This document shows, one piece after another, positions 1 through 64,000 of a DNA stretch of 64,000 nucleotides. A model generated the notes under the pieces. The model saw only the letters and a program-made list of their open reading frames with translations. It was not told the DNA's origin and searched no databases. The stretch is from Branchinecta lynchi. Taxonomy: Eukaryota > Arthropoda > Branchiopoda > Anostraca > Branchinectidae. Positions within the stretch are counted from its first letter, which is position 1. Each line of letters begins with the position of its first letter. The DNA is taken from NCBI GenBank assembly GCA_023053575.1, contig JAKZAP010000007.1:26003464-26067463 (forward strand). Direction: 5' to 3'. The translations under genes were made by a program, and so were the position numbers.

Positions 1-72
1 TTCTCCTTTTTTTTAAGAACAGGGCTCCGATTTTTTTCATTTTCCTCGCAATAATCCAGTATCTTTTCACAG

Positions 73-221
73 ATTTGACCGGTAGTCCCCCGCCAAACAA
101 TGTGTCTCCGCCCATGGCCCATGATGATCATAGAGATGATATGAGCCCGCCCCCTCCCAGCTCTTCTGAATCCTCTCATGGTTCTAGATATGGATATATT
201 CATTCACAATCACCAGGACAG
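73..221 (+). CDS. Internal exon of an unrecognised Pro/Ser-rich host protein
   Basis: An open 49-codon stretch lies between a good splice acceptor (TTTTCACAG, ending at 72) and a donor (CAG|GTTAGT at 222). The product is rich in Pro, Ser, His and Asp, with runs such as MSPPPPSSSESSHGS, as is common in disordered regions of transcription factors or adaptors. The exon ends in phase 0, which matches the phase-0 start of the exon at 2313-2559, so the two are probably consecutive exons of one plus-strand gene that begins outside the window. I do not recognise the family. The exon is seen in the sequence; the joining of the two exons is inferred from phase. Confidence 0.5.
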
Positions 222-320
222 GTTAGTTTTCGGGTTTGGGTTTTTAGAGCTATGAGTTTGAATACGAGATAATGAAGCATCTCAAAATAATTTTTCCGTA
301 TTTTTTTTTAAACTTATATC

Positions 321-455
321 CATGTCCAAAAGAGAGCAGTGAGAATCATTCCTGGTGATCATAATACTTCATATGAAGATGCTCTCATTAAACTGGACCT
401 TCCTAAATTAGCTGACCGCAAAAATACTCGTTCAAAATATTTTGGAGCAAAGGTA
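321..455 (+). pseudogene. LINE reverse-transcriptase C-terminal fragment
   Basis: A reading frame from about 327 encodes a stretch beginning QKRAVRIIPGDHNTSYEDA and continuing into LIKLDLPKLADRKNTRSKYF. This has the pattern seen just downstream of the RT domain in CR1/L2/jockey-type non-LTR retrotransposons (a QKRAxRII core, an SYEDAL helix, then LADRRN). It lies in the intron between the two host exons and is only about 40 codons long, so it is a truncated insertion. The exact clade cannot be set from so short a piece. Confidence 0.55.
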
Positions 456-544
456 ATGTGTTGTCCCCAGATCGGTCGTCTGTTCCCCCCTCCCCTCCCG
501 TCTTCCGTGCGTCGATCCGAGAGGAACACCGGTAACCAGTTTTT

Positions 545-900
545 GTGCAATGCAAGATCATAAGCTACATTTTATTAGAGCTATATTTGGGCCCTTCTTG
601 GCAAGGGTCCTCTTCAGGCTCAAGCTGGAGAATGAGCTTGTGGAAAATCAATTACAGGTTCTTGCTTAAATATTTAATTTTGTAAACTTCCTCACTGGAA
701 ACTGCTTGGATTTAAAGTGGTGCTGTGATTTCATTTTGGACACGTCTGCTGTTTTTGCTGCTCGATTGGATGTCGAAAGTGTAGAAAGGTTTCTGCATTT
801 TGGTTAACCTATGTAGCTCTAATAAAATGAAGCTGATGTATCCCATTGTCAAATATGATTCGCAGTCAGCCTGGGCTGAAGGAATATCTAGAAGGCATTC
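545..900. repeat. Degenerate member of the 9-bp-TSD foldback family
   Basis: It contains the family hallmark GGCCCTTCTTGGCAAGGGTCCTC (with small changes) near 590-613, the internal block around CTGCTGTTTTTGCTGCTCGA and TTTCTGCATTTTGGTTAAC, and a right end near 865-892 related to GTCAGCTTGGGCTCAAAGAATAT. An inverted pair at 551-570 and 813-832 (around ATTTTATTAGAGCT) forms a stem. Better preserved relatives are at 18436-19761, 29045-29347 and 39482-39996. No target duplication is visible here. Confidence 0.5.
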
Positions 901-1057
901 AATTTGAAGAGCGGGAAGTCTGGACAGAGTCAACAAGCTCCAACAAGAAAATCACCAGTTAGGGGTCAAATATTCATTTCTAGCCGCCTCGAAAAACGAG
1001 GAAGGGCAGTGCCCCTTTTCTGGTGTAATTTTTCCCGATGAAAAATTCTTTTGACTG

Positions 1058-1230
1058 TGTAGTTGTATGGTAGTTGTACGAAAGAGTTACGAAATGGAAT
1101 ACTTCGATTTAGTATGCCTCTGACTGGGCTAATCTTAAGTAGTAGTCTCCGATAGCATCCAATGTAGTAGCATGCAGTGGCAACTGTTACTACTGCATGC
1201 TACTTTTTCGTACAACTCCATACGACTAAT
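1058..1230. repeat. Short hairpin (MITE-like) element
   Basis: Outer arms GTAGTTGTATGG..TTGTACGAAA near 1060 and TTTTCGTACAACTCCATACGACTA near 1205-1228 are inverted. An inner perfect stem, TAGTAGCATGCAGT, pairs with ACTGCATGCTACT. It has no coding content. It lies in the host-gene intron. Confidence 0.5.
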
Positions 1231-2312
1231 TCTCAAAAAATGTACATCAAATTCTTCTTCTTCTATCAATCAGTCATCAATCGTCGTATTTCTTCCTGAA
1301 TATCTCTTTCACAACATGGTAACATAGGACTGTCAGCTTAAACAAAATACAGTTGATATATACAATTCATTTTAAAACTTTTAGGACTTCATAACAAAAT
1401 TAAACGGTATATCAGACAGAGTAAACATAAAATATATAATACTAGATTAGTTGTCAAAATAGTATACGTGTCTTCACTGGTAAAAAAAAAAAAAATCACG
1501 AAACATGGCACAAATGATTTAAGGAGCCTATCAGAAGAGTGACTAATTAGGTTTTGTAGCGTTAATTTATTTGCCGTTCTGGTGCGTGCTTGTTCACCAT
1601 TCTTTCCTGCGTAGTCAAGCAGAATACCCCTGTGTTTTTCTGTTGACAAGCGCTTCCTTCCGAATTTTATGAACTGGGCTAATCGAAGTTCATGGCGCCG
1701 TCTCGACTGATAGGAGTTGTAATTCGAGTTGTTCTCGGCTTATTTCGTAATCAAAAGATTCATATCCAAGTATTATTTTGCTGGCCGTTTCCGGACGTTT
1801 TCTATCTGTCATTATATTCTTGACTCAGACCGCAGTGCCATACTGGACAACAGTATCCTTGACGCATTTCTATGTTCGGAGTTGGGCTTTAAAGGACACC
1901 TGAACAATGAAACCATACTTGAACACACCATGTAGAATGCATTTACAGACATAGCCATGGAGAGCGTTTTTCTGCTGAGCGTGACGTTTTCAAAATAGGG
2001 ATGTTCGTTTCTGGAGGTTTGCACATGCAGACTCCAAGACAAAAAGCGCAGTTCATTCAAATCTTGTACAGCGCTGGCCGGATTGTGTTGAAATTTCTTC
2101 TAGATATACGCCTGGGCTTAACTGGTTAAAAAATATTCCAGAAGAAGGGTTGATTGGAGACCTTTTTGGAGACAGCAAAAATCATAGCTTGGAAACACTA
2201 TTTCGTATTTGGATTGGGTTTTCTGCAGGCAATGTTAACGGAAGTCATATAGATAGGGATGATACTTGGTACTCTTCATTCAGGTGTCCTTTAAGAGGAA
2301 TTTTCATTCCAG
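1231..2312. other. Intronic sequence with no recognised feature
   Basis: AT-rich sequence between the hairpin at 1058-1230 and the exon at 2313. Open frames are short and show no family motif. I see nothing else to report. Confidence 0.4.
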
Positions 2313-2559
2313 CTTCTGACGTATTCAAACCTGGGCGTCAGCATGTCCGGCGTCGTCAGTCCGACGAACCTGTCCATCTTCCAGTCCTCGTCTCGCTCAA
2401 CCGCGACGCGCTCTACTCCTAGTAGGATCCGGCAGACAGAATGGCAAACTTCTTCTGGGAACTTCATCACGTTAGAAGAGAACATGGACTATAGCATCAT
2501 GTCCCCCCTAATCGCCGGGGGTAACGGGGAACACCACTCTGGACAGATTATCGATGATG
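2313..2559 (+). CDS. Internal exon of the same unrecognised host gene
   Basis: The exon starts after an acceptor (TTTTCATTCCAG, ending at 2312) and stops at a donor (GATGATG|GTAAGC). It is open in one frame throughout, starting in phase 0 and ending in phase 1. The product includes SPTNLSIFQSSSRSTATRS, then an acidic hydrophobic patch LEENMDYSIMSPLI that looks like a short docking or activation motif. GC content and codon use are higher than in the flanking introns. It fits the phase of the exon at 73-221. Function unknown; a nuclear regulatory protein would fit the composition but that is a guess. Confidence 0.5.
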
Positions 2560-2872
2560 GTAAGCTTTTTATTTTATGAGATATAAAAAAGATGATTATT
2601 ATTAAAATCAAGGAAAGAAATCTCAAAAACGATGTGGTCAGAAATAATTGGTGGCAGGTTTTTTCCAGCTACTGCCCGAAGAAGCCCCTTGTCAAGAAAG
2701 GTCGAAATGTGTCTGTCGCTTTCTGTATATAAATAGTCGGTAACAATAAGGAAATAATAATTAATAACAACATTAGACTAATGCTAAACTATAGATAGAT
2801 AGATAGAATTAACAGTGACAGCCCTAAAGGGCCATGGTTGTATTTGAAAGAAGAAAACCGGCTTTTAAAGGA

Positions 2873-3190
2873 CCCCTCGCACTATTTACTCTTCAACTTA
2901 CAGTAATTAAAATATTTAAATACTTCAAAACTAGGCTGGGCTTTAAAACAAATAACCGACGGTTTTGGTTGTTTTAAGCCTTTTCCGGGACCCGTTGACT
3001 TGTAGCGAAAACAGGGAAATAATTTACATAACTGTTTTTTCTGATGAAAAAACTTCTCGCAGACAACCGTCGAGAGCGTAATACACATCGAAGATAGCAA
3101 GACGCGGCAAGTGTGGTTTTGTTAGAGGAGTTAGAATGTACCGTACGAAATTGGGGACCGGGTTTAAGACAGGTTCCTTAAGTGTTTTTT
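2873..3190. repeat. Dispersed repeat, first copy
   Basis: It begins near CCCCTCGCACTATTTACT and runs through AAAACTAGGCTG, GTTTTAAGCCTTTTCC and CGGCAAGTGTG. The same order of blocks recurs in direct orientation at 8425-8700, with moderate divergence. A piece related to the 8580-8607 part (a run around CGTATCATGCTATTG) recurs inverted near 45,247. No coding capacity is seen. Class unknown. Confidence 0.55.
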
Positions 3191-3316
3191 TTTTTTTTTT
3201 TTTTCATTTTCACTATTAGCAAATCTTTCGTAGCCTATTGTATCCATTGATCATTACTCTATTAGATTCTTGACGGCTAAACCGTCCAGAAACCTAAAAA
3301 TAACCAAATAATTAAA

Positions 3317-3614
3317 ACGCACGAATGCTTGTTCTCTGACCAATCCTCAAAAAGTCAGACCAAGGTAAAGTAAAAGTGGCTGAAGAACATTCTAGCTGAC
3401 TTTTCGGTGTTCAGTAATTTCTAACATATTCATACCATTAATAAAAAAAAAATTCTTTTCACCAAAAACGCACGAATGCTTGTTCTCTGACCAATCCTCA
3501 AAAATTTAGACCAAGGTAAAGTAAAAGTGGCTGAAGAACATTCTAGCTGACTTTTCGGTGTTCAGTAATTTCTAACATATTCATACCATTAATAATAAAA
3601 ATTTTCTTTTCACC
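3317..3614. repeat. Two-copy tandem duplication, 150-bp period
   Basis: The block starting CGCACGAATGCTTGTTCTC occurs at 3319 and again at 3469, and the full ~150 bp (through ATTCATACCATTAATAA) repeats with very few changes, so the duplication is recent. No gene is present. Confidence 0.85.
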
Positions 3615-4661
3615 CATCAAAAAGCACAAAGCAGAGATGAAGTAGGAAAAAAGAAAGAAAATAAGAAATGTGGTAAAATGGCCGCCTTAAAAACACGAGC
3701 TATTCGTTCTTCTTCTTCAAGGAGACCTACCTCTCATATACGAGGAAATTAATCCTAGGTTAAACACATTTAACAGACACGAACAATGTTTTAGCCTATA
3801 AGTAGCATATTTTGACATCACCACATGAACTTTGCTGCCTTGCTTTCTCTCGTTTGAAGTCAGATCCTCCGCAGATAGAAAGGGATTCTATCTCTTCTGG
3901 AAAATTCGTTAATGATTCATCTAGGGTTCGAAACAATATATCAACGATCAAAACAGTCGGTATAATGTCTTCGTCATACAAAAACGAGATAGAAAAACGA
4001 GATTTTCGGGGTTTTTTTTTCTTGATCAGCTAGTTATCTCTCTAAGATGATGTGCGAGGGAAAAATAAAACGGATATTTCGGTTGCACTTCCGGCAAACC
4101 GTCCTCAGCGAAAAAACAAAACTAAATCATAAAATCCACCACAATAACAACAGGAAAACGATGCGGAACCAACAAACAATAAAACGACGTGTACATAGAA
4201 ACCAGAAGAACGATGCGGATTGAACGACATGCAGACAAAAATAACGAAAGATAAGATGTGCGTGTTCAAAGTATACATGTACAGATCTGTGTTAATTTAC
4301 AATTCTGAAATCTGTGTATATTTACAATTTACTTCTTGTATGTATAATCATCCACCTGGGAAAGTGTAAAAGCTTTCACCCAGAAAATGGCCAACTCCAA
4401 AAATCCATCAGTAATTTACAAGCACTTCGAATAAAACCTCTCACAGAACAGTTTTTCTATTTTTGTTTGCAATGAATGGTCAGCTTGGCTTCAAACTTTA
4501 TATTTCTTGGTTATCCAGTTCAATTTCAAAAATTTCCTCACGGACGAAGCTGAACATTGAATTTTTCGTCATACATCCTCATCTCATCATTCAACAATTA
4601 AACACCGCTATGACTAGTGTTATTCATTTGGTCAATGTACATGTATCTCTCAATAAAACTC
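3615..4661. other. No recognised feature
   Basis: AT-rich DNA with scattered short open frames that lack known motifs. I see nothing supportable here. Confidence 0.4.
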
Positions 4662-4664
4662 TAA

Positions 4665-5209
4665 AGGCCCATTCACAACTGGTTTTAGCTAATACTCGGT
4701 ACCAGCCAGTTCCGGAAATCGGTCTGAGACCGAAAATTATCTGGGTTTCTGCCGTTCGCAATTGATATTGGTGCCAGTTTCGGGTACCAGCTAGTCTCGC
4801 ACCCAAGTTGAAATCAGTTCATCTTACAGGGTACTAGCCAATCACATTATTCAGGTTAATACTCAGGAATGTTCCGATTGGCTAATGCAGAACCAGGTCA
4901 GACCGAATAATAATGACCTAAATTCACTTTCGGTTATCAAGACAGCAAGGAGTGGATGTGATTTTATCTATTGGGCTTGGTTCGAAACTAGCCAATCAGA
5001 GTTTTCCTCAATATTCCCCAAAATAGTCTGATTGGCTAGTACCCTCAAAAGTTGAACTGATTTCAACTTGAGTGCGAGACTAGCTGGTATCCGAAACTTG
5101 CACTAATATCAGTTGTGAAGGGCAGAAACCCAGCTAATTTTCGGTCTCAGAGCGATTTCTGGAACTGGCTAGTACCGAGTATTAGCTAAAACCCGTTGTG
5201 AATGGGCCT
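4665..5209. mobile_element. Palindromic PIF/Harbinger-type MITE
   Basis: The ends are inverted: AGGCCCATTCACAAC on the left and GTTGTGAATGGGCCT on the right, and the match extends inward for more than 150 bp with mismatches (for example around ACTCGGTACCAGCCAGTTCCG). A 3-bp TAA duplication flanks it (4662-4664 and 5210-5212), as is usual for PIF/Harbinger elements. There is no transposase; it is a non-autonomous foldback MITE of 545 bp. Confidence 0.8.
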
Positions 5210-5212
5210 TAA

Positions 5213-6190
5213 ATAAAACCTTCATCATACGTAACATGTCAACTCATCAAGCATCTATAAGTAAACCTCATAATTTGGTCAAAGTTAACACCAGCCAAAA
5301 ACTAAATAATATCAATAATCATAACATCTACAATTCAATAAACAGAAGAGACAGAAATACGGTTAATTTCTGGAAGTGTTTCTGAATGTCCGTTAAAAAG
5401 ATCCGTGAACGATGGAACAAACTTTTCTTTATATTGGTCATGGGAACAGGGTACTGTCTGCAACTCAAGAACAGGCTGGGCAGCAGCTCGTGCCGGTCTT
5501 CGCCTAATAGATAGATGTTTAGGGGGAAGAATTTCTCGTAGACCAGGGCTCTCCAACGTTCTTAGAACGAAACTGAAACGTAACTTTTTTCGACATTGTG
5601 CTAACAACTCTAAATTCATTTTTTTTTTCAACAACTCGAGATAGGAGACTTCGAGGTCACGAGGGGGCTCTGTACTGCACCCGTTCGAGGTCACGAGGAG
5701 GGCTCTGTACTGCACCCGTTAGAGTAGATCCGACTAATCGCGGGTCAATCCGAAATGCAAAACCTGGCAACAGTATTCCAGGGTTGGATAGACAAAAGTA
5801 AAGAAAAATCACCAACAGATGGTCAGTAGGTACTCCATAACGGGCCAATAGTTTAAGCGATCGGATATCCATATTACCTTTTTTCTAGCATGCTATCTAC
5901 TCATACTATTGTTGTAAACTTGCTGTGACTTAATAGTAAGTAGTTGGGTTGGGGGCATTCTATGCCGATTCAGTGACATAAAAGCAGAGGAAGTTCTGAG
6001 CCCCCTCCCCTCCTATCGTCGTCCTCGCTGAAATCGCGAGTTTGTGTTCGAATCTTTTAAATACTATCGGCTCATGTTTCGTGTCTAACATGATTTAATT
6101 TTGGTTTCAAGAATAGCCTGTTACAGCTAATTCCGAGTGTGCTCTGCCTTACTAAAACTTAAGCATTGTATGGTGTGCTGTTAACATAAT
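5213..6190. other. No gene; short direct duplication inside
   Basis: No supported gene. A ~38-bp block containing TTCGAGGTCACGAG and CTCTGTACTGCACCCGTT is present twice in tandem near 5648-5720. Confidence 0.45.
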
Positions 6191-6485
6191 GAGCGTGTTC
6201 CAACCTTCTACAAATAGTAACTATCAGTTACTATTTCCGTTCCAACCTCACCAAAAGTTACGAGCTGACCGTTCCAACCTTCTCGAAATAGTAACTAATA
6301 GTAACTATTTGCTTACCACGCTCGGGAGCGTAGTAACTACGGATCTCTGCAACGTGATTGGTCGGATTCGCCCGCGGCATGATATTCTGCTGGAAAATAG
6401 AAAAGTCGTTCCAGCCATGACGGCAAAAAAACATAATTCGTGACGTCATGCGTAGTAACTAAAGTAAGCAGGATTGAACACGCTC
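6191..6485. mobile_element. MITE with GAGCGTGTTC ends, copy 1
   Basis: The ends are GAGCGTGTTCCAACC and the inverse ATTGAACACGCTC, with AAT on both outer sides (6188-6190, 6486-6488). Internally there are several TAGTAACTA-type palindromic motifs and a TGACGTCA site. The whole block is repeated in inverted orientation at 8920-9210. It has no coding potential. Confidence 0.7.
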
Positions 6486-6553
6486 AATGCTACGCCACCC
6501 TGGACTAGCAGCATTATTAAACTGTCTCACGCTGTAAAAAGATTCTCCGACTA

Positions 6554-6857
6554 CACTGTAAAAAAAAACTTGCAGTATTTGCTACTGGGATTAATCTTGT
6601 CTCTTCTGAGATACGATTATCTCTAATTCGGATCAATCTTATCCCAGTAGAGATAAGGTAAATCCCAGTATCAAATACGGCAGTTAACTTTAATCCTTAC
6701 TTGGAGAAACTTTTTACAGTGTAAGGACTAAAGCTAGCTGCAGTATATACTACTTACCTATACTGCGATAAGATTAATCCGAATTGGGCGGTAATCTTAT
6801 CTCAGTAAAGATAAGATTAATCCCAGTAGCAAATTCTGCAATATTTTTTTTACAGTG
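6554..6857. mobile_element. Palindromic MITE with CACTGTAAAAA ends
   Basis: CACTGTAAAAAAAAACTTGC on the left matches the inverse of GCAATATTTTTTTTACAGTG on the right. Inside are inverted repeats of AGATAAGATTAATC. The T-A next to the left end suggests a TA target site as in Tc1/mariner-type elements, but the duplication is not clean. A related, shorter copy is at 14,938-15,112. Confidence 0.7.
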
Positions 6858-7317
6858 CAGGACGAACTTGAATTGTTGAAGGTCAATAAAACATACAAGC
6901 ATAAAACTTCAATGTACACAGTTCAATCGACGTATGATTGCGTTGGCCAAAAATATGATGAAAGTATTGTCAACTATAATCTAAACATCCAACTCAACTG
7001 ATGATTTTTTTTTTTTTTTTACCAATTTTCGTGATTGACGGGGAATACAAATCATAAATCTTTCACATCCGTTACTCTCTCACTATGGGAAGCTTTCAAA
7101 CTTCCTCTGATGACGCGCCCAGACTCTCAAGTTTTCAGACAAATTCTTAAATTTTCACAAATTCTTGATATTTTAGCAAATTCTTAAAGTTCTCTGTTTC
7201 CTCTGCAAATTGAGGATTCTGCATATTTCGCTGTCGATAAAATTTTATTTGATTTTTTTAATTTATTTTGTCATAAAAACTGTCGTTTTGGACGGGTATT
7301 TGGGTAACGGGAAATGA

Positions 7318-7893
7318 TTTGGAGGTATCACGAAAAAAACAAAGAAAAAGAGGTGGAAATGGAGTTTTTAAAGGCCAACGAAAAAAAAAGAAATAAAAAG
7401 TGAACAGTCCGGGAGGACTACCGCCTCCCTTCCCCAGCGCAGACGGAAAAACGCCAAAACGTGGAAGACGACCGACAAAAGAGAAAATCAAAACAAAGCG
7501 GGAAACCAACAACCAAACGAAAATGAAAGACCAAAACTAGAAGAGTTTAAAAGCCTAAATTAAACAACGAGCCCCTCACCAATACCTGCGAATAACAGTT
7601 AAAGATTGTTCTCGCTCGGCAGTAGCGAGTGATACTAGCTCGTTTTTTAATTTAGGCTTTTGAATTCTTCCAGTTTCGATTTTCATATTCGTTTGGTTGT
7701 CGGTTTCCCGCTTTGTTTTGGTTTTCTCGTTGTCGGTCTTCGTCCACGTTTTGGTGTTTTTCCTCGAGATTTTCCGTTTGCGCTGGGAAATGGAGGCGGC
7801 TGTCCTCCCGGAGGGTTCGCTTTTTATTTCGGTTTTTCGTTGGCTTTTAAAAAAAACATTTTCGCCTGTTTTCTTTGTTTTTTTTTCATGATA
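7318..7893. mobile_element. Foldback element, arms of about 240 bp
   Basis: The arms at 7330-7560 and 7636-7880 are inverted copies: for example AAAGCCTAAATTAAA pairs with TTTAATTTAGGCTTT, and CCAAAACGTGG pairs with CCACGTTTTGG. About 75 bp of unique spacer separates them. It is T/A-rich with no transposase. Apparent open frames here are mirror images of each other and are not genes. Confidence 0.7.
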
Positions 7894-8424
7894 TATTAGG
7901 CCAATGTGGTTAACGACATTATCTTGGTTCTTGAGGTCAAACCTTAACGGGTGTCGTGGGTACTTTACGCCAGCCTATATATTTTATATTTTAGGGGAAC
8001 CCCCGAGGAAGTCCCTACCCGGCTGGCATCGGCTGTATGCCGTGAGCGTATCGCCCACCTCGCCCCAGGCCTCTCGGAGTAGCGCCCACGATTACGAGAG
8101 AAAAGATTCTTGAGCCCAAAAATAGTAGGTCTAACTCTAATTTTGGGTGGCCGCTTTCTAAGTCAACACCTGTCGCTTAAAAAGAAGTCCTGTCGCTTCT
8201 ACCTCCACTCTGTGCTTTTATTCTTTGCCTTTGCTAAACTATATCTGTCGCTTAAAGTTTATGTCAAGAGGTGGCTGTTTCTCCGAGAAGCCTAGGGCAG
8301 GGTCCTAGGTCCTAGGGCCGGGCTACACAGACCCGAAGGTCTACTCTGCTACTATCCGGGCAGTTGATTATTCTGCGTCTCTTAGTTCTTGTTTTCATTT
8401 TCCCTTGACTTACAGCACTCCTCG

Positions 8425-8700
8425 CACTATTTACTGTTTATGTTCCAATAACCAGAACTATTTGAATACTGTAAAACTAGGCTGTACTCTTACAAATTAT
8501 AGACGGCTTTAGCTGTTTTAAGCCTTTTTCCTGGTCCATTCACTTCTAGCGAACACTCCGCAAAATTCAGATACTCGGTTTCACGCATCAATAGCATGAT
8601 ACGCGAACACTCACCGGGAGCACGATACGCATGGGAAATAGTGAAACGCGGCAAGTGTGAAAATCAGTTAGGTGTCGTTAGCGACGTTAGAATGTAACTT
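8425..8700. repeat. Dispersed repeat, second copy
   Basis: Direct-orientation relative of 2873-3190: CTCGCACTATTTACT, AAAACTAGGCTG and GTTTTAAGCCTTTTTCC occur in the same order. It has an extra block around CAATAGCATGATACGCG that reappears inverted near 45,250. Confidence 0.5.
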
Positions 8701-8919
8701 ATAGAACTATAGGGTCTCCGGTTTTAAGAATTGATGGAGCAATTGCAGAAGTAGGTTGCATAGGTGCGACGGGTCCTTTAAAAGAATAGTCTTCTATTTT
8801 TCCAAGATAGTGGGCAAGCCAAATAGGGGATATTCATCAAACGGAGTTGGAACTAATTGAAATACAATTAATTTTGTCTTCGAAATCGTCTAACGAAACA
8901 ATTAAATATGCTACTTATA

Positions 8920-9210
8920 GCGTGTTCCACCCTGCTTACCGTAGTTACTACGCATGACGTCACGAATTTTGGCTTTTAGGCGTCTGGGCTGGAACACATT
9001 TTTCTATCTGCGGCCAAATATCGTGCCACGGGCTAATCGGACTAGTCACGTCAAAGAGATTAGTAGTTACTACGCTCACGAGCGTGGTAAGCAAATACTT
9101 ACTATTAATTACTATTTCGAAAAGGTTGGAACTGTCAGCGTAGTAGCTCTTCAAGAGGCTGGAGCGAAAATCGTAACTTATAGTTACTATTGTTAGAAGG
9201 GTGGAACACG
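8920..9210. mobile_element. MITE with GCGTGTTCC ends, copy 2 (inverted)
   Basis: It carries the same internal blocks as 6191-6485 but in reverse order and strand (TGACGTCACGAATT near the start, TTACTATTTCGAAAAGGTTGGAA near the end), bounded by GCGTGTTCCAC and GTGGAACACG. Together the two copies form a 3-kb inverted pair. Confidence 0.65.
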
Positions 9211-9215
9211 GTCTT

Positions 9216-10260
9216 GGCACCTGAACGAGCATTGTAGATTGCGACACTTCTTGAGGATAAAACTATCCCGGTACCGGTTGGTTGTAGTCCGGAATGAATA
9301 GATTTGTAGGATGTTTGTGGCTGCTCTTCTTTCGGCTCTTAGTAGGGTAGGGTCTCATATTCCGAGACTTCGGTTAAATTTTAACTGAAAAGCAAACTTA
9401 TTTTTTTGTCTTCAAGCCAATTTAAGTGAATAAGTGATGGGTAACTAGATTGTACTATCCCAGCCCATTTCGGGTATACTTCAAAAAGCTTTCAGTAAAC
9501 CGAGCAGCCGTTTGTGATGTTTACTACTTACGAATTCGCCTTTATTGATCACTGCGGAACTGACTCGCAGGAGGTGCCAGCAGCGCTGTTACCTTTCCGT
9601 GGTAGCCTGTGGAACTTCTGATACAGCAGTTCGTACCGAAGACTTGTAAGGAAAGAAGCAATTGTTGCTGCTTTTCGCTACTATTTGGAATCCAAAATGT
9701 TAGAAATCTTATCCGAGACCTTAGGTTCTAGTTAGACCTTAGGTCAGGGTAGGGTAACTATGGGGATGTTTGGCCTAGGATATTCGACGTTAGGCATAGA
9801 ATCTGTCAATCGTTGAATGTACCCAGCGTTTGGCTATCCACAAATTGGAGGTTTGTGGACGACTGGGTGTGTGGGGCAGGTACCCGTCTAGTGGTGAGAT
9901 TAATATTTATTTATCTAATTGTCAAATAGGTTTGTTCTATATTGTACCGTGTTTTTGTCAATTGACCTTGTGTCCCGGCTTGACCCTCTATTTATTATCA
10001 AGCTTTAAAACATTGAACAATGTCTATCATGATTTCTTCAATGTGTCCAGATAAGCGCTAGAAGCGCCTAAAGCATCCAACGTTGTTGGCAGAGAATTTA
10101 GGGACGGTTTTGGTTGTCCTCTTTCCTGAATCTTCCCTAACGGGACCATTGTAGTCTGAACGGAAATCCCTTTACCGGTGGTTAGGACTGTTTATTAAAT
10201 CACAACCCATTGCCAAAATCAGGCTTACGAACACATTGTTTGACAGGCTGGCTACCACAA
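9216..10260. other. No gene; partial DNA-element fragment near 9370-9450
   Basis: The piece around TTTAACTGAAAAGCAAACTTA, followed by GTCTTCAAGCC and TTAAGTGAATA, matches parts of the element at 47,503-47,943 and is probably its deletion derivative. The rest holds nothing I can support. Confidence 0.4.
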
Positions 10261-10557
10261 TAGCTGCGTTCTTTGTCACGGGAGTTCTCACCGGTGGTCT
10301 CCGGTTTTTCTTATAAGCCGTTTTTGCATCCACCGGTGACTTCTCACCAGTCTTATAACCCGTTTTTGAACTAACCAGTGTCCGGTTTTATCTCACCGGT
10401 GCGGACTAACCAGAACCTGCTCGTGAGCCCTGCTGCAGCGAGGAGTTAGCCGGTTTTCATCAACTCACAGGTGAACCAAAAGAACGCGTTTTAAGGGAAG
10501 AACCGGACACTGGTGACTAAACACCAGAGACAGCCCGGAGTGCAACGAACGCAGCTA
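10261..10557. mobile_element. MITE with TAGCTGCGTTC ends
   Basis: TAGCTGCGTTCTTTG on the left and CAACGAACGCAGCTA on the right are inverted, and the interior repeats CACCGGTG and CCGGTTTT motifs in both orientations. A TA is possibly part of the target site. It has no open frame of note. Confidence 0.65.
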
Positions 10558-10734
10558 ATGTTTTAGCTTTTAAAGCACAACTGAAACACGACAATATTTC
10601 ATTATTTTCTTTCTCAGTAACCAGTGCCGCTATCAGCCCACGAAATACCGATTTTTCTTTTCACAGTTTTTCACATACTTTTTTTCTCATACCAAGTCCA
10701 GTCTTCTCACTGAGCGTTTTTCACAGTTATGCCC

Positions 10735-11165
10735 CTCCCTTCCGGTCGTTTGTGGTTGGTTTAATCAGAGGCTCGGACTGTACAAACCAATCACGAGACA
10801 ATGTTCAGTGATGACATTGGGCGACATTTCGCGTACAATCCAGGGTGACGTCATATAGAAGGCACATTCCAAAGTTGATGTATAGGAACTGATGTTATTT
10901 GTTTTTTTCTTCCACGGAATTTGAACTTTAATGCAGCAATACAATTGAAGACTATCTCTCCTTGCCGATGCAAAATCGCCGGGTACTTAGCAGAAGAGCC
11001 AGAAGCGGTATCACCTCGGTTCTCACAGCTGCTCCCGAAGATCACTGTGATTTGTTTGACACAGGATTTGAGTTGTTGAGTTTGAGTCGCAAGTGAGACG
11101 TTTTCTCGTTCTTCCTGGTGATCACTGGCGTGTTTTGGACTTAGTCATATAGAGTATTGTATGTT
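10735..11165. repeat. Degenerate relative of the 50.6-62.5 kb palindrome arms
   Basis: From about 10,935 the blocks GAAGACTATCTCTCC, GGATTTGAGTTGTTGAGTTTGAGTCG, CGTTCTTCCTGGTGATCA and TTAGTCATATAGAGTATT occur in the same order as at 53,100-53,285 and, reversed, at 59,690-59,870. The minus strand encodes a relative (AKYPAILHRQGEIVFNC) of the arm segment RYPEILNRHREIVIKSI. CCAAT-type and TGACGTCA motifs lie just upstream at 10,780-10,850. Confidence 0.5.
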
Positions 11166-11409
11166 TCTGTCTCGAAATTAGTCCGTGAAGTAGAACTTTA
11201 ATCAAGCCGGCCCACATGAATGTCCCGAAACAGTTAAATGTGAAAGCAAATGTCTCGGTAATGTGATTTTTTTTTTATCTCGCACTCGATGGATAAATCA
11301 TTGTTTTGGACACTTATCTAAACTTGTTCTTTTTTTTACAGAGCGATATTTCAACCCGGTAGTTCACGCCGAAGCCACGCTTGATACCAGTGCACATCTT
11401 AGTGATTCG

Positions 11410-11600
11410 ACCAGCTCCGGGGGCTCTAACCAATCACCGAACAAGTCACAGCTGACGTCATAATTCAGTGACCAATCAGAATGCGTACATTCAGTGAAAA
11501 GGGACTAATCGCGCGATTTATGCCTTTGGGAACTGTACTGCACTCAAGTAGTTGACGCCACTTTAGTGAAAGTGCGCAGGCGCTGTTTGCGTGCCCCGAA
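11410..11600. promoter_or_regulatory. Possible CRE/CCAAT promoter-like cluster
   Basis: Within 190 bp there are two CCAATCA motifs, a consensus cAMP-response element (CAGCTGACGTCATAA) and a GCGCAGGCGC block similar to an NRF1 site. Such a cluster is typical of a metazoan core promoter, but no gene start can be assigned to it, so this is suggestive only. Confidence 0.25.
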
Positions 11601-13029
11601 CTATTTTCGACCCAAGGCTTCAGATGCGCGTGTTCGTAGTGGCTGCTGATTCGTTTTCGGTAGTAGAAATGGTCAACGTTTTCGTTTTGCTACCTGGCTC
11701 TTAGACACGCCTTCTGATTTGAAGATGCAAGTAATTTATTCACCGAAAGGGGACCTGCCTTATAATTGAGACGAGTTTTCGTCGCCATTTGGGTTTCGGG
11801 CTGTGTTTTTGTGTACCCCTCTGTCGGGGCAACGTCCCCTCGTGATTCACTCAGTTGGGTTGTGGCGACGTGACACCAGTGCGGATTTGGCGCCAAATTT
11901 GAAAATGCCTCCCACGTGGATATGACTGAATTTGCACAAGTGTGTGGTTGAATCTCTAAATTTTCACCCGTCTAGTAGTGTTTAAAGCAGCGACCGGAGT
12001 TGTCGCAAGTTGTAACAGTTTACTAAATGTGTGAGCCCCCACGGCCTAATGGAAGAACTATGCTTGGGTGTGTGAGTTATTACTAAATTACTAGTGTGAA
12101 TTATACACATGTTTGGAATATTCTGGTCATATTTGTTGAACTTCGTGGTACCGGCGGTTTGGATTGTTTGTTCATTTTTGCAAAGTGTCACCTTTTGTCC
12201 TGACCGATTAGTTTTATTTTCAAAATTTGACATCACCCTTCGAATATTTTGCAAAATGAACTAACCAAAGTCTGTGATTCGTAATTTTGTCTGTACATTG
12301 AAATCGCTTTTCGTTCAATTAGCGTAGCAGATTAGCAAGTGTCAGCAGCGATATCAAAGAAAATCGCCTGAAGTACGCCACTGCTTTCATTGTCTAGCGA
12401 ATACTCTTGATGACTGACTCTTCGTACCAACGAAGAATTGCCGTATGCCTGGTGAAGAACCAGAAACGTCACAATAACAAACGTTGTCGATTGGTTTACG
12501 TAGAATTTTGAGAATTCGTTAGGGTGACCCTTCTTGTTCTTAAAGCACAACTCTTACTAGAAATGATCTTTTCCCTATGAAATGAACCAGAAAAAAGATT
12601 TTCGAAAATACCATTACTTTCCGCCTGAAACTAGCGACTCTCTTGTTAGCGCTTGTTGACTATATCCAGTCTTCCCGCTCTCCGACGTGGCGGCTGGGCG
12701 CAAAACATTTGAAAACTGAATGTGCCTTGGTCAAAAAGTGGGAAAACTAAGCAAATAAAAGAATAAATAAACAGAAGATTGTCACATCCTTATGTGTAAA
12801 AAAGTTATCAGCAGACGTTGAAGATTCCGGCAAACTTTTCGTTGGGTGACGGGAAAACTCGGCAAGGCCCAAAAAGCACTGAAAATTCGTAGTTACGAAA
12901 CGAAACAATGGAGAAAGGTGGGGATTTTAGAAGCCTACGATTCAATATGGGAGCTAAGTATATTATAATAATACAAAGCAAGAGAAAAAAGGATTTCGCC
13001 TCTATAAAAGGCAGAATAAGTAAGCAGGG
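11601..13029. other. No recognised feature
   Basis: Open frames of up to 111 codons occur (for example 12,808-13,143 on the minus strand) but show no family motif, splice context or conservation within the window. I see no gene. Confidence 0.4.
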
Positions 13030-13112
13030 TCCTTTAAGTATTCTTCGAGCCCAAGCTGACTTTGAAACATATATTCTGGGATCAGACTTAGTCATACAGA
13101 GTATTTCGTTAG
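13030..13112. repeat. Fragment of the foldback family right end
   Basis: TTCTTCGAGCCCAAGCTGAC is the reverse of the family end GTCAGCTTGGGCTC..AGAAT, followed by ACTTAGTCATACAGAGTATT, which matches the palindrome-arm block at 53,262-53,282. It is a short remnant that joins two blocks found separately elsewhere. Confidence 0.45.
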
Positions 13113-13549
13113 CTCTAGCGCTCATGTTTTCGCTATCCATCAAACAAGCAAGGAGAGCTTCCGGTCATGTTTGGAGTGATGACAAGGACACTCATGAACA
13201 GAGGCACCATTTCAGTAAACCTTAGGTGGGGCCAAACATCAGTTACGGGCACCCCATCCCATTTTTTTTTACTCAGACTCAAAACTTAATTACTCTTTCG
13301 GGTAGATAATACCTTTCGAATATACTTTAAAGTAACGTCATTACTTTGCATATTGCCTTTTGGAAAGTATTTATGAGCACAAAATTGTAGCCTACCACGA
13401 TGGAAAAAGATGCCCCCCCCCCCCCCGTCCTTCCAAAATGGCGCTACTGCTCCTGAAGTGGCTCTTGTCGACACCGTTTTGCTTGGATGCGTTAGCTGTG
13501 CAGCACGTTATCGGAATTCAGAAGCTGAACTATTTGGCTTGTAACCTAA

Positions 13550-13886
13550 AGGCGTATTCTCGCCGTTCTCCGAGGACTCGACTTGAGGAGTCCTCCGAAT
13601 ATCAACACAGTCATCAAAAAGAACTCCCTTTCAGATTAGGAGGGGAATAAATTTTTGCTAGTGTTGATGCAGTGTAAAGTTAATTGAAAACAATCACAAG
13701 AAACAAAACCAAAAATAAAGTGTATCCAGACTAATTTCGTCAACTGCGTATTTTTGGGGTCGAACAAAACCCATTTTAGAAGCATTCCCCGTGTTCTTGT
13801 TGTTTTCGATCCGCAGAGTCCGCGTGGAGTGACTCCTCGCCTTTCCCTTCGATTCCGAGTCCTCGGGAAACGCCAAGAATACACCT
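13550..13886. mobile_element. Harbinger-like MITE, AGGCGTATTCTC ends, copy 1
   Basis: The left end AGGCGTATTCTCG and the right end AAGAATACACCT are inverted and flanked by TAA (13,547-13,549 and 13,887-13,889). CGAGGACTCG and CTCCACGCGGACTC-type inverted blocks lie inside. A direct copy of the central part is at 15,178-15,470. Confidence 0.7.
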
Positions 13887-13889
13887 TAA

Positions 13890-14937
13890 GTTGGTTTAGT
13901 CGAGTCGCGCTTTGTTATTGCTACTGATATCGGTTAGTCTGCTTAATTTCTAAGTGCGTTCCACTCCAGTTCTAAAAAAGCGTTTGAGGGGAAGACTCGA
14001 CTTTTTTCCTACCGGAAATACGTGTTACAAAGCTGGATTGCAAAAGCAAAATCAGTGGGTTGCCGCCTAGACAGGTCAGATTAAGCCGACAAATTCGCGG
14101 GGGCTTTCGCGACCAATAGATGAGGCGACAGTTCTCGTTTTACAGACTTATGGTTTTCGAAAACTGTGTATTTGGGTTAATAGCGGGAAAAATCAGAGGA
14201 ATAGGAACTGGCAACTTTTTTAGTTTTCCTTAAACGTATAAAATAAGCGGATGAGGTTGGGGGGGGGGGCGGATGAGTGGAACGCACCCTATATTTGCGA
14301 TGGCGTTGGTAGCACACGTCGTCGCTTCTCTGTAGTCTGTGGTGATACGTTGAATGCGAGTCGGAAAAGAATTGCCAAAGATTTTTAGATTTAGATCTTT
14401 TCGTTGTGTGAATGAGAAATGTAGAAATGCATGACGTTTCGTAAAATTCTATGATTCAACGCAATGTCAGCTTATTGTGGCTTTCAGGCCCGAATTGAGT
14501 GTGTTTCGCCCATAAGTTTGGGGTTGCGTTTGGTTGTAGAATATTACTAACGGTACAGTCAGGTTGTAGTAAGGGCGCGAAGTGAACTATTCATGTGACT
14601 TCTTTGCGTCCGTTTTCCGTTGCCTTAATGTAGAACTATTCAAATATGCAGACTAAGCAATAAGTAGATGTGGGGCCTTTCTATGGAGGTTCAGTTAGGG
14701 GTTTCCCATTTGTTGTTTTTTTACTAGTCGTTTAGAGTATGTAAGCACACTTACCCGAAACCCGACGCTACTTTTAGCATCTCCAGCTTGAGACAGGTGA
14801 TGATCCACCCGCGTAAGCTCAGCTACCGTGTTTTAACGTAGTGACCATGGAACGCAAGCTCACTCAAGTACGCAGTGTTGCCAGAAACTTAAGCCGCGTG
14901 ACAGACTAAGGTAGCGTTTTTGGGGGTGGGACTGAGT
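13890..14937. other. No recognised feature
   Basis: No supported gene or repeat, apart from a G10 run near 14,260. Confidence 0.4.
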
Positions 14938-15112
14938 TCTACAGTTTAAAAGTTTCTCCGAGTAAGGGTTAAAGCTAACTGCAGTATTTGCTACGGAAAT
15001 TTATCTTATCTCTACTGAGATAAGATTGATCCGAATTAGAGATAAGATTATCTTTTTAGAGATAAGATTAATCCCAGTAGTAAATACTGCAAGATTTTTT
15101 TTTTCACGGTGT
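14938..15112. mobile_element. Short relative of the CACTGTAAAAA MITE
   Basis: It contains TTAAAGCTAACTGCAGTATTTGCTA, inverted AGATAAGATT blocks and TAGTAAATACTGCAAG, as in 6554-6857, and ends near TTCACGGTGTAG. The left terminus is degraded. Confidence 0.55.
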
Positions 15113-15177
15113 AGTGCTAGCTCACGCTCGTCAAACCGATATGCGCAGGATGTTGCCAGAAGCTTGTCGTCAAGACT

Positions 15178-15470
15178 ATAGGCGTAGTCTCGCCATTCCC
15201 CGAGCACTCCACTTGAGGAGTCCCGCGTTTTTGTTTGTCCCGGGGACTCACTCCCCGTATTCCCACGGACGGGGAATGCTCCCAATCATCAGAAAGGACT
15301 CCCTTTCAGACTCGGAAGGGAATCAATTTTTGCTGTGGTGGAATATAAAATTAATTAAAAATAATCAGAATAAACAAAACCAAAAATAAAGTGGATCCAG
15401 ACTAATTTCCTCAACTGCATATCCTTTTTTTTCGAACAAAATCTGTTTTAGAAGCATTCTCCGCGACAAT
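15178..15470. mobile_element. Harbinger-like MITE, copy 2
   Basis: Direct-orientation relative of 13,550-13,886: GGCGTAGTCTCGCC, GGAATCAATTTTTGCT, AAAACCAAAAATAAAGTGGATCC and TTTTAGAAGCATTC occur in the same order. The right terminus is missing or degraded. Confidence 0.6.
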
Positions 15471-17084
15471 ATGTTTAAAAGAACCAGAGTTCAGGCAAGC
15501 TTTATGAGGAAATTGTAAGGATGGCCGCGTGGCAGTCGAAGGCTGGTCTTCCTTGGGTATGCGCTGAAGAAATGAGGAAACCATGGGTGCGAAGTTACCC
15601 CAGGATTTCTAACTCGCGTCGGTCCGCAGCCATCCTCATACTAAAGGTGTCAGAAGTGGCAACCCCAGTATCTGCACAACAACGAGAAGATAAGTGGAAG
15701 GCAGCCAGATGGCGGTTCGGTCATAGCGTGAAAACTAAAGACATTCTGTCTTGGTAGAATCCAAAGGGGAGGAAGAGGGAATATTATTTGATGTTATAAC
15801 AGGAATGATTATTAGCATAAATGCCACACGCGGCGGCGGGGAAGTAAGGGATCGTGTGCTTACCGTCTTGGTAAGCGAATGGAAGTCTGGAGCTGACCAC
15901 GTCTTACCCATACAGGCTTTGGTGGTAGAATGTACTTTTTGCGTATTCAGCGCTTGGGTTAAACTAACACTATTTATTACTGATTCTGTGGGCGTGTTGT
16001 CACGTAGATGTTATGAAAACCCTAAAGTCTTAAGAGTTTGCCACCCGTGAGCCAAAACCTTTACTTGATGACCGTGCAGAAATAAAGAAGTTTGTGCCGA
16101 AGTTCGAGATGTGGATTGACCTTTTAATACGCCCGGCGCAGTCCTTACGGGACATGCAACCGTCCATGATGTATCTTGTCTAGTTATCTGAAGTTCTGGA
16201 CCCCTTCAAATTGATCCTGCATTTACAAAATTAGAACGCAGCTTTTGCCTCTTTTATCTGCTCTCCTTGGCTTCAGTGCACGAAGGGGGAAATTGTCATA
16301 ATTGCCAATCCCCTCGTCGATCTCCATGGCGAAAGCAGTGATCACGATTTTACTTATTACTAAAATACATTATGAACGGTGCATGAACGCAAATATGAAA
16401 GTTTAGATCGTGAATTCCTAAATTCGATTATATTGTATTTTCCGTTCATTAGAACTCCGAGTAAAAACAGGATTGAAAATTTTTTAATGCTACACTTCTT
16501 CTTGATGAGGGTTAGTGGCTCTCGGGTGAATCGGAAAGATCTACCGCAAACTTTTGGGAGAACACGGCATTTTGGGGTTTAGTAACTCTATGGTAGGCGT
16601 GGTCATTATTATGTATAGAGTAAATACGAATCAAAATGTACAAGTGTCGTCGATTTGTACGGAGTCTGCATTGACAGATACAATAACATAGAAAATATGC
16701 CTTGTACTGAAGGCAGGTTGTACCGTGTATTGTTGGTTATAAAAACAAAGGTGGTGTTTTATATTTGTTATAAAAATTGGGCTATACCGTTGTGAACATT
16801 TGTTTTTAGCTATGCGTTGTTTTTAGCTTAGTTATAATTAGGGATTGAATAATGTTGCTGATATGAAAAATTAATAAAAGTTACTATAGCTTTCTTTGAG
16901 TTGCGGAAATAAAGGTATGGAGTAACCGATCTTGGATTTTGTTTAAAGAGTGGTAAGTAAATCAGCCAAAGTATTTGAAAGATCAGCTACCCTGAATTTT
17001 CAGATCTCCCTCCCCCCTCCCCACTCATCGGCTTTCTTTTTATGGCACTTGAGCTAATGTCTGTCTTTCTGTCCGCATTATGGT
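15471..17084. other. No recognised feature
   Basis: Several open frames of 60-100 codons (15,521-15,757; 15,751-16,050; 16,379-16,582) carry no recognisable domain and no convincing splice borders. I do not call genes here. Confidence 0.35.
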
Positions 17085-17935
17085 AGTTTGGGCACTTCCA
17101 CGTAACCTAGGACGATAGAACTTGGCAGGCGTGTCAGGGACACGACCAGATTAACTTGGAAATAATCCCTTCCCCCACCCGGCCATCGTTGGGGGAGTGA
17201 AGGGATGGGGAATCCGAAAATCAGTAACATTCATAACTTTGGAACGGATAATCGGGCGTTCATTAAACTTGACAGGAGTCGAGAACAAATGTGTTCGATG
17301 TTCAATGCCAAATTAGGACTGAATCCGACAACTGGGGGGGGGGGCTGGAGTGGGGCACCCGAAACGTCGTGAAACGCTTAGAGTCGAGGGGTCGAATGGA
17401 ACTTGGTAGAAAGAACAAGCATACACCCCAGATACATTATTGACAATAACAGAAGTGGAACGTGTTATATTGGGGGGGGGGGGGGGAGTTTCCCGGGATT
17501 CCGATGATTGCGAGTTAGGTCGCTTCCAGATATGTTAGGACCCTGAAACTTGGCAGGCATATTAGCGACCCTATCAGATTGAGGGGAATCCGGAATCTAG
17601 TGACAGTTATAACTTAGGAACGGGTGATCGTATGTGAATGAAAGTTGACAAGACTCGAAAACAATGGTCTCAGATATCTAATTTCAAGTCTGGACCGGAT
17701 CTGACAACTGGAGGGGGGGCACCATAAATTTCGTGAAACGCTTCGAGTTGAGGGATCGGAAGGGGACTTGGTTGGGAGAACAAGTGTAAACCCAAGATAT
17801 ATTGTTCACAAACTGGGCTGGATCGTGTCACAGTGGGGGGAGTTGGAGAGGGTTTCCCGGAATTCCGGTGATCGTAAGTTATGGTACTTCCAGATGTGGT
17901 AGGACCATGAAACTTGGCAGGCATATTATGGCGAG
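17085..17935. repeat. Diverged tandem pair, ~425-bp unit
   Basis: Two units (about 17,085-17,510 and 17,511-17,935) share the order GAACTTGGCAGGC, GGAATCCG, TATAACTT.GGAACGG, TCCGACAACTGG, CGTGAAACGCTT, AGAACAAG and GTTTCCCGG. A third, partial unit is at 24,915-25,285. G-runs of up to 14 sit at equivalent places. It is non-coding. Confidence 0.7.
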
Positions 17936-18059
17936 GGGCTGCTCACTGAAATTTCTGTTGTACACCAAGAGGCACGGGTGCAGACCCGGAGCAGGGACCT
18001 CTACGCATCTTGTGACACAAGTGAGAAGCATCTCGCTCTTCGTACTTACAAGAGAGCGT

Positions 18060-18352
18060 GGTTACGACGAGGAAAAGTGGTAAATTTAAACTATAGTCCA
18101 CTTCCCTGCCACCATTTCAGTGTTGTTGTTTTTTTAGCTAGGAATGACGAAACCCAGCATAAATGTATATCAGCTACTCGAATAGCATACTTCCGCTACT
18201 GCAAATTCCTCCTCTACTTGCCAATTTGGTATAAAAATCGAAAAATTATAACTAAATTTTCAGTAACTAATATAACTGTTAACTTGACGAGCTGCATAGG
18301 AATCTGTCGGTCGCCGCTTTTTCTCCGCATCACGGTCTTGTCCGTTTGTTAG
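18060..18352 (+). pseudogene. LINE ORF2 C-terminal remnant
   Basis: The frame ending at 18,352 encodes YFRYCKFLLYLPIWYKNRKI, closely matching YFKYCKILLRLPRWHRNRKV near the C-terminus of the LINE ORF2 at 26,475-27,167 (minus strand). It is thus a 5'-truncated copy of the same or a sister LINE, on the plus strand, with only the end of ORF2 and the 3' tail left. Confidence 0.6.
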
Positions 18353-18435
18353 AAGTGTAATCTGTTTGATTTCAATTTGTAAAGTTGTATCCTAATTTAA
18401 GTTGTGTTTTTTTCTTTTCTTTATGTACTCTACTA

Positions 18436-19761
18436 TATTTATTCAAACAATGTTTACAACGGATACGTCAGCTATGATTTTTCATCAGCGATATTTCGGC
18501 CCTTCTTGGCAAAGGTCCTCGTCAAGCTGTCAATCTTCTGGTTCAACTTCGGGGAAGGAAACAAACCTGTAATAAATAAATGAAGCTTCTACCGACTATA
18601 AATATCTTATTAAAGTAAATTATCTTCAAATACCACTATAATGAAAAAACTAGTCCTGAGATTTAATTTTTGACAACGACGCTGTTTTTGCTGCACGATT
18701 GGGGCGATGACAGGAAAGGGTTTTTTCTGCATTTTGATCAACTTCGTTTTTTTTATTAATAAGGGGCTGAAAACTTAAATATTATTTAAGTTTCCCTTAT
18801 GGAAAGAAAATTTAAGCCTCAGTCCCTTATTAACAACAAAACCGAAGTCGATCAAAATGCAGAAAAAAACATTTCCTGCCGTCGCCCCAATCGTGCAGCA
18901 AAAAGAGCAGCCGTGTCAAAAATTAAATCTCAGCACTAGTTTTTCCGTGCAGTGATTATTCAAAGTAATCGATTCAGGCAAGTACTCATAATAGAAACGT
19001 AGAACGAGGTCATTAATAAAATAATATTTAAGTTTTCAGCCCCTTATTAATGAAAAAACCGAAGTTGATCAAAATGCAGAAGAAACCCTTTCCTGTCATC
19101 GCCCCAATCGTGCAGCAAAAACAGCGTCGTTGTCAAAAACTAAATCTCAGGACTAGCTTTTTCATTATAGTGGTATTTGAAGATAATTTACTTTAATAAG
19201 ATATTTATAGTCGGTAGAAGCTTCAGTTATTTATTACAGATTTGTATCCTTCCCCGAAGTTCAACCAGAAGATTGACCGTCTGAGGAGGACCCTTGCCAA
19301 GAAGGGTCGTAATATCGCTGATAGTGTTGGGCGATATTCGGAATTTTCGATATATCGATATATCGATATTTTCACTTTCGATATTCGATATTTTGGGACC
19401 ATGTTTCGCAGTAGTACACGTCTCGTTTCACCAGAATTTAAGAGCAAAATCCTCGCAAAAAAGCATATTGCATCAACTCAAATTTCGAATAAATAAAAAC
19501 GGAATTACGAAGAACATATTGCTCCAGTTTTGGATGTATAAATGTAACTTATGGCGGATCGCTTACAGTAATTTTAAATAAACAAATATCGTTTTCGATA
19601 TCGATATTTACGTTTCGATATCGATATTTGGTCCGATATATCGTTATCGATATCGAATATCGCCCAACACTAATCGCTGATGAAAAATCATAGCTGACGT
19701 ATCCGTTGTAAACATTGTTTGAATAAATGTTTCAAAGTCAGCTTGGGCTCAAAGAATATTT
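18436..19761 (+). mobile_element. Foldback element with 9-bp TSD (1.3 kb)
   Basis: It starts TATTTATTCAAACAATG, ends GGCTCAAAGAATATTT, and is flanked by the exact 9-bp repeat ACTCTACTA (18,427-18,435 and 19,762-19,770). It is largely palindromic: blocks with GGCCCTTCTTGGCAA, CTTCGGGGAAGGAAACA and CTGCTGTTTTTGCTGCACGA-type sequence recur inverted on the right. The ends themselves are not simple inverted repeats. It carries a nested hAT MITE at 19,322-19,672. No transposase is seen. The 9-bp duplication resembles Mutator-like elements, which is inference. Confidence 0.8.
19322..19672. mobile_element. hAT-type MITE nested in the foldback element
   Basis: Inverted ends TAGTGTTGGGCGATATTCG and CGAATATCGCCCAACACTA are flanked by an exact 8-bp duplication ATCGCTGA (19,314-19,321 and 19,673-19,680). 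The empty site is visible in sister foldback copies as AATATCGCTGATGAAAAA. The 351-bp interior is rich in TATCGATA palindromes. hAT assignment follows from the 8-bp duplication and the terminal motif. Confidence 0.85.
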
Positions 19762-19770
19762 ACTCTACTA

Positions 19771-20307
19771 TTTCTATTTTATAGAAGTGGGTAAATAAAA
19801 ATATTTATTCATTCATTAAGTCAAACAGAGTAATCGGAATGACAAAAGTTCACCTTGTCTCTCTTCAGATCTCCAAGTAACCCTTTTTCTGTTAATTCCC
19901 CATAGTCTCATAGTATGAGTCGCTAGCATGAGTAAGACCCACGAGATAGTGGGCGCTGGCAGCTTTCAGTCTGTCATTTACCCGGGAAGCCGGTACTGAT
20001 TTTCTCTATCTAGAGATGGTGAGGAACAGGGGAATCGATGGAAACTAGTACACTTGGAAACGGGTGAACTAGGATAAGGCGAAGTGGACTGGATTAGGGC
20101 GAATCGGCAAGGATAGTAGAGACAGTTTGGACGTATTGGTTCTTCGCATATCTACATATTTATTATCACAACATTCAAAATTTGTAAATCGTTCAAAAAT
20201 CGTCACCATCCGGCTGTACTTCTGCAGGCCGTACTCCAACGTCACACTTTTGATGACCTAGTCTTCTGTAAGTAATTAAGTAATTTATTTATGACCCGCC
20301 ATTTTGA
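19771..20307. other. No recognised feature
   Basis: Unassigned sequence between the foldback element and the first GGGATCCC element. Confidence 0.4.
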
Positions 20308-21413
20308 ACAAGACCAAAGGTTTCGATGGGATCCCAAAAATTCAATATTTGGTCCAGACAATTGGGTCTTCTCTTCGCCAGACTCCTTGAACATTTTTAC
20401 TATTCAAATTCAGAAACAGATTAAGGCTAAATAGCTAATCATCTGAGAAAACCAAGTTCAGATATGGATTCAGCATGTCTGTTTACCCCTACAAGTCATA
20501 TCTGTTTTGACGAAAACTTCCTGCCACTTCTGCCAATTTCCTGGTTTCGGCCGAATTCCGAAACTACTTGTCCGGCGAAAAAAGAAAGCTCAAAGAACAA
20601 CTCAGCGTATCTTTTCTCTCCAATATTGAAAATTTAATACAAAATTTAACTTATAATAAATTTTCCGGCTCCAACCGGATTCCGGTCGAACTATATGTCC
20701 GGGTAAAAAATGATTTTCATACACGGATTCAGCATCTCTTCTTACCCCTTTCGGATATCTAATCAGCTACAAATAAAACTTTAACTTTCTCTGGTTTTGG
20801 CCGGATTCCGGGCGAACTACTTACCCGGGTAGAAAATTGTTTTCACACAAGTGTTCAGCATGTCTTCTTATCCCTAAATTGAACATCTAATCAACTCCAA
20901 ATAAAACTTTTACTTTTAACAAACTTTCCGGTTTTGGCCGGATTCCGGGCGAACTAGTTGTCCGGCGAGAAAATGGTTTTTCATCATCGTGTTCAACATG
21001 TCCTCCTACCCTTTAATCGAACATCTAATCAACTTCAAATAAAACTTTTACTTCTAACAGACTTTCCGGTTTTGGCCGGATTCCGGGCGAACTACTTTTC
21101 CGATGACAAAATGGTTTTCACAATCGTGTTCAACGTGTCTTCTTATCCCATAATCGACTATCACATTATCTGTTTAAAAACATTTAATTTGTCCCTTAAT
21201 CTAAAACCCCTCCCCTACCCCTAAATGTAGGGATAAATAGCCCATCTACAAACTTGACCTTACTCTTGACCCAAAGAATCCTCAAACCAAGTTTCATCAA
21301 AATATCTCAATCCCTTCGAGAGTTACATTGCGTACAGACGGACGGACGGACAGACGGACAACTTTTGCGATGTCATAGGTATCCCTCCACTTACGTTTTG
21401 GGATCCCAAAAAG
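20308..21413 (+). mobile_element. GGGATCCC-bounded repeat element, copy A
   Basis: It begins ACAAGACCAAAGG, then CGATGGGATCCCAAAA, and ends ACGTTTTGGGATCCCAAAAAG, so both ends carry GGGATCCC with AAAA. The interior is made of ~120-bp tandem units, each with CTTTCCGGTTTTGGCCGGAT, GAACTA.TTGTCCGG and CAGCATGTCTTCTTACCCC. Near the right end come a C-rich stretch, then (GACG)n and TTTTGCGATGTCATAG. No transposase is seen. Five other copies are in the window. Class unknown. Confidence 0.75.
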
Positions 21414-21704
21414 ACACTTAATTTTCAATCTTCGGAAATGAAGCAGTGGATAAAAATCTCACGACAATCTGCTTTTATAAACACCAACACAACCATAAAG
21501 CAACGAGACTCTCCATTCCTGCCGGGGGACCATTTTCTTTTCGAGTGTAAATCGCAAAAGACTTGTCAGTTCCATTACGTATTACGGAAGTCATAGAACT
21601 GAGAAAATCCCACTTCCATCCTCTGACCCAGCCTGGCAAGTGCCATATGAGCTTCCAGCTCCTGTTAAAATAAAATGTGTATGACCACGCGACACTTACG
21701 TATA
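21414..21704. other. Spacer between two GGGATCCC elements
   Basis: Unique sequence with no supported gene. A 79-codon minus-strand open frame covers most of it, but nothing in it is recognisable. Confidence 0.4.
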
Positions 21705-22792
21705 ACAAGACCAAAGGTGTCGATCGGATCCCAAAAATCTAAGATTTGATCCAGACAATTCGGTCTTGTCTTCGCCAGGCTAATCATCAGAGAAAACCGA
21801 GTTCATATATTTTATCTACCTATCTATACCTCTATAAGCCATATCTATTTTGACGATATTGACCGAAACTTCCTGCTTTACTACTGCCAAATTTGCGGTT
21901 TCGCCCGAATTCCGAGCGAACTACTAGTCCAGCAAAAAAAGAAAAATTCAGAAACGAAGCCGGCGTATCTCCTTATCCCTATAAAGAAATCTTATCAACT
22001 TTAAACAAAATTTTGACTTAAAAAATATGCGGGTACAACCGGATTCCGGATTGTCCGGGTAAAAAATGATCATTATATACAGACTCAGCGTCTCTTCTTA
22101 CCCCTAAATATATCATCTAATTAACTTCAGATAAAGCTTTTACTTTTAACATATTTTCCGGTTATGGCCGGATTCCGGACGAACTGCTTGTCCGGCGACA
22201 AAATGATGTTCACCATCATGATCAGCATGTCTTCTTACCCCTAAATCAAACATTTAATCAACTTCAAATGAAACTTTTACTTTTAACCAACTTTCCGGTT
22301 TTTGCAAGATTCCAGACGAACTACTCGTCCAGCGAGAAAATGGTTTTCACCATCGTTCTCAGCATGTCTTCTTACCCCTAAATCCAACATTTAATCAACT
22401 TCAAATCAAACTTTTAATTTTAACAAACTTTCCGGTTTTTTGCCGGATTCCGGACGAACTACTTGTCCGGAGAGAAAATGATTGTCACCACCGTGTTCAG
22501 CATGTCTTCTTACCTCATAATCGAATATCACATTAGCTGTTTAAAAATATTTTGTTTGTCCCTTAAACTGAACCCCCTCCCCCACCCCCAAATATAGAGC
22601 TACAGAGCCCATCAACGAACTCGACCTTACCCTTGACCCAAACAATCCTCATACCAAGTTTCATCAAAATATCTCATTCCCTTCGAGAGTTATCGTGCTT
22701 ACAGACGGACGGACGGACGGACAGACGGACGGACGGACAACTTTTGCGATGTCATAGGTATCCCTTCACTTACGTTTTGGGATCCCAAAAAG
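21705..22792 (+). mobile_element. GGGATCCC-bounded repeat element, copy B
   Basis: Same architecture as copy A, with four to five internal ~120-bp units and a longer (GACG)n tract (near 22,702-22,738). It is closest to copy C: the leading 700 bp are nearly the same, so B and C probably arose by local duplication. Confidence 0.75.
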
Positions 22793-22868
22793 AACACGAT
22801 GGGCCGACGAGTCGACCGACACCCGACAAAGCATACAAAACTGTATCACTCTGTATTTCTTATGTATA

Positions 22869-24210
22869 ACAAGACCAAAGGTGTCGATGGGATCCCAAAA
22901 ATCTAAGATTTGATCCAGATAATTCGGTCTTGTCTTAGCCAGGCTAATCATCAGAGAAAACCGAGTTCAGATATTCTATCTACCTATCTATACCTCTATA
23001 AGCCATATCTATTTTGACGATATTGACCGAAACTTCCTGCTTTACTACTGCCAAATTTGCGGTTTCGCCCGAATTCCGAGGGAACTACTAGTCTAGCAAA
23101 AAAAGAAAAACTCAGAAACGAAGCCGGCGTATCTCCTTATCCCTATAAAGAAATCTAATCAACTTTAAACAAAATTTTGACTTAAAAAAAATGCGGGTAC
23201 AACCGGATTCCGGACTAATTCTATGTCCAGGTAAAAAATGATCATTATATACAGACTCAGCGTCTCTTCTTACCCTAAATATATCATCTAATCAACTTCA
23301 GATAAAGCTTTTACTTTTAACATATTTTCCGGTTATGGCCGGATTACAGGCGAACTAGTAAATATAAAATATATCAACTAGTAAATAGTAAATATATCAT
23401 CTAATCAACTCCAGATAAAGCTTTTACTTTTAATATATTTTCCGGTTTTGGCCGGATTACAGGCGAACTAGTTGTCCGGCGAGAAAATGGTTTTCACCAT
23501 CGGATTCAGCATGTCTTGTTACCCACAAATCAAACATTTAATCAACTTCAAATGAAACTGTTACTTTTAACCAACTTTCTGGTTTTGGCCGGATTCCGGA
23601 CGAACTGCTTGTCCGGCAACAAACTGATTTTCACCATCATGCTCAGCATGTCTTCTTACCCCTAAATCAAACATTTAATCAACTTCAAATGAAACTTTTA
23701 CTTTTAACCAACTTTCCGTTTTTTGCCGGATTCCGGATGAACTACTCGTCCAGCGAGAAAGTGGTTTTCACCATCGTGCTCAGCATGTCTTCTTACCCTA
23801 AATCAAACACATAATCAACTTCAAATGAAACTTTTACTTTTACCAAACTTTCCGATTTTTGCCAGATTCCAGTCGAACTACTTGTCCGGCGAGAAAATGA
23901 TTGTCACCATCGTGCTCAGCAGATCTTCTTACCCCATAATCGACTATCACATTAGCTGTTTAAAAATATTTAGTTTGTCCCTTAAATTGAACCCCCTCCC
24001 CCACCCCCAAATATAGGGCTACAGAGCCCGTCTACGAACTCGACCTTACCCTTGACCCAAACAATCCTCATGCCAAGTTTCATCAAAATATCTCATTCCC
24101 TTCGAGAGTTATCGTGCTTACAGACGGACGGACGGACGGACAGACGGACGGACGGACAATTTTGCGATGTCATAGGTATCCCTCCACTTACGTTTTGGGA
24201 TCCCAAAAAG
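22869..24210 (+). mobile_element. GGGATCCC-bounded repeat element, copy C
   Basis: Same ends and unit as copies A and B, but with one or two more internal units, including an extra partial unit around 23,355-23,400 that looks like a slippage product (AAATATATCATCTAATC repeated). The (GACG)n tract is at 24,121-24,158. Variable unit number between copies shows that the interior behaves as a minisatellite. Confidence 0.75.
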
Positions 24211-24389
24211 AACCCAAAGTGCCGACGAGAACAGCCGAGAACCTACAAAAGCATACAGAACTCGATGTGTCCTCGTGTTCTGCCCAAACAACATTTGCAG
24301 AATTCGATTTCTTGCGTGTAAAAAGAACTCGATGTGCGGACGAGGCGACCGACGCCCGACGCCCGACAAAAGTATACAAAATTTAGTTT

Positions 24390-24880
24390 ATGTGTTTGCC
24401 GGCGCTCCGCGCCGACAAGACCTTGGCTGACGCCCCTGGTGCTGAATCTTGTTCTATAAAAGCAGCACAGGAGCGAGCTGTTGAAATTTTCGACCATCGA
24501 TGCCTTCGTTACATCCTCAGAGTGAGATTTGCAGACAGAGTATCGAACGCTCAAGTCCACCGTCGCTGTACGACTATAGAATGAGCAACAGCCGTATCAA
24601 AACCCGTCGCCTATGGTGGCTTGGTCACGTCCTTCGGCGCCCGAATGACAGCCTAGTCAACCAAGTTCTCCTAGCAGAACCCCTTCCCTCTTGGCGAAGG
24701 AGACCGGGTGGTGAACTCAAGAATTGGTGGACGACCGTCAAAAAGGACCTTGAGCCTGTAGGCGGTTTCCGCCGCTTCAGCAGAAGATGGGAGAACTGCT
24801 GGCCAGATTTTGCCCAGGAGCTGGCGGAAGATAGAGACAACTGGGACACTACCGTTCGGCAACTCAAGGACGCTGGGTGA
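24390..24880 (+). pseudogene. RTE-like LINE endonuclease/RT C-terminal remnant
   Basis: Two overlapping frames (24,390-24,584 and 24,500-24,880) encode EIFDHRCLRYILRVRFADRV and then RRLWWLGHVLRRPNDSLVNQ, the signature C-terminal region of RTE-type endonuclease-reverse transcriptases (CLRxILxIxW...RRLRWLGHVLRM). A frameshift separates them. The catalytic domains are absent, so this is a 5'-truncated, dead insertion directly after copy C of the GGGATCCC element. It is of a different clade from the LINE at 26-44 kb. Confidence 0.7.
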
Positions 24881-24914
24881 GGCGGTAATCGTCTGGTCCC
24901 GTTACAAGTACAAG

Positions 24915-25285
24915 GAAGTACCGAAAGTCTTTAGAAACGCGTAGAGTGGAGGGATCGGGATGAAACTTGATGAAAGAACAAGCCTAAGTCCTACATACGT
25001 CATTGTGCAGACAGCTATTGAGTGGGTGATTGGATTTGAATGAAACTTGGCAAGTGGAAAGAGCTATCGTCTCAGATGTTCCATTTCAAGTCCGGGTCAG
25101 ATTCAATACTTGTGGTGGAGGGGGTAAAACTTTTGAAACGCTTAGAGCTAAGTCGAGGAATTGAGATGGAAATTGGCAGGGAGATCACAAATTAGGCCTT
25201 AATTGACGGAGCCAGATCGTATCGGAGCTCTGTTGGAAGATATGGAGGGGGTTTCCCGGGAATCGGTGAAACGACTGTTTCCAAG
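24915..25285. repeat. Third, partial unit of the 17-kb tandem repeat
   Basis: GAAACGCTTAGAG, AGAACAAGC.TAAGTCC, TTTGAATGAAACTTGGCAAG, CCATTTCAAGTC and GGTTTCCCGGGAAT are shared with 17,085-17,935 in the same order and orientation. Confidence 0.55.
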
Positions 25286-25885
25286 TTAATCTTTTCTAAG
25301 ACAAATCTGAAACAACCCTGACAGAAATAAAACAGAGTGGTCACAATTACGTCGAGAACGGTTTCGCTAGCGCATTACAGTTATATTACTTCTGTTAGCA
25401 ACAATTTTTGAGTAACCAATCAGGAGCTTCGGCTTAGCGTCATAAACTGTACGCGAACGAAGTCATACTGGTAATCGAGATTCCCAACCACCTAACAGAT
25501 TCGACCAAAGGTAAAGACAAGTTTAGACAGTAAGTTATGATCTAGAGGAAGACTAAACGTTAAAGGAAAGGAACTCACATGTATCAACATTCAGAGAAAG
25601 TCCAGGAGTTGAAAAAGAAGAAGCAACAAAACTAACAGGATCTGAAAGTCCCTTTCCGGGTACAACTAATTAAGAGAATCTCATCGCATAAGCTAGGTAT
25701 GAGACATTAGAATTTCCTAAAAAACATGTAGTCGGAAGACTATTCAATACATTAGAAAAATAGTCTCACACCTTGCCGTACGCGAATTTAGAGAATCTGA
25801 ATAAAGACATCACCAGTTTTAATACGGAAAAAGAATTCCCATACCAGTACTTTAGGAGATGAATGACAAAGAAAGTAATACCACT
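25286..25885. other. No recognised feature
   Basis: No supported gene or repeat in this 600-bp stretch. Confidence 0.4.
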
Positions 25886-25889
25886 GGAA

Positions 25890-26145
25890 GACAAAATATC
25901 TGATTTTTTTAACTTCTTCTCTGAAAATTGGTTGGAGTTAAAGCTGGTGCTGTGGTTTCATTCTGGACACGGCTGCTGTTTTTGCTTTTCGACTGGGGTC
26001 GTCGAAAGCCTAGAGATACTTCTGCATTTTGATTTTGGAGTCACCTGTCTCGATTGATACTTGACGGCGGCATGTATGGGCGATCTGAAGTTCCATACTT
26101 TGGTGATACATATGACTGTTGTCAGCTTGGGCTGAAGGAATTTTG
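25890..26145. repeat. Foldback-family relative
   Basis: The blocks AACTTCTTCTCTGAAAATTGG, GTGCTGTGGTTTCATTCTGGAC, CTGCTGTTTTTGCTTTTCGACTGG and GTCAGCTTGGGCTGAAGGAAT occur in the same order as at 685-890. The left end with the GGCCCTTCTTGGCAA motif is missing. Confidence 0.5.
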
Positions 26146-26474
26146 TTCCAAAAAGTTCAAAAACAAAGTCTTGTATGGGGATGAATGTGAAACACTATTA
26201 GGTTGAACATATCTTGAATGTTATACGATATTCGAATTCGGCACAGACGATTGCTTCAAAACATGTATCCTACGAAGAAAACGGTCAGCTTTTAGAAAAT
26301 CGAAAAGACCAGCTGGACAAACAATAGAAAACACTAAAAAAACACACACGAGTTTTGCACTCTGCTAGGTTTAGAACACAAAGTGTAGAACACAAAATAC
26401 GGAGTATTATAAAAGAAACAAAACGATAAATAACGAAAAAACAACAACAAACTAAACAAAACAACATGAACTAT
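26146..26474 (-). other. LINE 3' untranslated region (probable)
   Basis: It directly follows the ORF2 stop on the minus strand. It is T-rich in that orientation (runs such as TTGTTGTTGTTTTTTCG), as expected of a retrotransposon 3' UTR. The exact 3' end is not visible. Confidence 0.4.
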
Positions 26475-28600
26475 TTAACCAGTATCAATAACAAAGAATG
26501 TCCGCAGAGGGTCGTAAGGGTGAATCAGGTTAATAGTCTTTTTACACAGGTCATCACTCGAAGTTTGAATCCGAGAGGGCACGTCTATTAGCCCAAATCG
26601 AGCAATGACTTTTCTGTTTCGGTGCCATCTAGGGAGTCGGAGGAGGATTTTACAGTATTTGAAATAAGTCACTCTCAGAGTCTGGCGATCTTTTTTAGGA
26701 AACAGATGAGCCACGCCGACTAAAAACAGAAGCACAGGGGCGCAATAAGCGTTGTAAAGCGAACAAAGACCATTGCGGTTATAACGACTTTTGTTTGGGG
26801 ATATTTTCCCGTAAGCCACACGTAGGCTTTTTACGGCTCTGTTCACAAGAGATGAACACGTAGTAGAAAGCGTTGGGCCGAAAGACAAACCAAGCCAACT
26901 AACGGAAGAAGAACATGGTAGAACTGCACCCCCAGCAACAAGTGGAGCAACCGTATAAGGGCTATTAAAACAAATAAACTCACATTTAGATGCATTAACT
27001 GACAATCCAATCTTAGACAGTTCATTCTTTAAAACAAAGGTTAGCAAGCAATCCGCGGCGAGTCCGAGCAACAAGCAGAACATCATCAGCATATGCAACG
27101 TGAGACAAACCAGTATCACCATAAAAAACCGAACATTTAAGGGGACGCAGGCACGATGCAAGGACACATTTAAATATACTAGGAGACAACACGGCTCCCT
27201 GCCGAACTCCCTTATTAATTTTTACCGGGTCAGAGGTTTGGGCATTCCAAGTCACTCGAATTTCAGAGTTTGAATACCAAAAAGACAATAAACGTACTAG
27301 GGAAGGATTAACACCTGAAGACGTAAGGGAAAATAGAGCCTGGGAATGCACAATATTGTCAAAAGCCCCTGAAATGTCAACAGTAAGACAATACAAAGTC
27401 GTTCTCGATTTTACGGCATCTTTCATGAGCCGGCTTAGAACATGATGCGCATGGGAGCAGCCCATACCTCTCCGGAACCCAAACTGAAAAGGCGTAAAAT
27501 CACATTTTGACTCAATTTCAGGTAATACTAAATGTTCAAGCAGCTTACTTAAAAAACACGGTACAGTAATCGGACGATAATTTGGACATGACGTAGGGTC
27601 CTTACCACGTTTTAGGATGGACGTTACGCGACCACAGAGAAAACTATCAGGAACAAGTGATTGTGCTAGGCAAGACTGGAAAAGTATTTGTAGATGGTTA
27701 AGTAGGGCGGGACAATCATGAGCAAAAAATCGGTAAGAAAGGCCATCAGCATCAAGGTTATTTGAACGCTTAATTTTTCTTAAAGCCTGGCGAATGTCAG
27801 ACATTGCTACAGGCTGCACATGAGCCTGCAGGAGACGGCATGGTAATAGCGCTTTAAGCAAATTAGAATACAAATTTTGAAGAAAACCATTGAAAACAGT
27901 GAACACGCGCTGATAATGTTTGAAAAAATCAGCTAACTGGAGACAAGATAGGGTAGATGGGGAACATTTCTCACTGTTTATAACCTTATTCCATGAAGCC
28001 TTATGGGTGGGGCCCGGCCACGCATTCAAACGGGCTCTCTTCAGACTAGCCTTATATTCACGTTTACACTTTTGTTTCACTGAGAACACAGCGCCAGACG
28101 AGGGCCGCTCACACGATATCCACATACGCAGCCAAAATTTGGCTTTTTGCTTTGCATGCCTTACTTCGGGATTCACGTTCCAATTAGGCTTCCTGGTTCC
28201 AATCCGCACTTTATCAACAGGTACTGCAGCTTTAGCTGCAGATTTAAGGCAACTAACAATTTGATAATAATAAGAATTAAGGTCAACCCTACTTGAAGGC
28301 GAGGATACCGAAGTTTGCAGCAGGTGATAAGGCACTTTAATGGTCGAAAGAAATGGAGTTAGCGTAGCAAGGTATAGGGGGATATTCGCACGATCCCAAT
28401 TCTGCTTCGTAAGCCACTTGGGCTGAGCCGGAAGCGTTTGGCAAGATAGCTCACAAGACACATCACAGCTGAGAATAAGGTGGTCATCGTCGTGGATTTT
28501 TTCTTCGTCTACCCTGACAATCGATGATATTAAACCGGAACTGGAAGCGATTACATGATCCAGATTCGATTTTGAGCAGCCTCTGTTGTGGATATATGTG
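26475..28600 (-). pseudogene. LINE ORF2, 3' half: endonuclease end, RT and C-terminal domain
   Basis: On the minus strand this reads the end of an AP endonuclease (HNRGCSKSNLDHVI), a linker, then a reverse transcriptase with NYRPITVPCFLSKLLE, the substrate loop FQFGFRRGMGCSHAHH, catalytic VDISGAFDN, GVRQGAVLSPS and YADDVLLVA. A frameshift near 27,060 moves the frame to the segment ending at 26,475 (NASKCEFICFN, YFKYCKILLRLPRWHRNRKV). It belongs with 42,322-43,976, from which it is separated by the Polinton. Motifs and the gag type point to the jockey/I group of LINEs. The element is dead: split and frameshifted. Confidence 0.85.
28595..28600. repeat. Left 6-bp Polinton target duplication
   Basis: TATGTG here matches TCTGTG at 42,322-42,327 in five of six bases. 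A 6-bp duplication is the Polinton standard. The left copy keeps the LINE protein sequence better (Tyr before IHN), so the right copy probably carries the mutation. Confidence 0.7.
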
Positions 28601-28825
28601 AGTAGTATAAGATCGCCGCTCCCACTCCACCCTCCCCCCAATTTCAAAACCCTATTTTAACATCAATTTCTTAAATTTTAACATCCTTTTTACCAAATTA
28701 TCCCCCTTTTTAAGAACATTTTTATTTTCTTACTTCCAAAATAAAGGATACAAGAAATGAGAAATATTACCCTTTACTACATATAAAATACTACAATATA
28801 CACTACTTTTTTTTTTTTTTAAATA

Positions 28826-29442
28826 TTACTGAGTAAACAGTTCTAAATCCACATATGTTTCTTTGTTCTTGTTTTCGCGTACAATAGGCTGCAAAACCAG
28901 ATTTTTCTTTAAAAGTAATTCGTTAGCAATGGCATTATATTTCTGTGTTATAAACAAATCACATGGTTTGTCATTATGATTAATGACTACAACCAACTTA
29001 TCACCATATTTTGTCTTAGCAATTCTCATTTTAACGATAGTATATTTATTCAAACAATGTTTACAACGGATACTTCAGCTATGATTTTTCATCAGCGATA
29101 TTTCGGCCCTTCTTGGCAAGGGTCCTCATCCGTTGTAAACATTGTTTGAATAAATGTTTGAAAGTCAGCTTGGGCTCAAAGAATACTTATCTACGAAGTA
29201 CGGAACTTTCACAGCCCAGACATGCATGACGAGGACCCTTGCCAAGAAGGGCCGAAATATCGCTGATGAAAAATCATAGCTGACGTATCCGTTGTAAACA
29301 TTGTTTGAATAAATGTTTGAAAGTCAGCTTGGGCTCAAAGAATATTTGATAGTATATTTCAATCCTAGAACTAGTTCTTCTTTCCTGATTGTCTCATTGT
29401 ATTTATTCATTCTGATTGTATTCAAGACTTCCTTTGTGGACT
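28826..29442 (-). pseudogene. Left-TIR copy of the small terminal Polinton gene, split by an insertion
   Basis: This is the inverted duplicate of the 102-codon gene at 41,789-42,097. The start (ATG at 29,442, in a TAATAAATGG context) and the first ~30 codons lie right of the foldback insertion, and the remaining ~70 codons lie left of it, ending at 28,826. The insertion duplicates GATAGTATA within the frame. A few codons differ from the right copy (Leu-Lys for Ser-Arg), so both were probably under similar constraint before decay. Function unknown. Confidence 0.8.
29045..29347 (+). mobile_element. Foldback-family element in the Polinton left TIR
   Basis: It starts TTTATTCAAACAATG and ends GGGCTCAAAGAATATTT, flanked by the exact 9-bp repeat GATAGTATA (29,036-29,044; 29,348-29,356). 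It contains both strands of GGCCCTTCTTGGCAAGGGTCC. The uninterrupted sequence is preserved in the right TIR, which confirms both the insertion and the duplication. Confidence 0.9.
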
Positions 29443-29480
29443 CCATTTATTAGTGGATGATTTTATTAAATAAAAATCCC

Positions 29481-30182
29481 AATCGCTTTGAAACATCTGG
29501 TAATAGAAACCAACCACGTTTATCACATAAATGCGATAGATACAAACGCAGTACTGAGTTTGCATGATGTTATGATGATTACCGATTTTGAACTTTATAA
29601 AATATTTTTGCAAAACCCCACACCCCCAGACTTTGAAAATTAAGAGGTGTGATGTTGGTACACCCCGATTGGTGTAGTGTTTGTGGTGATGTGGCCTTAG
29701 TCTGGGGGGCCCTGAACGGGGAACCCGCAAGTTTTTATTACCATCCCACTATCGACAAACAGAAACTGCGGTCAGTGGGATTCGAAGGTCTGAATGGCGA
29801 TGAGTCAACGCTCGGCCAAGCGTTGAACCATTACGCCAAGGGTCCTTGTTCAATTCGCAAAAGTTTCCGAGTTAAGATGAGATTGTGTTAGTCACGCCGG
29901 AGACTGTAATTACATCACAAATTGACGGTGAGAACTTTGAATGACGCAGCTCATTAATGCGCGTATGAAATAAAGATCTGTTTGACAGTTAGGAAACAAT
30001 ATTCAGTATAGCAATAGACTATATGTTTGGTAATTTCTCTTGCCTTTTTATAGATTTATTACAATATTTATAACCATTCAAGCGAACCTGTTTCATGTAT
30101 TTTTCGCGAGGAAAAAATCGAAAGGTTTTACGTATCTCTGTTTCTCTCTGAATTACCTCCTCAATTGTTAATTGTCCGCATT
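29481..30182. other. Polinton left interior without a recognised gene
   Basis: There are two short open frames (29,422-29,730 on the minus strand and 29,649-29,891 on the plus strand). The GC-richer block 29,640-29,900 differs in composition from the AT-rich surroundings. None has a known motif. This space could once have held a protease gene, but no catalytic His/Asp/Cys pattern is visible. Confidence 0.4.
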
Positions 30183-30437
30183 TTAGCATTGAGAACAACT
30201 CAGTATAAAAATTGTAATTTGTCCTAAATCTGCTTTTCTATCAGCAATGCTTAACTGCTTTTCAATTATTTCGATGATAACAGCACCCAAACTTAAAGAA
30301 GCTAAAGGTAGCACTAGAAACGCAGACATTCCTGCTGCCGAAAAGAGGAATTTGGATACAAGTAAGCTATTACTTATACGATTGTAGTACTTGTAACTGC
30401 GACGGTAAACATACATTTTCTTTTCTAATTCTTCCAT
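30060..30437 (-). pseudogene. Polinton membrane protein of unknown function, frameshifted
   Basis: ATG at 30,437 in the context ATATAATAAATGG. The N-terminal part is charged and tyrosine-rich (KKMYVYRRSYKYYNRIS), followed by one long or two short hydrophobic segments (SKFLFSAAGMSAFLVLPLA and the next ~15 residues), then an acidic/basic helix. The frame stops at 30,183. A second frame on the same strand continues with lysine/arginine-rich coding-like sequence (residues KTFRFFPREKYMKQ) to about 30,060, so a one-base shift near 30,220 has split the gene. It is the only Polinton interior gene on this strand. I do not recognise a named family. Confidence 0.6.
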
Positions 30438-30559
30438 TTATTATATAATAAAATTGTTTCGAAAAATTATTTGATTTTTTCGAATTTCCACACACCCACC
30501 ATCTAGGCTACTTTTACAGTATGATTCTCTTTTTTTCGAGCTTGTGAGTCAAAGTTTAA

Positions 30560-30785
30560 AAAAATATATGATTTTTGTCACATGAAGAGTAGTACGAAAA
30601 GTGGGATTCCAGTACACAAACATTTGTCAAATGAAGAGTAGTACAGAAAGTGGGATTCCAGTACACACACACATTTGTCACATGAAGAGTAGTACAGAAA
30701 GTGGGATTCCAGCACACACACATTTGTCACATGAAGAGTAGTGAAGAATGTGCAAAACCCGTGTACACATTTTTCTCACAGAGTA
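30560..30785. repeat. Minisatellite, ~50-bp unit, about four copies
   Basis: The unit contains TTTGTCACATGAAGAGTAGT and GTGGGATTCCAGTACACA; three units are close to the same and the fourth is degraded. It lies between the divergent membrane-protein gene and polB, where promoters for both would be expected. Confidence 0.85.
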
Positions 30786-30872
30786 GTAAGGTAATAGAAA
30801 TTCAATGATTTTCTTTACGGCTGAGAAAACGCAGACGGGAGAAATTCATTAATAAAAATGTTCCCCTATTAA

Positions 30873-33800
30873 ATGATGAATACTGCAGAGGTTATTCAGC
30901 TTTGTAAAAAGGTTATATCAAACAACAAAGCGGTTATACAAAGATCATCGCTATACACATATAATGAACTGCGGACTTATGCGAAAATTAATAAAATCAA
31001 AACAAATGGAGCTAAGAAACATGAAATAACAAATAATATAATAAACCATCTTAATAAGTATATTTTGATAGCTGAAGATAAAATTAAAATTGAACGCAGA
31101 AACGAAAGAACTCATAATAAGAACAGACCATCCGACTACAAACCAGAACCGAGATTACGAACCATTCTAGAAGATGAGATAAAAGAAAATAATATCACCA
31201 TTACAAAACTAAAACAAGAATACAATGATAACAAAGAAAAAGAGACAAGCGAATTAAAGAAATTTCTGAAAAACAAGAACCTATCAACTCGCGGAAACCG
31301 AGAAGAAGTACTAAAAAGAGTTGAAGAATACTATAATAATATTATTACCAAACATAAAGATTCCGTACAGAAAAATAAAGATATCATAAGAGATCAAACA
31401 GAAAGACGTGATAACAGTAGACAGAAAGTAATCGATTTATCAACTCTCTTCATAAATAAGAAAAAAATCCAAGTAGAAAAATTAATTCCTGATCATTTAT
31501 TTAGAACTGAAGAAGAAGAACAACCTACTATCTCTAGGGAAAATGAGAATTTGTACACTGTAAACGTATCAGTTGAAAGCAATAGAAGAGATGAACATAC
31601 TCTTATTGCTTTTACTTTCGCCGATTTACAGCGGCGGATGAATGAACTTTATCAATATAGAGTTCAGTTCGTAACTCGTGTTATTTTCCATCGACAGGAG
31701 AATGATGAAGAAGTAGTAGTATATTACAACAGTACTTCTTGGATTTTAAATAAAAATAGCATTCTTACTCATAATCATTTGGATGATAATAACAAGAGAC
31801 TTAGTTCTTTAAGTAATACCCCTCGATCTGGGCTACAATTTAGCCGGTATGAAGGAATTGATTATAGGATGACACGAATAGAATCTTACATGGGAGGAAG
31901 GTTTAAAATACTGCCAGATTTCGTAAAAAATAAAAGAGCTTGCTTGAATATTAAAAATAACGACCAGAAATGTTTCCTTTGGTCTATCTTAGCAAATCTA
32001 CATCCAGCTAAGGATCATCCGGAAAGAATTTCGAAATATAAACAATATGAGAACGAATTTGATTTCGAAGGGGTTACCAACTTCCCAATGGATACTAAAG
32101 ATATACACAAATTTGAAAATAGATACAACATTAAAATTTGTTTATTTCAAATTGATAAAGAGAAAATAATCAGAAGTCATATACTAAAAAGTACAATCAA
32201 TGGCAAAACAGCTAAACATGTTATTAATTTATTGTATTTCGATAATCATTATGTACTGGTAAAGGATCTGAGCAGATTAGTTGGTCCTCAAATATCTACA
32301 AGACAAAAAAAGACATACCTCTGCACTTTTTGCGGAAGGCATTTTACAAAAGAAGAACAATATGAAAAAAAAGAGAGTAAAAATAATTGCGAAGATCCTA
32401 TAATGCCTCCTGAAGGTTCAAGTATACAATATAAAAATATTGCAAAACAAATGAAAGTACCTTATTGCATAATAGCAGACTTTGAGTCTTATAACGAAGA
32501 ATACAATCAGGTAAACGGGAAGAAAACAATAAAAGTGGCCAAACAGAAACCATTTGCTTACGGATTTCAGGTATGCTGTTCCTTTGATAAAAACCAGAAC
32601 AAATACTATAACTATTTCGGTGAAGACGCTGCAGAACATTTTGTTAAAACCGTTACAAAAGTATCCACAGAAATTGCAAACAAATATGAAAGCAGACCAA
32701 GAAACCATACTTATACCAATGCAGAAACTACCGAAAAATGGAAAAATCTAATGAATAAGACTTGTCACATCTGTACAACTGAAATTACTGAAAATCCTCA
32801 CTTTGATCACGACCACATGACAGGAGAAGATAGGGGATTTGCTCATGCTGAATGTAATATGAAATACAGGATTCCTAGGCATATCCCGGTAGTAATGCAT
32901 AATTTCTCAAAATATGATTCTCATTTATTTGTTAGAGAATTGATACCTGATAACGGAATTTTTGAAAGTGCAGAAAGTTTCATATCATTCTCGAAATCAA
33001 CAAGTATTACAAAAGCGGATACGGAAATAAAATATGAGATGCGGTTTATAGATTCAATTAGATTTATGGCTTCATCTATAGACAAACTATCAGCAAATTT
33101 AGCAACATGTGATTGCAAAGTACCTTGTAATCATCTAAGACAGAATTTCAAGTACACATCTAACAGCTTCAAAAATGACGATGAATTCAAAGAAATAATT
33201 AAAAAAGGGCTATATCCCTATGAATTCGTAGACAGTTTCGATAAAATTAAATGTACAAAGTTACCACCAATAGAAAGCTTTTATTCTAGGTTGACAGGGA
33301 AAGGTATTGACAAAAGTGATTATAAAAGAGCGGTATCTATATGGAAACAATTTAACTGTGAAACATTACTTGATTATACCAAGTTGTACCTAAAAAGTGA
33401 TGTGTTAATTCTATCAGATGTTGTGGAGAATTTCAGAAATGTGTGTATACATAATTATGATCTGGATCCACTTCATTACTTCTCAGCTCCAGGACTAACA
33501 TGGGATGCTTTCCTAAAGTATTCGAAAGTAGACTTGCCGTTATTCTCAAAGGAAGACATGTATACCTTTATAGAAAAAGGAATAAGAGGTGGTGTATCCC
33601 AATGTATAAAAAGATACGCAAAAGCAAATAATAAATATACAAGTGATTATAATAAGAATAAGCCATCTAATTACTTAGTGTATTTGGATAAAAATAATTT
33701 ATATGGGTCGGCAATGTCGCAGAATTTACCAGCGAATGATTTCCAATTCATTTCCATACCGGATGATTTGAAAGAAAGGAATGAATACGAATCAATCGAG

Positions 33801-34932
33801 TATTACAACCATCTGAAAAGTCATATCAATTCGGTGATTACGATTAAGTCGGTGTGGGTGCTATATATGAGGTAGATTTAGAATATCCAAAGAACTACAC
33901 GAATTACACAAGGATTTACCATTAGCACCCGAACACTTCAACGGTAAGCTATGTACCACAGTATTAGATAAAACCAACTATGTAGTTCACCACAGGAATC
34001 TAGAATTATATTTACAAAAAGGTTTGATATTGAAAAGAGTACACAGAATACTAGGATTCACTGAAAGTGCTTACTTAAAAGGATATACAGACCACAACAC
34101 AGCACTTAGAACTAAAGGTACAAATGATTTTGAAAAGGATTTCTTTAAGCTTATGAATAATGCTTGCTTTGGAAAAACTATGGAAAACGTAAGGAAGCGA
34201 GCGGATATGGAAATAATAACGGATGATGCAACAAGAGAAAAAATAATAAAGAAACCCAACTTTAAATCTGAAATAATATTCGGTGAAAACTTTTCAGTAG
34301 CAAGAATGTCAAAGGAAAAGATAAAATTAGACAAACCAATGTATATCGGCTTTGCTGTATTGGAACTATCCAAGTTATTGATGTATGAATTCCATTATGA
34401 TTATATGAAGCCTAAATATGGAGATAAAATTGATTTGTGTTATATGGACACTGATTCTTTCATATATGAAATTAGAACTGAAGATTTTTATCAAGATATC
34501 AAACAGGATTTGAATGAGAGGTTCGATACATCTGATTATGCGAAAGATAATCCATATGGGTTTCCTAGTGTAAATAAGAAAGTGATAGGAATGATGAAAG
34601 ATGAATTAGGTGGACAGGTTATGACAGAGTTTGTTGGATTACGATCAAAAGTATATGCTTATTTAAAGAACAACCAAGACCCTTCAAAAGCTAGCAAAAA
34701 ACTGAAAGGAATTAAAACCAATATAGTTAAAGATAAAATTACGATTCAAAACTATAAGGATGTACTGTTTGGTAAAACTGAAAACCTTTCTGTGACCCAG
34801 TACAACTTAAGATCATACAAGCACAATATGTTTCTAGAAGAACAGAATAAAAAAGCGTTAGATCCTAAGGATGATAAAAGGATAGTAACAAGCGATAAAA
34901 TACACACTTTACCTTTAGGTTATAAACATTAA
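30873..34932 (+). pseudogene. POLB: Protein-primed DNA polymerase B (family B), frameshifted
   Basis: It would replicate the element by protein priming. The first frame (1000 codons from ATG 30,873) has SAP-like helices (~30-60 and ~127-155), a Cys-rich finger CTFCGRHF (~484), Exo I ADFES (~535), an HNH/endonuclease-VII-like insert CHICTTEI..FDHDHMTGEDRG (~631-665), Exo II HNFSKYDSHLF (~675), Exo III YLKSDVLIL (~840) and palm motif A LDKNNLYGSAMS (~937). The second frame (34,024-34,932) has motif B NNACFGKTMENV, motif C YMDTDSF and LRSKVYAY. At least two frameshifts, between ~33,845 and ~33,900, separate them, so no complete enzyme is made. Start context is TATTAAATG. Confidence 0.93.
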
Positions 34933-35300
34933 ATTCAAGTACCTACTTAAAAAATTCAAGTACTCACTTCAAAAATTCAAGTACCTACTTCAAAACTTCA
35001 AGTACCTACTTAAAAAATTCAAGTACCTACTTAAAAAATTCAAGTACCTACTTAAAAAATTCAAGTACCTACTTAAAAAATTCAAGTACCTACTTAAAAA
35101 AATCAAGTACCTACTTAAAAACTTCAAGTACCTACTTAAAAAATTCAAGTACCTACTTAAAAAATTCAAGTACCTACTTAAAAAATTCAAGCACCTACTT
35201 AAAAAAATCAAGTACCTACTTCAAAACTTCAAGTACCTACTTAAAAACTTCAAGTACCTACTTAATAAATCCAAGTATATACTTAAAATACTCAAGTAAA
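34933..35300. repeat. 21-bp minisatellite, about 17 units
   Basis: The unit AATTCAAGTACCTACTTAAAA is repeated almost without change between the polB stop and the ATPase gene. It ends against the ATPase 5' end and may have displaced its start codon. The open frame seen on the other strand (LSRYLNF repeated) is a by-product of the unit length. Confidence 0.95.
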
Positions 35301-35955
35301 AGTCTATGATTTTAGTGAAAAGAACACTTATCAGAATAAGCACGACCTTGCACCTCAGTGGCCATTTAGACTCTTAATTTGTGGTAGTTCTGGAACAGGG
35401 AAAACTAACCTTCTTTTGAATTTAATTTATGAATATCTTTGTTTCAACCGAATATACTTGTATGCTAAAGATCTTGAAGAAGATAAATATCAAGACCTTA
35501 TAACCAATTTAACCACTTTGGAGTCACAATGCAAATCGAAAGTCTTAACAGTAAGTAACAATCTTGATGATATTGTCGATGTTGACGACTTAGACCCTGA
35601 GTACCAAAACTTGATTATCTTTGACGATTTTGTCACTGAAAAAGACCAGAAGAAAATAGAAGATTTATTCATAAGAGGAAGAAAGAAAAATCCCTCAATT
35701 ATTTACTTGTCTCAAAGCTATCATAAAACGCCAAAGGTGGTAAGGCTCCAGTGCAATTATTTTGCATTCTTTCAGTGTTCTAATCCAAAAGAAGTAAAAT
35801 TAATAAGACAAAGCCATGTATCCAGTATAGACAATGAAAAATTTCTCAAACAATTCGAGACTGCAACCAAGGGCTACTGTTTTTTCTTCATAGATTTAAA
35901 AACAAAAGATAAAACTCTGAAGTACAGGAAAAACTTTGAAAAATTTACCGGATAA
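35287..35955 (+). pseudogene. ATP: A32-like FtsK/HerA-type genome packaging ATPase, start missing
   Basis: It would pump element DNA into capsids. The open frame runs from just after an in-frame stop at 35,284 to the stop at 35,955 (~222 codons). Walker A GSSGTGKTN is near residue 37, Walker B LIIFDDF near 115, and a sensor-like IIYLSQSYHKTP near 137, in the order of Polinton and NCLDV packaging ATPases. No in-frame ATG precedes the Walker A motif; the first is at 35,416, after it. The usual TAATAAATG start context is absent, and the minisatellite abuts the gene. So the 5' end is probably damaged, while the body looks intact. Confidence 0.88.
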
Positions 35956-35971
35956 TTTATTTCTATAATAA

Positions 35972-36697
35972 ATGAATAAATTTGGTAGTGTCGGAAAAAA
36001 GGTTAGTAACGAATCGAAAGTTACTGACGAAAATGGTAACATTAACCTACATGATAGACGAATTATAAATTTAGGTGATGCCAAGGCAGACAAGGATGCT
36101 ATTAGCTTAAGATCTATGACTGTGATTATGAATCAATTTATAGAACAAATGACTGCAGGACCAGTGCAAGCCAACCAATACTTTAGCGAAGATATCAACA
36201 GATTAACTGCGATAGATGATTCTCCTGATAATTCGTTGGTAAGGAACAAAGATAAAGGGTTATTTGTAAAACAAACAATTGGAGTTAGTGAAAAAGAACT
36301 TGATGCTGGGAATAAAGTAATCACAATTGTTCAAGATCCTAGAAACAAACATGATGCTGTTAATTTAGGAACGTTAACTACGTATCTTTTAGATTTTGAC
36401 AAAAAGCTCGAAAACCAACAAGCCCTTAGCAAAAGTATTGAAACGAAGATTGGCGACCTTAGCAAAAGTATTGACAAAAAGCTTCTTGACCTTAGGAAAA
36501 GTATTGACAAAAAGCTCGAAAACCAACAAAAAATGAGCAGTAATATTAGTTCAAATGATTTGGACCAAGATCTGCATATCAATGGTAATGAAAGAGCAGT
36601 CGTAAACATTTTAAAAAGGCTTTTAGAGCAAAAACCTGTTGATCAAGATTTTGTTAAGAAAACAGAAGACTTCATGAAAACTAAACTAAAGAAATAA
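35972..36697 (+). CDS. Fibre-like coiled-coil Polinton protein
   Basis: 241 codons from ATG in TAATAAATG. The first half holds two copies of a pattern common in phage tail-fibre proteins: RRIINLGDAKADKDAISL (~28) and VITIVQDPRNKHDAVNLG (~115), where an (I/V)xxxxDPxxxxDAV turn precedes a helix. The second half is a coiled coil with repeated SIDKKLLDLRKSIDKKLENQ, and the C-terminus is basic. Such layout would fit a trimeric fibre or spike on the virion. The pattern is seen in the sequence; the role is inferred. Short gaps to both neighbours indicate the compact gene block usual in Polintons. Confidence 0.6.
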   Translation: MNKFGSVGKKVSNESKVTDENGNINLHDRRIINLGDAKADKDAISLRSMTVIMNQFIEQMTAGPVQANQYFSEDINRLTAIDDSPDNSLVRNKDKGLFVKQTIGVSEKELDAGNKVITIVQDPRNKHDAVNLGTLTTYLLDFDKKLENQQALSKSIETKIGDLSKSIDKKLLDLRKSIDKKLENQQKMSSNISSNDLDQDLHINGNERAVVNILKRLLEQKPVDQDFVKKTEDFMKTKLKK

Positions 36698-36727
36698 AAA
36701 TTATATGATAAATTAATTCCCTAATAA

Positions 36728-37051
36728 ATGGTTGAAACAATGGAGTATACAGTTTATTTGTCAAAGCTTCAGAAAGGAAAGCTGAAGAAATGTTTTGGTG
36801 CTAAACAAAAATGTCAGATACGTTATAGTCATAGTAGACAAAATGAACGAGAACCAGTTAAGTTACTTTTAAGTAAACGACAAATTGATAAAATTGAAAC
36901 ATGTAAAATGAATAATAAGGGCTGTGATATTGATGTATCATACAAACAGATGAAAGAAGCTGAAACAATGCTGAAAGGTAATTGTGTTATTTGCGGATCG
37001 AGGAAAAATCGCTTTTTAAAAAAAAACTCGACGCAGAAAAAGATATATTAA
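36728..37051 (+). CDS. Small pX-like basic Polinton protein
   Basis: 107 codons from ATG in CTAATAAATGG. The MEYTVYLSKLQKGKLKKC start and the block LLLSKRQIDKIETCKMNNKG follow the repeated L-x-x-x-Q-x-x-K pattern of the small basic proteins found in Polintons and adintoviruses that are compared with adenovirus pX. The usual glycine/hydrophobic tail is missing; instead the frame runs through CVICGSRKNRFLKKN and overlaps the integrase frame by 70 bp. At 37,014-37,028 it reads TTTTTAAAAAAAAAC, an A-AAA-AAC slippery heptamer that would give a -1 shift straight into the integrase frame. It could be a chance homopolymer deletion instead. Confidence 0.6.
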   Translation: MVETMEYTVYLSKLQKGKLKKCFGAKQKCQIRYSHSRQNEREPVKLLLSKRQIDKIETCKMNNKGCDIDVSYKQMKEAETMLKGNCVICGSRKNRFLKKNSTQKKIY

Positions 37052-37911
37052 AGACGTATTATTCTAATTATTCAGGTGTTGATGATATTCACAGAAAGTT
37101 AAAAGAAAATGGAGTGAACGTTTCTAAAGATAAAATAAAAAATGTGTTGCAAAATGAGAATGTGTATACGTTACACAAACCTTCCTATCACAATTTTGAA
37201 AGGAGACGAGTCTATGTTCACTATGTTGATGAGCAATGGCAAGCTGATTTAGTTGACCTCCAGAAATATAAAAAAGCGAATGATAAAGCAAATTACATCT
37301 TGACTGTTATTGATTGCTTTAGTAAATATGCTTGGTGTGTCCCTTTGAAAGATAAAACGGGTGCTGGAATAATAAACACATTCAGTCATATATTTAAAGA
37401 AAGAATTCCTAGAAAGTTGCAAACTGATAAAGGCAAGGAATTTGTTATGAGGAATGTTCAATCTTTTTTGAAAAATAACGATATACACTGGTTTGCATCT
37501 GAAAGTGAACTGAAAGCACAAATCGTTGAACGATTCAACAGAACGCTAAAAGACAAGTTATGGAAATATTTTACTCACAACAACACTAGTAAATGGATTG
37601 ATATTTTACCTGTATTCGTAAATAATTATAATAACTCGTATCACCGATCAATACAAATGAAACCAGTTGATGCTAGTAAAAAGGTTAATCAGAAAAAGGT
37701 TTTTAGTGCTCTGTTTCCTCCAGTAGATGACTACAAAATCACAGGAAACGTCAAAGTAGGGGATTTAGTCAGAATTAAAAAAGAAAAAAGTGTTCAGATA
37801 GCAACCATCAGACCTACCATTCCCATTACTTATGAAATATCTGACAAAAGTGGGGAATTTATTCAAGGAGGGTTTTATGAGAAAGAACTTTCAAAATTTA
37901 TTATGAAATAA
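36982..37911 (+). CDS. INT: Retroviral-type (DDE) integrase
   Basis: It catalyses strand transfer of the element ends into host DNA. A helical N-terminal region (KDILKTYYSNYSGVDDIHRK) leads to the rve core: first Asp in WQADLVDL (~residue 87), second Asp in LQTDKGKEF (~147), and Glu in IVERFNRTLKDKLW (~181), all three present. A C-terminal SH3/chromo-like module starts at VKVGDLVRIKKEKS. The frame has no ATG before the catalytic core (the open frame can only be counted from a TTG at 36,982), so initiation must be non-ATG, depend on frameshifting from the upstream gene, or be lost. The rest of the gene is intact. Confidence 0.92.
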   Translation: MCYLRIEEKSLFKKKLDAEKDILKTYYSNYSGVDDIHRKLKENGVNVSKDKIKNVLQNENVYTLHKPSYHNFERRRVYVHYVDEQWQADLVDLQKYKKANDKANYILTVIDCFSKYAWCVPLKDKTGAGIINTFSHIFKERIPRKLQTDKGKEFVMRNVQSFLKNNDIHWFASESELKAQIVERFNRTLKDKLWKYFTHNNTSKWIDILPVFVNNYNNSYHRSIQMKPVDASKKVNQKKVFSALFPPVDDYKITGNVKVGDLVRIKKEKSVQIATIRPTIPITYEISDKSGEFIQGGFYEKELSKFIMK

Positions 37912-37927
37912 AATTACTTGTATATAA

Positions 37928-38748
37928 ATGGATTCAAGAGCTTGAGTGATATTTTATCGGATATAGTGAAGAACAGAGAAATTCAGAGAAGAAAGGTTCA
38001 ACAAAATGAGATGGAGAAGGCAGGATTTCGGGAATATGCTTCAGAATTAAACGCTCCAGTTATTATAGCACAAAAAGAAAACACTAAAGATACCATCAAA
38101 AAATTACATGAAAACACTAAAATGATCATAAATAAACTACAGGAAGGTGATGATAGTTCAAGAACAAGGCTTCTCCAGATAGGTGAAACGAATCAACCAT
38201 ATCAGCTTCCAGTTTCAGAGGTAGAAATGCAGTCAACCGCTTTAGAAGCATCTCCAACAAGTATAAAAGTTGTTGATCTGAATGAAGGTGTTGATAAAGA
38301 GTTATTAAAAGCACTTAATGTGAAATATAGAGATAATCATACAAGATATCAAGGGGAATATTTTGAGATGCCTCATTTTTATTATGATAACCCAGAGAAT
38401 ATAGAAGATGCTTTGGCTGAATTAACACCGATAAGTCAAAGTTATGGTGGTTTGAAAAGTAAAAGTAGTTCTAGTAAGTATGATGAACAAATTGAATTCA
38501 TAAAGAAATACAAGGATAGGTTAAAAACCATTCAAAATAATTTGCCATTAGTCAAACAAAAAGGAACTGGAGTATTTATGAATTGTGATGAAATGATTTC
38601 AAAACTATACACTTTGATAGGTAGCAGAGTAAACGGAAATACATCTGATGAGGTGAGAAATGAAGCTATTGATAGTTTGGATTCGTTAATGCGAAATAAA
38701 TTTCTTACGAAGAGATATTACAATTCAATATATAAAAAATATTTCTAA
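37928..38748 (+). pseudogene. Conserved Polinton hypothetical protein, broken at the start
   Basis: The expected start ATG at 37,928 sits in a TATATAAATG context, but its frame meets TGA after five codons. The long frame (open from 37,918, ~275 codons) is offset by one base, so a single-base loss near 37,930-37,940 has separated start and body. The product is helical and charged. Its C-terminal third contains KQKGTGVFMNCDEM, NEAIDSLDSLMRNKF and a Tyr-rich end, YYNSIYKKYF, a layout found in the unnamed protein between INT and capsid genes of Polintons. Function unknown; virion structural role possible. Confidence 0.6.
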
Positions 38749-38754
38749 TAAACG

Positions 38755-39470
38755 GTGTTGTTAAACATTGAAGGTAATGAAAGTATCAATGATATAACAT
38801 TTAGTCAACCAATCGAATTGAATCGTAATTGGGATTATGAAATAGGTTTGAATCAGTGTACTTTGTGGTATTCATGGCATAATATAAGTGATAAATTTGG
38901 AAATAATACATTTCAATACAGGAAAGATGAAGAGGGGGGGGGGGGTGGATGAATGTTACTATTCCTAATGGGATGTATAACGATGATTGCTTGAATTATT
39001 TTTTGTGTCAGTATTTTGATACCCCAAAAGATAAATGTCCTATTGTAATTTCATCCAATCCAGCATCTATGAGATTTGTCATACTATTACAAGAAAAATA
39101 TTTGTTTAGATTTAATAGTGACTTGTGTCAGATTTTAGGATTTGAGAAGGATAGTGAGATATCTAAGAAAATCAATGAAGGTACAAAGCTTCCGAATATA
39201 ACAAGAAGCGTTGATAAAATTCAAATTCACTGCTCTCTTGTAAACAGTTCTATCGTAAACAAAAGTAAATCAGATGTCATTTGGACATTTGTTCCGAATA
39301 CAGAACCGGGCTGTCAAATTGTTGAGAATCCTAGACAATTAATCTACCTTCCTATTAATACAAAAGACTTTATTTACTCCTTGAGAATGACAATTACTGA
39401 TCAGTTGGGAAGACCTATCGATTTGAATGGTGATAACGTTGGATACGTGCTGCATTTAAGAAAAGCTTAA
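38755..39470 (+). pseudogene. mCP: Minor capsid (penton-like) protein, start codon lost and frameshifted
   Basis: It would form the capsid vertices (single jelly roll). The start context TAATAAACG shows ATG changed to ACG at 38,755, the rest of the context being intact. The N-terminal frame (to 38,952) runs into a G12 tract at 38,935-38,946, after which coding continues in another frame (38,949-39,470). Diagnostic C-terminal blocks: DVIWTFVPNTEPGCQI, NPRQLIYLPINT, and RMTITDQLGRPIDLNGD, as in Polinton minor capsid proteins. Two independent lesions make it non-functional. Confidence 0.85.
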
Positions 39471-39481
39471 AGGATTAGTGA

Positions 39482-39996
39482 ATAAATATTCTTTGAGCCC
39501 AAGCTGACTTTGAAACATTTATTCAAACAATGTTTACACGGATACGTCAGCTCTGATTTTTCATCAGCGATATTTCGGCCCTTCTTGGCAAGGGTCCTCG
39601 TCAGGCTGTCAATCTTCTTATTCAACTTCGGGGAAGGAAACAAACCTGTAACAAATAACTGAAGCTTCGGTAGAAGCTTCAGTTATTTGTTACAGGTTTG
39701 TTTCCTTCCCCGAAGTTTGTAATCTTCGTATAGTGTAATCTTCGGTCGATCCGTCGGCACATCGGGTGTTTTTATATGTTTGTAATCAATTGTAAACTTC
39801 GGGGAAGGAAACAAACCTGTAACAAATAACTGAAGCTTCGGTAGAAGCTTCAGTTATTTGTTACAGGTTTGTTTCCTTCCCCGAAGTTGAATAAGAAGAT
39901 TGACAGCCTGACGAGGACCCTTGCCAAGAAGGGCCGAAATATCGCTGATGAAAAATCAGAGCTGACGTATCCGTGTAAACATTGTTTTGAATAAAT
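39482..39996 (-). mobile_element. Foldback-family element between two capsid genes
   Basis: Flanked by the exact 9-bp repeat GATTAGTGA (39,473-39,481; 39,997-40,005). On the minus strand it starts ATTTATTCAAAACAATG and ends CTCAAAGAATATTTAT, like the copies at 18,436 and 29,045. The interior is an almost perfect palindrome that itself contains two shorter palindromes (CTTCGGGGAAGGAAACAAAC..AACTGAAGCTTCGGTAGAAG). It falls in the 3' spacer of the minor capsid gene and does not break a frame. Confidence 0.9.
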
Positions 39997-40026
39997 GATT
40001 AGTGAAATAAAATTATTTACCTATAA

Positions 40027-40383
40027 ATGTTGATTAATAATAAGCGATTACTTTATAAAAGGCAGTATGGAAGTGGAATCGGTAGTGTATTCAAAAACAT
40101 TGTTAATTCCCAGTTATTTCAAACGTCAGCAAAACAAATAAAAGATGGGGCTATGTCAATGTATAATAATATTATTAAACCGAGATTTGAGTTGTTGAAA
40201 AACAGAGCAATAGAATATGGGAAAGATCTGATCGATGTAAACAAGAAGGAACTCATTGATGTAATTGGAAACAAAAAATCGATGAAGGATCTTCTCGGTA
40301 CAAATAAAAGGATTTTAAACCAAAGAAGTCAGGACTTGATCAAAACGTTAATGACTGGCAATGGATTAAAGATTCTGAAATAA
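40027..40383 (+). CDS. Small pVI-like capsid-associated Polinton protein
   Basis: 118 codons from ATG in CCTATAAATG. It has a basic N-terminus with a glycine-rich motif KRQYGSGIGSVFKNI, then amphipathic helices, and ends in TLMTGNGLKILK. A short protein with RQxGSGxGxxF next to the major capsid gene is standard in Polintons and has been compared with adenovirus pVI-like cement or membrane-active proteins. That comparison is family knowledge and only weakly testable here. It is intact. Confidence 0.65.
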   Translation: MLINNKRLLYKRQYGSGIGSVFKNIVNSQLFQTSAKQIKDGAMSMYNNIIKPRFELLKNRAIEYGKDLIDVNKKELIDVIGNKKSMKDLLGTNKRILNQRSQDLIKTLMTGNGLKILK

Positions 40384-40413
40384 GTTTTATTTAATAATTT
40401 CTTTCTTATATAA

Positions 40414-41751
40414 ATGGCAGTAAATAAAGTTATCAGTCCGCAATGGAACATTTTTGATGAACCGCTTGTGGATGAAACAGTGGTTAAATATGAATTTAAA
40501 GAAATTCGAGAAACAGATGTGAATGTATCTAATAAATCAGAGTTTGAATTCGTAACAAAGAAATTAGATTCTTGGTTTTATCCAAGTGAAAGTTATCTTG
40601 ATGTCAGTGTAAGAATAGTAAACGAAGATGGGACTCCTATAGCTGCAACCGATGTTGCTACTTTAACGAATAATGGATTTAATTTATTCAGTACCGCTGA
40701 GTATGTGATAAACGATGAATCGGTTGAAAAAATTAATCATGTTGGTATTACAACTACCGTTACAAAGTTGATTGAATACTCTGATGATTATTCCAGAAGT
40801 GCTGCAAGAAATCATTTCTGGTATAAAGATTATAATCAAGGGAAAGAAATCAATCCTGTAATTGCTTCGTTTACTGCAGGGGCTGGAACAGTCAGGTTGA
40901 CCAATAATGATAATTATGATAAAGGATTTGAAAAAAGATATAACAGAACAAAGAGCAGTAAATTAGTAAATATGTATTTACCATTATCAGAATTGTTTGG
41001 ATTTTTGAAAGGAAACAAACGATTCTTCAGAGGTGCATCGCATAAAATATTTCTAAGAAGAAATGATGATAACAACATGATTATAAGAAACGAAAATACT
41101 AATCTGAAAGTGGTCATCGAGTATTTATCCTGGAAGATCCCTATTGTAGCTCCTAGTATTGAAATGATGAGTAACTTAGAAAAGGGTCTTGCTAAGGACA
41201 GAAAGCATAATCTGATGTGGGAAGCATGTAATACTTATAAAAGCGATGTTAGTCAAAATAAGGAACACACTTGGAAAGTTATATCTGAGAGAAACAATCC
41301 AACAAAAGTAGTTGTGATGCTACAGAAAAATGAAAAGCATAACAATCAATTAATGAATAATATGGTGTTTGATCATATGAATTTAACAGACATAGAACTT
41401 AGAATTAATGGGGATAAATATCCTGAAGAACCACTTAAATGTGATTTTAGCGATGATAAATGTAAATACTCAAATCTTTACAATAGGTTCATACATTTGG
41501 GTTATAAACAATTAGCATTTGATACTGGTAGTGTTGTTAGTATAGAAGAATTTAAAGAAGTATACCCACTATTCTGTTTCGATGTTTCTAAACACGAGTC
41601 AAATATTTATAATGGAACAACTGCTGATATTGAAATAAGTTTAACGTTGAAAGATAATCAACCCGTACCATATAATGTTTACTGTGTTATATATTATGAA
41701 AGAAAAGCTACATTAGATATTATCAATAAAAATATGTATGTGAGTTTGTGA
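40414..41751 (+). CDS. MCP: Major capsid protein (double jelly roll)
   Basis: 445 codons, intact, ATG in TATATAAATGG. It builds the icosahedral shell. Recognisable blocks in order: YPSESYLDVSVRIVNEDGTP (~52), TLTNNGFNLFSTAEYVIND (~88), YSDDYSRSAARNHFWYKD (~123), YNRTKSSKLVNMYLPLSELF (~175), FFRGASHKIFLRR (~203), and in the second roll VVIEYLSWKIPIVAPSIE (~231) and MNLTDIELRINGDKYPEEPL (~322). Order and length suit Polinton/adintovirus hexon-like proteins. It is the best preserved gene of the element. Confidence 0.92.
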   Translation: MAVNKVISPQWNIFDEPLVDETVVKYEFKEIRETDVNVSNKSEFEFVTKKLDSWFYPSESYLDVSVRIVNEDGTPIAATDVATLTNNGFNLFSTAEYVINDESVEKINHVGITTTVTKLIEYSDDYSRSAARNHFWYKDYNQGKEINPVIASFTAGAGTVRLTNNDNYDKGFEKRYNRTKSSKLVNMYLPLSELFGFLKGNKRFFRGASHKIFLRRNDDNNMIIRNENTNLKVVIEYLSWKIPIVAPSIEMMSNLEKGLAKDRKHNLMWEACNTYKSDVSQNKEHTWKVISERNNPTKVVVMLQKNEKHNNQLMNNMVFDHMNLTDIELRINGDKYPEEPLKCDFSDDKCKYSNLYNRFIHLGYKQLAFDTGSVVSIEEFKEVYPLFCFDVSKHESNIYNGTTADIEISLTLKDNQPVPYNVYCVIYYERKATLDIINKNMYVSL

Positions 41752-41755
41752 GTCT

Positions 41756-42321
41756 GGATTTTTATTTAATAAAATCATCCACTAATAAATGGAGTCCACA
41801 AAGGAAGTCTTGAATACAATCAGAATGAATAAATACAATGAGACAATCAGGAAAGAAGAACTAGTTCTAGGATTGAAATATACTATCGTTAAAATGAGAA
41901 TTGCTAAGACAAAATATGGTGATAAGTTGGTTGTAGTCATTAATCATAATGACAAACCATGTGATTTGTTTATAACACAGAAATATAATGCCATTGCTAA
42001 CGAATTACTTTCAAAGAGAAATCTGGTTTTGCAGCCTATTGTACGCGAAAACAAGAACAAAGAAACATATGTGGATTTAGAACTGTTTACTCAGTAATAT
42101 TTGAAAAAAAAAGAAGTAGTGTATATTGTAGTATTTTATATGTAGTAAAGGGTAATATTTCTCATTTCTTGTATCCTTTATTTTGGAAGTAAGAAAATAA
42201 AAATGTTCTTAAAAAGGGGGATAATTTGGTAAAAAGGATGTTAAAATTTAAGAAATTGATGTGAAAATAGGGTTTTGAAATTGGGGGGAGGGTGGAGTGG
42301 GAGCGGCGATCTTATACTACT
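41756..42321. repeat. Polinton right terminal inverted repeat
   Basis: The inverse of the left repeat, uninterrupted, ending GGCGATCTTATACTACT. It includes the gene at 41,789-42,097 and then ~220 bp of AT-rich sequence with a G-rich stretch (GGGGGGAGGGTGGAGTGGGAG) near the tip. Confidence 0.9.
41789..42097 (+). CDS. Small terminal Polinton gene inside the TIR
   Basis: 102 codons from ATG in CTAATAAATGG. It is mostly beta-strand-like sequence with charged turns: TIVKMRIAKTKYGDKLVV, INHNDKPCDLFITQKYN and VLQPIVRENKNKETYVDL. It shows no catalytic motif or membrane segment. Because it lies wholly within the terminal repeat, the element originally carried two facing-out copies; the left one is broken by an insertion. 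A terminal or DNA-binding protein is conceivable from the location but nothing in the sequence proves it. Confidence 0.7.
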   Translation: MESTKEVLNTIRMNKYNETIRKEELVLGLKYTIVKMRIAKTKYGDKLVVVINHNDKPCDLFITQKYNAIANELLSKRNLVLQPIVRENKNKETYVDLELFTQ

Positions 42322-42896
42322 TCTGTGAAAGGGAGGTTCTTTTCGGCAACATGATATCTACTTGGAAGTGATTCTAAAAAAAGGGTTGACCTATCCGAAT
42401 TCCCAAGAATGTCACAATTCAGGTCACCGGCTAAAACCCAATTCACGTTTTTTGAAGACAGACTTTCGAGCAGAGACTTTAAACTGAAGCAACATTTCGC
42501 GAAAGAAGTGAACGATGCTATAGACCGTCGATCGCACGGAAAGTAAACGTTTATGAATGCAGTATTGTCACACTGGATCGCTAGGATGTTATTATCACTA
42601 TGAATCACAGAAGGCTTTGCTGGGGAACTGAGGAAAATTGCGAGACCACCGGATGGGCGGCCTTTAGTTTTCTTGGCCTCACGCGAAAAAAAATGGTGGG
42701 CAGGGGAGCGCTTTAGGCTAGACACGTTTGCTTTAGTCAAAAGATGTTCTTGCAAGAAGAGAACATCATGGGCTAATAGTTCATTAATCAACAAATCTTT
42801 GTCTTTGGTGCCGTTAATGTTAAGCGAAGCAAAACTTAAAGTAGTGGCCTGAATCATTTTGGAGCGGAGGCCAGGGCGCGCTTGATCACTTGGCAT
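42322..42896 (-). pseudogene. LINE ORF2, 5' part: AP endonuclease
   Basis: ATG at 42,896, overlapping the end of ORF1 by ~43 bp. The start of an APE-type endonuclease is clear: LSFASLNINGTKDKD (strand 1 with catalytic Asn), LLAHDVLFLQEHLL (Glu), and WVLAGDLNCD (Asp/Asn). The frame is cut at the Polinton edge right after LPFT and continues in the right phase at 28,600 with IHNRGCSKSNLDHV, which completes the SxLDHV endonuclease motif. This proves that the two halves were one gene. Confidence 0.88.
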
Positions 42897-43976
42897 TTCA
42901 TGCTATAAGAAACATGAGCTTGGCCGCAGTTGGCGCATTTCGGTGCCTCTGAGCAAGGACTGTCTTTAGTATTGGAGTGGCATCCGGAACATTTAGAGCA
43001 CTTCATCTCATCTGGGGCACTTGGGCACTGAGCTACCGAATGATGGATACTTTGGCATCTAAGACACCGTCTAGGCAGTGCTTTATATTCCGATATTCTG
43101 AATGACTCGTAACCCACTCGGAGACCTATAGCAAGGGCGGATTTCAGTGCAGCGCAATCCAGGAACTCTAAGCGGAATGTATGAGAAGAGCCGATCTGGG
43201 TCGCCTCTACAAGACCGGGAATGGTGGAGACGAGTACGCTGCTGGAAACACTATCGGGAAGTCCCCTGATGACTCCTAGCGGTTTGCGGTCAATAACTTT
43301 TGCAACAATGTTCGGATAGCTCGCTACGGCAGAGGCGGCGAGTGAGTCGGCAGATACTTTATCCCGCGTGACAACAACCCATCTTTTCCGTAATGGATCG
43401 GATTTTCCCGATAGAATTCCACCATGGCCGGGGAAAGAATCGAGCTTTTCCTTGCGAGAAACGGGGTCTCTTAGTTCTGGAGGTGGATTTTTAAGGACGA
43501 CCGCGTACGAGGGTTTGCGATCGGTAGCCTTACTATCCGGAACCAAAGGAATATTTATAGACGTTGAGGGGCCATTGGAGTTCGCAAGCGATTTCAGCTG
43601 ATCGAGGCACTGGTTAACTTTAGCGGTAAGGATGGAGTAAGATGACGCCGGAATACTAGGGACTTCCGAGGGAGATTTGATCACAAAGTCTGGAGTGTCG
43701 ATACCTTCTGCACAGCAACGAGTGAGGGCTGCAAATAATGTCCGATAGTGAACTACTCTTGGCATTGGGGCCTATACGACGAGGCATTAGTTCGTCCGGG
43801 AAACATTTACCGTATAAAAGTTTCTTAGAGTCAAGAACGTCCGCAGACTCGAAAAACTCACTGGCGTACGTCACAATCGACGGATGGTCCAACACCTCAT
43901 CGAGATTGTGCTGAACGAAATTCAAAACTGGGCAGTAATAAAGCGTACCGTTATTCCAATTGTCCATGATAAGCAA
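42854..43976 (-). pseudogene. LINE ORF1 (gag-like, three zinc knuckles), frameshifted
   Basis: RNA-binding ORF1 of the LINE. A helical N-terminal part (frame 43,976-43,7xx) shifts frame near 43,750 into 43,765-42,854. The C-terminus holds CLRCQSIHHSVAQC (CX2CX4HX4C), a CSKCSGCH knuckle and CANCGQAHVSYSMKC (CX2CX3HX6C), the knuckle set of jockey/I-type LINE ORF1 proteins. A central RRM-like region is possible (RKPLGVIRGLPDSVSS). It overlaps ORF2 slightly. Confidence 0.8.
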
Positions 43977-44285
43977 ATATCACTCACGACTCGGCATCAG
44001 TCCAAAATGGGTCAAGATAAACAGGTATATCCACAGAGAAGTTCGCGATAAGCACGCTTGTTACGCGATCCGCACTGCTTGAATGCTGAATGAATACTCA
44101 TGCTAGGATGTGTATACTCATGAATACTAATGCTAGGAGGTATAAAATAGTTACAATCTAGTACGTATCGGTTAAATTCATCCGTTAGCTTGAAGTATGA
44201 GGACAAACTGTGAGTAAAATAATATAGTATTTGTTCATAGTAGTAATATTTAGGCGTTCGAACCAATTCTGCTAAAAAAAAACAT
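43977..44285 (-). other. Probable LINE 5' region
   Basis: It lies upstream of ORF1 on the minus strand. It carries a short imperfect direct repeat (ACTCATG..AATACT.ATGCTAGGA, twice near 44,095-44,140). The 5' end of the LINE cannot be located. Confidence 0.3.
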
Positions 44286-45430
44286 CATGTGTTGTTTTTG
44301 CGCATCTTGGGGAATTAAGGGAGACACCCGACTGAATGGTTTTCGTTTTATTTACCGACACAGGTCTCGTAAAAACCTTCTGCGTAAGACCTCCACAGTT
44401 GATTTTCCACTGAAGATTTCTTGAGGAGTGCTAAATATCGGCGAATAAACTGCTCCCTGTTCAGTGGTCAGCCTGTCCTCCGTTACCTGACACATCGACA
44501 GACATCCTCACAGTTATCGGTTGACAGGGCACAGATGATCTATTAACTCGACAACTAAGGCCTAGGACGATGGGGTCAATACAAAAGAGGCAAGGCACGG
44601 CATAGTGCAGGAGGCACGAGTACTAAAAATTGACACGAAAACCAAAAGAGCCCTTTCAAGCTTTTACGTGCCTTCGTCTAGGCTCTGTGTTTTTTTTTAT
44701 GGCGTAAGCTGAAATAAAACTGATTGATTGATTGATTTAGAGTGAGAGGCAGGAACAATGTTCTAATGTGCCTTCGTTTAGGCTCTGGAGTTACGAACTC
44801 TCGCTAACTTGTCTACTTCTACTACTTCCTAAACTCTTTTTATTACTCGTGCCTCTTGCGCCCCGCCGTGTAATTTCTGCTTTGCCCCCCACGGTCAGTA
44901 ACCCCATTACCTTTCTATACTTCCAGATTGTACGTTCGCTTTGGTGTGTGCGGTAGCCTGTTGTGCCGCTGTGAGACTTCCTTTCGACTCTCTTTTTCCT
45001 AACCCACCACGAAAAAATGTTAGTCCCTGGATGGTTACGAAGGTTGGATTCGGGCAGAAGAACATGCAGTTGTCACCGCTCGATGGTGAGGGATTTTTCA
45101 GCATTATGTTTCCAATTATTTTAGAAACAAAAAGCCTAAAGTTAGCAGCATGCCGAAGATGAAACCGACTAAGCTTGTCTCCACGTTTAAATGCTAATGC
45201 CAATACAACCTACTTTCGTAATTGCATTCATTATTTTGAACCTCTGTTCGCGTATCATGCTATTGGTGCGTAAAATCGGTTCATTAAGTTCTGCCGAGTT
45301 TTTGCAGTAGTCAATGGACCTCCGAAAAGGCTTCAAGTATCCAAAGCCAAAGCCATGGAAAAGAGCCTAATTTTGCCGTATTCCAAAAGTTTTGAAATTG
45401 CAAAACAAACAGTAAATAGTACGAGGTGTA
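44286..45430. other. No gene; retroposon tail with TGAT repeat
   Basis: At 44,711-44,738 AAATAAAACTGATTGATTGATTG resembles the 3' tail of a LINE or SINE. A ~22-bp block (GTGCCTTCGT.TAGGCTCTG) is repeated at 44,668 and 44,768. Nothing else is supportable. Confidence 0.4.
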
Positions 45431-46998
45431 CTTTTTGGGATCCCAAAACGTAAGTGTAGGGATACGTATGACATCGCAAAAGTTGTCCGTCTGTTCGTCC
45501 GTCCGTCTGTTCGTCTGTCCGTCCGTCTGTCAGCACGATAACTCTCGAAGGGAATGAGATATTTTGATGAAACTAAACAACAAATAAACGACAAATAATT
45601 CGCCCGGAATCTGGCAAAAAGTTGGTTAAAAGTAAAAGTTTTATTTGAAGTTGACCACGATGGTGAAAACCATTTCCTCGCCGGACAATTAGTTCGTCCG
45701 GAATCCGGCAAAAACCGGAAAGTTGGTTAAAAGTAAAAGTTTATCTGAATTTTATTAGATGTTTTATTTAGGGGTAAGAAGACATGCTGAACGCGATGAT
45801 GAAAACCATTTTCTTGCCGGACATGTCGTCCGTCCGGAATCCGGCAAAAAACGGAAAGATAGTTAAAATTAAAAGTTTTATTTGAAGTTGATTAGATGAC
45901 AGATTTAGGAGTAAGAAGGCATGCTTAAAGCATTGTCCTAATAGGTGTAATAAGGTTTATTACCGCGTATAAGACTTATTACAGATTCCTCTTTTCCTCG
46001 GAGCGTGCTGTAATAAGGTGAATAAGGAGAATAGACTAGCGTTCTATTCTGGCTTATGCAGGGCCAATCAGATCGCTTGGTTGGTTCCGCCAGCGGGCCG
46101 AGGAGAGGCGCAGCGTCGTCAGGGTTGCAAAGAAAGCACAACAGTTCTACTTTGTTGGAAGCTAAAGAAACAACTTTTCTTAACAAAAACACGTTTTTGT
46201 TCTATTACGACGGCTTTTCGTCAATTAGAGGATCAATGCTGTCCATCCGTTATTTTAATAGCTTTTTTACAGTATAGTTTGCGTTATATTGTACTCGTGT
46301 ACTGCAAGTAGTACCAACAACCTTTTCGGATATTTTTAGAGCTCGAAAAATTGTATTACCTTGGCAACACTGGAAGCCGCATTGATAAGAACCTCTTGGG
46401 TTGTATTTGAACAGGCGTGTGTATTAAGACGTAAACATCGCGTATAGCGCTATTCACCTTATTACACCTATTAGGACAATGCTTAAGACTTGTATGAAAA
46501 GCATTTTCTACCCGGACAAATAGTTCCCCGGAATCCGGTCAAAACCGGAAAATTCGTTAAAAGCAAAAGTTTTATCTGAAGTTGACTAGATGGCAGACTT
46601 AGGGCTAAGGAGACGCTGAGTCTGTATATGACATTCACTTTTCACCCGGACATATAATTCGTCCGGAATCCGGAAATTTTTTCGTAAGTAAAGTTTTATT
46701 TGAAGTGATATTAGATGTCCTTTATAGGGATAAGGAGATATGCTGAATTCGTTTCTGAGTTTTCTTTTCTGCTGGACAAGTAGTTCGCTCGGAATTTGGC
46801 CGAAACCGGAAATTTGGCAGAAGTGAAGCAGGAAGTTTCGGTCAGTATCGTCAAAATAGATATGCCTGATAAAGGTATATCCGAACTTGGTTTTCGCAGA
46901 TGATTAGCCTGGCGAAAACTGGATCTGGCGAAGACAAGACCCAGTTGTCAGTATCAAATACTTTATTTTTGGGATCCCATCGAAACCTTAGGTCTTGC
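45431..46998 (-). mobile_element. GGGATCCC-bounded repeat element, copy D (reversed)
   Basis: Reverse of copies A-C: it begins CTTTTTGGGATCCCAAAACG, then the (CGTC)n tract and inverted ~120-bp units with TCCGGAATCCGGCAAAAACCG, and ends GGGATCCCATCGAAACC. A 555-bp MITE at 45,929-46,483 has inserted within a unit. Confidence 0.75.
45929..46483. mobile_element. MITE with AGCATTGTCCTAATAGG ends
   Basis: The left end AGCATTGTCCTAATAGGTG and the right end CACCTATTAGGACAATGCT are exact inverses, extending to TAATAAGGT/ACCTTATTA. TAA duplications flank it (45,926-45,928; 46,484-46,486), as in Harbinger-type elements. The interior has open frames without known motifs (46,018-46,311) and no transposase. 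Confidence 0.85.
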
Positions 46999-47502
46999 TT
47001 CACAAAACGTCATGTTGCCAATTGTAACGCAGCTATTAATGGGTTCTGTTTAGTCGAAACTTTAAAAAACTTTTTTTTTGTATTATTTAGAGGCGAAGGC
47101 CTTTCTGTTACTTAGTATTAAATTTGGTTTTGGATTATATATATTTAAATGTAATTAGTATATCAAAATGTTGGAGAACATTGGCCAGTGCCTATACCAT
47201 ATAAAGGTTTTACACAAGAATCCTAACTCACAACTGTGTTGATTAGTCAATTTGATCAACAGGTTGTGCGAAGAACGGTCTTCTCTACTCCCCCCTCCCC
47301 AGACTGAGAGGCCTTCGGTTGTTTGTGCGAAGGACACAAATTATGCAGCTGTCCCTTACTATAGTAACTAATGGACCAAGTCGTGCCATGAATCTCGTCG
47401 GCCAACCAAAAATATACAGAACTAATTCTATAGTTACAAACCAACCATAACGTCACAACGAATATGTAGACATCTTTGTCATAAGCAAATGTGGAAAAGC
47501 TT
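46999..47502. other. No recognised feature
   Basis: AT-rich sequence with no supported gene or repeat. Confidence 0.4.
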
Positions 47503-47943
47503 AAAGTTTAACTGAAAAGCAAACTTATTTTGGTATCATTTAGTTGAATACACAAAGTTATTTAGATTCTGCTAAGAGATTTTTTTATTTTCCACTATCT
47601 GCTCTAGTAGTGAGGTTCAGAATGTCTACGGCTGTCCCCACAGCGCAAATTCTACTATGACGCGGAATATTTGAATCTGAACACAAACGCGGCTTTTCAG
47701 TGGGTGGTGATAAGCTTGGTGAAGACATTGAACAAAAAAATTTCATAAATCTTTTTCGTCAAGCATACGGCACAGGTAGCACCGCAAATCTGACAGGGAA
47801 ATTCCACTATTTCAAAATTGATTATTCGTGGATAGCGGAGCAACAAAGTAACACATTTTCATCGGGTCTTCAAGCCTCCTTAAGTGAATAGGTGAGGCGT
47901 AACAAGACTGTCCAATCTCTGCCCTTTTCAGTTAAACTTTAAG
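47503..47943. mobile_element. Short DNA element with CTTAAAGTTTAACTG ends
   Basis: The left CTTAAAGTTTAACTGAAAAG and the right CTTTTCAGTTAAACTTTAAG are inverse. The 63-codon open frame at 47,700-47,891 lies wholly inside. A shortened relative is near 9,370-9,450. Class not determinable. Confidence 0.65.
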
Positions 47944-47978
47944 GGATCTGTGGGGTGTAGTTTATTGAGAAAAATTAT

Positions 47979-48230
47979 AACGTGTTCTTCAAAACTGTGC
48001 TAACTGAAATTCTCTTGAAAACTGAGTTAACTATACCATTGGAAAGAACATAGCTGATTTGGTATTCTGTTAAATTGCGCTAAGTGTTAGATGACGACAT
48101 GGGCACCATCTTAACAGGTCCACTGGTTTTAACTTTCTGAGTTCCTACTTTTTTCACTGAGATGGCTTACACATAACTGGGCCCACAAATTATGAAAATG
48201 TAACTAGCACAGTTTTGAAGAACACGGTAC
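47979..48230. mobile_element. MITE with GTGTTCTTCAAAACTGTGCTA ends
   Basis: GTGTTCTTCAAAACTGTGCT at 47,982 is the inverse of AGCACAGTTTTGAAGAACAC at 48,208. It lies just before the acceptor of the lyase exon, so it is an intronic insertion. The interior is unremarkable. Confidence 0.65.
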
Positions 48231-48275
48231 AATTGGTTTAATGTTCGTTCGCTAAGTCTCGAAAATCAATTTCAG

Positions 48276-48913
48276 GAGTCAACGTATTGAAAGTCAAGTA
48301 CCCTCAAGGCAGCTACAGCCCTGGACCTGGCCACATTACTGGCGGATGTAGCTTCTACGCATGGAACACAACGTTATCGTCCTCCAACACCCTTGAGCTC
48401 AAATACAAAGTTCGCTTCAACTCCAACTTCAAGTTTGTAAAGGGTGGCAAATTGCCGGGCTTCTACATCGGAGACGGAGCAAGCGGTGGCTCCTACTCGC
48501 CAACTGGCGGCTCTTACCGAGTGATGTGGCGGAAGGATGGCGCAGGAGAGGCCTACGTCTATCCACCTAAGGGAGTAACCCCCAATTTTGGCATGACCCC
48601 CGTAATTTACAACTCAGGAATTTCGGTCTGGCGGACCTCTGGACTCAAGTTCAAACCAGCCCCGGAATGGAACACAGTAACCATTCGGATGAAGCTGAAT
48701 ACGGTAGACGATGGTGTCGTCAGACACAATGGGCTTCTTTACATCGATATTAACAATACTCCCAAAACCTTTAATAACATGGTTTGGCGCAAATACGGTA
48801 GTGTCAGCAATGTTGGTGTCATGTTTTCAACTTTTTTCGGTGGTAGTAACTCGTCTTGGGCGACACCTGAAACTACGTACGCCTATTTCAAGGATGTAGA
48901 AATCAACAAGTAG
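48276..48913 (+). CDS. Terminal exon of a polysaccharide lyase family 14-like protein
   Basis: About 212 codons follow an acceptor (AAAATCAATTTCAG|GAG) and end in TAG. The beta-rich product carries VKYPQGSYSPGPGH at its start, then the conserved core KFVKGGKLPGFYIGDG, the strand RVMWRKDGAGEAYVYPP, and WNTVTIRMKLN, as in PL14 alginate/glucuronan lyases of molluscs, algae and chloroviruses. The family cleaves uronic-acid polysaccharides by beta-elimination, usually outside the cell. The exon starts with two bases completing a codon, so at least one upstream exon (signal peptide) is missing from view; none was found within 1 kb. The GC content is higher than the surroundings. Substrate is not predictable. 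Confidence 0.82.
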
Positions 48914-49099
48914 GCTACGGATAAGTCCTGCAAAAATAAGAGAAAACAGTTTGATCATATTTATGAGCTTAGTCGTGTTTCAATGGTATTTATTTCTGTA
49001 GTCTTTTAGCGGTTTCTTTTGAGGTCATAAATTCTGTCAGCATCTTACTTACTTGTACTGTTTAGGACGCACGCTCTAAGGTGAGAGGCGGTGTACCAT

Positions 49100-49500
49100 T
49101 TGATAAGTCCGACCAGGGACCCATACATTTCCTGAAATGACTCGCCATTCAGGGGTCTTGTCATTTCCTCTGCTTCTATGTTGCCCGAGCCTACCTAGTT
49201 TCCAAAAATTCCGCTTAGGTCGAATCAGCGTTCTTGCTCAGATAGACAAAATTGCCAGCATGCCCCCTAAGGTAGGACAAAAGATCCAGGATACTTTTCC
49301 ATTATAGAGAAACATTCCTAGTTCAGCACAACAGCTGCGAAAAATTTTCTCTATCTGGATAGTCGGGTATTTTATCCCCTTGGGTATTTTTCGAACTATC
49401 TGAAGCTCGGTCAAGAGCGCATCAGAAGTCTCTTATTGACAAGCCCCCTGAATGGCGAGTCATTACAGGAAATTTATGGGTCCTTGGTCCGACTTGGTTC
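49100..49500. repeat. Inverted repeat with ~80-bp arms
   Basis: GTCCGACCAGGGACCCATA..TTTCCTG and ATGACTCGCCATTCAGGGG on the left (49,110-49,160) are inverted on the right (49,440-49,495). The spacer is 250 bp without features. Probably a MITE remnant. Confidence 0.6.
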
Positions 49501-49618
49501 TTGGTGACGGAAACCGACCGGGTTTGAAATCCAATTCCAGGTCGAGCAACCGGGACATTGGCTGCCTTTTTGGGCAGTGTTGTCTCAGTCACATACACGA
49601 TCCATCGCAGGTATCTAG

Positions 49619-50084
49619 AAGCCCCAAATGTATGGAATGGATTTGAGGCCAAATACGTCGAAAATATAATCGAGAATCCCTCAAATGTCTTCGAGAATGA
49701 GAATCGACGAAAAGTCTCCGAGATTATTTTTAAGTCTTCGAGAAACTACAAAAAGTATTCGAGAAAAGAAAAGTATTCGAGAATGGTTAAAAGTATTTGA
49801 CATACATGAAATTAGGTATTCGAGAATAACATAAATGTAAAATGATAAAAATGTATTCGCGAATTTTAATTTTTTTAAATTCTCCAATTTATTTTCGTCA
49901 TTCTCGAAAAGATGTGTGTCATTCTCGGGTTCTTATTTCAATTTAAATGTCAAATATATTGTAGATATTTTCGAATAGTACACCGGTTCCTCGAAGACAT
50001 TTAAGAGATTCTCGAATTCATTTCGGGGATTCTCGAATACATTTTCGACCTATTTAGCCTCGAATCCATTCCATACAGGGGCTT
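49619..50084. mobile_element. Small foldback element with TTCGAGAAT subterminal repeats
   Basis: The ends AAGCCCC..TGTATGGAATGGATT and AATCCATTCCATACAGGGGCTT are inverted. From both ends inward the motif TCGAGAAT (or TCTCGAA on the other side) recurs every ~20-30 bp, at least eight times per side. No open frame is real. The architecture parallels the terminal arrays of the large palindrome that starts 530 bp downstream, although the motif differs. Confidence 0.65.
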
Positions 50085-50163
50085 GAAAGCATCTAAGAAG
50101 TCCACGGCTTCGCGAGAAAGGAGTGCTATCACGAGACATGTTATGCGTCAAGACGCAAAACCA

Positions 50164-50610
50164 ACAAGACCAAAGGTTTTGATGGGATCCCAAAATTCAA
50201 TATTTGATCCAGACAATTGGGTCTTGTCTTCGCCAGGTCCAGTCTTCACCAGACCCCCTGAACATGTTTACTACTAAAATTCAGAAACTAATTAAGGCCA
50301 AAAAGCTACTGATCTGAGAAAACCAAGATCAGATATGGATTCACCATGTGTATGTTTACCCCTATAAGTCATATCTGTTCTGAAGAAAACTTCCTGCCTT
50401 GCTCCTGCCGATTTCTTTCGGCCGAATTCCGGAACTACCTGTCCGGCAAAAAAAAGAAAGCTAAAAAAACGAACTCATCGTATCTTCTTTCCCCTACATG
50501 GAACATCTAATCAACTTCAAATTAAAATTCCCCTTATAACAAATTTTCCGGTTCCAGCCGGATCCCGGGCGAACTATATGTCCGGGTAAAGAATGATTGT
50601 CATATGAGGA
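50164..50610 (+). mobile_element. GGGATCCC-bounded repeat element, copy E, left part
   Basis: It starts ACAAGACCAAAGG..GATGGGATCCCAAAA like copies A-C, and breaks off within a unit at GGATTCAGC, where the 11.8-kb palindrome has inserted. It resumes at 62,464. Confidence 0.8.
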
Positions 50611-50639
50611 TTCAGCTATGGCATGCATTTTGGGTCAAA

Positions 50640-51060
50640 ATTGTTAAAAATGTTGCCGAGAATACTCGAAATGTCGCCGAGAATCCATGAAATGTAGCCG
50701 AGAATGCTGTTTTTGTCGCCGAGATTTTTTGTGTGTATCCGAGACTGCAACGTTTGTTGCCGAGAATGACAACTTTGTAGCCGAGATTTTCACTGAAAAA
50801 CGTGTCGCCGAGAAATACGGATATGCGTTCGAAACCAAAAATCTAGTTCCCGAGATGGAACAAAGTGTCGCCGAGATTGATAGAAATGTCGCCGAGATTT
50901 CGCGCAATGTCGCCGAGAATGCATGAGATGTCGCCGAGATTTCTTTGAAAATAACATACAAGTGAAAAAAGTGTCGCCGAGAACAAGAAAAAAGAATACA
51001 GCTTAGAACGAAAAATCTGATTTTTGAGATGGGAACAAATGTAGCCGACTTGGTGGTTGG
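50640..51060. repeat. Left subterminal array of GCCGAGAAT motifs
   Basis: About 15 occurrences of GCCGAGA(A/T)T, spaced ~20-35 bp, separated by variable AT-rich words often ending AAATGT. The mirror array is at 62,070-62,440. Open frames in both strands across the array are artefacts of this spacing. Confidence 0.85.
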
Positions 51061-51113
51061 TGAGGTCCTCCTTATTGTTCTATTTGTAAGTCCAGAACAA
51101 GTGTGATTCTTCG

Positions 51114-51266
51114 TTGCAGTACACGCTCACTACCATTGTAAGTGCTATATTTGCTATCGCACTCTTGTTGGTATTAATCTACTCAATAAACAATGTGAAC
51201 GTGAACAACAGTTGCTCAAAAGTAAGATCCACAGGAAGTTTCAAAGGAAAGGATATGGCTCAGAGG
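51114..51266 (+). CDS. Small single-pass membrane protein frame (left arm)
   Basis: The frame starts MQYTLTTIVSAIFAIALLLV, a clear transmembrane helix after four residues, followed by a Ser/Asn-rich and then basic tail (VRSTGSFKGKDMAQR). A hAT element is inserted right after the AQR codons; beyond it the pre-insertion sequence would soon meet a stop, giving ~53 residues. The right arm (61,945-61,793, minus strand) holds the same frame with one conservative I-to-V change. Conservation between arms may only reflect recent duplication, so coding status is uncertain. An upstream ATG is not visible (the frame is counted from a CAG-TAC context), so it may be an exon. Confidence 0.4.
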
Positions 51267-51779
51267 CAGGGGCGTTGCGAAAGGGGGGGGGGTACAACAT
51301 TCGGTAACTTATTCGGTATAATTGCCAGGATTCGGTAGTTACCACGAACATGAAGAGGTCGAGTGAAGAACTGGTCGCAGACAAAGGATTTCATCGATAT
51401 TCCTTACTTTTATTTGTATCCTAAAAACAAGCTCTTATCAGAAATGTCTCGAAAATTCTGCCTGCGGCGCTTTTCATAATATTCACTATTTTCCGGAAAG
51501 GTGCGTCATTTAGCTAGGTTTTATACCAGTTTTAGGGATCGCGATTTTTCAAAACCCTAAAAGCTAGAACCTGCATGGAAATAGCTGAATTTGGCAGGAA
51601 AAAATTAACTTAAAAAATCTCGCCTGCGGCGCTCACTTTATGTGATCATGGCTAGTAATGACTAGTCATACAGTAGCTGATGCTGCCGGGATGTCGCTCC
51701 ATCCGGTTTCTGGAAATTCTTAGGATCCCGGTGTTTTGGCTCTGCACCCAACTACAAAAATTCACTTGCGACGCCCCTG
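51267..51779. mobile_element. hAT-type element in the left arm
   Basis: CAGGGGCGTTGCGAAAG on the left and CACTTGCGACGCCCCTG on the right. The flanks CTCAGAGG (51,259-51,266) and CTCACAGG (51,780-51,787) form an 8-bp duplication with one mismatch. Inside are GCCGCAGGC-type blocks and ACCGAAT repeats. The same insertion, with the same mismatch, is in the right arm. Confidence 0.8.
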
Positions 51780-52222
51780 CTCACAGGTACTAAGAAAGCT
51801 AGAATAAGTATAGTCGTTGAAAGAAATATATAACTGAAACGCATTTATTTTACGGATATATCATCAAAAATGTGTTACCACCTTAAATTTTTTGATATAA
51901 TGACTTTAGCACAAAAACCTGGTTCTGGGGAGCTTGACTTTGACATGGACGACTGATTTTCTCTTTCATTTAAGTCATCCACCAATAGCCTTGTATACTG
52001 GTTAGGGCTAAGGTTCAAGCATAGCAAGTATGATAGTTTGGTTCTTGCAATAGCCTTGTCACATGGTTATGGTTCAAGTCTCCAAACATCGTTTGAATGG
52101 TAGTTTTGGTTCATCTTAAAAGGAAATGTCAGGTAAGCAGCACTTCATAGCATCTCCATGACTGGAAGTGCAAGCCCATCTCAGAACCATGCTTGTTCAT
52201 GGTTTCACATTCAAATCCAAGA

Positions 52223-52492
52223 TCAGAGCTTCTGAGAACTTAACACGTCAGCAGGGCCAGGAATTGGCTCAAGCTCACTACTTCCGAACTGTAGTTTCAA
52301 TGACTTATTAGGACTGTGATTGTTCAACTCAACTTCAGAGACAAGAAGTGGTTTATCTGATAGGTGGAAATAAACAGGAAATTTCAGTGATGCAGCTTTT
52401 CCGCCTCGAAATTCCGGCTTCCTCACGCCTACAGATCCCCAGAAGCTGAGGAATATATCCTTTGCATACACGTTCCATGTACTGATTGTCAA
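52223..52492 (-). CDS. Unknown frame LKFPVYFH, left-arm copy
   Basis: A minus-strand frame ending in a stop at 52,223 encodes LKFPVYFHLSDKPLLVSEVE and then SSELEPIPGPADVLSSQKL. The last ~55 residues are nearly the same in the right arm (60,640-60,810, plus strand), while the sequence before them differs because of frame changes. The common part probably marks the true coding segment, perhaps a C-terminal exon. No family recognised. Confidence 0.4.
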   Translation of the reverse strand: MTISTWNVYAKDIFLSFWGSVGVRKPEFRGGKAASLKFPVYFHLSDKPLLVSEVELNNHSPNKSLKLQFGSSELEPIPGPADVLSSQKL

Positions 52493-52519
52493 TTAATATA
52501 CTTTTCCAAATTTTGGCTA

Positions 52520-52738
52520 TCACCCCTTGACTTCATATTTCAGGAAGTGCTCAATACTGTTCAAAACTGGAGCTTGAGTACTAGTCAGCTGCTCCTGTTG
52601 GCTTTGGGCACGAATGATCACTGCATGGGCTTTGCCTATTCCTTCTTGCGGACCTTTAATAGCCGATTTCCCACACTGACTTCCATTATCGACAAGTGCA
52701 TCTAACACTTTGGAATCCATCTTCGAATTTCCGATCAT
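52520..52738 (-). CDS. Unknown frame MIGNSKMD, left-arm copy
   Basis: 73 codons: MIGNSKMDSKVLDALVDNGS, then GIGKAHAVIIRAQSQQEQL and a stop. The right-arm copy (60,255-60,476) keeps the first 53 residues, then diverges because of a ~32-bp insertion there. A different frame on the same strand is also open in both arms (YDRKFEDGF..VRC), so the coding frame is uncertain. No family recognised. Confidence 0.35.
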   Translation of the reverse strand: MIGNSKMDSKVLDALVDNGSQCGKSAIKGPQEGIGKAHAVIIRAQSQQEQLTSTQAPVLNSIEHFLKYEVKG

Positions 52739-52937
52739 AATGGCCGAGGCAGTTATGTTTCTTGATCAATGACTGTGCCCTGGAAAGGAGATCAAGTTGG
52801 GCACACATAGCACTCATCAGAAGAAACAATGGTATTCTCAAGTGTTAGGTTAATTGTGAATGAATTTGTGGTAAAACAATTAAAGATTCTTCCTTAAATA
52901 TCTGATTTTGTGAATTTCTTCTCTGAAAATCAGATAT

Positions 52938-53500
52938 TTAAGGAAGAATCTTTAATTCTTTTTCCACAAACTCATTTGCCAACTTGAGAGGCTTGAGCCT
53001 GAAAAGGACCCTTGTAGCTGACTTATCGGTTTGCACCGTACAAGATGATTCGCAGTCAGCATGGGCTGGAGGACTATCTCCAACCTTCTTTATACTCTTG
53101 ATGACTATCTCTCTATGCCGATTCAGAATCTCTGGGTACCTGCGGAAGAAATGAAGAAATGGTGCCAAAGCTGCGCTGACTCAGGATCTGAGTCGTTGAG
53201 TTTGAGTCGTTACGGACACGTTTACGGTACTCTTTCTTCCTGAGAATCAGTGGCGTGTTCTGAACTTAGTCATATAGAGTATTATCCCACAACTAAAAGT
53301 CTCCTGCTTTGGAAAGTGAACTGTTTGCTAATTCAGTCTCAGGCAAGGAGTTTTTAGCAAACTCTTTGCTTAAAAGACAATCTAGATCTGTCATGGAAGA
53401 AAAGCAAAACGGCTCCATAGCGTGGTGCCAGAGAGCCAATGTCTGCAGATACTTACATACAGTACTCAGAAAAAGAGCCATTGACAGTCAAAGGTATGTC
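52938..53500 (-). pseudogene. RYPEIL/CKYLQT frames, left-arm copy
   Basis: Two minus-strand frames: 53,481-53,293 (KYLQTLALWHHAMEPFCFSS) and 53,168-52,938 (RYPEILNRHREIVIKSIKKV, then PPAHADCESSCTVQT). Both have inverted counterparts in the right arm, where the first is frameshifted by an extra T near 59,555. A distant relative of the second frame is at 10,851-11,045. Together they look like exons of a degraded element gene; no known domain is visible. Confidence 0.4.
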
Positions 53501-53879
53501 AGTCAACTGTGGCTCAAACTATACTAAAACATGAGCTACTTGAACCACTGAAAGAACTTTAGAGAGGCTGCAATGGCCTTGAACTTCTGACTTTCTTTGG
53601 TATATGATGTCATCCTTAGGGAAACGTCAATACCTGACTAATCTAGCAAATCAAGTTGACACTGAAGGAAGGCCCATGAATAATACAGCACTGCACCCAT
53701 TTAGACACTCGCACTTCCTGAATCCTGTACCGCCTATTTCTTAGTATTTTTCTAGATTATTTTGTCTGAATGATCTTATGACTCTAGGCAGAGGTCTCGT
53801 TTCATGGAAATCTAGAGGGGCAAAAGTCACTGTACAGGACTGGGACGCAGGTGCCCTTCCAAGGGTTTCGGCATGTTGA

Positions 53880-54984
53880 ACAAGACCAAAGGTTTCGATG
53901 GGGTCCCAAAAATTCAATATCTGATCCAGACAACTGCGTCTTGTCTTAGCCAGACTCCTTGAACATTTTTACAATTAAAATTCAGAAACAGATTAAGGCC
54001 AAATAGCTACTCCTCTGGGAAAACCAAGTTCAGATATGGATTCAGCATGTGTGTTTACCCTATGACTCATATCTGTTTTGACGAAAACTTCCTGCCACTT
54101 CTGCCAATTTCCTGGTTTCGGCCGAACTCCAGAACTACTTGTCCGGGGAAAAAAAGAAAGCTCAAAAACGAACTCAGGGTATCTTCTTTCCCCAATAATG
54201 AACATCTAATCAACTTCAAATAAAAATTTAACTTATAACAAATTTTCCGACTCCAGCCGGATTCCGGTCGAACTAAATTTCCGGGTAAAATATGATTGTC
54301 AAACACGAATTCAGCATCTCTTCTTACCCTTAAATCGGTTATCTAATCAACTAGAAATAAAACTTAAGCTTCTAACAATTTTCCGGTTTTGGCCGGATTC
54401 GGGGGGAACTACATGTCAAGGTAGAAAAATTTTTCACATAAGTGTTCAGCATGTCTTCTTGCCCTAAATCAAACATCTAATCAACTGAAAATAAAACTTT
54501 TAATTTTAATAAACTTTCCGGTTTGGGCCGGATTCCGGGCGAACTACTAGTCCGTCGAAAAAATGGTTTTCACCATCGTCCTCAGCATGTCTTTCTACCT
54601 CTAAATCGAACATTTAATCAACTTCAAATAACATTTTTACTTTTAACAAACTTTCCGGTTTTGGATTCCGGGCGAACTACTTGTCCGATGACAAAATGAT
54701 TTTCACCATCATGTTCAGCATGTCTTCTTACCCCATAATCGACTATCAAATTATCTGTTTCAAAATATTTTGTTTGCCCCTTAATTTGAACCCCCACCCC
54801 TAAATGTAGGGCTACAAAGCCCATCTACGAACTTGACTGGTCCGACGACCCAACAAATCCTCACACCAAGTTTCATCAAAATATCTCATTCCCTTCGAGA
54901 TTTATCGAGCTTACAGATGGACAGACGGACAACTTTTGCGATGTCATAGGTAACCCTCCACTTACGTTTTGGGATCCCAAAAAG
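53880..54984 (+). mobile_element. GGGATCCC-bounded repeat element, copy F
   Basis: Same ends and ~120-bp units as copies A-E, lying within the left arm of the palindrome and absent from the right arm. It therefore inserted after the arms were duplicated, or was lost from the right arm. Confidence 0.75.
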
Positions 54985-55446
54985 TATCTCAAATATAAGA
55001 CTGGCAGATATTTTGCTAACCTGGAGGATTATACTGGTTAGAAACAATAGACAAGAAACAACAGGGCCAAACATATGCGCAAAACTGTGTGAATTGCAAG
55101 AAAAAGTAACAACAATTCTTACAAGTTTAAGGCAAAGGCTTATAGGTCATCCATAATAATTGGAATTTGCTACGAGTGAAGCCCCCACAGTAGTTTGTTA
55201 TAACTGATGACAATCAACAGCTTGAAAATTTTCGCCCGCTGCAAATTCAGGCTAAATTTTCTGAATGTTATTTTGTTTTGCCTGGGGTGCTCAAGAATCC
55301 CACGAAAGCCAGTGAGCTGATTCCCCCCCCCCCCCCCCACAATGATGCCTCTGATTCTAGGATTCTGAATCTCTGATTCAAGCAACTCTGGGCCTGAGTC
55401 TAACAATCCCCTGAGCCTAATCTCTCAGCCTCATAAACTTTGCTGT

Positions 55447-55622
55447 AGCAGGCACACTGAAAAACAACAACATAGGTTCGGATAGTGGTTAGAGAGACCA
55501 TAGGTTACCTATCCTGCATTGTAAATGAAATCATAGCAGGCACACTGAAAAACAACAACATAGGTCGGATAGTGGTTGAAGAGAACATAGGTTACCTATC
55601 CTGCATTGTAAATGATATCTCG
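55447..55622. repeat. 88-bp tandem duplication in the left arm
   Basis: AGCAGGCACACTGAAAAACA through CCTGCATTGTAAATGA occurs at 55,447 and 55,535. The right arm has the block only once (59,115-59,200), so the duplication is specific to this arm. Confidence 0.8.
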
Positions 55623-55767
55623 TTTTATCCATGAAATTCAATCCAAGCCTTTGGGAGACTCTGTGACCCCTCAGTGTGCACACCTCTCGTGGATTTTGAA
55701 TCCTGGCAATACCTGAAACCTGGAGGTACTGAAATCCCTAACGATAAAAGAACAAAGGCTAGCAAAA

Positions 55768-56705
55768 TTCAAGAGAAATCTCAAAAGAAGCCAGACAAAA
55801 ATTAATGACATTTTCTTTCTTTATCTGTTCTTAATCTTGACACTAAAAGCATCATCTTCAATGTAAAAGATTATTTTTCTTTTCATTTTCGGTGGTCTAA
55901 TTATATTGTCAATAGGATGAACACAATCACAAGTCCCAGCAGACGATTCTAATATAAATTTCGCTTGTCTTTTGAAAAAAACTTTGAAGTTCATATGTAA
56001 ATTTGGTAGTGGGACTGGTGGGCTCCGGGTCCACCCTGGGGTCTACCCGAAAATCCTTCTCCCCCTGGCAACAAAAATCCGTCCGCCCTCCCTGAATGCA
56101 AATATATAGGAAACTAAATATATTCTGACAGCGAGTTAATGTAAACTCTATACAGACACACGAGTTAATGTAAACAGGTGATGGTGGCCTTCCCTATCTA
56201 TGAAATACTTTTCATATAAATAAATTGGGGGAGGGTTTGGTCGGGGTGGTTCGGTACCCAAGGTTTTTTCGTACCGCCGGGGGGGGGGTCGCTGGGGCGA
56301 CTGTCCGTATAGAGTTTACATTAACTCGATGTCAGAATATATTTAGTTTCCTATATATTTGCATTCAGGGAGGGCGGACGGATTTTTGTTGCCAGGGGGG
56401 AGGAGGATTTTCGGGTAGACCCCTTTGCGGACCCGGATCCCACCAGTCCCACTACCCAATTTAAATATGAACTTTAAAGTTTTTTCAAAAGATAAGGGAA
56501 ATTTATATTGGAATCGTCTGCTGGGACTTGTGACATTCATCCCATTGACAATATAATTAGACCACCGAAAATGAAAAGAAAAATAATCTTTTACATTGAA
56601 GATTACGCTTTTAGTGTCAAGAATAAGAAGAGATAAAGAAAGAAAATGTCATTACTTTTTTTCTGACTTCTTTTGAGATTTCTCCTGGATTTCTCTTGAA
56701 TTTTG
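55768..56705. mobile_element. Hairpin element inside the left arm
   Basis: GCAAAATTCAAGAGAAATC on the left and GATTTCTCTTGAATTTTGC-type sequence on the right are inverse, as are AAAGATTATTTTTCTTTTCA and its mirror, with arms of ~430 bp meeting near 56,200. The right arm of the large palindrome passes straight from CTAGCAAAATTC to the following CTAGTTGG sequence, so this is a later insertion. Confidence 0.75.
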
Positions 56706-56784
56706 CGGGACACCTCTAGTTGGAAAATATATGAAATTGTCGTATGAATATACAAAATCTAAATATCCAATCAGACATATACAC

Positions 56785-58885
56785 CTCGCGGTCACTAGCC
56801 AACTAGTTGGCAACTGTAAAAAATTTCCTATAGGATAAGCCGGCGTTGCCGACTAGTTGGCTCCGAGAAAAATTCGTATAGGAATTTTGTTTGTGTTCCA
56901 ACTAGTCCGCCACTGTAAAAAGTTTCGTATAGGAAATCCCGCGGTGCCGACTAGTTGGCTACGAGACAAATTCGTATAGGAATTCTGTTTGTGTTCCAAC
57001 TAGTCCGCCCCTGTAAAAAAACTTCGTATAGGAAATCCCGCGTTGCCGACTAGTTGGCTACGAGAGAAATCCGTATAGGATTTTTGTTTGTGTTCCAACT
57101 AGTCCGCCACTGTAAAAGGTTTCGTATAGGAAATCCCGCGGTGCCGACTAGTTGGCTACGAGACAAATTCGTATAGGAATTATGTTTGTGTTCCAACTAG
57201 TCCGCCCCTGTAAAAAACTTCGTGTAGGAAATCCCGCGTTGCCGACTAGTTGGCTACGAGAGAAATCCGTATAGGATTTTTGTTTGTGTTCCAACTAGTC
57301 CGCCACTGTAAGAAATTTTGTATAGGAAATCCCTCGTTGCCGACTAGTTGGCTCCGAGAAAAATTCGTATAGGAATTTTTTTTGTGTTCCAACTTGTCCG
57401 CCACTGTAAAAAGTTTCGTATAGGAAATCCCGCGGTGCCGACTAGTTGGCTACGAGACAAATTCGTATAGGAATTCTGTTTGTGTTCCAACTAGTCCGCC
57501 CCTGTAAAAAACTTCGTATAGGAAATCCCGCGTTGCCGACTAGTTGGCTACGAGAAAAATCCGTATAGGATTTTTGTTATACGAGTGTGAAATTTATCAA
57601 ACTTATTGGATATAAAGATACACGATTTCTCGTCGTAGCCAACTAGTCGGCAACCACGGTTTTCCTACGCGAAATTTTTTACAATGGCGGACTAGTTGGA
57701 ACTCAAACAAAAACATATACGAATTTTTCTCGTAGCCAACTAGTCGGCAACGCGTGATTTCGTATACGAAACTTCTTACAGTGGTGAACTAGTTGGAACA
57801 CGAACAAAATTCCTATACGAATTTTTCTCGTAGCTAACTAGTCGGCAACGCGGGATTTCCTCTACGAAATTTCTTGGGGCGGACTAGTTGGAACACAAAC
57901 ACAATTCCTATACGAATTTTTCTCGTAGCCAACTAGTTGGCAACGCGGGATTTCCTATACGAAATTTCTTACAGTGGCGGACTAGTTGGAACACAAACAA
58001 ATCCTATACCAATTTTACTCGTAGCCAACTAGTCGGCAACGCGGAATTTCCTATACGAAATTTCTTTCAGGGGCGAACTAGTTGGAACACAAACAAAATT
58101 CCTACACGCATTTTTCTTGTAGCCAACTACTCGGCAACGCGGGATTTCGTATACGAAATTTCTTACAGTGGCGGACTAGTTGGAACACAAACAACAATCC
58201 TATACCAATTTTACTCGTAGCCAACTAGTCGGAAACGCGGGATTTCCTGTACGAAATTTCTTTAAGGGGCGGACTTGTTGGAACACAAACACAATTCCTA
58301 TACGCATTTTTCTTGTAGCCAACTAGTCGGCAACGCGGGATTTCCTATACAAAATTTCTTACAGTTGCGGACTAGTTGGAACACAAACAAAATTCCTATA
58401 CGAATTTTTCTCGGAGCCAACTAGTCGGCAACGCGGGATTTCCTATACGAAATTTCTACAGTGGCGGACTAGTTGGAACACAAACAAAAATCCTATACGG
58501 ATTTCTCTCGTAGCCAACTAGTTGGCAACGCGGGATTTCCTATACGAAGTTTTTTTTACAGGGGCGGACTAGTTGGAACACAAACAGAATTCCTATACGA
58601 ATTTGTCTCGTAGCCAACTAGTCGGCACCGCGGGATTTCCTATACAAAACTTTTTACAGTTGCGGACTAGTTGGAACACAAACAAAATTCCTATACGAAT
58701 TTTTCTCGGAGCCAACTAGTCGGCAACGCGGGATTTCCTATACGAAATTTCTTACAGTGGCGGACTAGTTGGAACACAATCAAAATTCCTATACGAATTT
58801 TTCTCGGTGCCAACTAGTCGGCAACGCCGGCTTTTCCTATACGAATTTTATACAGTAGCCAACTAGTTGGCTTGTGACCACGAGG
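56785..58885. repeat. Central inverted array of ~98-bp units
   Basis: About 8 units on the left and 13 on the right, in opposite orientation, meeting near 57,590. Each unit contains two near-palindromic words, GCCAACTAGTCGGC and GCGGACTAGTTGG, and TTCCTATACGAA. The array is bounded by TATACACCTCGCGGTCAC and GTGACCACGAGGTGTATA. Open frames here come from the repeat. Confidence 0.9.
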
Positions 58886-59790
58886 TGTATATGTATGATT
58901 GGATATTCAGATTCTGTATATTTATACGACAATTTCTAATAATTTCCAACTAGAGTATGTCCGAATTTTGCTAGCCTTTGTTCTTACGTCGTTAGGGATT
59001 TCAGTACCTCCAGGTTTCAGGTATTGCCAGGATTCAAATCCACGAAAGGTGTGCACACTGAGGGGTCTCAGAGTCTTCCAAAGGCTTGAATTGAATTTCA
59101 TGGATAAAACGAGATGCCATTTACAATGCAGGGTAGGTAACCTGACCGCCTACTGTCCGAACCTATGTTGTTGTTTTTCAGTGTGTCTGCTACAAAGTTT
59201 ATGAGGCTGAGAGATTAGGCTCAGGGGATTGTTAGACTGAGGCCCAGAGTTGCTTGAATCAGAGATTCAGAATCCTAGGATCAGAGGCATCATTTGGGGG
59301 GGGGATCAGCCGACTGGATTAGTGAGGTATTTACGTTTCCCGAAGGAGGACATCATATACCAAAGGAAAGTCAGAAGTTCAAGGCCATTGCAGCCTCTCT
59401 AAAGTTCTTTCAGTGGTTCAAGTAGCTCATGTTTTAGTATAGTTTGAGTCGGAATTGACTGAAATAGCTTTGACTGTCAATGGCTCTTTTTCTGAGATTT
59501 GTATGTAAGTATCTGCAGACATTGGCTCTCCGTCACCAGGCTATGGAGCCGTTTTTGCTTTTCTTCCATGACAGATCTAGATTGTCTTTGAAGCAAAGAG
59601 TTTGCTACAAACTCCTTGCCTGAGACTGAATTAGCAAACAGTTCACTTTCCAAAGCAGGAGAACTTTTAGTTGTGGGATAATACTCTATATGACTAAGTT
59701 CAGAACATGCCAGTGATTCTCAGGAAGAAGGAGTAAACGTGTCGGTAACGACTCAAACTCAACAACTGAAATCCTGAGTCAGCGCCAGCT

Positions 59791-60021
59791 TTGGCAGCAT
59801 TTTTACATTTCTTCTGCAGGTATCCGGAGATTCTGAATCAGCATGGAGAGATAGTCATCAAGATTATAAAGAACGTTGGAGATAGTCCTCCAGCCCAAGC
59901 TGACTGCGAATCATCTTGTACGGTGCAAACGATAAGTCAGCTACAGTTTCATAAGAGCGATACTTCGGCCCTTCTTTGCAAGGGTCTTTTTCAGGTGCAA
60001 GCCTGTCAAGCTGGCAAATGA
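59791..60021 (+). pseudogene. RYPEIL frame, right-arm copy
   Basis: Reads FLHFFCRYPEILNQHGEIVI, then PPAQADCESSCTVQT. After TVQT it enters a block with GATACTTCGGCCCTTCTTTGCAAGG, the hallmark of the 9-bp-TSD foldback family, so the two families share sequence. It is the inverted counterpart of 53,168-52,938. Confidence 0.4.
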
Positions 60022-60254
60022 ATTTGTGGAAAAAGAATTAAAGATTCTTCCTTAAATATCTGTTTTTCAGAGAAGAAATTCACAAAATCAGATATTTAAG
60101 GAAGAATCTTTAATTGTTTTACCACACATTCATTCACAATCAACCCAACACTTGAGAATAACATTGTTTCTTCTGATGAGTGCTATGTGTGCCCAACTTG
60201 ATCTCCTTTCCAGGGCACAGTCATTGATCAAGAAACATAACTGCCTCGGCCATT

Positions 60255-60476
60255 ATGATCGGAAATTCGAAGATGGATTCCGAAGTGTTAGATGCAGTTG
60301 TCGGTAATGGAAGTCAGTGTGGGAAATCGGCTATTAAAGGTCCGCAAGAAGGAATAGGCAAAGCCCATGCAGTGATCATTCGTGCCCAAAGCCAGCAGGA
60401 GCAGCTGACTAGTCAGAAGAGATCACTACAGACGGAGTGGGTTAAAAACTCAAGCTCCAGTTTTGGACAGTATTGA
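60255..60476 (+). CDS. Unknown frame MIGNSKMD, right-arm copy
   Basis: Inverse of 52,738-52,520. Of the first 53 residues three differ (K/E, L/V, D/G). A ~32-bp extra stretch beginning CAGAAGAGATCACTAC changes the C-terminus. Coding status is uncertain. Confidence 0.35.
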   Translation: MIGNSKMDSEVLDAVVGNGSQCGKSAIKGPQEGIGKAHAVIIRAQSQQEQLTSQKRSLQTEWVKNSSSSFGQY

Positions 60477-60549
60477 GCACTTCCTGAAATATGAAGTCAA
60501 GGGGTGATAGCCAAAGTTTGGAAAAAGTATATTAATTGATAATCAGTAC

Positions 60550-60810
60550 ATGGAGCGTGTATGCAAAGGATATATTCCTCAGCTTCTGGGGATCTGTAGT
60601 AGTGAGGAAGCCGGAATTTCGAGGTGGAAAAGCGGCATCACCGGACTGAAATTTCCTGTTTATTTCCACGTATCAGATAAACCACTTCTTGTCTCTGAAG
60701 TTGAGTTGAACAGTCACAGTCCTAATAAGTCATTGAAACTACAGTTCGGAAGTAGTGAGCTTGAGCCAATCCCTGGCCCTGCTGACGTGTTAAGTTCTCA
60801 GAAGCTCTGA
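60550..60810 (+). CDS. Unknown frame LKFPVYFH, right-arm copy
   Basis: The last ~55 codons match the left-arm frame almost exactly (LKFPVYFHVSDKPLLVSEVE, stop after SSQKL). The upstream part is read in a different frame from the left copy, so one or both are broken there. Confidence 0.4.
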   Translation: MERVCKGYIPQLLGICSSEEAGISRWKSGITGLKFPVYFHVSDKPLLVSEVELNSHSPNKSLKLQFGSSELEPIPGPADVLSSQKL

Positions 60811-61260
60811 TCTTGGATTTGAATGTGAAACCATGAACAAGCATGGTTCTGAGATGGGCTTGCACTTCCAGTCATGGAGATGCTATGAACTGCTGCTTAC
60901 CTGACATTTCCTTTTAAGATGAACCAAAACTACCATACAAACGATGTTTGGAGACTTGAACCTTAACCATAACCATGTGATAAGGCTATTGCAAGAACCA
61001 AACTATCATACTTGCTATGCTTGAACGTTAGCCCTAACCAGTATACAAGGGTATTGGTGGATGACTTAAATGAAAGAGAAAATCAGTCGTCCATGTCAAA
61101 GTCAAGCTCCCTAGAACCAGGTTTTTGTGCTAAAGTCATTATTTCAAAAATTTTAAGGTGGTAACACTTTTTTTGATGATATATCCGTAAAATAAATGCG
61201 TTTCAGTTATATATTTCTTTCAACAACTATACTTATTCTAGCTTTCTTAGCACCTGTGAG

Positions 61261-61792
61261 CAGGGCCATCGCAAGTGAATTTTTGTAGTTGGGTGCAGAG
61301 CCAAAACACCAGGATCCTAAGAATTTCCAGAAACCGGATGGAGCGACATCCCGGCAGCAGCAGCTACTGTATGACTAGTCATTACTAGCAATGATCACAT
61401 AAAGTTAGCGCCGCCGGCGAGATTTTTTAAGCTCGTTTGTTCCTGCCAAATTCAGCTATTTCCATGCAGGTTCTAGCTTTTAGGGTTTCGAAAAATCGCG
61501 ATCCCTAAAACTGGTTTAAAACCTAGCTAAATGACGCACCTTTCTGGAAAATAGTGAATATTATGAAAAGTGCCGCAGGCAGAATTTTCGAGACATTTCT
61601 GATAAGAGCTTGTTTTTAGGATACAAATAAAAGTAAGGAATATCGATGAAATCATAGATCAGTCCTTTTGTCTGTGACCAGTTCTTCACTCGACCTCTTC
61701 ATGTTCGTGGTAACTACCGAATCCTGGCAATTATACCGAATAAGTTACCGAATGTTGCACCCCCCCCCCCCCCCCCTTTCGCAACGCCCCTG
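61261..61792. mobile_element. hAT-type element in the right arm
   Basis: Mirror of 51,267-51,779: CAGGGCCATCGCAAGTG on one side and GCAACGCCCCTG on the other, flanked by CCTGTGAG (61,253-61,260) and CCTCTGAG (61,793-61,800). The mismatch in the duplication is the same as in the left arm. A C17 run replaces the G-run. Confidence 0.8.
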
Positions 61793-61945
61793 CCTCTGAG
61801 CCATATCCTTTCCTTTGAAACTTCCTGTGGATCTTACTTTTGAGCAACTGTTGTTCACATTCACATTGTTTATTGAGTAGACTAATACCAACAAGAGTGC
61901 GATAGCAAATATAGCACTTACAATGGTAGTGAGCGTGTACTGCAA
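61793..61945 (-). CDS. Small single-pass membrane protein frame (right arm)
   Basis: Inverse of 51,114-51,266, with the same hydrophobic helix and basic tail and one I-to-V change. See the left copy for the uncertainty about coding and start. Confidence 0.4.
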
Positions 61946-62069
61946 CGAAGAATCACACTTGTTCCGGACTTACAAATAGAACAATAAGGAGGACCTCACC
62001 AACCACTAAGTCGGCTACATTTGTTCCCATCTCAAAAATCAGATTTTTCGTTCTAAGCTGTATTTTTTT

Positions 62070-62460
62070 TTCCAATTCTCGGCGACACTTTTTTCACTTG
62101 TATGTTATTTTCAAAGAAATCTCGGCGACATTTCATGCATTCTCGGCGACATTACGCGAAATCTCGGCGACATTTCTAGCAATTTCGGTGACATTTCTAG
62201 CAATCTCGGCGACACTTTGTTCCATCTCGGGAACTAGATTTTTGGTTTCGAACGCATATCCGTATTTCTCGGCGACACGTTTTTCAGTGAAAATCTCGGC
62301 TACAAAGTTGTCATTCTCGGCAACAAACATTGCAGTCTCGGATACACACAAAAAATCTCGGCGACAAAAACAGCATTTTCGGCTACATTTCATGGATTCT
62401 CGGCGACATTTCGAGTATTCTCGGCAACATTTTTAACAATTTTGACCCAAAATGCATGCC
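62070..62460. repeat. Right subterminal array of (A/T)TCTCGGCGAC motifs
   Basis: Inverse of 50,620-51,060. One ~20-bp unit (ATTTCTAGCAAT(T/C)TCGG) is present here in an extra copy near 62,175-62,210, so unit number differs slightly between arms. Confidence 0.85.
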
Positions 62461-62463
62461 ATA

Positions 62464-62973
62464 TTCAGCATATCTTCTTATCCCTAAACCGGGTATCTAA
62501 TCAACTACAAATAAAACTTTTAATTTTAACAAATTTTCCGGTTTTGTCCGGAAAATCGGATGAACTACTTGTCCGGGTAGAAAATAATTTTCACATAAGT
62601 GTCCAGCATTTCTTCTTACCCCTAAAGCAAACATCTAATAAACATCAAATAAAACTTTTACTTTTAACAAACTTTCCGACTTTTGCCGGGTTCCGGATGA
62701 ACTATTGTCCGGCGAGAAAATAGTTTTCATATTCGTGTTGAGAATGTCCTCTTACCCCATAATCGACAATCACATTAGCTGTTTAAAAATATTGTGTTTG
62801 CCCCTTAATTTGACTCCCCCCCCCCAACCCTAAATGTAGGGCTACAGAGCCCATCTACGAACTTGACCCACAGAATCCTCACACGAAGTATCATCAAATT
62901 ATTGCATTCCCTTTGAGAGTTATCGTGCTCACAGACGGACGGACAACTTTTGCGATGTCATAGGTATCCCTCC
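62464..62973 (+). mobile_element. GGGATCCC-bounded repeat element, copy E, right part
   Basis: It continues copy E: TTCAGCATATCTTCTTATCC, two to three ~120-bp units, the C-rich stretch, GACGGACGGACAACTTTTGC and TCATAGGTATCCCTCC, where a CAGGGGCG element interrupts it before the final GGGATCCC. Confidence 0.8.
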
Positions 62974-64000
62974 CAGGGGCGTCGCAAGTGCATTTTCGGT
63001 GGGGGGGTGCAGAGCCAAGATTTTACCGAATCTTTCAAAAATGTTACCGAATCCTAGAAATAGGAATTCGAGCTTTAAATTATGGGACAGAAACGATTCC
63101 GTATGAAGAGTAACAATAAAAGGCAGCATGAACGACGATAAACCAGCTATTAGGCCGAGTTTTGGCGAAGCGCACATGGACATCATATTGCCGGGTATGA
63201 TTGCAGTAACAGCTACTACCTATTATAGTCCAATAGAAAATCACAGCGAGCGCCGCAGGCCAAAATTTTCGAAATCCATTATTTTTTTTTGAAGGCTAAA
63301 ATTGAACTGCTTCTCTTACAAATTCTATCATTTACCGCTGATTAAATACCGAGACTCTATGAAGTTCCACAAACCGGATGGAGCGACGTTCCGGCAGCAG
63401 CAGCAACAGTAGTCTAGTCAATATACTACCTGTAATCACATAAAGTGAGCGCCGCAGGCGAAATTTTTTTTGCTTTTTCCTGCCAAATTTAATTTCTAAA
63501 ATTCTAGCCTTTTAATGTTTCGAAATCTCAATCCTAAAACTGGCTTAAAACCCCCGTCAAATGACGCACCCTTCCACAAAATAGAGAATATTACGAAACG
63601 TGCTGCAGGCGGAATTTTCGAAATATTTATGATTAGATATTCTTTTGAGATCCAAACTAAAAGTAAAGACTATCGATGATATTACAGATCATCCCTTTTG
63701 TCTGCTCTTCTGACCTCTTCTGAGTTTCGAGGTTCGTGGTAACTTCCGAATCTTGGCAATTATAACGAATAAGTCACTGAATCCCAGTTATTATACCGAA
63801 TAAGTTTAGACCGAGAGCATGTTCGGGATTCTGTATAACTACCGTATCCCGGTTATTATACCGGATTGTTGTGGTATCGAATGACTACCGAACAATATTC
63901 ATATTCGGTATACTTTCGTCAAAATTGGAACAAAGTCAGGATTCGTGGTTAACTTCCCAATCCTGGAAATTATACTGAATAAATTACCGAATCCCAATCG
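62974..64000. mobile_element. CAGGGGCGTCGCAAG hAT-type element, incomplete at window end
   Basis: It starts CAGGGGCGTCGCAAGTG, like the arm insertions, and shares GAGCGCCGCAGGC (twice, 63,248 and 63,450), CCGGATGGAGCGAC and ATGACGCACC. From 63,730 it holds repeated ACCGAATCCCAGTTATTATACC-type blocks. The right end is beyond the window. No transposase is seen. Confidence 0.65.

Follow-up and report, generated by a model that had tools for sequence, protein, structure and literature searches.

The window analysed here, a stretch of 64,000 nucleotides from contig JAKZAP010000007.1 of the Branchinecta lynchi assembly GCA_023053575.1 (positions 26,003,464 to 26,067,463), harbors a large foldback element between positions 50617 and 62463. 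Its termini carry an exact copy of TATGGCATGCATTTTGGGTC in inverse orientation, at 50617-50636 on the forward strand and at 62444-62463 on the reverse strand, a sequence with no occurrence in the shuffled control. Immediately outside both ends lies the hexamer TTCAGC (50611-50616 and 62464-62469). When the two flanks are fused at a single TTCAGC, the reconstituted empty site aligns across the junction to the host-repeat copies at 53869 (81%) and 20297 (80%), and the alignment against the former, which was printed in full, is gapless at the junction. Both the TTCAGC-flanked inverse termini and the rejoining of the outside sequence into a unit of the host repeat (copy E), as proposed in an earlier note on this DNA, are thus borne out. 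The constituent features, in order along the window, are as follows.

50611..50616, no strand: left target-site duplication TTCAGC, repeated at 62464-62469
50617..53643, forward strand: left arm, outer part, starting with TATGGCATGCATTTTGGGTC (end search, self-alignment)
50648..50941, forward strand: subterminal 21-bp tandem repeats of the GTCGCCGAGAAT type, with a mirror image at 62118-62432
53644..55329, no strand: insert present in one arm, holding a host-repeat copy at 53869-54984 (comparison of 13 complete copies)
55330..56157, forward strand: left arm, inner part (self-alignment)
56158..56302, no strand: loop, the unpaired center, with approximate limits (self-alignment)
56303..56706, reverse strand: innermost part of the right arm, up to and including the guest's left GAATTTTGC (self-alignment)
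56707..58962, no strand: nested guest, a palindrome of 98-bp repeats (duplication GAATTTTGC at 56698-56706 and 58963-58971)
58963..62463, reverse strand: remainder of the right arm, ending with GACCCAAAATGCATGCCATA (end search, self-alignment)
62464..62469, no strand: right target-site duplication TTCAGC, an exact repeat of the left one

The outer arms alone (50617-53643 against 62463-59317) confirm the kilobase-long arms described earlier, and are 92.6% identical by BLAST with gaps counted, or 96.6% over 3021 ungapped sites. The reading of the entire 11.8 kb as one palindrome requires revision: the foldback structure stands, whereas the single palindrome does not, since a foldback of 9.58 kb with arms of about 3.9 kb contains a separate palindromic guest of 2.26 kb. 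This guest is built of two arrays of 98-bp repeats in opposite orientation and is bounded by its own 9-bp duplication; with it removed, the outer palindrome is continuous down to the loop. None of the other 12 complete copies in the comparison carries it; all 12 matched the unbroken guest site, in one case (L026) at only one of the two mirrored places. The 1.69-kb insert, by comparison, occupies one arm only and has an identical left junction in all 13 complete copies, a right junction matched by script in 11 of them, and an uninterrupted opposite arm in all 13. Given this shared junction, the insert is old and entered before the family spread. The compared copies are those that were retrieved rather than a random sample, and exclude one rearranged relative of 5.97 kb (L018); among the 12 relatives of the window element, 11 measure 9.2-10.0 kb, and one carrying an extra insert reaches 12.0 kb.

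The coding content of these elements is sparse. Six-frame Pfam searches of the outer left arm returned nothing above cut-off (the best match being PQ-loop, E 0.047), and a pair of frames about 100 codons long, one per arm, had no Pfam match, in agreement with the earlier description of the element as devoid of a known transposase. Across 18 copies, whole or partial, no frame exceeded 184 codons, and when the interior of two over-long copies (15.4 and 14.1 kb) was inspected for a transposase, the longest frame spanned 154 codons. The enzyme that moves the family is probably encoded at another place in the genome and most likely of the IS3EU kind.

Searching the 575.7 Mb of this genome (216 contigs) for the family end with at most two mismatches recovered 494 ends, evenly split between the forward (248) and reverse (246) orientations, against two (one in each) for the reversed-pattern control. 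The first 100 of these, all exact and located on C1 through part of C6, include 27 inverted pairs (54 ends) separated by 9.2-15.4 kb and seven (14 ends) separated by 0.38-0.49 kb, which we term miniatures; the other 32 have no partner among the ends listed. Twenty large copies were read at both flanks: 14 show an exact 6-bp duplication, four an exact 7-bp duplication (L013, L019/L020, L026, and L027), and two none (L018 and the pair L048/L049). This genome-wide collection of copies by their terminal sequence, which the earlier note had put forward as a check, supports its view of the element as one mobile unit and as a non-autonomous giant foldback, with many copies and short end duplications in 18 of the 20. 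The seven miniatures show a 7-bp duplication in four cases, a 6-bp duplication in two, and no exact duplication in one, and share with the arm end a stretch of at most about 190 bp, for the most part at close to 91% identity. As this outer stretch is what the miniatures have in common with the foldbacks, the outer end is likely what a transposase would require.

The ends and duplications bear a close resemblance to those of IS3EU elements. In the portions of the published descriptions available, IS3EU elements have TA..TA ends and usually 6-bp duplications (PMC10045372), and the fungal families TAYGG..CCRTA ends with 6 bp (PMC12730594). The window family carries TATGG..CCATA at both ends, which fits the latter pattern; 6 bp is its commonest duplication length, and inverted repeats longer than 30 bp are present. 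It departs from IS3EU/GingerRoot elements, as represented in those excerpts, in being a gene-less full palindrome of 9.6 kb, in its minority of 7-bp duplications, and in arms that evolve in concert. Among the leading matches of our literature searches, we found no IS3EU foldback of such a kind.

Further evidence comes from integrase-core genes in the same genome. The profile PF24764 (rva_4), which we treat as a putative marker of IS3EU-type transposases, judging by the termini and duplication sizes seen in this genome rather than by a named IS3EU protein, has 34 matches here, while none of the 14 control genomes has any. Of one such gene, the copies L060 and L061 are 98-99.5% alike and lie in elements beginning with TATGAAGGGGTAAATCGGGTCAAAA; the exons of this gene type score above cut-off for rva_4 and below the respective cut-offs for HTH_23 and rve. 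An end search with TATGAAGGGG (at most three mismatches) recovered 17 forward and 17 reverse ends, compared with zero and zero in the control, and two inverted pairs of these ends, with spacings of 28.3 and 30.6 kb, contain PF24764 genes and display exact 6-bp duplications and TATG..CATA ends. For the third copy of the L060/L061 gene, on C22, no partner end was found within 11 Mb among the ends listed. Nine TATGAAGGGG pairs were read at both flanks; exact 6-bp duplications flank the two gene-bearing pairs and four of the seven others, with no exact duplication in the remaining three (C94, L077, and L078).

A search with the first exon of the L060/L061-type gene gave three exact and seven weak matches; among the latter, three (E 0.10, 0.10, and 0.28) share 97-98% identity starting at TATGGAGGTCCAAAATGGGAC. 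Of the seven stretches beside the weak matches, three share the start TATGGAGG (the TATGGAGGTCC end) and four yielded no end. Two of the three copies starting with TATGGAGGTCCAAAATGGGAC have a PF24764 match 3-5 kb downstream on the same strand, with none listed for the third. Common to the TATGGCATGCATTTTGGGTCA ends of the foldback family and to the TATGAAGGGG and TATGGAGGTCCAAAATGGGAC ends are TATG and a GGGWCA motif from position 16 or 17. The foldback-family end itself was absent from nine of ten integrase-core loci searched over 1.5 kb on each side, and from all seven stretches beside the first-exon matches at up to six mismatches in 20; at the tenth locus, L053, a 17-base match with four mismatches was taken as chance. 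No transposase gene was found between TATGGCATGC ends among the inverted pairs listed (from the first 100 of 494 ends and the first 100 of 143); the spacing of these pairs falls into two classes, about 9-15 kb and about 0.4-0.5 kb. The proposed search for transposase-bearing copies with the same ends therefore came up empty among the ends listed, and uncovered PF24764 elements whose ends are similar but not identical.

Taken together, we regard it as quite probable that the window element is a non-autonomous foldback belonging to the IS3EU/GingerRoot group of DNA transposons, with arms kept alike by inter-arm copying. The earlier suggestion of a possible new superfamily finds no support, since the termini and the duplication length agree with IS3EU, and integrase-core genes in this genome lie between similar ends. 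Counted against the IS3EU kind, besides the failure to find a transposase gene between identical ends among those listed, are the 7-bp duplications, off the usual length, in four of the 18 duplication-bearing foldbacks and four of the seven miniatures, and the missing exact duplication in two of 20 foldbacks and three of nine TATGAAGGGG pairs. If the assignment is true, the range of IS3EU widens to include gene-less palindromes of 9.6 kb as well as relatives of 28-31 kb that carry a gene. The TATGG.. ends and, presumably, the 21-bp subterminal repeats would then be bound by an integrase-type DDE transposase encoded at another locus, which would move the element by a putative cut-and-paste route and insert it at target cuts offset by 6 bp or, in a minority of cases, 7 bp. 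Once the family had formed, inter-arm copying would keep the long arms alike, possibly through hairpin or break-induced repair.

Long-armed foldbacks are also known from other DDE superfamilies, and we considered whether the family might be a non-autonomous derivative of one of these (hAT, P/Galileo-like, or Mutator-like foldback) with convergent TATGG ends. In the available parts of the respective reports, long and internally repeated arms occur in the P-type Galileo (PMC3573991) and in the FB4 foldback, which is thought to be Mutator-like (PMC8277862), and arm length is unstable in both FB and Galileo (PMC8277862, PMC3573991). As far as those accounts extend, Drosophila FB and Galileo resemble the present family in their long inverted arms with inner tandem repeats and their many gene-less copies, and the 7-bp duplications in four of 20 foldbacks would fit the 7-bp sites of Galileo. 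However, the duplication of FB4 is given as 9-10 bp (PMC8277862) versus 6-7 bp here, on which ground the FB/Mutator-like foldback was dropped, and Galileo, as described, has 7-bp duplications, a P-type (THAP-type) transposase, and arms reaching about 1.26 kb against about 3.9 kb here. With 6-bp duplications in 14 of 20 foldbacks, and with both the end motif and the similar-ended integrase-core elements pointing to IS3EU, we consider an origin from another DDE superfamily improbable. Dada, considered on account of the 6-7 bp duplications, was dropped as well, because the window element has inverted repeats whereas Dada, in the part of its description available, has none at its termini and targets small RNA genes (PMC3706591). 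No Rfam match was found in the window at gathering thresholds, so this copy does not lie in a known small RNA gene.

The earlier note had also been reminded of Polintons by the 6-bp duplication and long arms, while seeing no Polinton gene, and a Polinton does occupy positions 28601-42321 of the same window. A Polinton/Maverick derivative that had lost all but its terminal repeats would share the duplication class and the long terminal repeats; its hallmark PolB, integrase, ATPase, and capsid genes were absent from the window element, both among frames of at least 90 codons and in the six-frame Pfam search of the outer left arm, as the note had stated. The likeness, in contrast, does not hold, as the TATGG.. 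ends differ from the AGTAGTATAAG ends of the window's Polinton, and the duplications of the foldback family vary between 6 and 7 bp, rendering this derivation highly improbable. Even less credible is a large palindrome produced by inverted duplication of chromosomal sequence or by mis-assembly. In the relative L018 there is indeed an inverted duplication, 913 bp of flank included; on the other side, short duplications of their own flank 18 of the 20 copies, and an empty-site counterpart exists for the window copy. An artefact of inverted haplotypes appears unlikely on these alignments, given that the structure recurs at separate sites whose duplications differ.

Foldback elements are known to cause inversions, and the persistence of such long palindromes is poorly understood. 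In this single genome, many near-complete copies, a one-sided insert that marks the arm, and relatives with a transposase gene occur together, and this combination makes arm-to-arm gene conversion and its by-products directly measurable. Had the arms evolved separately since the insert entered, the marked arms should all cluster; instead, in a tree built from 26 arm ends of 13 elements (2.3 kb), the grouping follows subfamily rather than side. Constraining the 13 marked, insert-bearing arms to stand together is rejected (log-likelihood lower by 202.6, AU p 2.2e-5). The tree requires at least five changes between marked and unmarked arms, compared with three changes of subfamily, the minimum for four groups, although the latter count is not independent of the tree, as the subfamilies were defined by pairwise identities of the same sequences. 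Two individual copies add to this picture: in L028, about 720 bp of the 1.69-kb insert stands in the opposite arm too, and in L018, the element's own first 1508 bp and the 913 bp of flank reappear, inverted and with 100% identity, in place of the far side. Judging from these comparisons, arm-to-arm copying would explain the tree, L028, and L018, although L018 could instead be an assembly fault.

More speculatively, the full palindrome may be part of the family's lifestyle, an idea we hold only tentatively: the arms would serve as mutual templates, with a damaged arm or end repaired from the other, so that mobility is kept while guests and the captured 1.69-kb insert ride along. Such a cut-and-paste transposon would resemble the palindromes of Y chromosomes, and would be a source of new inverted duplications such as that in L018. 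Beyond this genome, the exact family end occurred in no stretch of the viral contigs, and its two occurrences in contigs of prokaryote genomes, both from Faecalibacterium, were taken as chance.

Besides the foldback transposon, the window and the genome carry the following elements and frames.

Window 20297-24262, 45426-47007, 50163-50616, 53869-54984 and 62464-62973: copies of a repeat containing tandem units 137 bp long
Window 26475-28656 and 42312-43771, minus strand: two pieces of a non-LTR retrotransposon, read by eye
Window 28601-42321: Polinton, with frames that match ATPase, integrase and capsid, and with terminal repeats
Window 48242-48913: one frame with a match to polysaccharide lyase 14
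Window 56707-58962: guest foldback built of 98-bp repeats and flanked by a 9-bp duplication
Genome, contig C5:210506-238831: integrase-core element, 28.3 kb, with TATGAAGGGG ends and a 6-bp duplication
Genome, contig C14:9488207-9518858: integrase-core element, 30.6 kb, with TATGAAGGGG ends and a 6-bp duplication

The Polinton has frames that match an ATPase of the A32-like type, an integrase (rve) and a capsid of the double-jelly-roll type. By eye, we read two further frames (30873-34932) as a DNA polymerase B split in two; their Pfam matches are limited to SAP and endonuclease VII domains. The terminal repeats are 98.7% identical, the ends of the element read AGTAGTATAAG, and the flanking hexamers, TATGTG versus TCTGTG, differ by one base. 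On inspection by eye, the Polinton appears to split the non-LTR retrotransposon. Short palindromic repeats also lie within it (29044-29314 and 39513-40000).

The solved structures matched by the lyase frame are alginate lyases and VAL-1.

In both large elements, the integrase-core genes (PF24764) are made up of separate exons, and the sizes of these elements strike us as large for transposons of such kind. Mutually inverted flanks were observed at two loci from different end families: L018, a rearranged copy of the foldback family, and L078, an inverted pair from the TATGAAGGGG family.

Among the 13 complete foldback copies compared, the guest is present solely in that of the window. Some copies of the 137-bp-unit repeat, which we take to be reminiscent of the 'pearl' elements of bivalves, contain a GACG run.
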